IMG/VR virus record: IMGVR_UViG_3300034063_000992
Location: 1-31,727 of that record
Reading direction: 5' to 3' (one strand)
Length of the DNA stretch: 31,727 nt
DNA from: a virus
Under the pieces are notes generated by a model that ran no database searches, was not told the DNA's origin, and saw only the letters and a list, made by a program, of their open reading frames with translations. Shown here piece after piece: positions 1 to 31,727 of this stretch. Numbering within the stretch: position 1 is the first letter of the stretch; each line of letters opens with the position of its first letter. Made by a program: the position numbers and the translations under genes.

Positions 1-73
1 TAACACCTCGTTGAGTCATATATTGCTGTTGTTGTTAAAGCAGAACATCACTGTATGACTCAACGAGGTGTTA
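1..73. repeat. Perfect 20-bp inverted repeat at the left edge
   Basis: Bases 1-20 are the exact reverse complement of bases 54-73, with a 33-base spacer. The right arm encodes the conserved folE residues around MTQRGV. The left arm puts an in-frame TAA at bases 1-3 and does not extend a normal FolE sequence. Because the repeat starts at base 1, a fold-back assembly or amplification artefact at a contig end is the simplest explanation. A genuine terminal hairpin is the alternative. Confidence 0.9.
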
Positions 74-186
74 GAGAGCATGAGAGCGATATGACCACCG
101 CTATCATGTTAGGTGCATTTGAAAAAGATCCTGCACTGAAAAAAGAATTCTATGATATTTGCCTATCAATGAAGGGTCACAATTAA
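4..186 (+). CDS. folE: GTP cyclohydrolase I, C-terminal fragment
   Basis: The frame is open from base 4 to the TAA at 184-186; the gene is cut by the window edge. The visible residues match the C-terminal part of FolE: a VVVKAEHHCM strand, then TQRGVRE and TTAIMLGAFEKDP. The cysteine in HHCM (bases 52-54) sits where FolE has its third zinc ligand, and the RGVR arginines where the triphosphate is bound. FolE turns GTP into dihydroneopterin triphosphate. In phages this usually feeds preQ0/7-deazaguanine synthesis, consistent with a QueD-like gene at 23950. The first six or seven codons lie in the inverted-repeat arm and may not be genuine. Confidence 0.85.
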   Translation, partial: HLVESYIAVVVKAEHHCMTQRGVREHESDMTTAIMLGAFEKDPALKKEFYDICLSMKGHN

Positions 187-209
187 AAAAACCATTTAAA
201 AGGATACAA

Positions 210-926
210 ATGAAAAAAGGTAAACTGAATATTCCCAATCGCCCTCAAATTCCAAAGAAGCCAACAACTATGGCTGCTGGGCCTGCTCCTACTGGAGGAA
301 AACCTCCATCTGTAATGATTGCTGTTCCAGCAATGGAAATGGTTAATGCAGAATTTGCTCAACATTTGGCCATGGCCGCAGCTAATATGGTTGCACATGG
401 TATTAAAATTAATTGTGCATTCAACATCGGAAGCGTTATCACAATTGCTCGTCGTAATCTAGTTGATATCTTTATGAAGTCAGACTTCGATTACATTTGG
501 TGGGTCGACAGTGATATGAAATTCCCAATTGACTCTCCCATCCGTCTTCTTCAAAGAAACAAAGATATTGTCGGAGTAAACTATCGTCGTCGTAGGTTCC
601 CTAATCCTAACTTCACAGGAATGAGCGGGTCTGCTGGTAACTTTGTAGAGTTTCAAACAACAGATAATAGTCCAGCAATGGAATTGATCGATGTTCTTCC
701 ACATGGATGTGTTTTGGTCAAACGTGAAGTTTATGAAAAAATTCCACAACCACATTACCTACAAGAATACATTCCAGAAATGAACTTAGAAATTGGTGAA
801 GATATTTTCTTCTGCCAACAAGCATCTAAGGCCGGATACGAAATTTGGTGTGACCAAGAACTTAGCCGAGAAGTAGCGCATATCGGTATTTTCCACTTTA
901 ATTATAACTTAAGCGTTCCGCGCTAA
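210..926 (+). CDS. Glycosyltransferase, GT-A-like
   Basis: A 238-residue protein. I chose the ATG at 210 because AAAAGGA lies 6 bases upstream; an in-frame ATG at 159 inside folE has no such site. The N-terminus is basic and Pro/Lys-rich. The core reads like a GT-A nucleotide-sugar transferase: hydrophobic MIAVPAMEM strand, IARRNLVD helix, then WWVDSDMKFP with a DSD (Asp100-Ser-Asp102) metal-binding motif. A GEDIFFC segment follows near residue 196 and AHIGIFHF near the end. Donor and acceptor are unknown; DNA, fibre or host glycan are all possible. The fold assignment is reasonably firm, the substrate is not. Confidence 0.7.
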   Translation: MKKGKLNIPNRPQIPKKPTTMAAGPAPTGGKPPSVMIAVPAMEMVNAEFAQHLAMAAANMVAHGIKINCAFNIGSVITIARRNLVDIFMKSDFDYIWWVDSDMKFPIDSPIRLLQRNKDIVGVNYRRRRFPNPNFTGMSGSAGNFVEFQTTDNSPAMELIDVLPHGCVLVKREVYEKIPQPHYLQEYIPEMNLEIGEDIFFCQQASKAGYEIWCDQELSREVAHIGIFHFNYNLSVPR

Positions 927-936
927 AAGGATCAAC

Positions 937-1113
937 ATGTTTGAGTCAATTGAAATTCGTAAAGTTAAAAATGGTGTAATTGTAACTTTACGAACTGACG
1001 ACGAAGATACAGAATACGTTTACGACACTGATAGAAAAGCTATTAAATTTGTTAAAGATATGTTAGATTCTAAAAATGTCGTAAACGTAAGAGAAAAGCT
1101 ATCTGCGGATTAA
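937..1113 (+). CDS. Small hypothetical protein, 58 aa
   Basis: A short acidic protein (MFESIEIRKVKNGVIVTL...). AAAAGGA (925-931) sits 6 bases before the ATG and the gene fills the gap between its neighbours exactly. The sequence suggests two or three beta strands followed by a helix. I do not recognise a family. Confidence 0.75.
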   Translation: MFESIEIRKVKNGVIVTLRTDDEDTEYVYDTDRKAIKFVKDMLDSKNVVNVREKLSAD

Positions 1114-1116
1114 ATT

Positions 1117-1557
1117 ATGACAGTAAAAAAAGAATACAACATTGGTGACACTGTTTGGATCTATGGAATAACCACAGCAAATAAAATCACCCAAGGAACT
1201 GTAGTTGCAAGTATTGATCTTAAAGCTCAAGGGTTTGGGTCTGACCTACACTACATTATCGAAATACCGACTCATATCGAATCATTACTTGAACTTAGAA
1301 CTTGGCAAACAATTAGTCAAGATGAACATGGGCCGGTTGGCTCAATAAGATCAATCGGTAATGTATTTGCCGAAAATAAAAAAATGAGACAGGTCGGGTA
1401 TGTTTTTTCATCTAATGAACAGATCGCCGACGAAGATCCTACTCCTGCAGAAATAATGGCTGCATTAGAAAAAAGTACTGACGGATTAACACACAAACCT
1501 CTTAATATTAGAGAAAACAAACCGAAACGTAAGTACTATCCAAGGAAAAAGAAATAA
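1117..1557 (+). CDS. Hypothetical protein, 146 aa, basic C-terminus
   Basis: Starts 3 bases after the previous stop. The N-terminus (IGDTVWIYG) looks like a small SH3/KOW-type barrel, with strands GTVVASID and HYIIEIPT. The last ~15 residues are very basic (KPKRKYYPRKKK), which suggests nucleic-acid contact, but nothing identifies a function. Confidence 0.75.
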   Translation: MTVKKEYNIGDTVWIYGITTANKITQGTVVASIDLKAQGFGSDLHYIIEIPTHIESLLELRTWQTISQDEHGPVGSIRSIGNVFAENKKMRQVGYVFSSNEQIADEDPTPAEIMAALEKSTDGLTHKPLNIRENKPKRKYYPRKKK

Positions 1558-1558
1558 T

Positions 1559-1804
1559 ATGAGCTCGGATCCATGGGCTCAGATATTAGATAATTTCTTT
1601 AACTTGTACGAGCGACGGGCCCAACTATTACCACAAAATCAAGTAGCTATCGAAGGCTTTGACACCGATATGTACACTTGGGCACATGAAACATTAGATC
1701 ATTGGAAAAATGTCAAACTAGTTGATGTAGCAGTATGGCAATTTAACAATAAGAGAGATGCTAAAAAATTTATTACACTCTTTAATTTAAAATGGGCAAG
1801 GTAA
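1559..1804 (+). CDS. LxW-family small protein
   Basis: An 81-residue protein ending KRDAKKFITLFNLKWAR. This is the same C-terminal signature (acidic/basic helix, then LFxL(R/K)W) that ends the 12 array genes at 12459-15296. The AAA TGG codons for Lys-Trp contain the ATG of the next gene (1792), so the motif and the downstream start are physically merged. The middle has the Trp-rich pattern seen in relatives. Function unknown. Confidence 0.8.
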   Translation: MSSDPWAQILDNFFNLYERRAQLLPQNQVAIEGFDTDMYTWAHETLDHWKNVKLVDVAVWQFNNKRDAKKFITLFNLKWAR

Positions 1805-2097
1805 GATGCGAAAGAGTTGTTGAAAACGGACAACTAATAATTAAAGAAATACATAAAATTGTTGTACATAAATTTTCAGTAGGCGACGTTGAAGATCCAG
1901 ATCTATATGCTGCTCAACCATTATGGGAATGGGAAAATAGTGATAGCGGTCAATTCGTTATGAAATACGCAGTCGAAAAACCTATATGGCAAAAATTTTT
2001 AGATCCTTCAACATTTTCTTATAGATATGCTATAATAGCTAAACTAGAAAAATCTAAACTAGCAGAATTTTATTTAAGATGGGGTAATATTAAATGA
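1792..2097 (+). CDS. LxW-family small protein
   Basis: A 101-residue protein whose start lies in the LKW codons of the upstream gene, giving a 13-base overlap. It ends SKLAEFYLRWGNIK, a variant of the array family's C-terminus. No Shine-Dalgarno is visible, so translation probably depends on coupling to the upstream gene. Internal region rich in Trp/Tyr. Function unknown. Confidence 0.78.
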   Translation: MGKVRCERVVENGQLIIKEIHKIVVHKFSVGDVEDPDLYAAQPLWEWENSDSGQFVMKYAVEKPIWQKFLDPSTFSYRYAIIAKLEKSKLAEFYLRWGNIK

Positions 2098-2112
2098 CGA
2101 ATCCGTTTCGGT

Positions 2113-2120
2113 GATAAATA
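2113..2120 (+). promoter_or_regulatory. T4-late-promoter-like box GATAAATA
   Basis: Matches T4 TATAAATA at 7 of 8 positions, in the 27-base gap before the GIY-YIG gene. With T4 geometry (+1 six bases after the box) the transcript would start at the ATG of 2125 or one base inside it, so the box may instead serve the genes downstream. Confidence 0.4.
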
Positions 2121-2124
2121 ATGG

Positions 2125-2727
2125 ATGATATATTTATATGTTAAAACTCATCGAAAAACAGGATTAAAATATTTAGGAAAAACTTCTTCTTCAGATCCTC
2201 ATACATATCCCGGATCTGGTAAAAGATGGCGAGCACATTTAGCAAAATATGGATATGATTACGATACTGAAATATTGTTAGAAAGCGAAGATCCTATTAA
2301 AATAAAAGAAGCAGGATTACATTATAGTGATGTGTGGGGGATCGTAGAAAATCCTAATTGGGCCAATCTTAAGCCAGAATCCGGAGACGGCGGAACATTT
2401 ACTCATACCGAAGAAGCAAAAATAAAAATAAGCAAATCGTCAAAAGGAAAATCAAATCCTTATAAAGGAATGTCATATGAAGAAATACAAAAAGATCCTG
2501 ATAAAGCAAAACAACGAAAAGAAACTCATCAAAGATGGATGATTGAGAATAACCCATATCGAGGAAAAACTCATACCGATGAAGTTAGAGAAAAAATGAA
2601 AGAATCTGCTTCAAAAAGGATGACGTTAAGCGAAGAAGAAAGAAAACAAAGTTGGGGGCACCGCAAAGGAAAACCCTGGACTGAAGCAAGAAGATTAGCA
2701 CAACAAAATAGAAAGAAAGTAAAATGA
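2125..2727 (+). CDS. GIY-YIG/NUMOD-type homing endonuclease (Seg-like)
   Basis: A 200-residue basic protein. Residues 2-20 (IYLYVKTHRKTG..KYLGKT) correspond to a degenerate GIY...YIG catalytic motif of the kind found in phage Seg/I-Tev-type endonucleases, followed by a PGSGKRW segment. Downstream are two NUMOD3-like DNA-binding repeats: HTEEAKIKISKSSKGK around residue 94, and KTHTDEVREKMKESASKR around residue 145. It probably makes a site-specific DNA cut that spreads its own gene. It sits free-standing between two conserved-type genes and overlaps mazG-like by 4 bases. No Shine-Dalgarno is seen before the ATG. Confidence 0.75.
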   Translation: MIYLYVKTHRKTGLKYLGKTSSSDPHTYPGSGKRWRAHLAKYGYDYDTEILLESEDPIKIKEAGLHYSDVWGIVENPNWANLKPESGDGGTFTHTEEAKIKISKSSKGKSNPYKGMSYEEIQKDPDKAKQRKETHQRWMIENNPYRGKTHTDEVREKMKESASKRMTLSEEERKQSWGHRKGKPWTEARRLAQQNRKKVK

Positions 2728-3092
2728 ATCCTTTTAGAGATCAATACAAATTTATGCGAGCTTGCGACCAAACTACAGACGTGTGGAACGAGGATCAATT
2801 CAAACTTTATGTTAATTTAATCGAAGAAGAATTTAAAGAACTTAAAGAAGCAATTGCTGAAGGCGATAAGATAGAGATTCTTGACGCACTTGAAGATATC
2901 ATGGTTGTTACCGCAGGTGCAATGCACTCGGCGGGGTTCGATGGAGAAGGCGGATGGAAAGAAGTTATGCGTACTAACTTTGCTAAAATCGATAAAGAAA
3001 CTGGCAAGGTGCGTAAGCGCGAAGACGGAAAAGTTTTGAAGCCAACCGGCTGGACACCACCTGACTTAAAACCTTACATAAAAAAGAATTAA
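2724..3092 (+). CDS. MazG-like nucleotide pyrophosphohydrolase
   Basis: A 122-residue all-alpha protein of the phage MazG-like/dUTPase-2 superfamily. EEEFKEL (Glu34-36, Glu39) and EILDALEDI (Glu51, Asp54, Glu57, Asp58) form the characteristic ExxE...ExxD magnesium-binding pair. Such enzymes hydrolyse (d)NTPs or related nucleotides to monophosphates. In phages they are thought to adjust nucleotide or alarmone pools. The residues after ~90 (KVRKREDGKVLKPTGWTPPDL) are a typical phage-version tail. It overlaps the endonuclease gene at ATGA. Confidence 0.85.
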   Translation: MNPFRDQYKFMRACDQTTDVWNEDQFKLYVNLIEEEFKELKEAIAEGDKIEILDALEDIMVVTAGAMHSAGFDGEGGWKEVMRTNFAKIDKETGKVRKREDGKVLKPTGWTPPDLKPYIKKN

Positions 3093-3095
3093 ATA
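3088..3095 (+). promoter_or_regulatory. Late-promoter-like box ATTAAATA
   Basis: Matches TATAAATA at 6 of 8 positions, 24 bases before the BI-1 gene. A T4-type start at about 3101 would leave a 19-base leader carrying AAGGAG, the most conventional layout of any such box here. Confidence 0.45.
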
Positions 3096-3119
3096 TAGAT
3101 TTTACAAGGAGAAAATATT

Positions 3120-3794
3120 ATGTACGCAACTGCTGTTAGTTATAGAACTGCCGGAGAGGTTAACTCTGCTATGGCAGGTGTTTATAAAAATATGGGATTA
3201 GCAGTCATGGTCTCCATGGCTGTTAGTTATTTGGTCAGCAATAGTCCTGCTTTAATGAGTTTGCTGTTTGGTACAGCACTAAAGTGGGTAGTGATCTTTG
3301 CTCCATTGGTTGCTATTTTTGCATTAAGTTTTACTTTACACAAATTGAGTAAGCCTACTGCTTATGCTTTGTTGTTTGGCTTTGCTGCTCTAATGGGGTT
3401 AAGCATGGCTACACTCTTTGCGGTTTATACTTCGATGAGTATTGTTTCGGCATTTATGGGCGCCGCAGTGCTCTTCGGAACTATGAGTTTTTACGGTTAT
3501 TTCACTCGTAAGAGCCTCGATAGTCTCGGAAAATGGATGATCATGGGGTTGATCGCAATTGTAATTGCTAGTATAATTAATATATTCATAGGAAGTACTG
3601 TTGCTCAAATGACAATTAGCGCATTGGCTATTGTTATCTTTATGGGACTAACTGCGTATGATACACAAAGAATTCGTGAAGAGCTAAGTGTTAGCGACAG
3701 TGGTAACGCCGAAGTTATTGGTGCACTAAACCTTTATCTAAACTTTATTAATCTGTTTACAAGTCTACTACAATTATTCGGCAACAAGGAATAA
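3120..3794 (+). CDS. BAX inhibitor-1 / YccA-family membrane protein
   Basis: A 224-residue, seven-helix membrane protein. A soluble N-terminus (~20 residues) precedes hydrophobic segments at roughly 25-45, 55-75, 83-100, 105-125, 140-158, 165-180 and 195-222. The C-terminal signature GLTAYDTQRIREEL, then ALNLYLNFINLF..LLQLFG, is diagnostic of the BI-1/TMBIM family. The E. coli member YccA is a substrate and modulator of FtsH protease, and some family members are pH-gated Ca2+ leak channels. In a phage it could protect membrane proteins from FtsH or alter membrane stability before lysis; that role is inference. AAGGAG lies 8 bases before the ATG. Confidence 0.9.
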   Translation: MYATAVSYRTAGEVNSAMAGVYKNMGLAVMVSMAVSYLVSNSPALMSLLFGTALKWVVIFAPLVAIFALSFTLHKLSKPTAYALLFGFAALMGLSMATLFAVYTSMSIVSAFMGAAVLFGTMSFYGYFTRKSLDSLGKWMIMGLIAIVIASIINIFIGSTVAQMTISALAIVIFMGLTAYDTQRIREELSVSDSGNAEVIGALNLYLNFINLFTSLLQLFGNKE

Positions 3795-3795
3795 A

Positions 3796-4659
3796 ATGGC
3801 TCAACGAGTACATTACTGGTCGTGTTCAAAATTTGCTAACTGGTTACGTGGCACATCTAAGCCCGGAGCCAGAACCGGTGACGGATGGCGGCAATGGCAT
3901 AAAGAAGCTAAAACTGCCCATCCGTTTCGTTATTGGTTAGCAGAAGAAGGTCTTGATAAGATACAAAACGCAATTTGGTGGCCCGTGGACAAACTATATG
4001 ACATTAAGTATTATATCAATAATCGTTGGGTTACTACAACTCATGCTCTCACTGCACATCCTAAAGACATCAAAAGGGGTCAGTGGTGTGATCTTAGTAA
4101 TCGTCTCCTCCCTTGTTTGTTTAATGAGCTTGTGGAATTTGTTGAAATAGAAAAAGCGTGGAGTAATATTGCTTGGGATAAAAAAGCAAGAGAAAAACAC
4201 AAAGTACCATTTTGGGGAGTAGGTTGGTTCCGTTGGCGCACGTGGCGTTCAGCAGAAGCTGGACTCGAACATCTACGTTGGGAAATGACACTAACCAACG
4301 AAGAATGGTTAGATGAAGATGAAAAGCACGAAGCAGGACCAACTGGACAAGCTGTTGCTGCTAAAGAAATTCTTGAACTGTACACATGGTGGAAAGAAGT
4401 TTATCCAAATCGCAAGGATCCAATGGAGTTAAGTGGCTGGAGTGCTTGGTGTGATCGTCGTCGTGAAAAACTTGCCGACGATGATGAAGATAGAAAATGG
4501 TTAGGCCTACTTGGCAGCGGCGATAACGAGTCCGAAGAAGAACGAGCCGAAACTAGTCGTATCCTTGATCTTTCAAACGAAATTGAAAAACAACAACAAG
4601 AAGAAGACGAACAAATGATGATAAGATTAATTAAAATTCGTCATCATCTTTGGACCTAA
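3796..4659 (+). CDS. Trp-rich conserved phage hypothetical, 287 aa
   Basis: Starts 1 base after the BI-1 stop, so the two are probably co-translated. The protein is exceptionally rich in Trp (about 25 residues; VGWFRWRTWRSAEAG, WWPVDKLYD) and has an acidic, Gln/Glu-rich C-terminal helix (residues ~250-275). The CDLSNRLLPCLFNELVEFVE segment looks helical. I believe similar proteins occur as unknowns in other large phages but cannot name a family. Confidence 0.75.
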   Translation: MAQRVHYWSCSKFANWLRGTSKPGARTGDGWRQWHKEAKTAHPFRYWLAEEGLDKIQNAIWWPVDKLYDIKYYINNRWVTTTHALTAHPKDIKRGQWCDLSNRLLPCLFNELVEFVEIEKAWSNIAWDKKAREKHKVPFWGVGWFRWRTWRSAEAGLEHLRWEMTLTNEEWLDEDEKHEAGPTGQAVAAKEILELYTWWKEVYPNRKDPMELSGWSAWCDRRREKLADDDEDRKWLGLLGSGDNESEEERAETSRILDLSNEIEKQQQEEDEQMMIRLIKIRHHLWT

Positions 4660-4688
4660 ACTTCAGTATTATATGCTCACTTAAAAAC

Positions 4689-4727
4689 AGGGTTTTCATA
4701 GTTAAATACACATACTATGAAAACCCT
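4689..4727 (+). promoter_or_regulatory. Start-codon hairpin, 14-bp perfect stem, with TAAATA in the loop
   Basis: AGGGTTTTCATAGT (4689-4702) is the exact reverse complement of ACTATGAAAACCCT (4714-4727), with an 11-base loop TAAATACACAT. The right arm contains the ATG (4717) of the solute-binding protein gene. A message reading through from upstream would bury the start codon. The loop holds GTTAAATA (4701-4708), a T4-late-like box; initiation there (about 4714) would drop the left arm and free the ATG. A terminator or protein operator is the alternative. Confidence 0.7.
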
Positions 4728-5553
4728 AATCACATTTTTATTCCTTCTATTTACATCAGTTGTTCAAGCACAACTACCAAATTCAACTGCTCCACTTCCG
4801 CCTGATATAGCGGCAATTAAGAAGAAAAACGTCTTAGTCGTAGCAATGACTAAGAAAGATGTTCCCCCTTTCTTTAGCGGTGAAGGCACGGATATCAAAG
4901 GTCTTGACGTTGAAATTGCACAACGAATCGGTGCTATCTTAGGTGTACCTGTTGAATTTAGACGAGATGCAAATAGTTTTGCAGAAGTTGTTGAACAGGT
5001 TAGAACTGGCGGTGCAGATATTGCTGTAAGTAAACTAAGCATTACAGCACCACGATTGAACACTGTTAGGTTTAGCGTTCCTTACGTTAAACTTAAACAA
5101 GCACTAATAGTTAATCGTGTATGGCTAAGCCAAAATAGCAAAGGCAAAGAACCTTACGAAGTGATCAGAACTTTCAACGGTAAAATATCATTTATCCGTA
5201 ATTCTAGCTACGATACATTTGCTCGAACAAATTTTCCAAAAGCCGATTATAAACCAGAAGATAGCTGGGATAATATTATTAACAACGTAATTAAAGGCGA
5301 TATTGCAGCTGGATATAGAGACGAATTTGAAATTAAAAAGATTAGCTTTGAAAGACCAGAAGCCGCTATTAATACAAAAACTATTACTATTTCAGATAGT
5401 GTAGATAATATTGCTGCTGCTGTTCATTTTAATTCAACTCACTTACTGACCATTGTTGATTTTGTAATCACTAACGAATTTAATAACATTGACACTAAAC
5501 GATTAATGGACAGATATAAAGCAGAAAAGCCACCGGCACCTGCTAAGAAATAA
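4717..5553 (+). CDS. Periplasmic amino-acid-binding protein (SBP family 3)
   Basis: A 278-residue secreted protein. Residues 1-18 form a signal peptide (basic start, LITFLFLLFTSVV core, cleavage after QA); there is no lipobox Cys. The mature part follows the type-3 solute-binding fold. VLVVAMTKKDVPPFFS is followed by IKGLDVEIAQRIGAILGVPV, then FAEVVEQVRTGGADIAVSKLSITAPRL and FSVPYVKLKQALIV. These resemble GlnH/ArtJ/HisJ-type polar amino-acid receptors. The tail is Lys/Pro-rich. No ABC permease or ATPase gene is adjacent; the next gene is a secondary symporter, so the partner is unclear. No Shine-Dalgarno is visible and the ATG lies in a hairpin. Confidence 0.85.
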   Translation: MKTLITFLFLLFTSVVQAQLPNSTAPLPPDIAAIKKKNVLVVAMTKKDVPPFFSGEGTDIKGLDVEIAQRIGAILGVPVEFRRDANSFAEVVEQVRTGGADIAVSKLSITAPRLNTVRFSVPYVKLKQALIVNRVWLSQNSKGKEPYEVIRTFNGKISFIRNSSYDTFARTNFPKADYKPEDSWDNIINNVIKGDIAAGYRDEFEIKKISFERPEAAINTKTITISDSVDNIAAAVHFNSTHLLTIVDFVITNEFNNIDTKRLMDRYKAEKPPAPAKK

Positions 5554-5568
5554 TAGATAGGATATATT

Positions 5569-6855
5569 ATGAAAATGAACTTAAAAGGTTTCTTAACAAG
5601 CCCGTGGACCATACTCGGATCCATTGTAATAGGCTTGTTGTGCGGTGTGTACTTTCCAGAAACAAGTATAGAGGTTGAACCAATTGGTAGTATATACATC
5701 AGCCTACTTAAGGTAGTTGTTCTACCATTCTTATTGGCTACCATTTTAGTAGGAGTTATTAGTCTCTTACAAAAAGATAGTAGTGCTAATATGATTAAAC
5801 GTATTATTATTGGATTTGTAGGTAGTATGTTTATTGCCGGTGTAGTCGGAGTAGGTAGTGTATTATTAACCGGTACCGAAATGACTCCGGAAAAGAAAGC
5901 ACAATTAGGTGTATTAGTTAATGATAAAGATACTGGGTCTGATTTAAACATTACACTAAAAGAACCAATGCCTCAAGCAGCCGAGGTTAATCCTTTACTA
6001 ATGGCTGAAAAGTTTATTCCAGAAAATATTTTCAAAAGTCTTAACCTAGGCGAGAGTCTTAAAGTAGTTATATTCTGTTTGATATTTGGTATAGCACTAG
6101 GACATGTAAAAAATGCCGGACAACAAATGCTAGTTGATATGCTAAAAAGTATACAAGAGGCCTGTATAAGCATATTTAAATTTTTAAACTACTTCTTACC
6201 AGTTGCCTTACTTGCTATGATCAGCAGTCAGGTAGGCAAAGTTGGTGTAGGTATATTCTTAACTATGGTCGACTTTATATTCCAACAGGCTGTAGGCGGA
6301 TTAATAGTTTTAATTATAGCAACATTTGTTATATGGAAACGCAGCGGTGGAAAATTACTAGAAGTTATCCGTGCAACACAAGAAACACTTATTGTTGCAG
6401 TAAGTAGCCGTAGTTCACTTGCTTGTATCCCATATGCACAAGAAGCACTGACAAGATTAAAGTTTGAAAAATCCGGTGTAGAATTAACGGTTCCACTAAG
6501 TTTCACCGTAAACAGATTAGGCAGCATTGTTTATTATGCTATTGCTACAGTATTCATTGCTAACATTTACGATGCAAGCCCAGCAGTAACCGGTCTAATA
6601 ATTATACTATTTGGAAGTATACTAGCTGGATTAGCTAGCGCAGGTACTACTGGTATCCTAACTGTTGCCACTGTTGCTATAGTATGCGATCTATTACAAC
6701 TTCCGAGCGAAGCAGTATTAATTTTATTAATTGCTGTTGATCCATTAATGGATATGATTAGAACAGCAAGTCACGTTCACGGCAATGTTGCAGTATCGGC
6801 ATTTGTCTGTGGTAAGGAGCACACTAATGACAGCAATAAGGGACTTTCTACTTAA
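5569..6855 (+). CDS. DAACS-family dicarboxylate/amino acid:cation symporter
   Basis: A 428-residue membrane protein of the GltP/DctA (SDF) family with about eight helices plus two re-entrant loops. SSRSS (279-283) stands where the family has its Ser-rich HP1 tip. NRLGS (315-319) replaces the usual NMDGT cation site. GLASAGTTG (from 354) is the HP2 loop. DPLMDMIRTASHVHGN (from Asp391) corresponds to the DRxxDMxRTxxNVxGD substrate-binding helix. The first helix starts after ~12 residues. Departures at NMDGT and NVTGD imply altered ion coupling or substrate. It follows the binding protein by 15 bases and overlaps the holin gene by 29 bases. Confidence 0.85.
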   Translation: MKMNLKGFLTSPWTILGSIVIGLLCGVYFPETSIEVEPIGSIYISLLKVVVLPFLLATILVGVISLLQKDSSANMIKRIIIGFVGSMFIAGVVGVGSVLLTGTEMTPEKKAQLGVLVNDKDTGSDLNITLKEPMPQAAEVNPLLMAEKFIPENIFKSLNLGESLKVVIFCLIFGIALGHVKNAGQQMLVDMLKSIQEACISIFKFLNYFLPVALLAMISSQVGKVGVGIFLTMVDFIFQQAVGGLIVLIIATFVIWKRSGGKLLEVIRATQETLIVAVSSRSSLACIPYAQEALTRLKFEKSGVELTVPLSFTVNRLGSIVYYAIATVFIANIYDASPAVTGLIIILFGSILAGLASAGTTGILTVATVAIVCDLLQLPSEAVLILLIAVDPLMDMIRTASHVHGNVAVSAFVCGKEHTNDSNKGLST

Positions 6856-7435
6856 ACTATTAGAATGGATAGGTAGTAGTGCATTTAGATTATTCACTGT
6901 AATAACACTACTATTTGTCACAGCAATCGGCTGGTTTCTTTACGAAGAAAAAGATGCTTTCATGGCATCTTACAAAGCTTCACAAGCTTTGCCAAAAATG
7001 AACGGTGATTACGAAAAAGCAGTAGGATTCATTTTAAAAAATACAGAAGCAGAAATGATTGCTATCTTTGAAGTCAATACCCTGCTAAACACTAGAAAAT
7101 TAGTGTATATGACTTCTCGAAAAAGTGGTCGTGTTAAAAGCAACGACGGGTTAGATGTAGGGTTGTTAACAAAAAATCATAGCAATAATCAAGACGTTAT
7201 TAGTCTTATGTCCGGTAGTATACCGTGCGGAGTATATACTTTACCACAAAGTCAGATCGGATTTGTTTATAAAGATATGGGTGTAAATTATATGTGTAGA
7301 ATTAGTGTTCCATATGATCCCGGTACATTTATTGGACAAATATCAATAGGATGGAAAGAAGAACCGGCTGATGTCGACAAGGCTAAAACAGTTCTTACAG
7401 TAGCAAGTGGAATGCTTTATAATCCAAAACAATGA
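6827..7435 (+). CDS. Holin, T4 gp t-like
   Basis: A 202-residue protein. I chose the ATG at 6827 because AAGGAG lies 7 bases upstream. The architecture matches T4 holin T (218 aa): a short cytoplasmic N-terminus, one membrane helix at about 18-36 (FRLFTVITLLFVTAIGWFLY), then a large periplasmic domain. Recognisable T4-like stretches are FMASYKAS after the helix, and NYMCRISVPYDP...GQISIGWK near the C-terminus, which parallel YYKQS and NYMYSCPYFNL..GTITMYWY. Holins set lysis timing by opening the inner membrane. It is embedded between transport and racemase genes, with ATGA coupling to the racemase. Confidence 0.8.
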   Translation: MTAIRDFLLKLLEWIGSSAFRLFTVITLLFVTAIGWFLYEEKDAFMASYKASQALPKMNGDYEKAVGFILKNTEAEMIAIFEVNTLLNTRKLVYMTSRKSGRVKSNDGLDVGLLTKNHSNNQDVISLMSGSIPCGVYTLPQSQIGFVYKDMGVNYMCRISVPYDPGTFIGQISIGWKEEPADVDKAKTVLTVASGMLYNPKQ

Positions 7436-8124
7436 AAAAACTAGGTGTTCTCGGAGGTATGGGTCCGGCAGCTAGTGCCGAATTCATGCTTCGATTAACT
7501 AGTTTAACTCCTGCACAACAAGATCAGGATCATATTCCTACAGTATTGTGGAGCGATCCTAGAGTACCGGATCGTAGCACTAGCATATTAAACGGAGATA
7601 GCTTACCTTTACCTTGTCTTAAAGATGGAATTAAGGGCCTGCAAACAGCCGGATGTGATCATATTGTTATACCTTGTAATACAGCACATTTTTGGTATGA
7701 CGAATTAATAAAGCTAGGTACACCAATTATCCATATTGTAGATAGTGTAGCCGATTCTCTTAGAGAGATGAATGCTATAGATAAACCAATCGGTGTTCTA
7801 GGTACTAGAGGAACTATAGAACTAGGGTTATATCAAAAACATCTTCGTAAACTAGGGTGGAGCTGTATCATCCCATCAAGCAAAGAAATGGATATTATGA
7901 TCCAACCTGCTATTAATATGATAAAATCTAATCGGATAGATGAAGCATATAAACCATTAATGAACGTTATCGATAGTTTAATAACTCAAGGTGCAAAAGC
8001 CATAGTTCTTGGATGCACTGAAATTCCATTAGCAATTAGAGATACACATTATCAGGGTATATTTTTAGTAAACAGCATCGACAGTTTGGCTAAAGCAGCA
8101 ATAAAACAATTTGACAGAAATTAA
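7432..8124 (+). CDS. Aspartate/glutamate racemase family protein
   Basis: A 230-residue cofactor-independent racemase of the aspartate-racemase/YgeA type. KLGVLGGMGPAAS opens the first domain. The two catalytic cysteines are Cys82 in PCNTAH and Cys195 in GCTEIPL, both intact, so the enzyme should be active. It would interconvert L- and D-aspartate, glutamate or another amino acid. It overlaps the holin stop (ATGA) and is therefore translated with it. The N-terminal repeat-like halves and length are normal for the family. Its use to a phage is not established. Confidence 0.9.
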   Translation: MKKLGVLGGMGPAASAEFMLRLTSLTPAQQDQDHIPTVLWSDPRVPDRSTSILNGDSLPLPCLKDGIKGLQTAGCDHIVIPCNTAHFWYDELIKLGTPIIHIVDSVADSLREMNAIDKPIGVLGTRGTIELGLYQKHLRKLGWSCIIPSSKEMDIMIQPAINMIKSNRIDEAYKPLMNVIDSLITQGAKAIVLGCTEIPLAIRDTHYQGIFLVNSIDSLAKAAIKQFDRN

Positions 8125-8151
8125 ATAATTTCATACAATAGTTGTATGAAA
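8120..8151 (+). promoter_or_regulatory. Late-like box ATTAAATA followed by a start-codon hairpin
   Basis: ATTAAATA occupies 8120-8127. Immediately after it, TTTCATACAA (8129-8138) pairs perfectly with TTGTATGAAA (8142-8151) across a 3-base loop. The right arm includes the ATG at 8146. A T4-type start at about 8133 would remove part of the left arm. No Shine-Dalgarno is visible. This is the second copy of the layout seen at 4689. Confidence 0.6.
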
Positions 8152-8352
8152 CCTGTTAAAATTACATTCACAGACCATTTTCTTAATACCTTTGAGGGTA
8201 CTCAAGAAGAACTCGACGCTATTGTTGAAGAACTTAAACAAAAGTTCGCAGCAGGTAACTTCGAAGAATTCTTTGAAGATCCCAATGATCCTATTACTAT
8301 AGGAACTGGTCATGAAGACTTTTCCTATCAACAACCTAGAGTATTACACTAA
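8146..8352 (+). CDS. Small acidic hypothetical, 68 aa
   Basis: Begins with a strand (PVKITFTDHFLNTF), then an acidic helix with regularly spaced Glu (TQEELDAIVEELKQKF), then EEFFEDPNDP. I recognise no domain. The start codon lies in a hairpin (8129-8151). Confidence 0.75.
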   Translation: MKPVKITFTDHFLNTFEGTQEELDAIVEELKQKFAAGNFEEFFEDPNDPITIGTGHEDFSYQQPRVLH

Positions 8353-8353
8353 T

Positions 8354-8722
8354 ATGAATTACGAAAAACCAGCAGAAGGCATTCTCCTTCAAAAAGATTT
8401 CGGAGACTCTAAATTTTATCGTGTTCCTTGCGATTGCGGTAACACCGATCATGATATTACACTCGAAGTAGAAGCCGTAGACTACGGGATTAGCGTACAC
8501 CATTATGTTAAAGTAAAAACTGATTGGTGGACCGAACCTACTAAATTTCATTGGCTTAATAGTCTTATCCATCGTTGTAAGATTACTTGGAATGTTTGGG
8601 TCAGAGGTCATTTAGAATATGAAGTAACTACCGCAATGTCTAAACAACAGGCATTCAACTACGCATATACACTCAATGAGGCAGTTAAGGACGTTGAAAA
8701 TTTTCAAAAAAATAAAAAATGA
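8354..8722 (+). CDS. Conserved-type phage hypothetical, 122 aa
   Basis: MNYEKPAEGILL is followed by KDFGDSKFYRVPCDCG and HDITLEVEA; the CDCG...DHD cluster could bind a metal. The remainder is beta strands (YGISVHHYVKVKT), a WNVWVRGHLEY strand and a C-terminal helix. The ATG at 8354 follows the previous stop by 1 base, suggesting re-initiation. An in-frame ATG at 8312 with AGGAA upstream would add 14 residues and cannot be excluded. Function unknown. Confidence 0.75.
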   Translation: MNYEKPAEGILLQKDFGDSKFYRVPCDCGNTDHDITLEVEAVDYGISVHHYVKVKTDWWTEPTKFHWLNSLIHRCKITWNVWVRGHLEYEVTTAMSKQQAFNYAYTLNEAVKDVENFQKNKK

Positions 8723-9633
8723 CAATTTTTGTTACTATAGTTTCATACAAAGATAATCTACTATGGAATACTGTTAATAACTGCATAGCCAAATGTAGTG
8801 ATCCGTCAAGTTTACGATTCGGTATTGTAGACCAAAGCGAATATGTACATAACGTTGATCAACATCTAGCATGTGACAGAATTACATATTTGCATATCGA
8901 TCCGCAATTTAGTCGAGGTCCTTGTTGGGCTAGGTCTATTGCATTAAGTTTTTATAATAACGAAGATTATGTTTTACAGATCGATTCTCATACAGTATTT
9001 GATAAGAATTGGGATCTCCTTTTAATTCGGCAACTAAAAGAATGTCAAGAATTTTCTGAAAAATGTATTTTGAGTACATATCCTCAAGCATTTAGTATTA
9101 CTGAAAAAGGAATTAAAAAAAATAAGTTATCAGGTATTACTACTGTTTTAAAACCAAAAAATAACGCAACTATATCCGAAGATGATCCTAGCTTTAGTTT
9201 TATCGGATATAATGTAAAATCAGATAAACCAATATTAGGATCTCATGTAGCCGGCGGATTTATTTTTTGTCCGGGCAACTTTTTCTTAGAAATTCCATAC
9301 GATCCATCTTTATATTTCATTGGTGAAGAACAAAACATAGCAATACGTGCATGGACACATGGTTGGGATATATACCACCCACCTGACTCACCAGTATATC
9401 ATTTATATTACTCCGAGGGAAATCGTACCCTTCACTGGGATGCTGATGATGATGTAAAACGATTGATAAAATGGACAAATTTACATCATAATTCAAAAGT
9501 TCGGTTAAGCAATCTTTTATTTCAAAATAAAAATTTAGGCATATACGGATTAGGAAGTGTCCGAACTTTGGAAGATTTTGCAAAATTTTCCGGAATCGAT
9601 TACTTAAATAAAACTATCTTGACAAGTATATAA
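8719..9633 (+). CDS. GlcNAc-transferase-like glycosyltransferase
   Basis: A 304-residue GT-A enzyme resembling the family of Dictyostelium Skp1 GlcNAc-transferase (Pfam GlcNAc). The N-terminal strand IFVTIVSYKD opens a Rossmann-like core. RGPCWARSIA precedes LQIDSHTVFDKNWD with the metal motif Asp89-Ser90-His91. The catalytic-domain block GEEQNIAIRAWTHGWD starts at Gly202 and is followed by HLYYSEGNR. The family transfers GlcNAc, in the best-studied case to hydroxyproline. The window also encodes a collagen-like fibre (28783), a conceivable acceptor, but that link is speculation. It overlaps its upstream neighbour at ATGA. Confidence 0.8.
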   Translation: MTIFVTIVSYKDNLLWNTVNNCIAKCSDPSSLRFGIVDQSEYVHNVDQHLACDRITYLHIDPQFSRGPCWARSIALSFYNNEDYVLQIDSHTVFDKNWDLLLIRQLKECQEFSEKCILSTYPQAFSITEKGIKKNKLSGITTVLKPKNNATISEDDPSFSFIGYNVKSDKPILGSHVAGGFIFCPGNFFLEIPYDPSLYFIGEEQNIAIRAWTHGWDIYHPPDSPVYHLYYSEGNRTLHWDADDDVKRLIKWTNLHHNSKVRLSNLLFQNKNLGIYGLGSVRTLEDFAKFSGIDYLNKTILTSI

Positions 9634-9659
9634 AAATCAATTACAATTAATAATCGACT

Positions 9660-9872
9660 ATGAAACATACTATACTTAAAACAGAAGACAATTCCGCTCT
9701 TGTAGAGTTTGAAAATGACAGCGGTCTAGTTTATTCAAGATCTATTAATATTCCATCCGAATCCGGCGGTGATGTTAATCATCCTAGTTTTTTATCTATT
9801 CTCGAGCATCAAAAAAATTCAATTGCTTATAAAGCATCTATTGGCGTTATTTCTTTTAGTGAAAAAGCATGA
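9660..9872 (+). CDS. Small hypothetical, 70 aa
   Basis: A beta-rich protein: KHTILKTEDNSALVEFEND and SGLVYSRSINIP look like a hairpin, then an acidic linker. Overlaps the next gene at ATGA. The 26-base gap before it shows no Shine-Dalgarno. I do not recognise the family. Confidence 0.7.
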   Translation: MKHTILKTEDNSALVEFENDSGLVYSRSINIPSESGGDVNHPSFLSILEHQKNSIAYKASIGVISFSEKA

Positions 9873-10429
9873 AAAAAATTTCAAGCAGTCCCGAACGCAA
9901 TACCTTTCAAAAAGAAAGTTATCTAAAACGGCAGTCTGAAAAAGGTCTAACTCCCGAAAATGATCCAGAGACTGCCGATATGCTTGATTACTACTTAAAA
10001 ATTATCGAAGATGATAAAGAAAAAGAAGTAGATCTCGAATGGCAAAAAAATAATCTAGAATACGATCTACGGAGTAATAGTTGGATTTTGGAAAAAGTTA
10101 AATCCGACGAAACTTATGCTCAGAACCTTTATGCAGCATTATGCAACAATGAGTTTCAAAAGCTAGATGTAATTCCTATTCTCAAAGATCAAAAATGGAG
10201 TTGTAGTTGGCGTTATGCTGGCGGAATTATTGCCGATATGCGCGAAGAAGGTGATTACATTGATTGGTATTGTTCAGGTATTCACGATCACGGCGACGAC
10301 GGAGAAGGCATTGATATTAACTTCGTTGAAAGAAACTATGTTTCCGAAAGTGTAGTAACTGACGAAATTCGAGAAGATCTTAAAAAACTTGGGTGGATTG
10401 TAGTCACTGACGACGATGAAACCCTTTGA
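9869..10429 (+). CDS. Conserved-type phage hypothetical, 186 aa
   Basis: The N-terminal half is charged and helical (Lys/Glu-rich, residues 1-90). The C-terminal half contains LKDQKWSCSWRYAGGIIADMR, then GDYIDWYCSG and an acidic GDDGEG loop, ending with a helix-strand DLKKLGWIVVTD. I recall this Trp/Cys-rich block from large environmental phages, always without a function. Overlaps the next gene by 14 bases. Confidence 0.75.
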   Translation: MKKISSSPERNTFQKESYLKRQSEKGLTPENDPETADMLDYYLKIIEDDKEKEVDLEWQKNNLEYDLRSNSWILEKVKSDETYAQNLYAALCNNEFQKLDVIPILKDQKWSCSWRYAGGIIADMREEGDYIDWYCSGIHDHGDDGEGIDINFVERNYVSESVVTDEIREDLKKLGWIVVTDDDETL

Positions 10430-10670
10430 AATTTCAGAAAAATCTTGGGCAAAAGTCTATAATCAATTGTCTAAAGAATATCCGCCAAGCTATCTTATAA
10501 TTCGAGATAAGATGAAAGACAAACTTGGTTTTGTATTTCGGAGGCACGAATATTGGTCTCAAGATATGGGCGGGATGCATCGTAACGAAACACTTTATTT
10601 AGATTTCTATGACGAAAAAAAACGTACAATGTTTTTACTCAAATATGGAGAAATTTTAAATGACAACTAA
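10416..10670 (+). CDS. LxW-related small protein
   Basis: An 84-residue protein with the C-terminus EKKRTMFLLKYGEILNDN. This is a degenerate version of the LFxLRW ending of the 12-gene array (Tyr for Trp, extended tail). The TAT GGA GAA codons contribute a GGAG Shine-Dalgarno 10 bases before the next ATG, so the motif again overlaps the downstream ribosome-binding site. Function unknown. Confidence 0.7.
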   Translation: MKPFEISEKSWAKVYNQLSKEYPPSYLIIRDKMKDKLGFVFRRHEYWSQDMGGMHRNETLYLDFYDEKKRTMFLLKYGEILNDN

Positions 10671-11010
10671 TGCTTTTATTTTTAGTTGGGATCAATTGGG
10701 TATCGAAAGTATTATTCCAATTACAGAATACGAACATCACGATAAACAAAATCTCATGCGTATGCTGAAAGGTGACGAAGCTATTCGAAATCCCCTTAAC
10801 AATATTGTTCAAAGCTTAATCATTCGAGCAAGATATAATCCGCAACGTCATTATGAAATCTATGCTATAGATTGTGATCCTAGTCTTGATGAAGAATTTT
10901 GGATCCAACAGTGGAAAGAACATCCACAATTTACTGCTGATCTGATTAGAGATAAAGGTCATAAAATTTATTCAGATAGGCAAACAATGACCAATTTGGT
11001 AATTACTTAA
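10660..11010 (+). CDS. Hypothetical protein, 116 aa
   Basis: Reads as a phage small protein with a strand start (NAFIFSWDQLGIESIIPI), a helix with RMLKGDEA, and an HYEIYAIDCDPSLDEEFW block. The codons ahead of it supply GGAG. It ends 9 bases before the sigma70 promoter at 11020. No family recognised. Confidence 0.72.
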   Translation: MTTNAFIFSWDQLGIESIIPITEYEHHDKQNLMRMLKGDEAIRNPLNNIVQSLIIRARYNPQRHYEIYAIDCDPSLDEEFWIQQWKEHPQFTADLIRDKGHKIYSDRQTMTNLVIT

Positions 11011-11019
11011 AATCCACTC

Positions 11020-11048
11020 TTGACAATGGATATAAATGGTGCTATAAT
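11020..11048 (+). promoter_or_regulatory. Perfect sigma70 promoter, TTGACA-N17-TATAAT
   Basis: TTGACA at 11020-11025, a 17-base spacer and TATAAT at 11043-11048. It lies in the 70-base gap before the 396-residue gene and should start transcription near 11055. This is full consensus for a host housekeeping polymerase, so it is probably an early phage promoter. Confidence 0.9.
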
Positions 11049-11080
11049 ATAAGTATAGACATAGCACTAAGGAGATTATT

Positions 11081-12271
11081 TTGGCTACAGCAACTAAGAC
11101 TCGAAACACTGCGATTAATCGTGTTCGCGAAAGTTCAAAGCGTGATCCTAGCCCTAAGTGGGACAGTGCTGAATCTATGTCCGCTGAACAATTTTCTGCC
11201 CACTTCCGTGAGGCAATGAAGTATTACAATCTCGAACATTCTGGCAAAGACCTCAAACCTAAGGTCATTGATTGGATGGGACGTAATGGTTATTCCAAAG
11301 ATGAGATTGCTGGTTTCAAGCGTACTAAGGATAGCCGTTGCGGTGTCACTATGGGTGCCATTGCTGCTTGCTTGATCAAAGGTATGCCCGCAGTTCGTAA
11401 GGATTTCAACCAAGGTCGTGATACTAGCGAATGGTTGCGTAATGAAATCCGCAAAGTTACTTATGATGGCCGTGAAGATATTGAAGTCGTTGACGCAGTT
11501 AAGCCCGTTAAGAGCCTTGCTCCAGTTATCAATATTCAAGATCGCATTCGTGAGCAAGCTGGACAAATGAGTGAAGAGCTTGACGCAGCTATTGATTCTT
11601 TTATCACAGATCCCAATGCGTTTGATCCTAAGGCATTTAAGATTGTTAATCTGTTACGTGGTAAGGGTGCTAAGGCTGCTCAAGCTCGTTATATCCGTAG
11701 CTTCTTTGAGCGTGGGCATAATGAGTTGATGGAATTGGCCGGTGGCACAGCCGATGATCAACTACGTGAAGGATATAAGCATCATCCTCGCAAGAACATC
11801 AAGAAGTTAATTGAGTTTTATGAAGCTATTGCTCAAGCATGTGAGCAAATCGCAGCAGAAGCAAAGATCCTCAAGAAGCCCCGTGCTAAGAAGATTAAGC
11901 CTGCCGAAGAGTTGGTTAAGAAACTCAAGTTCTGCGTTAAGGATGACAAGTTAGGTATTGTTAGTGTTCCGCCGGCTGGGCTAATCGGAGCACAAGGTGC
12001 TGTTGTCTTTAATGTCAAGACTAGAAAGCTCGGTGTGTATATTTCAAAGAGTAGTGCCGGACTAAGTGTTAAGGGAACCAGTATTACAGACTTTACTGAA
12101 AAGAGTTTTCAAAAGACTCTACGTGTTCCTGCTACTCAACTGAAAGAGTTTAAAGAGCAGAACACACAGAAGCGAGTCGAAACTTGGTTTGCTAAGAGTG
12201 TCAAAACTACAGAAACTGTGCTCAACGGTCGTATGAGTGAAGACATTGTTTTGCTCAAGGTGTTCAAGTGA
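11081..12271 (+). CDS. Conserved-type phage hypothetical, 396 aa (TTG start)
   Basis: Headed by a consensus sigma70 promoter and AAGGAG (11069-11074), 6 bases before a TTG start, so the annotated start is well supported despite the rare codon. The N-terminus is basic (TKTRNTAINRVRESSKR). Residues ~35-130 are helical with a TMGAIAACLIKGMPA segment. A second helical region (165-285) ends in a Lys/Ala-rich stretch. The C-terminal ~120 residues look like beta strands (GAVVFNVKTRKLGVYIS). It has more C/G-ending codons than its neighbours, compatible with high early expression. Known to me only as an unknown phage protein. Confidence 0.85.
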   Translation: MATATKTRNTAINRVRESSKRDPSPKWDSAESMSAEQFSAHFREAMKYYNLEHSGKDLKPKVIDWMGRNGYSKDEIAGFKRTKDSRCGVTMGAIAACLIKGMPAVRKDFNQGRDTSEWLRNEIRKVTYDGREDIEVVDAVKPVKSLAPVINIQDRIREQAGQMSEELDAAIDSFITDPNAFDPKAFKIVNLLRGKGAKAAQARYIRSFFERGHNELMELAGGTADDQLREGYKHHPRKNIKKLIEFYEAIAQACEQIAAEAKILKKPRAKKIKPAEELVKKLKFCVKDDKLGIVSVPPAGLIGAQGAVVFNVKTRKLGVYISKSSAGLSVKGTSITDFTEKSFQKTLRVPATQLKEFKEQNTQKRVETWFAKSVKTTETVLNGRMSEDIVLLKVFK

Positions 12272-12456
12272 TCTGGGAAGTTAGAAATGTAGGGTGGCCA
12301 ATTCCATACGGAGATACTTGGCCAGTGTCTAATCATAAACCTCAACCTTGGTATCCTTCTGAACAACTATCTCAACCTAGTAATATTCAAAATTATTATA
12401 AAGACTGGTTTCATTCGAAAATATATAAAGGACAAATTGTCAACGGGTGGTATTGA
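12268..12456 (+). CDS. Small Trp/Pro-rich hypothetical, 62 aa (GTG start)
   Basis: The GTG start overlaps the previous stop (GTGA). The product contains seven Trp and many Pro/Tyr. Its last codons (AAC GGG TGG TAT) provide GGGTGG just before the next gene, the same junction style as the LxW array it leads into, although it lacks LFxLRW itself. Confidence 0.65.
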   Translation: MIWEVRNVGWPIPYGDTWPVSNHKPQPWYPSEQLSQPSNIQNYYKDWFHSKIYKGQIVNGWY

Positions 12457-12458
12457 GT

Positions 12459-12791
12459 GTGGCAAAGAAAATATTTCACAAACTTGATCGACGTAACACC
12501 GGATATGGTGATTGGGCTTATTACATAAACAGACAACCTAATATCAACATTGGGTTATTTAATGCTACTCAAAAATTCTACGAATGGCGTAATTGGTGTT
12601 GGCAAACTTGGGGACCTAGTAAAGAACTAGTCAGTTGGTTCGAAGATTTACGAAATCAAATACAAAACCCTAATCTAATAGCAATCAGTCACAATGAACA
12701 TTGGTGCTGGCAACATGATCAATATGCTACAAGAATTTATCTACGTACAGATAAAGAACTAAGTATGTTCTTACTCAAATGGTCGATATAA
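12459..12791 (+). CDS. LxW array gene 1, 110 aa
   Basis: The longest array member, ending DKELSMFLLKWSI. The middle has RNWCWQTWG and EHWCWQHDQ, two Trp-Cys-Trp clusters. I prefer the GTG at 12459, 3 bases after the previous stop and 9 bases after GGGTGG; an in-frame GTG at 12447 would add four residues. The AAATGG of Lys-Trp holds the next ATG. Confidence 0.72.
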   Translation: MAKKIFHKLDRRNTGYGDWAYYINRQPNINIGLFNATQKFYEWRNWCWQTWGPSKELVSWFEDLRNQIQNPNLIAISHNEHWCWQHDQYATRIYLRTDKELSMFLLKWSI

Positions 12792-12997
12792 CCTGGAACA
12801 AAAACCAACGATATCATATTACAAAGAATCTTGGTTTAGGTAAAATAATTGTTTTGACCAATATAGAATTCTGGAATACACACTATGAAGAACTGAAAGA
12901 TTGGTGTGATTGTAATAACGCAGAACTAACTGGCATGATTGTAGAATTTCAACATGAAAGAGATCTTACTTTATTTTGTCTAAAATGGTCCCAATAA
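12779..12997 (+). CDS. LxW array gene 2, 72 aa
   Basis: The start codon lies inside the LKW codons of gene 1 (13-base overlap, no Shine-Dalgarno). Contains LKDWCDCNNAEL at the conserved WC position and ends ERDLTLFCLKWSQ. Function unknown. Confidence 0.75.
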   Translation: MVDITWNKNQRYHITKNLGLGKIIVLTNIEFWNTHYEELKDWCDCNNAELTGMIVEFQHERDLTLFCLKWSQ

Positions 12998-13206
12998 CTT
13001 TTCAAGGTATGACTGCCCGAGAGGGATTAGACCATGTAAGTGAATTAGTCGCCTCTGGTTTAACTCGTAACATAGATTTTGAATGGGCTTATAACCAAGA
13101 GACATTTGGTGAAGGTAGGCATGGTAAATATTGCGAGTTTAGATTTCAGGATCCAAAACTCGCAACTTTCTATTCACTTAAATGGCAAACGAAGATAAAG
13201 ACTTAA
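12985..13206 (+). CDS. LxW array gene 3, 73 aa
   Basis: ATG formed by AAATGG of gene 2's Lys-Trp codons; an in-frame TTG at 12976 is a less likely start. Central FEWAYNQETFGEGRHG, then CEFRFQDPKLATFYSLKWQTKIKT, in which the motif is followed by seven residues. Overlaps gene 4 by 25 bases. Confidence 0.73.
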   Translation: MVPITFQGMTAREGLDHVSELVASGLTRNIDFEWAYNQETFGEGRHGKYCEFRFQDPKLATFYSLKWQTKIKT

Positions 13207-13472
13207 ATGACGATCTAGATGGACTACTTATACCGTGGCATTGGGTCGATGTCGAAGTCATTAAGCACGATGTTATGTTTGATGAATGGTGCGACAAACA
13301 ACGATTTGAATTTGGTATAGATTACTATTATGTAGTCACTGACAAATATCCCGCATATTCATCCGAATGGGGCAGATTTAAACTAGGTAAACAACGAGCA
13401 TTTCACTACTTGTTCAAAGATTCAAAAAATGCTATACTATTTAGACTTCGATGGTCTGAATATATAGCATAA
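13182..13472 (+). CDS. LxW array gene 4, 96 aa
   Basis: Starts in the LKW codons of gene 3. A very acidic N-terminus (NEDKDLNDDLDG) is specific to this copy. Central DEWCDKQRFEFGIDYYY and C-terminal DSKNAILFRLRWSEYIA match the family. Confidence 0.75.
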   Translation: MANEDKDLNDDLDGLLIPWHWVDVEVIKHDVMFDEWCDKQRFEFGIDYYYVVTDKYPAYSSEWGRFKLGKQRAFHYLFKDSKNAILFRLRWSEYIA

Positions 13473-13473
13473 A

Positions 13474-13719
13474 ATGAAAACTTCAGTTTATAACTTTAGA
13501 TTTGAAAAACAAAACGATCCTTACAGACATTATTCCATAGACTTGCCAGAAGGTTGGTATTGTAATGTCTACACTAACGATCCAGAATTTGAACCGTGGA
13601 TGGAACGAATGTGTCCCACTGCCGATGTTACTTTGAGATTCAACAGTGGCAATCCAATGTATACGGTTTACATCAAAGAAGAAAAAGAAGCAGTCCTATT
13701 TCAATTAAGGTGGCGATAA
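13474..13719 (+). CDS. LxW array gene 5, 81 aa
   Basis: Begins 1 base after gene 4's stop. EPWMERMCPTADVTL occupies the WC position and the end is EEKEAVLFQLRWR. Its AAGGTGG (Leu-Arg-Trp codons) provides the Shine-Dalgarno for gene 6. Confidence 0.77.
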   Translation: MKTSVYNFRFEKQNDPYRHYSIDLPEGWYCNVYTNDPEFEPWMERMCPTADVTLRFNSGNPMYTVYIKEEKEAVLFQLRWR

Positions 13720-14006
13720 TGAATGTTAGTCAAGTTGTTCAGCAAATAAGCAATATAGATCTCGATGATTCTATTGTACCTATGCGTAAGGGTACAAGTA
13801 AGTCTTGGATGGGAGAGTATCATTGGGTATCTCCACCTATGCCTCGTAGCCAAGAAGTTCATGTCAAGCGAAACAATGATCTGGAAAAAGTAGAATGGTG
13901 TGAGCAGCAGTTTGGACATAGCGGGCATAGATGGTTTGCTAACCACAATCGATTCTACTTCAAGAATGAAGGAGATATGACCATGTTTGTTTTGAGGTGG
14001 GCATGA
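13719..14006 (+). CDS. LxW array gene 6, 95 aa
   Basis: TAATG overlap with gene 5, preceded by AAGGTGG. Residues ~62-75 read EWCEQQFGHSGHRWF. The tail is NEGDMTMFVLRWA. The first 30 residues (VSQVVQQISNIDLDD) are unique. GAGGTGGG in the motif codons serves gene 7. Confidence 0.77.
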   Translation: MNVSQVVQQISNIDLDDSIVPMRKGTSKSWMGEYHWVSPPMPRSQEVHVKRNNDLEKVEWCEQQFGHSGHRWFANHNRFYFKNEGDMTMFVLRWA

Positions 14007-14224
14007 AAGATTTACCCTACAAGGTTATCACACCAAAACAGATTGTTGAGCCTGCTAAACGGTGGTGCGAAGAACAAGTTGGAGAGCGTTGGTGTGCTAC
14101 ACAAAATCGCAATGGAAAGTGGTGCGTATTTTGGGCAGGCTCTCGCAGTAAGAATCCAGGAACCTATGAATGGTTTTTTGAAAACGATAAAGATGCCGTA
14201 TTGTTTGCGTTGAGGTGGTTATAG
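14003..14224 (+). CDS. LxW array gene 7, 73 aa
   Basis: ATGA overlap with gene 6; the ATG at 14003 sits 5 bases after GAGGTGG. The best example of the central motif: KRWCEEQVGERWCATQNRNG. Ends NDKDAVLFALRWL. Confidence 0.8.
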   Translation: MKDLPYKVITPKQIVEPAKRWCEEQVGERWCATQNRNGKWCVFWAGSRSKNPGTYEWFFENDKDAVLFALRWL

Positions 14225-14472
14225 TGTCTATACTCAAACTAAGTACCAGCTACTTTCATTGCCCACCATGTTGGATAAACTTTATTGACAATATTATCAA
14301 TAATGGGCACGATTGGTACATACATAAACCCGGAAAGGTTGTTCCTACGGAAGTGATTGATTCTGCTTTAGGTAAGTATAAAGCCAGGTACCTTGAAAAG
14401 GCTGCTACCGCTCCTTGTATCATATTTGAAGATGATAAACTGAAAACATTGTTTATACTGGAATGGTCATGA
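14224..14472 (+). CDS. LxW array gene 8, 82 aa (GTG start)
   Basis: GTG overlaps the TAG of gene 7 (TAGTG), after GAGGTGG. The central region differs most (CPPCWINFIDNIINNGHDWY). The C-terminus is DDKLKTLFILEWS, with Glu replacing Arg/Lys in LRW. Confidence 0.73.
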   Translation: MSILKLSTSYFHCPPCWINFIDNIINNGHDWYIHKPGKVVPTEVIDSALGKYKARYLEKAATAPCIIFEDDKLKTLFILEWS

Positions 14473-14684
14473 TTGAAATTTTTTTGTCAGACAAACACAT
14501 GTCATTTGAAGATGGAAATCAAAGATTCATTGATGCCGATCAGTGGGCTAAGAATACTTGCACAACATATAAGGGATATAATGTACAGGATGTATCAGAT
14601 GTGTCATATGATTGTGATCAGATTGCTCTATATCTTTTTGAGAGTGAAAAAGATGCTACAATGTTCTCGTTGAGGTGGTCATGA
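14469..14684 (+). CDS. LxW array gene 9, 71 aa
   Basis: ATGA overlap. An alternative ATG at 14463 lies in the GAATGG codons of gene 8's Glu-Trp, the AAATGG-type mode. Acidic protein with DADQWAKNTCTTYKGYN and the end SEKDATMFSLRWS. Confidence 0.76.
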   Translation: MIEIFLSDKHMSFEDGNQRFIDADQWAKNTCTTYKGYNVQDVSDVSYDCDQIALYLFESEKDATMFSLRWS

Positions 14685-14902
14685 TTAAGAAGCAATACCC
14701 CATATATTACCCCATATATCCTCCTCGCATTAGTTATTTTGGAAACTTTATGAATACAGTAGGATATGACTGGTACTCCATCGAAGAAGAGCTAAAAAAA
14801 TACAACGCAACAGTTGCCAAGTCTAAGAATGAATACTATAGGATGAATGTCAAGTGGCATGATCCTAAACTATATTCATTGTTTGTGTTGAGGTTTTCAT
14901 GA
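14681..14902 (+). CDS. LxW array gene 10, 73 aa
   Basis: ATGA overlap after GAGGTGG. N-terminus rich in Tyr/Ile/Pro (YPIYYPIYPPRISYFG); ends HDPKLYSLFVLRFS, with Phe replacing Trp. Contains VGYDWYSIEEEL, like gene 8's HDWY segment. Confidence 0.75.
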   Translation: MIKKQYPIYYPIYPPRISYFGNFMNTVGYDWYSIEEELKKYNATVAKSKNEYYRMNVKWHDPKLYSLFVLRFS

Positions 14903-15135
14903 ATATTGAATTTTCAAAATCAACTCATCCCACATTGTTTCAAGCAGTTGTGCGGGTTGTAGAATATATATGTAACAAACATCAAACACGCAATGAACGA
15001 GAAGTAATTAGTTTGATCCAACAAGAATTTGGAGTTAGACTAATACGCAAAGACGGAACCACTCCAACTACAGTATGGATTGCCCATTTTGCTAGTGAAA
15101 AGGTTTGTACCATGTTTATGTTAAGGTGGACATAA
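14899..15135 (+). CDS. LxW array gene 11, 78 aa
   Basis: ATGA overlap after GAGG. A helical first half (HPTLFQAVVRVVEYICNKH) is followed by EFGVRLIRKDG and FASEKVCTMFMLRWT. AAGGTGG in its last codons precedes gene 12. Confidence 0.76.
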   Translation: MNIEFSKSTHPTLFQAVVRVVEYICNKHQTRNEREVISLIQQEFGVRLIRKDGTTPTTVWIAHFASEKVCTMFMLRWT

Positions 15136-15296
15136 TGTTTAAAGTTCAAACTTGGTATCGTGATCAGTTTTGGGAATGGTGTCAAAAGAATAATATCCTT
15201 TGCGAATATATGGGCACCACACCGAGAGAGGAAACAGATACGTGGTATATCGGAAATACTAAAGATAGAACTTTGGCTATATTAAGATGGGGTTGA
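15135..15296 (+). CDS. LxW array gene 12, 53 aa
   Basis: The shortest member: TAATG overlap, then FWEWCQKNNILCEYMG (central motif), TWYIGNTKDRTLAILRWG. It appears to be the minimal unit of the family. The array ends here and the spacing opens to 17 bases. Confidence 0.74.
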   Translation: MFKVQTWYRDQFWEWCQKNNILCEYMGTTPREETDTWYIGNTKDRTLAILRWG

Positions 15297-15300
15297 CTTC

Positions 15301-15308
15301 GATAAATA
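15301..15308 (+). promoter_or_regulatory. T4-late-promoter-like box GATAAATA
   Basis: Matches TATAAATA at 7 of 8. The +1 expected six bases later is 15314, exactly the A of the SDR-like gene's ATG, so its late mRNA would be leaderless. No Shine-Dalgarno is visible for this gene, which is consistent. Confidence 0.5.
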
Positions 15309-15313
15309 TTAAA

Positions 15314-15799
15314 ATGAAATACGCAATCACAGGTCATACAAGCGGTATAGGCAAAAATATTTTTGAAAAATTATCTCCTGATATTATTGGCTTTAGTAAA
15401 AGCACAGATTATGATATAACAAAGTTTATTGATCGACAACGGATTATTCAAGAATCAAAGGATTGCGACATTTTCATAAATAATGCTCATGACGGATTTG
15501 GACAAACATTATTATTAATAGAACTGTTTAGAGAATGGAAAAATTTAGATAAGACTATAATAAATGTCGGAAGTCGAATATCTGAAATAATTTTACCAGA
15601 CAACAGATTAGACCTTCTTTACTATCAATCTGAAAAATTAATTTTAAAAAATATGAGTCAAAGACTTATCGGAAAATGTAAAATTAAATATAAATGGTTT
15701 TCCTACGTAGGTACTGAAAAAATTTTAAAAAAATATCCTCACTTTACGCAAGATGATTATATCACCGAAGATCAAGCTGCAAAAATTATTTTATCTTGA
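15314..15799 (+). CDS. Short-chain dehydrogenase-like protein, truncated
   Basis: A 161-residue protein with the nucleotide-binding start of an SDR, ITGHTSGIGK (residues 5-14, TGxxxGIG). NNAHDG (56-61) stands for NNAG, IINVGSRIS holds the catalytic-type Ser, and YQSEK (Tyr104...Lys108) is the YxxxK pair. Classical SDRs are ~250 residues; this one stops after the catalytic core and lacks the usual C-terminal substrate region. Substrate unknown. I chose the ATG at 15314 over one at 15287 because the Rossmann strand starts there. Confidence 0.75.
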   Translation: MKYAITGHTSGIGKNIFEKLSPDIIGFSKSTDYDITKFIDRQRIIQESKDCDIFINNAHDGFGQTLLLIELFREWKNLDKTIINVGSRISEIILPDNRLDLLYYQSEKLILKNMSQRLIGKCKIKYKWFSYVGTEKILKKYPHFTQDDYITEDQAAKIILS

Positions 15800-15824
15800 C
15801 ATCTAACATAATAGAGTGTATAAT
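15796..15824 (+). promoter_or_regulatory. Perfect sigma70 promoter, TTGACA-N17-TATAAT
   Basis: TTGACA at 15796-15801 overlaps the SDR-like stop codon; TATAAT is at 15819-15824 with a 17-base spacer. Transcription should begin near 15831 and run into the zinc-ribbon gene and the MNERI array. Confidence 0.9.
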
Positions 15825-15840
15825 ATACACATGTTCAACT

Positions 15841-15860
15841 TAATTGCCAGGAGGCAATTA
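15841..15860 (+). promoter_or_regulatory. Hairpin presenting the Shine-Dalgarno in its loop
   Basis: TAATTGCC (15841-15848) pairs with GGCAATTA (15853-15860) around an AGGA tetraloop. The ribosome-binding site AGGAGG (15849-15854) spans loop and stem, and the last stem base is the A of the ATG (15860). This could tune translation by temperature, protein binding or ribosome occupancy. Confidence 0.65.
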
Positions 15861-16066
15861 TGGATTTACCCAAAATACCTTGTACCACCTGTCATAGAAC
15901 TACTCGTTTGCCTACGCAGCAGTGGTGGTCGCTACGTAACTATTATGGATTCAGCGGCGACTTCTGTCCCAGTTGCTATGACAAGATTAGCCACGATAGT
16001 TATGGTCGGCCCCGTCGTCCCAAAGACTACACTTTTATGCTTTTGAAGTTTGGAGTAAAATCATGA
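15860..16066 (+). CDS. Zinc-ribbon small protein, 68 aa
   Basis: Two Cys pairs (CTTC at 8-11 and CPSC near 36-39) form a treble-clef or zinc-ribbon. Residues between are Trp/Arg-rich. The C-terminus FMLLKFGVKS ends exactly like the MNERI family although the rest is unrelated; its GGAG (in TTT GGA GTA) is the Shine-Dalgarno for the next gene. First gene after a consensus promoter. Confidence 0.78.
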   Translation: MDLPKIPCTTCHRTTRLPTQQWWSLRNYYGFSGDFCPSCYDKISHDSYGRPRRPKDYTFMLLKFGVKS

Positions 16067-16311
16067 ACGAACGAATTGTAAAACTTATCTCCGAGGCTGA
16101 TGCTCATGCTCGGTCTATTGCTGACAAGTATTCTCCCGATAGCGGCGAAGTTAGCTACTTGTGGGAAGATGCGTTCCGTAAAAAGTTCGCCGAGTTGATT
16201 GTTCAGGAGTGTGCTTACATTGTAGAGAACAGCCCATGGCAGCTTCGGCGTGGATATAAGGCAATAGATCAAGCCAATTTAGTCAAACAACATTTCGGAG
16301 TAAAATCATGA
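16063..16311 (+). CDS. MNERI-family protein 1, 82 aa
   Basis: MNERIVKLISEADAHA, then a variable linker, KKFAELIVQECAYIVEN near residue 41, and LVKQHFGVKS. ATGA overlap with the zinc-ribbon gene. Mostly helical by appearance, with a conserved Cys in the central block. Function unknown; I recall similar proteins as unknowns in environmental phages. Confidence 0.85.
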   Translation: MNERIVKLISEADAHARSIADKYSPDSGEVSYLWEDAFRKKFAELIVQECAYIVENSPWQLRRGYKAIDQANLVKQHFGVKS

Positions 16312-16574
16312 ACGAACGAATTTTTGAACTTGCCAAACAGGCGGGTTTTATCGAAGAGGACGGTGGCAACAATCTTCACGTATTTGATGGCTATGAGGCA
16401 ATAACGTGTACAGAAGAACTCAAAAAGTTCGCCGAGTTGATTGTAGGGGAATGTTATGAGACAATAAAGAAGGATATGGAATTGGCACATATCCAATTGA
16501 TCCCAATAGATTTTGGGATTTATGCTAATGGCAGGCTACGCCGAATTATTAAAGAACACTTCGGAGTTGAATAA
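16308..16574 (+). CDS. MNERI-family protein 2, 88 aa
   Basis: MNERIFELAKQAGF, acidic linker, LKKFAELIVGECYETI around residues 39-54, then a long variable piece and RIIKEHFGVE. Starts in ATGA with gene 1. Confidence 0.85.
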   Translation: MNERIFELAKQAGFIEEDGGNNLHVFDGYEAITCTEELKKFAELIVGECYETIKKDMELAHIQLIPIDFGIYANGRLRRIIKEHFGVE

Positions 16575-16783
16575 TGAACGAACGAATCTATGAACTTGCC
16601 GTAGAAACGGGTATCATCAAGGAAGAAGAAGGCTACTACTGGATTCAATCTGTTGATACCTTAGAAAAGTTCGCCGAGAGGATTGTTCGGGAATGTGCCG
16701 AAATAAGTGAAAATTATGCAGGTGGATCGATGCCAGTATTGATTGCATGTGCTATAAAAGAACATTTCGGAGTTGAAGAATGA
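16574..16783 (+). CDS. MNERI-family protein 3, 69 aa
   Basis: MNERIYELAVETGI, EKFAERIVRECAEI from about residue 34, AIKEHFGVEE. TAATG overlap with protein 2. Slight variant of the central block (AERIV for AELIV). Confidence 0.85.
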   Translation: MNERIYELAVETGIIKEEEGYYWIQSVDTLEKFAERIVRECAEISENYAGGSMPVLIACAIKEHFGVEE

Positions 16784-16986
16784 GATTGGAGCGAGTTGAG
16801 TACAGTAAACAACACTGGTATATGACCGTATACCTTCACTGTGACTACAATCTAGTACGAAGAATTGGTGGTGGCTCCACAAAAGATTGGGAATTGGTTC
16901 AAGGAAATTTGGACTTGGATCTATTTGACGAGTGGATGGAAGAACTGCTACAAAAGCATTTAGAATCTAATAGATGGAGCCAATAA
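16780..16986 (+). CDS. Small hypothetical, 68 aa, inserted in the array
   Basis: Unrelated to MNERI proteins: a beta-like start (RLERVEYSKQHWYMTVYLH), then an acidic helix (DLDLFDEWMEELLQKHL). It ends NRWSQ, whose GGAG supplies the next gene's ribosome-binding site. ATGA overlap upstream, TAATG downstream. Confidence 0.72.
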   Translation: MRLERVEYSKQHWYMTVYLHCDYNLVRRIGGGSTKDWELVQGNLDLDLFDEWMEELLQKHLESNRWSQ

Positions 16987-17213
16987 TGAACGAAAGAATT
17001 TGTGAACTTGCACTACAGGCTGGTGAATATGTAAATGTTTATATTGGGCATGTGGATTGGCATAGACAATTTCATCAAAAGTTCGCCGAGTTGATTGTTA
17101 AGGAATGTGCTGACCTTTATGATAAATCGGCAGATGACTGGTTTGGTACAGACACAAAATATATTCTAAAACTATATGCTGAACGAATTAAAAAACATTT
17201 CGGAGTTGAATGA
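16986..17213 (+). CDS. MNERI-family protein 4, 75 aa
   Basis: MNERICELALQAGEY, HQKFAELIVKECADLYD near residue 31, RIKKHFGVE. TAATG overlap with the preceding unrelated gene. Confidence 0.85.
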   Translation: MNERICELALQAGEYVNVYIGHVDWHRQFHQKFAELIVKECADLYDKSADDWFGTDTKYILKLYAERIKKHFGVE

Positions 17214-17422
17214 TGCCCACTAAACTAATAGTAGATGAATATACTAAATCAAAAATGCCAGAGTACATTGGGCTAACAATAATACCAAAATACTGGCACT
17301 GCGATAATGAAGATTTGATCTATTGTGAGTGTTTAGAAAATCCACAATTAGACGGTTACATTTTTTATCTTTTTCTAGAGAATTGGAATATAGAAACCGA
17401 CTTTAGGTTTGGAGTTGAATGA
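17210..17422 (+). CDS. Small hypothetical with grafted FGVE end, 70 aa
   Basis: MMPTKLIVDEYTKSKMPEYIG...YCECLENPQLDGYIFYLFLENW is unlike the MNERI family, yet it ends FRFGVE with the same TTTGGAGTTGAATGATG junction. The start is at 17210 or the second ATG at 17213. It shows that the terminal motif travels independently of the protein body. Confidence 0.7.
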   Translation: MMPTKLIVDEYTKSKMPEYIGLTIIPKYWHCDNEDLIYCECLENPQLDGYIFYLFLENWNIETDFRFGVE

Positions 17423-17544
17423 TGAGTGATAAAGACTTTCTGTTATGGTTAGCTGCAAGGCTTGTAAATGTTCATGGCGAACATGAACTAACAGATTTTG
17501 TCATCAAATTAAAGGAGATTGCAAATGAACGAACGAATCCGTGA
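17422..17544 (+). CDS. Small conserved-type phage protein, 40 aa
   Basis: MSDKDFLLWLAARLVNVHGE...DFVIKLKEIA: a short helical protein I recall from many phages (DKDFLxWIxxRLVxVxGE), function unknown. The start is at 17422 (or 17419, ATGATG). Its C-terminus runs 20 bases into the next MNERI gene in another frame, and its AAAGGAG is that gene's Shine-Dalgarno. Confidence 0.75.
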   Translation: MSDKDFLLWLAARLVNVHGEHELTDFVIKLKEIANERTNP

Positions 17545-17740
17545 ACTTGTCGAGCAGTGTACTTCATGGTCTGATGGTAGTACTTGGACTTCCCGAGAAG
17601 TATTTGACAAGAAAAAATTCGCCGAGTTATTAATTCGGGAATGTGCAGCGTATGTCAAAAATTCAAATTGCTTTACTTACGCTAGTCAAGCAGACTTATG
17701 TGCTGAAAGAATGACACAACATTTCGGAGTTGAACAATGA
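17525..17740 (+). CDS. MNERI-family protein 5, 71 aa
   Basis: MNERIRELVEQCTSW, Ser/Thr-rich linker, KKKFAELLIRECAAYVK around residue 30, RMTQHFGVEQ. I chose the ATG at 17525 after AAAGGAG; a 17519 start has no support. Confidence 0.84.
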   Translation: MNERIRELVEQCTSWSDGSTWTSREVFDKKKFAELLIRECAAYVKNSNCFTYASQADLCAERMTQHFGVEQ

Positions 17741-17949
17741 CCAAGCTATCAGATGTGCCACACGATAAGGTAATAGGGTTGCAGGTAATTAGCCATAGAG
17801 GCACCAGAGGCATAGTGACTGAAGCATATAGAGACACCCGCTATAGAGAAGATGATGTTGATGGTTATTTTATTCACATTAAATGGGATAATGGTAATAT
17901 AAGCAGGCAACGCCATTATCTGTTAGAATCAGTGGAGGTTATTGAATAA
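17737..17949 (+). CDS. Small SH3/KOW-like protein, 70 aa
   Basis: MTKLSDVPHDKVIGLQVISHRGTRGIVTEA...YFIHIKWDNGN reads as a five-stranded barrel: a glycine-centred GTRGIVTE turn followed by an IKWDNG strand. I have seen similar phage proteins without a function. Ends GGAGGTTATTGAATAATG, an AGG-type ribosome site for the next gene. Confidence 0.72.
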   Translation: MTKLSDVPHDKVIGLQVISHRGTRGIVTEAYRDTRYREDDVDGYFIHIKWDNGNISRQRHYLLESVEVIE

Positions 17950-18182
17950 TGAACGAACGAATTAAAGAACTTGCAAAACAGGCCGGAATGTGGCGTCAAC
18001 ATTATGATATTGGTGAAGAATCTCCTAGCAATTTGGAAGAGTTCGCCGAACTGATTGTTCAAGAATGTGTTACAATTTGCGAACAACAAAGAACAAAGAT
18101 TTTGCAAAACCCTAGCGACCCAAGTTGGACTGAGCATTTAGCAGAAGTTCAAAACAATATTAAACAACACTTTGGAGTTTAA
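17949..18182 (+). CDS. MNERI-family protein 6, 77 aa
   Basis: MNERIKELAKQAGMW, LEEFAELIVQECVTICEQQ from about residue 30, NNIKQHFGV with TTTGGAG. TAATG overlap with the barrel protein. Confidence 0.85.
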   Translation: MNERIKELAKQAGMWRQHYDIGEESPSNLEEFAELIVQECVTICEQQRTKILQNPSDPSWTEHLAEVQNNIKQHFGV

Positions 18183-18184
18183 GA

Positions 18185-18439
18185 ATGATCGAAGTGATGA
18201 AAGACTGTCCATTTTGCGGCCATCCTATGGATATGGCCGATCCGGATACCCTGTATCCTACTGGTACAGGATGGAAACTTCAGCCCAATGGTATAAAGTC
18301 CTATCATTCGTTCCATGCGGTACCCAAAGAACAATGGTGCTATAGTATTCACTGTGTCACTACTAGTGGAGGTTGCGGAGTGGAGATAAGCGGCGATTCT
18401 GCGCAGGAATGCATTGACAGATGGAATAAGCGAGTATGA
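18185..18439 (+). CDS. Lar-like zinc-finger protein, 84 aa
   Basis: KDCPFCGHPMDM at the N-terminus supplies one Cys pair (8 and 11) and SIHCVTTSGGCG another near 57-64. The end ECIDRWNKR is the typical tail of Lar-type (restriction-alleviation-like) phage zinc proteins. Lar of Rac prophage modulates type I restriction; for such phage relatives the role is unproven. An ATG at 18197 is an alternative start. Confidence 0.75.
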   Translation: MIEVMKDCPFCGHPMDMADPDTLYPTGTGWKLQPNGIKSYHSFHAVPKEQWCYSIHCVTTSGGCGVEISGDSAQECIDRWNKRV

Positions 18440-18720
18440 ACGAACGAATTCGTGAACTATACCAGCAGGCTCACATGGTTAGAGAATATCCAGCAGATGA
18501 TCCTATGCGTGGTGGCAATCCTCCTACCGTATATTGGGGTGGTGAGCGTAGTGCTGAAAAATTCGCCGAACTCATTGTTCGAGAATGTATTATGATTTGT
18601 TGGCCTGGCGGAGAATCGGATGTTCTGTATGAGCAGGCCAGTGCAATAGACAAGGCCTTTATTGATGGACAAGATGCGTGTGTAGAACGATTGAAACAAC
18701 ATTTCGGAGTTGAATCGTGA
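18436..18720 (+). CDS. MNERI-family protein 7, 94 aa
   Basis: The longest member: MNERIRELYQQAHMV, a Pro/Gly-rich linker, AEKFAELIVRECIMICW around residue 40, RLKQHFGVES. ATGA overlap upstream. The 16 bases GGAGTTGAATCGTGAA at its end (18706-18721) recur at 18865-18880. Confidence 0.85.
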   Translation: MNERIRELYQQAHMVREYPADDPMRGGNPPTVYWGGERSAEKFAELIVRECIMICWPGGESDVLYEQASAIDKAFIDGQDACVERLKQHFGVES

Positions 18721-18872
18721 AAACTGAAACGGTAGTTCTAAAAATTGAAAAACGGGTAAATGAGGCTAATGAATTAGAACCTAACCTCTATACAGTAATT
18801 GAAAATGATGTTATACTCTTTACTACACACGATGCTGTCTATGCTCTACAGGCAGTGTTGAACAGGAGTTGA
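18717..18872 (+). CDS. Small hypothetical, 51 aa (GTG start)
   Basis: MKTETVVLKIEKRVNEANELEPNLY..: strand, helix, strand and a short helix. The GTG overlaps the TGA of protein 7. Its terminal AACAGGAGTTGA reuses the array junction sequence in a different reading frame (NRS instead of GVES). Confidence 0.72.
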   Translation: MKTETVVLKIEKRVNEANELEPNLYTVIENDVILFTTHDAVYALQAVLNRS

Positions 18873-18875
18873 ATC

Positions 18876-19082
18876 GTGAATCCAATGTATCTAACCCTTG
18901 ATGATGTAAAGCACAAATTAGGTCTTCCTTGGGAAGGTGTAGCGTTTGCGGTTGATGCCCCCGAGGCAATTTACCGTAAAATCAAGCAACGACCTTATTG
19001 GCAATGGATTAAGTCAGATCAAGATATGGCTCAATTCCGTAAAATCTTTAATGAAAGTGTGATTGTAGGTAGTGTAAAATGA
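18876..19082 (+). CDS. Small hypothetical, 68 aa (GTG start)
   Basis: MNPMYLTLDDVKHKLGLPWEGVAFAVDAPEAIYRKIKQRP...: appears helical with a winged-helix-like first half. GTG follows AGGAG by 8 bases. Overlaps the next gene at ATGA. Family unknown. Confidence 0.7.
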   Translation: MNPMYLTLDDVKHKLGLPWEGVAFAVDAPEAIYRKIKQRPYWQWIKSDQDMAQFRKIFNESVIVGSVK

Positions 19083-19231
19083 CTGATTTAGAAACTTTCT
19101 TACTGCTAATTCTTGCTTGGATTGACGGTATTATTTTGGGATATATTATTTGGGCACCTACAACACCTTACAAACAGGGCCTGATTAACGGATTGAGTCT
19201 AAAGTTTATTTGGGGTAGGTTTGTAAAATGA
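19079..19231 (+). CDS. Single-pass membrane micro-protein, 50 aa
   Basis: MTDLETFLLLILAWIDGIILGYIIW forms one hydrophobic helix (residues ~6-25) with an Asp in the middle, then a short polar tail (TPYKQGL..) ending FVK. ATGA overlaps on both sides. Function unknown. Confidence 0.72.
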   Translation: MTDLETFLLLILAWIDGIILGYIIWAPTTPYKQGLINGLSLKFIWGRFVK

Positions 19232-19413
19232 ACGAACGATTAAAGCAATTAATGCAGGAAGCAGGGTATGCTGCACCTGAAATTGCCGGCAGGGCCAATA
19301 AACTTGCCGAACTGATTGTTCGGGAATGTGCCAATCGCGCAAGTTGGGCGCAGGACACAAACGAAGCAGATATTGGTGGCGAGGTATTGAAACATTTAGG
19401 AGTTTCGGAATGA
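19228..19413 (+). CDS. MNERI-family protein 8, 61 aa
   Basis: The shortest copy: MNERLKQLMQEAGY, NKLAELIVRECANRASW, LKHLGVSE. The terminal motif is diverged (HLGV for HFGV, TTAGGAGTT). ATGA overlap upstream; AGGAG gives the next gene's ribosome site. Confidence 0.84.
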   Translation: MNERLKQLMQEAGYAAPEIAGRANKLAELIVRECANRASWAQDTNEADIGGEVLKHLGVSE

Positions 19414-19553
19414 AACCAAAAACTTGGACATTTTGGGTCCGTGCTATGACCAGTGTAGGAACCTCAAAGTATATTAAGTTTGTTCGGAAGAGCGACTATG
19501 ACAAACTGGCCAAGGAACTTATTGAACTAAAGAAGACACTGGAGATCAAATGA
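19410..19553 (+). CDS. Small basic hypothetical, 47 aa
   Basis: MKPKTWTFWVRAMTSVGTSKYIKFV, then a Lys-rich helix (DYDKLAKELIELKKTLEIK). Chosen start 19410 at the ATGA junction. The CTGGAG of its last codons precedes the next ATG. Confidence 0.68.
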   Translation: MKPKTWTFWVRAMTSVGTSKYIKFVRKSDYDKLAKELIELKKTLEIK

Positions 19554-19738
19554 TGAACGAAGGAATACAAAAACCTGCTCCAGAACTTACTGTAGAGGAA
19601 ATGATACACTGTTTCCATAATCCAGTAGGTAAAAGAAGTTTGGCAGAACTGGATGATGTAATTGACGAAATTATTGATCGTAATCCAGACTTTGTTGAAA
19701 AACTTAACAAAATTATTTCAAGGAAAAATAATGCGTAA
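19553..19738 (+). CDS. Small acidic hypothetical with MNEGI start
   Basis: The start (19553, or 19550) reads ATGAACGAAGGAATA, one base-change pattern away from the MNERI block, but the remainder (KPAPELTVEEMIHCFHN...LDDVIDEIIDRNPDFVEKL) has neither the FAELIV nor the HFGV block. It may be a chimera that took a family start. Confidence 0.68.
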   Translation: MNEGIQKPAPELTVEEMIHCFHNPVGKRSLAELDDVIDEIIDRNPDFVEKLNKIISRKNNA

Positions 19739-19976
19739 TCGCTATGGCGTCGAATACCATTTTGAAAAGGTTGAAGAAAATCTTTATACTATTGTAGGAG
19801 ATCTAGAATATTGGAGGTACGGTGGCAACGAGGGCGAAGAAACTATCGACTACAATAATATAGCCTTTGCTGATCCTAGTGGTGGTCCATTTATTAGTAA
19901 AGGATATCCCATTGAAGGTCGCAAAGTAGTTCGTATTAGTATGGTTAATGAACAACTATATTTTGAGGTTGAATAA
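19731..19976 (+). CDS. Hypothetical, 81 aa
   Basis: MRNRYGVEYHFEKVEENLYTIVGD...: beta-rich with an acidic GNEGEETIDY loop and a C-terminal VVRISMVNEQLYFEVE strand pair. ATG at 19731 overlaps the preceding stop; AAGGA lies 10 bases upstream. TAATG into the next gene. Confidence 0.75.
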   Translation: MRNRYGVEYHFEKVEENLYTIVGDLEYWRYGGNEGEETIDYNNIAFADPSGGPFISKGYPIEGRKVVRISMVNEQLYFEVE

Positions 19977-20305
19977 TGACAAAAAATCCTGACGTTTGGG
20001 TTATTGTAGAACTGTCTGGACTCAAGGTAAAAAATAGATACCATCGTATCCTAGCAGGCTGGTATGGTGGGTTTGCCGGAAGTGACAGTTGGCAAATGAG
20101 CAGTGGTGTTACTAAAATCGTAGATCAAGGTACCTACTGGGAAATTCATAACACCAGTGGTAGTATCTACAATTGCCATAAAGAAATTGAACGATTTAGC
20201 GGTTATACACAAAATGTCTATCATAGTTACCAAGAAGAAAACTGTGATGATATTCGTATTAATCACGTTCCATTTGAATCTATTAGAGAACTATATGAAT
20301 CTTGA
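19976..20305 (+). CDS. Hypothetical, 109 aa
   Basis: TKNPDVWVIVELSGLKVKNRYHRILAGWYGGFAGSDSWQMSSG.. then a Tyr/Cys-rich second half; strands dominate. Similar unknowns occur in large phages in my recollection. Overlaps its neighbour by 11 bases. Confidence 0.75.
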   Translation: MTKNPDVWVIVELSGLKVKNRYHRILAGWYGGFAGSDSWQMSSGVTKIVDQGTYWEIHNTSGSIYNCHKEIERFSGYTQNVYHSYQEENCDDIRINHVPFESIRELYES

Positions 20306-20915
20306 CGCTTTTAACATCGATGACATTCTTAAAGTACACCCAAAATTGGTCGTACATAATGATGATCTGCAAATGTACGAACGGCTGAACATTAAAAACC
20401 ATGAGGCCGTTATTGCTGGCGGGTGTGCTCTTAGTTGGTATACTCGACAACCTGTAGGTAAAAAAGATATCGATATTTGGTTTCCTAATCAAAAACGACT
20501 CGAAGCAATGAGTCAAGAATTGCTATCGAATTCTAAATTTAGAAAAGTCTACGATACTAAAGATGCCGAAACTTATAAGTACCAAAAACCAGATTCTGAA
20601 TACTACAGAATTCAATTGATTAAGAATCGGTTTTTTGCTTATCCTACAGATGTAATCGATGCTTTTGATATTACCGTATGTCAAATTGCCACTGATGGTG
20701 AAACTTGGTGGATTGGTGATCAATTCTCACAGGACCTAAAAAATCGTCGACTACGTTTGATCAAAACACATTCCGGTAGTGTTAAACGACTGTTAAAATA
20801 CTGGACCTATGGATTCCAACCAGAAGACACAGAACTACAAGCAATTATTGACAATCTCGAAGTAAAGTGGGATTATGAATCTAATACAGACGAGGAATAT
20901 GCAAATGCGATCTGA
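20295..20915 (+). CDS. Nucleotidyltransferase-fold protein, 206 aa
   Basis: AVIAGGCALSWYTRQPVGKKDIDIWFPN shows the Gly42-Gly43 ... Asp58-x-Asp60 signature of the pol-beta nucleotidyltransferase superfamily. A helical middle (RLEAMSQELLSN) and a beta/alpha C-terminal half (DAFDITVCQIA, RRLRLIKTHSGSVKRLLKYW) follow. A third catalytic Asp could be in DAFDIT. Substrate is unknown: RNA, protein or small molecule. The ATG at 20295 begins the conserved-looking sequence. Confidence 0.7.
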   Translation: MNLDAFNIDDILKVHPKLVVHNDDLQMYERLNIKNHEAVIAGGCALSWYTRQPVGKKDIDIWFPNQKRLEAMSQELLSNSKFRKVYDTKDAETYKYQKPDSEYYRIQLIKNRFFAYPTDVIDAFDITVCQIATDGETWWIGDQFSQDLKNRRLRLIKTHSGSVKRLLKYWTYGFQPEDTELQAIIDNLEVKWDYESNTDEEYANAI

Positions 20916-21300
20916 AGCAGCATGGAGTTACCTTGATCCAAAACCAATCTGCCTTTATGATCCTAAATATGACGCACATTTAGTATATTGGAATGGGATT
21001 GCTACTACAAAGTCTATTGCTTTAATGATTTATGCTCAAGTATGGACTAAAATGTACCCTACTGAAAGTCAACGTCTAGCAGCATTTGAAGATTTTAATC
21101 GCATCTATAAAGCAGGCGGATTTGGCACTAGAGCGTGGGATCAACAAATTAATGCCAGAGGTTATTATTCATTTTACGATTATATTTCAAAACTTATTGC
21201 TGCTAAAGATTCCAAATTTTTTAATAAACTGAGAGAACAATATAGTCCCCAAGAGGCATTAGCATGGTTTATGCCCAGTAAAGAGTTGACATCACGATAA
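20905..21300 (+). CDS. Hypothetical, 131 aa
   Basis: RSEAAWSYLDPKPICLYDPKYDAHLVYWNG, then largely helical with FNRIYKAGGFGTRAWD. GAGGA lies 8 bases before the ATG at 20905. It overlaps the nucleotidyltransferase gene by 11 bases, and promoter element TTGACA is within its last codons. Function unknown. Confidence 0.73.
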   Translation: MRSEAAWSYLDPKPICLYDPKYDAHLVYWNGIATTKSIALMIYAQVWTKMYPTESQRLAAFEDFNRIYKAGGFGTRAWDQQINARGYYSFYDYISKLIAAKDSKFFNKLREQYSPQEALAWFMPSKELTSR

Positions 21301-21314
21301 TTTTATAGTATAAT
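21286..21314 (+). promoter_or_regulatory. Perfect sigma70 promoter placed for a leaderless transcript
   Basis: TTGACA 21286-21291, 17-base spacer, TATAAT 21309-21314. The expected +1 lies 6-8 bases downstream, on or next to the ATG at 21321. No Shine-Dalgarno is present, so the following gene is likely translated from a leaderless mRNA. Confidence 0.88.
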
Positions 21315-21320
21315 AATGCT

Positions 21321-21785
21321 ATGAAAAAAACATTTTACGAAAAGATCGGACGTCGTTATCAGCCTGTCTATGAGTATGATCAAACTTTAATGGATGCAAT
21401 GCCTAAAGGTACTCATATGATTCAGGTTTATCCTGGGGGAAAACTTACTAGATATAATATCGATCCGAACCATGCGGCCATGATTGCAGCAGGTCGTATT
21501 GCCGAAGAAAAGATTAGTGAAGCAATACGTAATGCTAGTGATTTACGTCCTCGTAAAAGTCCTCTTACAGAAGGACAACGTCGTGCTTGGCAAAAATTAA
21601 GTAAGGAATTCGGCGATGAAGTTCATGTACTTGAATGGCCGAGCGCAAGAGAAGTTGCAGAAAAAGCTGTTCAGGCAATGATTGACGAAGCAGACAAGCT
21701 AATGAAAAATCCCTCTGTTCGTAGGGCTTACGAACAATTTATCCTCATGTGCGAACTAACTAAAGAAAAGGAACTAGCAGAATGA
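21321..21785 (+). CDS. Conserved-type phage hypothetical, 154 aa
   Basis: MKKTFYEKIGRRYQPVYEYD, then LMDAMPKGTHMIQVYPGG and RYNIDPNHAAMIAAGRIAEE, ending in a long helix (ADKLMKNPSVRRAYEQFILMCEL). I recall this as a widespread, uncharacterised protein of environmental phages. The conserved N-terminus supports the ATG at 21321 although it is probably leaderless. Confidence 0.82.
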   Translation: MKKTFYEKIGRRYQPVYEYDQTLMDAMPKGTHMIQVYPGGKLTRYNIDPNHAAMIAAGRIAEEKISEAIRNASDLRPRKSPLTEGQRRAWQKLSKEFGDEVHVLEWPSAREVAEKAVQAMIDEADKLMKNPSVRRAYEQFILMCELTKEKELAE

Positions 21786-22357
21786 TTACGATGCAAGAAT
21801 TTATGAAAACAGTTAACTACCGTATTACTGAAGGTAGTGACTACGGATGGAAGTGTTACGGATCTAACTCTCACAGCCTAAGTGCGTGGAATGGAGTTCA
21901 TGACGATGGAGGTTGGAGCGGAAATATTGTATTTGATACAGAAGATCAAACTGTTTATGAAGTTGAAATCTGCGATTACACTAATCAGCGAGCATATCGT
22001 GTTATTAATCCTGACTTCCGTGAAGCATACAACAAAGAATGCAAAAATCGTGGAGAATTTGCAGACTGTGCTTGGGACAATGTTAAATTCACCGATTTAG
22101 AAGTCGATTCAGATTGGTTAACAAAAGCTCAGGCTATTGTTGCCGGTGAAGAGTATGATACACGAGTTAGTATTCCGATCGAACTACCTGATCACGAACT
22201 CCTGGTTCTATTCAAAATGGCACACGATCGTGATATGAAGTTTAATGATTTTGTTGAAGAAGTATTAAAGGAAGCTCTTGCTGATTTTGAACGTAATCCT
22301 GAAAAACTGAAGGAACGTGTTCAATTTACTCGACCATCAGTTCCACACGGATATTAA
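21782..22357 (+). CDS. Hypothetical, 191 aa, with possible ribbon-helix-helix end
   Basis: The first half is Trp/Tyr/Asp-rich (YGWKCYGSNSHSLSAWNG, HDDGGWSGNIVFD). The second half, DTRVSIPIELPDHELLVLF.. then KMAHDRDMKFNDFVEEVLKEAL, resembles a strand-helix-helix of the Arc/MetJ type, suggesting DNA binding; that is tentative. ATGA overlap upstream. Confidence 0.75.
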   Translation: MITMQEFMKTVNYRITEGSDYGWKCYGSNSHSLSAWNGVHDDGGWSGNIVFDTEDQTVYEVEICDYTNQRAYRVINPDFREAYNKECKNRGEFADCAWDNVKFTDLEVDSDWLTKAQAIVAGEEYDTRVSIPIELPDHELLVLFKMAHDRDMKFNDFVEEVLKEALADFERNPEKLKERVQFTRPSVPHGY

Positions 22358-22358
22358 A

Positions 22359-22619
22359 ATGACTCTACCAGACGAACGTTATCGTAGTTTAGTTCAAACT
22401 AAGAATTTTCTTATGGAACTTCTTATTACACAAAAAACTCCACGTGTTCCTAAAATTATTAGGCAACGTGCTTATAGCCTGCTTCGTCATTGGCCTGATG
22501 ACTATCATTTAGAATTAATGACCGAAGAAATGCCGCAGCATTTTGCTAAACAAATGGAACCACTCTATCGAATGGTAAAACAACGAGATATAGAGAAGAA
22601 CGATGAAAACGGAACTTGA
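22359..22619 (+). CDS. BPSL0761-like small protein, 86 aa
   Basis: MTLPDERYRSLVQTKNFLMEL, then TPRVPKIIRQRAYSLLRHWP: this pattern (PDERxRxLxQTxxFLxEL..TPRVPxxIRxxAxxLLRHxP) matches a bacterial/phage family known as BPSL0761, without a known function. The remaining ~30 residues are helical. It starts 1 base after the previous stop. Confidence 0.77.
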   Translation: MTLPDERYRSLVQTKNFLMELLITQKTPRVPKIIRQRAYSLLRHWPDDYHLELMTEEMPQHFAKQMEPLYRMVKQRDIEKNDENGT

Positions 22620-23232
22620 CGAAGAACTGTGTAAAAAGTATCCCAAGATCTTTCGCGACAGGCATGCTAGTATGATGACTACAGCCATGTGCTGGGGATT
22701 TGAATGTGGCGAAGGTTGGTATAGTATTATCAATCATCTGTGTTCTAATATCCAAGGTCATATTGACTGGAAACGCAAGGAACGTGCTAGAGGTCTTCGT
22801 TTCAATCGTGCTCTTAAACGAGCACTTGCTGGTGACAAATCTAGCCTAATCAAGTATCATACTTATAAAGGATCTATTTCAGAATTCGTAATGCAGCGTG
22901 TAGAAGAAGATATTGCTGCTGCTAAATTTACGGATGTTACACCAAAAGTAAAGCAAGTTGTTGCTGAACAGGTAAAAGAAAAGTTTGGTGGGCTACGTTT
23001 TTATTATCGAGGCGGTGATGAATTCATTAGTGGCTTGGTGCGTATGGCTGAATCAATGTCGTATGTAACTTGTGAAGTGTGTAGCAATCCTGCTAAATCA
23101 AGTACAGGCGGTTGGATTGTTACTATGTGCCAACCATGCATTGATTCACGAGAAGAACGCAGACAACGAGAATTAGACGAATACAACGCTAAACACAAAG
23201 CCGAATACGAAAAATTAGAAAAAGGAAACTAA
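22603..23232 (+). CDS. Hypothetical with C-terminal zinc motif, 209 aa
   Basis: The N-terminal Cys/Trp-rich helix (MTTAMCWGFECGEGWYSIINHL) and KEKFGGLRFYYRGGDEFISG precede a four-Cys cluster, CEVCSNPAKSS...MCQPCID (residues ~157-185), a probable zinc ribbon. The tail is a charged coil (EERRQRELDEYNAKHKAEYEKL). I recall relatives as unknowns in many phages. Overlaps the previous gene by 17 bases. Confidence 0.8.
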   Translation: MKTELDEELCKKYPKIFRDRHASMMTTAMCWGFECGEGWYSIINHLCSNIQGHIDWKRKERARGLRFNRALKRALAGDKSSLIKYHTYKGSISEFVMQRVEEDIAAAKFTDVTPKVKQVVAEQVKEKFGGLRFYYRGGDEFISGLVRMAESMSYVTCEVCSNPAKSSTGGWIVTMCQPCIDSREERRQRELDEYNAKHKAEYEKLEKGN

Positions 23233-23820
23233 ATGCTAGTGCCAATGGTTATCGAGAAGACAGGTCAAGGTGAACGTGCTTTCGACATTTATAGTAGACT
23301 GTTAAATGAACGTATTGTTTTTTTAAATGGTCCTGTCGACGATCACAGTGCTAATCTTGTAATTGCACAAATTCTTCATCTCGAAAGTTCTGATAGCGAA
23401 CGAGATATTAACTTTTACATCAATAGTCCCGGAGGTGTTATTACTGCCGGTATGGGTATTTACGATGTAATGCAATTTGTCAAACCTAATGTAGCAACCT
23501 ATGTCATGGGCCAGGCCTGTAGTATGGGGTCATTTTTAGCTCAAGCAGGCACTTCAGGCAAACGCTATATGTTGCCTAATAGCAGACATATGATTCACCA
23601 ACCTAGTGGCGGTGCTAGAGGTATGGCTTCTGATATCGAAATCAGCTACAAAGAAATTATGTTCTGGAAAAAACGTCTTACTGAACTATATGTTAAACAT
23701 AACTCTGCAGGTAAAACATTTGCTGAGTTCGAGAAGGATATGGACCGAGATACATTTATGAGTTCAGAAGAGAGTCTTGCATACGGTCTATGTGATAAAA
23801 TTATCGAAAATAGAGCATAA
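23233..23820 (+). CDS. clpP: ATP-dependent Clp protease proteolytic subunit
   Basis: 195 residues, full length for ClpP without a long propeptide. [19 protein letters not shown] starts the fold. Catalytic Ser97 ([10 protein letters not shown]), His122 (MIHQPSGG) and Asp173 (MDRDTFMSS) are all present; ASDIEI matches the head region. ClpP forms a 14-mer chamber that needs a ClpX/ClpA unfoldase. None is in the window, so it would use the host's or one encoded elsewhere. In phages it may take part in capsid processing or host proteome control (inference). Starts immediately after the previous stop. Confidence 0.95.
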
Positions 23821-23949
23821 AGATAAAAAAATTAAACAATCTCTCTTGTTTTAGTAAATAACATTGTATATTATTGTACAAGAGGTCAAAGACGATCACC
23901 CCTCTTTAAATACTCTGAACGTCATCAAACTTACTCGAGGAGGCAAGAG
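23821..23949 (+). promoter_or_regulatory. 129-base gap with late-like boxes and a small hairpin
   Basis: The second largest gap here. TAAATA occurs at 23855-23860, and TTTAAATA at 23905-23912 lies 37 bases before queD-like. A 6-bp stem AAGAGG/CCTCTT (23880-23885 with 23901-23906) encloses a 15-base loop. GAGGAGG near 23937-23943 is a strong Shine-Dalgarno for the next gene. No consensus sigma70 promoter and no RNA gene are seen. Confidence 0.5.
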
Positions 23950-24456
23950 ATGGCCAATTACACACCAATTACTTACAAATATGTAAGCACAAAAGAATAT
24001 CATAACGCATTTCCATGTGCATATAGACAGTGGAGAGCAGATAGTCACTGCAATCTTATTCATGGTTATAGCTTTAGTATGAAGTTCTATTTTGGTACAA
24101 ATAATTTAGATGCTCGAAACTGGGCTGCTGACTATGGCGGACTAAAAGAATTAAAAGCAATTTTAGAAAGTCAATTCGATCATACATTACTTGTAGCCGA
24201 AGATGATCCGGAATTAGAATTTTATAAAGAAATGGAAAAACGTAAGTTAGCTAAACTTACAATTTTACCTAAGCTAGGATGTGAAGGCTTAGCTGATCAA
24301 CTTTATAAATTTGTCAACGGGGTATATATTCCAGATTACTGGGGACCCGGAGAAGCTGATCGTCTTTGGTGCTTCAGAGTCGAAGTTCGAGAAACTCAAA
24401 GCAATATGGCCTATAGAGAAGGTCATAGAGAATGGAATGAAGACTTATTTGCTTAA
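23950..24456 (+). CDS. QueD-like 6-carboxytetrahydropterin synthase, divergent
   Basis: 168 residues of the PTPS/QueD family: CAYRQWRADSHCNLIHGYSF aligns with the QueD AAHR...CxxxHGHSF region, DYGGLKELKAILESQFDHTLL with DFxxLK...LDHxxLN, and VEVRETQSNMAYRE with KETCTAGCIYRGE. Cys34 (catalytic) and His38 are kept, but two zinc-ligand histidines are tyrosines (Tyr25, Tyr40). I recall this HGY form from other marine phages, so it is probably a real subfamily. Role: preQ0/7-deazaguanine synthesis downstream of FolE (4-186), or another pterin reaction if the metal site is lost. Confidence 0.85.
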   Translation: MANYTPITYKYVSTKEYHNAFPCAYRQWRADSHCNLIHGYSFSMKFYFGTNNLDARNWAADYGGLKELKAILESQFDHTLLVAEDDPELEFYKEMEKRKLAKLTILPKLGCEGLADQLYKFVNGVYIPDYWGPGEADRLWCFRVEVRETQSNMAYREGHREWNEDLFA

Positions 24457-24468
24457 AGAGATTTTTAC

Positions 24469-24615
24469 ATGAATGATAAACAATGGCTTGAGCGTGTTAC
24501 TATAGCCTATAAAATTTATTCTCAACAGGTAGGTTCGAGCTTACCTGTTGAAAATTTCATTACATGGTTATATAAACAATATGGTATTGTCGAACCATTA
24601 AAAGGAAGTAAATGA
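24469..24615 (+). CDS. Small hypothetical, 48 aa
   Basis: [43 protein letters not shown]: two short amphipathic helices around a loop. The nucleotides AACAGGTA/TACCTGTT near 24524-24549 form an 8-bp inverted repeat inside the gene. Overlaps the decarboxylase start at ATGA and provides its AAAGGAAG site. Confidence 0.7.
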
Positions 24616-25544
24616 AGAAAATTTTAGTAACAGGTGGTGCAGGATTTCTCGGTAGTCATCTTTGTGATCGATTAGTAAATCAAGGACATCATGTTCTATG
24701 TGTTGATAACTATTTTACAGGTAGTAAAAAAAATATAGAACATTTACTTGATAAAAAAAATTTCGAAGTTATTAGACAAGATATATGCTTTCCATTGTAT
24801 GTCGAAGTAGACGAAATTTATAATTTAGCATGTCCTGCTAGTCCCGTTCAGTATCAACATGATCCTATTCAAACTACTAAAACTAGTATATTAGGTGCGT
24901 ATAATCTATTAGGTTTAGCAAAAAGGACAGGCGCAAAAATCTTTCAAGCAAGTACATCAGAAATTTACGGAGATCCTACCGTTCATCCACAATCGGAAGA
25001 ATATTGGGGTAACGTAAATCCGATAGGTCCTAGAAGCTGCTACGACGAAGGAAAAAGAGCTGCTGAAACTTTATTTTTTGATTATCATAGACAACATAAT
25101 GTAAGAATTAAAGTAGCACGAATCTTTAATACATATGGCCCAAGGATGGCTATCAATGATGGTAGAGTAGTTAGTAACTTTATTGTACAGGCGTTAAAGG
25201 GAGAAAATATTTCTATCTACGGTGACGGTCGACAAACTAGAAGCTTCTGTTATGTTGATGATTTGATCGAAGGTTTTATCCGTTTTATGGCAACTGACGA
25301 TTCTTGCACAGGACCTATTAATTTAGGAAATCCAAAAGAATTTACAATAAAAGAATTAGCCGAACATGTACTAAAGTTAACTACTTCTACATCTAAATTA
25401 GAAACAAATCCGTTACCTAAAGATGACCCTAGACAACGTCAACCAAATATCACAAAAGCAAAAGACCTATTGGGTTGGGAACCGACTATTCAATTAGAAC
25501 AAGGGCTTATTAATACAATTGACTATTTTAGAAAAATATTGTAA
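24612..25544 (+). CDS. UDP-glucuronate decarboxylase (UDP-xylose synthase)
   Basis: 310 residues of an extended SDR nucleotide-sugar enzyme. [10 protein letters not shown] (Gly8, 11, 14) binds NAD+. The catalytic set is Thr115 (STSEIYGD), Tyr144 and Lys148 ([10 protein letters not shown]). [20 protein letters not shown] and the arginine-rich [14 protein letters not shown] close the substrate pocket, all as in UXS. It converts UDP-glucuronate to UDP-xylose, a donor for glycan or possibly virion decoration by the phage glycosyltransferases (210, 8719). Domain length is complete. Confidence 0.9.
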
Positions 25545-25564
25545 AATAAACAACGAGGTAAACT

Positions 25565-25732
25565 ATGAATACTGCAACATGGACGTTAGAGATTGAAGAA
25601 GATCCCGAAACAGGAGAAGCTATCCTTCAATTCCCTCCAGACTTACTTGCTAATATGGAATGGAAAGAAGGCGATACTCTTGAATGGAAAGATAACGGAG
25701 ATGGCTCGTGGAGTTTATCCAAAAAAGCTTAA
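25565..25732 (+). CDS. AbrB-like small protein, 55 aa
   Basis: WTLEIEEDPETGEAILQFPPDLLANMEWKEGDTLEWKDNGDGSW reads as a SpoVT/AbrB swapped-hairpin half: strand, PPDLL helix, WKEGDTL strand. Many family members bind DNA as dimers or act as antitoxins, but no toxin gene is adjacent. ACGAGG lies 6 bases before the ATG. Ends in TAATG with the next gene. Confidence 0.72.
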   Translation: MNTATWTLEIEEDPETGEAILQFPPDLLANMEWKEGDTLEWKDNGDGSWSLSKKA

Positions 25733-25941
25733 TGTTTCGCCCACAAACTTTTGGTGCAAAATATAAACTAAAACATAATCCAGTTGGCTCTTATCACCGT
25801 TATGAAAGACGTCACTCCGATAAACATACTTGGCGAGTAGGTGGATATTTACATTATCTTGCCGATCATGCTCCGCTTGCTGTTCGTAAAAAATGGAAAA
25901 CAGCATTTCGACATTTTCTTAAACTACATCCTAAATTCTAA
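25732..25941 (+). CDS. Small basic hypothetical, 69 aa
   Basis: MFRPQTFGAKYKLKHNPVGSYHRYERRHSDKHTW: very rich in His, Lys, Arg and aromatic residues (net strongly positive), which suggests nucleic-acid binding. Starts in the previous stop codon. No family recognised. Confidence 0.7.
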   Translation: MFRPQTFGAKYKLKHNPVGSYHRYERRHSDKHTWRVGGYLHYLADHAPLAVRKKWKTAFRHFLKLHPKF

Positions 25942-25942
25942 A

Positions 25943-26971
25943 ATGATTAAACGAATCGGTTTTGCTTGTAAGTGGATTGACCATGCCGGTCAAGTTGATG
26001 GTATTAAACCTAAGGATGATTGTAAAAAATATAATACAGGTAGTACTACCGTTGCTTGGTTAAATAGACAAAGCAAGGATAAAGCTGTAGAAAAGCTTTT
26101 GGACTTAATGAAACAAAACATTGAGTCAACTCGCTTGCTAGTTGAACGAGTAGGAAAACTTGATGAAAATTTACGAATGGTACGACTATCTAGCGATATC
26201 CTTCCTGTGTTTACTGAACCGAGCTGGAGCTTCTTCTATCGGCTACCCGACGTTAGAGATTACGCCGAAAGACACTTTAGACGAGTTGGGGATTTGGCCC
26301 GTAAGAATAATGTTCGGCTTAGTTTCCATCCTGGTCAGTTTACTGTTCTTGCTAGCGATAACCCAGATATTGTAAATAGAAGTATAGAGGAGTTTGAATA
26401 TCATGCCACTATGGCTAAATGGCTTGGCTTTGGCCTTACATTTCAGGACTTTAAAATCAACGTCCACATCTCAGGCCGCGCAGGACCAGAAGGTATCCGA
26501 GCAGCCTACAAAAGACTTAGTCCCGAAGCAAGAAACTGTATCACAATCGAAAACGAAGAAATAACACATGATCTCGACACTGTTTTACAAATTAGTGACA
26601 TTTGTCCGATCGTTCTCGACATCCACCACCACTGGATTAATTGCGGTCAGTATATTGACACATCTGACAGCAGGATTAAAAAGATTATTGATAGTTGGCG
26701 TGGTGTGCGGCCTGTTATCCATTACAGCGTTAGCCGCGAAGATGTACTACCAGGATTTAGCATTACCGATCGCCCAGAGTTGGAGCTTCTGCTAGAAAGC
26801 GGGCATAAAAAGCAAAAACTTCGTGCCCATAGCAATTTCTATTGGAATGACAACGTTAATCAATGGGCGTTAACACATTGGTCTTGGGCCGATATGATGT
26901 GTGAAAGTAAAGCAAAGAATTTAGCATCCTTTGCTTTATACAACAAAGCTAAAGAATTAAGCTTTCTTTGA
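25943..26971 (+). CDS. uvsE: UV-damage endonuclease (UVDE)
   Basis: 342 residues of the UvsE/UVDE family, a TIM-barrel metal-dependent nuclease that nicks DNA 5' of UV photoproducts. Family blocks in order: MIKRIGFACKW, RLSSDILPVFTEP, RLSFHPGQFTVLASDNPDIVN, FKINVHISGRAG, CITIENEE, VLDIHHHWINCG, IHYSVSRED and LRAHSNFYWN. The His, Glu and Asp metal ligands in these blocks are intact. The ATG at 25943 (1 base after the previous stop) starts at the first strand. It gives a phage exposed to sunlight a light-independent repair route. Its last 15 bases overlap the convergent minus-strand gene. Confidence 0.95.
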   Translation: MIKRIGFACKWIDHAGQVDGIKPKDDCKKYNTGSTTVAWLNRQSKDKAVEKLLDLMKQNIESTRLLVERVGKLDENLRMVRLSSDILPVFTEPSWSFFYRLPDVRDYAERHFRRVGDLARKNNVRLSFHPGQFTVLASDNPDIVNRSIEEFEYHATMAKWLGFGLTFQDFKINVHISGRAGPEGIRAAYKRLSPEARNCITIENEEITHDLDTVLQISDICPIVLDIHHHWINCGQYIDTSDSRIKKIIDSWRGVRPVIHYSVSREDVLPGFSITDRPELELLLESGHKKQKLRAHSNFYWNDNVNQWALTHWSWADMMCESKAKNLASFALYNKAKELSFL

Positions 26972-27286
26972 TCTACGTCCGGTGCTAATAGCGGCAGGCT
27001 TTTTAGCTTTTGCCGTTTTTTCTTTTGTAGTTTTTACTTTTACTGCTGTTTCTGCTTTAGGTGTACGTGGCTTACGTGGCTTCTTAGCAGGAGCCTCTTG
27101 AGTCACTGCATCTGTAATTTGATCATTAACTGCCGATGGGCTAGAAGCTACCTGTTCTGGCATTACTACAACATCACCCGTTTTGTTGTTAACGACCGGT
27201 GGCTCAACCTTATAAGGCACTGCTTTGGCAGCAGCTACTTCTGCTTCGGTTGGCATACCAAAAATTTTCTTTAAAAATCCTAACAT
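26957..27286 (-). CDS. Lys/Ala/Pro-rich basic protein, 109 aa
   Basis: The only minus-strand gene. MLGFLKKIFG gives a short amphipathic helix that could touch a membrane. A neutral, Val/Pro-rich middle and a histone-like tail follow (AKKPRKPRTPKAE, VKTTKEKTAKAKKP, GRRSKKA). On the minus strand AAAGGA precedes the ATG, which supports it. The low-complexity tail suggests nucleic-acid binding. It shares 15 bases with the uvsE 3' end, in convergent orientation. Confidence 0.78.
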   Translation of the reverse strand: MLGFLKKIFGMPTEAEVAAAKAVPYKVEPPVVNNKTGDVVVMPEQVASSPSAVNDQITDAVTQEAPAKKPRKPRTPKAETAVKVKTTKEKTAKAKKPAAISTGRRSKKA

Positions 27287-27436
27287 ATAAATTCCTTTAC
27301 CTTAAATGTTGTTATATTTAACATTCTATAAATATGTATACGGAAAAAAGAATCATATAAAACTTTATGGAGGACAATTAATTAAACTTTAAAAATGATC
27401 GGAAAACCCTTAATTTAACTAAAAAAGGAGCATAAC
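27287..27436. promoter_or_regulatory. 150-base divergent gap
   Basis: Separates the minus-strand gene from the late structural block. It is AT-rich and holds the exact T4 late box (27327-27334), short AT tracts and AAAGGAG before the ATG at 27437. No RNA gene or larger ORF is seen; two tiny ATG frames (27367, 27395) are too short to support. Confidence 0.5.
27327..27334 (+). promoter_or_regulatory. Exact T4 late promoter box TATAAATA
   Basis: Identical to the T4 consensus. The expected +1 is about 27340, giving a ~97-base leader before the 27437 gene. It marks the start of the structural-gene block. Confidence 0.6.
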
Positions 27437-27667
27437 ATGCCCGCAAACAAAGAAGAAAAAGAAATAGATAGCGTCGACGATCACGACGTAGAATATGATG
27501 AATTTGATGATTCCGATTATGGTTTTATAATCGGCCCTGATGGTGAATTAAAAAGCGTAATGTTCCCGGAAGATTTAATGTTTGATCCGCCAAAAGAAAT
27601 AAAAAAAATATTAAAAATATTTGGAATTAAAGATATCAATGATTTGAGCGCAAAAACGATACATTAA
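27437..27667 (+). CDS. Small very acidic protein, 76 aa
   Basis: EEKEIDSVDDHDVEYDEFDDSDYG followed by FIIGPDGELKSVMFPEDLMFDPPKEIKKILKIFGI: a disordered acidic first third, then a beta/helix segment. AAAAAAGGAG lies 7 bases ahead. Phages commonly have such proteins near the structural genes; function unknown. Confidence 0.78.
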   Translation: MPANKEEKEIDSVDDHDVEYDEFDDSDYGFIIGPDGELKSVMFPEDLMFDPPKEIKKILKIFGIKDINDLSAKTIH

Positions 27668-27683
27668 AACTTACCATTTTTTA

Positions 27684-27710
27684 GGTAAATAGATCTGAAT
27701 AGATCTATTT
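27684..27710 (+). promoter_or_regulatory. TAAATA box overlapping a hairpin just before the start codon
   Basis: AAATAGATCT (27687-27696) pairs perfectly with AGATCTATTT (27701-27710) around a GAAT loop. The ATG is at 27712. GGTAAATA (27684-27691) overlaps the left arm, and a T4-type +1 near 27697 would lie in the loop, so a late transcript could not form the hairpin but a read-through one could. No Shine-Dalgarno is visible. Confidence 0.6.
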
Positions 27711-27711
27711 T

Positions 27712-28740
27712 ATGATAACAACTGCTACAATTGAGATACTTAGCCAAATAAATGCTACCGTTTCATGGGAAAATACCGGTAGCATTGGTTCTATCTTAGT
27801 AGGTGAACCTAGCGATTTGTATGTTAAAGCAAACTTAACAACATCGTCATTCAGCTTAAAATATATAACAAAATCCGGAAATTTACCTCCCGGATTAACA
27901 CTCAATACCGACGGAACAATAGAAGGTAAAGTACCAACTGATTCACTAGTCAGTATCAGTTCAACAACATATAATTTTACTATTTCCGGTGTTGATGTTA
28001 CTGGATATGAATTTATAGACGGTGATTTTTCGATCACTGTTAATCAAACAACTAGCACAGAATATACTAGCATTTGGTGCAGACCTTACTTATCGTTTCC
28101 TAAACGACAAGAATTTAACAATTTTATATTAGATAGTAATATATTCCCAACAAATCTTATCTATAGACCTTTGGATGCTAATTTTGGCATCCAAAGAGAA
28201 TTAAAAATGTTTATAGATTTTGGTATAGAAAAACTTAATTTAGATGAATATATAGACACATTAAATCGTAATTTTTATAGAAGACGATTTGGGCTCGGTT
28301 CTGTAAAATCTGCTCTCTCAATATCTAATAATACTACAATTTATGAACTAATTTATATTGATGTTGTTGACAAATATACAAATTCTAGTAATCAAAGTAT
28401 CCCAACATCGTTTACATTTAACGGACAAACTTATTATCCTGCTAGTTTAGATAATATGCGAACAAGACTTGCATCTCAACATCGAACAACATCTGATTTA
28501 AATCCGAAATTCACTAAATCTGTTCAACCAGGAGACTATCTTGAACTAGGATATATAAAATTTGTACCTTTGTGCTATGTATTACCGGGTAAAAGTAAAA
28601 TTGTATTAAGAACAATAAAAGATAGCGGTTTTAAATTTAATTTAATAGATTTTGATGTTGATCGAATTTTAATCAACAATGTGCAGGACTATACAGGAAA
28701 TAAATATTTACTATTGAACAGAAATTCAAAATTAAAATAA
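27712..28740 (+). CDS. Putative virion structural protein with Ig-like domain
   Basis: 342 residues. LPPGLTLNTDGTIEGKVP followed by TYNFTISG (about residues 63-100) is the He_PIG-type putative-Ig motif. The C-terminal two-thirds contain WCRPYLSFPKRQEFNNFI, YRPLDANFGIQRELKMFIDFG, NFYRRRFGLGSVKSA and QPGDYLELGYIKFVPLCYVLPG. I recall these from the ends of much larger structural proteins in T4-like cyanophages. This copy would then be a short version or a split C-terminal part. Probably a tail or baseplate-associated late protein. Confidence 0.72.
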   Translation: MITTATIEILSQINATVSWENTGSIGSILVGEPSDLYVKANLTTSSFSLKYITKSGNLPPGLTLNTDGTIEGKVPTDSLVSISSTTYNFTISGVDVTGYEFIDGDFSITVNQTTSTEYTSIWCRPYLSFPKRQEFNNFILDSNIFPTNLIYRPLDANFGIQRELKMFIDFGIEKLNLDEYIDTLNRNFYRRRFGLGSVKSALSISNNTTIYELIYIDVVDKYTNSSNQSIPTSFTFNGQTYYPASLDNMRTRLASQHRTTSDLNPKFTKSVQPGDYLELGYIKFVPLCYVLPGKSKIVLRTIKDSGFKFNLIDFDVDRILINNVQDYTGNKYLLLNRNSKLK

Positions 28741-28751
28741 ATTAAAATGCA

Positions 28752-28759
28752 AATAAATA
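28752..28759 (+). promoter_or_regulatory. Late-promoter-like box AATAAATA
   Basis: Matches TATAAATA at 7 of 8, 23 bases before the fibre ATG. A +1 near 28765 leaves an 18-base leader with GCGGAA as a weak ribosome site. A second AATAAATA is at 28699-28706 inside the upstream gene. Confidence 0.5.
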
Positions 28760-28782
28760 ACGTATAGCGGAAAAAAATAACC

Positions 28783-31512
28783 ATGACTACAGCCCGTCCT
28801 AATCTTATCGATTTGCCAGATTTAACATCGCCCACTGAAGGGACAACCCTCTTTATTGTACAAGATTCTGCCGTTAATCAAACGTTAACAGTATCTAGAG
28901 CAAGAGTATTATTAAGCACAATAGGACCAACTGGACCTCAAGGACCTCAGGGCGTTACTGGACCAACTGGGCCACAAGGACCAACCGGACCTACAGGGCC
29001 AACCGGACCAACCGGACCTACAGGGCCACAAGGTGTTACCGGACCTACAGGGCCGCAGGGTGTTACTGGACCGCAAGGACCACAAGGCGTTACTGGACCA
29101 CAGGGGCCAACTGGGCCACAAGGACCAACTGGGCCACAAGGGCCGACCGGACCTACAGGTCCACAAGGACCAACCGGACCGACAGGGCCAACTGGACCCG
29201 AATCTACAGTATTTTTAAATTTAGGCGGTGGGGTTATAGGTGATATTCCTATACAAAACGCAACAAGCTCTACTGCATTCATTCCGATCGGAGCAGTAGG
29301 AAACATTTTAAGAATAACTTCTGCAAATACTGCATCTTGGGTATCAACTACTACATTATTAACTGGTTATTCAACTAATGCTATAAAACCTTACGTAACA
29401 GGATTAACTAGTTCAGAAATAACTCCTATTCGTTATCCAACTATGGCAGTTGGTCCAAATAGCTTTATCGATTTAGGTGCTGCAACAGATCTTACATATC
29501 ATACAAATAATAAAACACTTGCTGTTCCAAAAGCAAATATAACAGATTTAAGTGCATCTACATCTACTTTAACAGGTGCGTTAATTGTTTCCGGCGGTGT
29601 CGGAATTGGCGGTAATTTAAATGTCGGCGGCGAAATTATTGCAACACGACTAACTATTGAATATACTACTGTAACAACCGTTGATGTTACTACAGATGAT
29701 ATATTAACTATTAGAAATACTACTAATGCCACTTCGACAGAAACCGGTGCATTACAAGTATTTGGCGGTGTAGGAATTAAAAAGGATTTATGGGTAGGCG
29801 GAACAGTATATGCCGGTATTGTCGGGGCCATAACAACTTCTACAAACAATATTTTGTCTGGTACTACAGGTCAGATACCTTTCCAAACCAATGTTGGTTT
29901 AACTGGATTCTTCGGTCCTGGCACAGACGGCCAGCTATTAATGAGCAAAGGCGCAACTGCTACTGGTCATCTCTTTGTTAATACTTCGAGTATACATATT
30001 GGTACTGCAAATAGAGCCGTTCTTGCCGATAAAGCAACTACTGCTACTAATTTAGAAGCCGGCACAATTGGACAAGTTCCATTCCAATCAAACACAGGTA
30101 CAACTACTTTCTTTGGTCCAGGAACCTCTGGTCAACTTTTAGTTAGTGCAGGTGCATCAGGTACAGGACCTGTATTTACTAATACCTCATCAATATACGT
30201 AGGACGAGCAGCATTAGCAGATGTTGCTCTTTCATCATCAGGCTCAGGTAGTTCTACAACTGCAACTAATCTTGCAGGTGGTGCTGCCGGTTCGTTACCT
30301 TACCAGTCTGGTGTTGGTGTAACGACATTTTTATCAATAGGTGCAAACCAAACCATACTATCATCCAACGGATCTGTACCTATTTGGCAATCTGTAGGTG
30401 CGTTAATCGCAGGTTCTGCAAATACTGCAACTAATATTGCAGGCGGAACAGCAGGACAACTAGTTTACCAAACTGCACCTAGCACAACTGCATTTGCTGG
30501 ACCAGGAACTGCTGGTCAAGTTCTAATTAGTAATGGAATAAGTGGACCGACATATACAAACACCTCAAGCGTTCATGTTGGTATAGCAGACCTAGCAGTA
30601 TCTGTTTTAAGTGCAGGATCGACTACTACCAGTACTAATTTAGCTAACGGCACTGCTGGGCAGGTTCCTTATCAAACAGGCCCTGGCGTAACTGGTTTTT
30701 ACGGGCCGGGCACTGCTGGCCAACTTTTAGTTAGTGCCGGTACTGCATCACCTGTATATACAAATACATCTAGTATATATGTAGGCGCATCGACTGTTGC
30801 TAATAATTTACTAGGCGGAAGTATCGGTGCACTACCATATCAATCCACAATTAATTCTACAGCTTACCTAAGCTTAGGTGCAATTGGTACTATACTAACA
30901 TCAGACGGTAGCCACCCGGTTTGGACTCCTGCCGGATCATTAACTGCAAATACTGCAAATACTGCAACAAATATTGCCAATGGTACTACTGGACAGATTC
31001 CTTATCAAAGTGCAGCAGGAGCTACATCATTCTTTGGTGCAGGAACTGCCGGAGATATACTAATTAGCAGAGGTGCAAATTCAAGTGGCCCAGTATTCCA
31101 AAATACTCTAACAATACAAACATTGAGTGTAGGAGCTGCATGGTACGGAGGTGTACCTGGAGAAATACGAGCAAATAACGAAATTACTGCATACTTTAGC
31201 TCTGATGCCAGACTAAAAGAAAATGTAGAAGTTATTAAAGATCCATTATCACGTTTGAAGCAAATACGCGGTGTTACATTTGACTGGAAAGATGAACACA
31301 TACAAAAACGTGGCGGTGAAGATGGATATTTCGTTCGAAAGCACGATGTTGGAGTTATTGCCCAAGAGGTCGAAGCTATACTACCTGAAATTGTCGGAAT
31401 GAGAGACGACGGAACTAAAGTAGTTAAATATGAAAAGTTAACTGCATTGTTAATTGAAGCAGTTAAGGAATTAGCAGCAGAAGTAGAAATACTTAAGAAT
31501 CAAAAAAAGTAA
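28783..31512 (+). CDS. Collagen-like tail fibre with S74 chaperone domain
   Basis: 909 residues, the largest gene here. Residues 1-46 ([19 protein letters not shown]...) are probably the virion-anchoring head. Residues 48-140 form 31 uninterrupted Gly-X-Y triplets. About 140-350 holds two TGAL.V.GGVGI...L.VGG beta units typical of phage fibres. About 350-790 carries repeats of the form GTxGQxPYQ...GPGTxGQLLVS..NTSSIYVG. The end is a peptidase-S74-type intramolecular chaperone: [10 protein letters not shown] (Ser806/807...Lys812), [17 protein letters not shown] and a terminal coil ([16 protein letters not shown]). It probably trimerises and self-cleaves at the S74 boundary. It is a receptor-binding or accessory fibre, expressed late. 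Confidence 0.92.
28924..29202 (+). repeat. 31 collagen-like Gly-X-Y triplets
   Basis: Codes for GPT, GPQ and GVT triplets only (last one GPE). Pro is the usual X residue and Thr or Gln the Y residue, with no interruptions. The 9-base near-repeats (GGACCAACT/GGACCTACA and similar) make the region prone to length change. Antisense frames here are artefacts of the repeat. Confidence 0.95.
29221..31135 (+). repeat. Degenerate ~55-70-residue fibre repeats
   Basis: About eight copies of a module. Most have (T)NxxxGTxGQxPYQ, then FxGPGTxGQLLVS and TNTSSIYVG. Two copies (near 30270 and 30800) are a second subtype with [14 protein letters not shown]...IW and [14 protein letters not shown]...VW. The first ([11 protein letters not shown]) is the most diverged. 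Alternation of the two subtypes implies segmental duplication and recombination. Confidence 0.75.
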
Positions 31513-31515
31513 ACT

Positions 31516-31727
31516 ATGTTTAATCCTTTATTACCAGACCTTTCAAAAATAAAAAATGAAGAACTAGAAAATAAAATAACCGAATTAATGCAAAAATATT
31601 TTATTGCTGCAAGGTCTGGTCAAGGTATAGTATGTAATCAAATATCAATAATTTTAGATGCGTATAAACAAGAACAACGACATCGACATTTTGTAACATC
31701 TCAAAAAGTTTCGACCGAAAATAAATC
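31516..31727 (+). CDS. Small phage protein, N-terminal part, cut by the window end
   Basis: MFNPLLPDLSKIKNEELENKITELMQ, then KYFIAARSGQGIVCNQISIILDAYKQE: helical, 70 codons visible and still open. I recall this type (MFxPLLxDLSxLKDxELExKI..KYFIAAR) next to structural genes of T4-like aquatic phages, function unknown. It starts 3 bases after the fibre stop without a clear Shine-Dalgarno. Confidence 0.75.
   Translation, partial: MFNPLLPDLSKIKNEELENKITELMQKYFIAARSGQGIVCNQISIILDAYKQEQRHRHFVTSQKVSTENK

Follow-up and report, generated by a model that had tools for sequence, protein, structure and literature searches.

Why do all the members of a row of small viral genes end in nearly the same residues, and do the codons for these residues also start the next gene? 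This question is raised by a 31.7 kb virus record with myovirus tail genes, the whole of which is called the window here. It holds 12 tandem small genes of 53-110 aa at 12459-15296 on the + strand and, apart from this array, a similar gene pair at 1559-2097, also on the + strand. In all 12 array genes and in the pair, F.L(R/K)W or a near variant of it stands 1-8 residues before the stop. A further single copy at 10416-10670 (+ strand), which ends in MFLLKYGEILNDN, was assigned to the family by its profile match. The first-pass annotation of this DNA had proposed that the L(R/K)W codons double as the start signal of the next gene in two modes, and every junction it named was exact.

In one mode, the ATG of the next gene lies inside AAATGG, at 1792, 12779, 12985 and 13182. 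The first gene of the pair (1559-1804, 81 aa, ending FNLKWAR) holds in its LKW codons (1787-1795) the ATG at 1792 of the second (1792-2097, 101 aa, ending FYLRWGNIK). Array gene 1 (12459-12791, 110 aa, GTG start, ending FLLKWSI) holds the ATG of gene 2 in its LKW codons at 12774-12782; genes 2 (12779-12997, 72 aa) and 3 (12985-13206, 73 aa) both start inside AAATGG and hold the ATGs of genes 3 and 4 in their own LKW codons at 12980-12988 and 13177-13185. In the other mode, AGG TGG stands just before the next start and would serve as its Shine-Dalgarno (SD) sequence. This is the case for gene 5 (13474-13719, 81 aa; TTA AGG TGG at 13705-13713) with the TAATG start at 13719 (TTAAGGTGGCGATAATG), gene 6 (13719-14006, 95 aa; TTG AGG TGG at 13992-14000) with the ATGA start at 14003 (TTGAGGTGGGCATGA), gene 7 (14003-14224, 73 aa; TTG AGG TGG at 14210-14218) with the GTG start at 14224 (TTGAGGTGGTTATAGTG), gene 9 (14469-14684, 71 aa; TTG AGG TGG at 14670-14678) with the ATGA start at 14681 (TTGAGGTGGTCATGA) and gene 11 (14899-15135, 78 aa; TTA AGG TGG at 15121-15129) with the TAATG start at 15135 (TTAAGGTGGACATAATG). 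Two further junctions, absent from the first-pass list, behave alike. At 14469, the motif of gene 8 (14224-14472, 82 aa, GTG start) reads LEW (CTG GAA TGG at 14458-14466; CTGGAATGGTCATGA), with in-frame ATGs at 14463, inside the motif, and at 14469. At 14899, that of gene 10 (14681-14902, 73 aa) reads LRF (TTG AGG TTT at 14888-14896; TTGAGGTTTTCATGA), with GAGGT as the putative SD.

Three Arg copies in the window have no gene starting at an overlap. Gene 4 (13182-13472, 96 aa) reads CTT CGA TGG at 13446-13454 and has a five-residue tail; the next ATG lies one base past its stop, and this non-overlapping junction lacks AGG, as expected. Gene 12, the last of the array (15135-15296, 53 aa), reads TTA AGA TGG at 15282-15290, and the second gene of the pair, which has no abutting gene, reads TTA AGA TGG at 2074-2082. 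AGG was therefore used in 6/6 Arg copies before an abutting gene and in 0/3 elsewhere. The ATG at 15287, inside the terminal AGATGG of gene 12, opens a 170-aa ORF (15287-15799), but the internal ATG of MKYAITG, about 30 nt on, is the likelier start. This ORF, 3' of the array, resembles the N-terminus of a short-chain dehydrogenase (MKYAITGHTSGIGKNIF).

Related copies were collected with DNA patterns that match the C-terminal motif whatever its codons, which returned at least 120, at least 120, 106 and 99 viral contig stretches; the 14 motif proteins of the window were too diverged for a search for related loci from their alignment. A profile built from the 22 C-terminal residues gave at least 1,831 distinct copies and, after dropping those at least 70% alike, at least 1,346, which span at least 288 viral loci with up to 26 copies per locus. 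Matches on genome contigs came without arrays and were judged to be due to chance. The median pN/pS was 0.26 over 1,238 pairs, which indicates purifying selection, and we therefore regard the copies as real genes. They were classed by the start position of the next gene, with start codons inferred from open frames and the motif codons left out of the classing. Coupled copies had the next start at -4 (NTGA) or -1 (TAATG), a stop/start overlap found in 908 of the 1,346 copies. In uncoupled copies, a small class of 96, the stretch between 45 nt upstream and 8 nt downstream of the stop contained no ATG start followed by a 40-codon open frame; for those with no ATG within 60 nt downstream, the surroundings of the stop also had to be free of GTG and TTG starts. 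Among the 129 copies with the next start at 0 to +8, exactly one base separated the stop and the next ATG in 69, and AGG use was intermediate in these 69.

The codons of the motif depended strongly on whether a gene abutted. The comparison of synonymous codons in internal and terminal copies, which the first-pass annotation had suggested as a check, gave AGG for 80% of the Arg codons in coupled copies (476/598) vs 20% in uncoupled copies (10/50; p 2e-17), and 9% as background in the rest of these genes. The Leu codon ended in G in 559/730 coupled copies (77%) vs 33/96 uncoupled copies (34%; p 5e-16; background 32%), and Arg was chosen over Lys in 598/730 (82%) vs 50/96 (52%; p 1e-9; background 51%). 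In all three respects the uncoupled copies match the background or sit close to it. The pattern might be thought incidental, a by-product of base composition, lineage or codon usage in a motif conserved for the protein only, and the equal conservation of its residues with and without a following gene, described below, agrees with this. However, the codon and Arg/Lys choices depended on context within a locus (stratified p 1e-4 for AGG, 4e-7 for Leu codons ending in G and 5e-4 for Arg/Lys) and within a protein family (1e-6, 4e-6 and 5e-6, respectively), none of 5000 within-locus permutations reached the observed contrast, and the effect faded with distance to the next ATG. An incidental origin is thus very improbable. 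The contrasts also hold at stricter score cut-offs and when only copies with a one-residue tail are compared.

The share of AGG among Arg codons was 0.80 with a spacer of 5 nt and 0.90 at 6-8 nt, and fell to 0.50 at 9-11, 0.36 at 12-14, 0.12 at 15-20 and 0.06 at 21-30 nt. An SD behaves in this way, and a rare codon near a stop does not. AGG makes up only 9% of the Arg codons elsewhere in the motif genes, which would suit a role as a rare codon that holds the ribosome back close to the stop. Among copies equally far from their own stop, however, AGG was dropped where no gene abutted (0.82 with vs 0.19 without), and a pause explains neither the Leu codons ending in G nor the preference for Arg over Lys, so that we give this explanation next to no chance. 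AGG was also kept in 28 of 33 coupled copies that end in LR[FY]. GAGGTG was found in 46% of the ATGA motif pairs, usually 3 nt 5' of the ATG, vs 2% of control ATGA pairs from the same loci, in which GGAG or AAGGA was used. The anti-SD of the 16S tail is CCUCC. Against this general sequence, which may not be that of the host, the mean duplex energy was -6.8 for motif pairs vs -3.8 for control pairs. Some abutting copies, a minority that have Lys or CGN for Arg, carry no clear SD, and therefore the SD seems helpful but not essential.

The residues themselves behaved differently from their codons. With motif-independent detection, coupled and uncoupled copies kept L in 99 and 99%, [RK] in 93 and 91%, W in 81 and 78% and L.W in 80 and 77% (p 0.4-1), and the last residue (S, A or L) was much alike in both classes. 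In copies found by homology outside the motif, AGG still made up 377/482 of the Arg codons (0.78) when coupled vs 9/37 (0.24) when uncoupled. Since L, the charge and W are kept equally with or without a following gene, the motif is conserved for the protein, and the ribosome-binding site (RBS) tuned it but did not create it. The suggestion that the motif is conserved partly as an RBS therefore fails for L, W and the positive charge and stands for Arg over Lys (82 vs 52%), for AGG and for the Leu codon ending in G. Terminal copies keep the motif with free synonymous change, which the first-pass annotation had named as the result that would speak against it; this refutes the view that the RBS gave rise to the protein motif and leaves the double use of its codons standing. 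Judging from these frequencies, SD selection would act only on the codons of the motif and on the choice between R and K.

We therefore favour, with a probability of about 0.85, the reading that the motif is kept for the protein, that its codons double as the SD or the ATG of the next gene and that gene order may change without loss of expression. The protein would require L, the positive charge and W. As it usually stops one residue past W, [C/T]TG-AGG-TGG would fall where an SD is needed at an ATGA or TAATG overlap, and its GAGGUG could pair with CACCUC of the 16S tail at a distance to the start of 3 nt for ATGA and 6 nt for TAATG. Initiation of the next gene would then select for a Leu codon ending in G, for Arg over Lys and for AGG. 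In the second mode, the Arg or Lys codon would end in A, so that A-TGG itself becomes the start ATG. A ribosome that finishes one gene would probably begin again on the one after it by termination-reinitiation. As each gene would carry the start signal for its follower, re-ordering could leave expression intact.

Classes defined by an ATG in the motif would be circular for the second mode, and we therefore chose pairs only by an open frame and the lack of any other start. This gave 76 adjacent pairs in which the frame of the next motif gene was open through the motif and there was no ATG from -4 to +30. The Lys codon was AAA in 23/23 of these (65% expected, p 8e-5), and the Arg codon was AGG or ended in A in 52/53 (26 AGG, 26 ending in A, 1 other); among the AGG cases listed, GTG starts at -4 (TCGTGA or GCGTGA) were common. 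Together, the contrasts in codons, Arg/Lys and start ATGs strongly support, for both modes, the earlier proposal of a joint constraint on the protein motif and the initiation signal.

The neighbours of the motif genes changed quickly. When homologous motif genes from different loci were paired, the next gene was homologous too in 6% of the pairs at 40-50% identity, 20% at 60-70%, 34% at 70-80%, 51% at 80-90% and 62% above 90%, compared to 14, 45, 54, 66 and 85% for other small genes (up to 130 aa) of the same loci in the same bands; the homology rules were slightly different, and the difference is indicative. The motif-gene arrays thus appear to be shuffled faster than other small genes. High turnover would also be expected if the DNA word TTGAGGTGGTCATGA were kept mainly as microhomology for cassette recombination, with a secondary role as an RBS, and an unrelated array, HFGVE, fixes GGA even without an abutting gene, as a DNA-level role predicts for that family. 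In the LRW genes, however, the word is lost from those members of the same families and loci that are uncoupled, it depends on the spacing to the ATG, and it behaves like an SD in that AGG is kept with LRF, GTG starts and TAATG; we consider microhomology as its main purpose to be very unlikely. Faster shuffling fits a unit that carries the start signal of the next unit, but it is not proof of why the arrangement was selected. The idea of self-contained cassettes gains indirect support from this turnover and from the RBS of each gene lying inside the preceding one. The data show that codons and residues depend on context and spacing, that the protein motif is conserved equally in both classes and that neighbours turn over fast; coupled translation and selection for re-orderability are what we infer. 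A bolder version, that a standard connector has evolved in which the codons of a C-terminal motif start the next gene, arrays are freely re-orderable with every gene translated and RNA-level selection picks Arg or Lys, is tentative and has somewhat less than an even chance. The connector rule (L[RK]W plus one residue, then ATGA) can be used for start-site annotation in LRW phages and may serve as a design rule for compact operons.

The motif proteins had no match above the cut-off in Pfam, NCBIfam and PHROGs profile searches and no relative in a sequence search of the PDB. AlphaFold predicted a beta-alpha-beta-beta-beta-alpha fold (E-H-E-E-E-H) for array gene 7 (pLDDT 93.6, pTM 0.81), with the motif in the last helix, and gave a pLDDT of 90.2 and a pTM of 0.83 for array gene 1, a second subfamily. 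Fold matches of the models were uncharacterised phage proteins. Comparison of the gene 7 model with Ferredoxin-like and PII-like folds was weak (TM-scores of at most about 0.5 with PDB entries, E above 0.4), and a PDB fold search with the second-subfamily model found no meaningful match. These small phage proteins make up a large family that has no name. Its members are predicted to have a compact alpha/beta fold, and their last helix finishes with ..DA..F.L(R/K)W and roughly one more residue. A role in host takeover or counter-defence would be a guess.

The only credible cultured relative in tblastn searches against cultured phages was the Sinorhizobium jumbo phage Phosso (PV764938), in which 8 genes in 8 kb reached profile scores of 6-29, so that the C-terminal profile matched in a tandem array. 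As in the LRW arrays, there are runs of genes of 75-110 aa with many ATGA overlaps, several of which end in FKL[RATVM][WFM]; unlike in the LRW arrays, the last positions are looser and the codons are mostly not SD-like. The overlap therefore does not need the motif, and the Phosso arrangement suggests, but does not prove, that the family is older than the use of its codons as an SD. At positions 1-16000 of the Phosso record (PV764938), tRNA genes are interspersed among the small genes of the arrays, and the small genes are all annotated as hypothetical.

Termination-reinitiation at ATGA and TAATG overlapping pairs with an intragenic SD, and the resulting constraint on the upstream C-terminus, are established (Huber et al. 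2019, PMC6728339). In those pairs the SD lies in unrelated C-termini, whereas in the LRW arrays a single conserved motif, shared by the C-termini of a large set of paralogues, supplies it, and selection is visible on the choice of amino acid (R over K). Close genes are also known to constrain synonymous sites and stop codons at the end of the upstream gene (Eyre-Walker 1996, as cited in Palleja et al. 2009, PMC2784483); as cited there, these were genome-wide averages, while the LRW effect is motif-specific and spacing-dependent, with homologous copies in both contexts. Our literature search found this general principle and no description of the LRW family or of a conserved motif in such a role, and in papers on Atu_ph07 and AP-J-162 a term search turned up no paralogous small-gene arrays. 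Overlapping genes with an intragenic SD are therefore known, but a conserved motif that supplies the SD across a shuffled cassette family appears to be new. Rows of tiny genes with a common end motif that apparently doubles as the next start signal are found in many large phages. With hundreds of homologues to compare inside and outside this context, the motif genes offer an unusually clean natural experiment on how an RBS shapes upstream codons and amino-acid choice, and they reveal a large family of small phage proteins that lacks annotation and stands in modular-looking arrays.

The HFGVE array, the second and unrelated array of small genes in the window, lies at 15860-19413 (+ strand), and its proteins follow the pattern MNERI..ELA..A..KFAELIV.EC..HFGVE. 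The terminal HFGVE is encoded by CAY TTC GGA GTN GAR, so that in this family, too, the C-terminal motif encodes an SD, GGAG, 4-7 nt before the overlapping ATG. This family had no codon contrast between coupled and uncoupled copies, the codon being fixed in both contexts: GGA was used in about 98% of 277 copies (background 27%) and in 23/23 of those without an abutting gene, with no relaxing, unlike in the LRW family.
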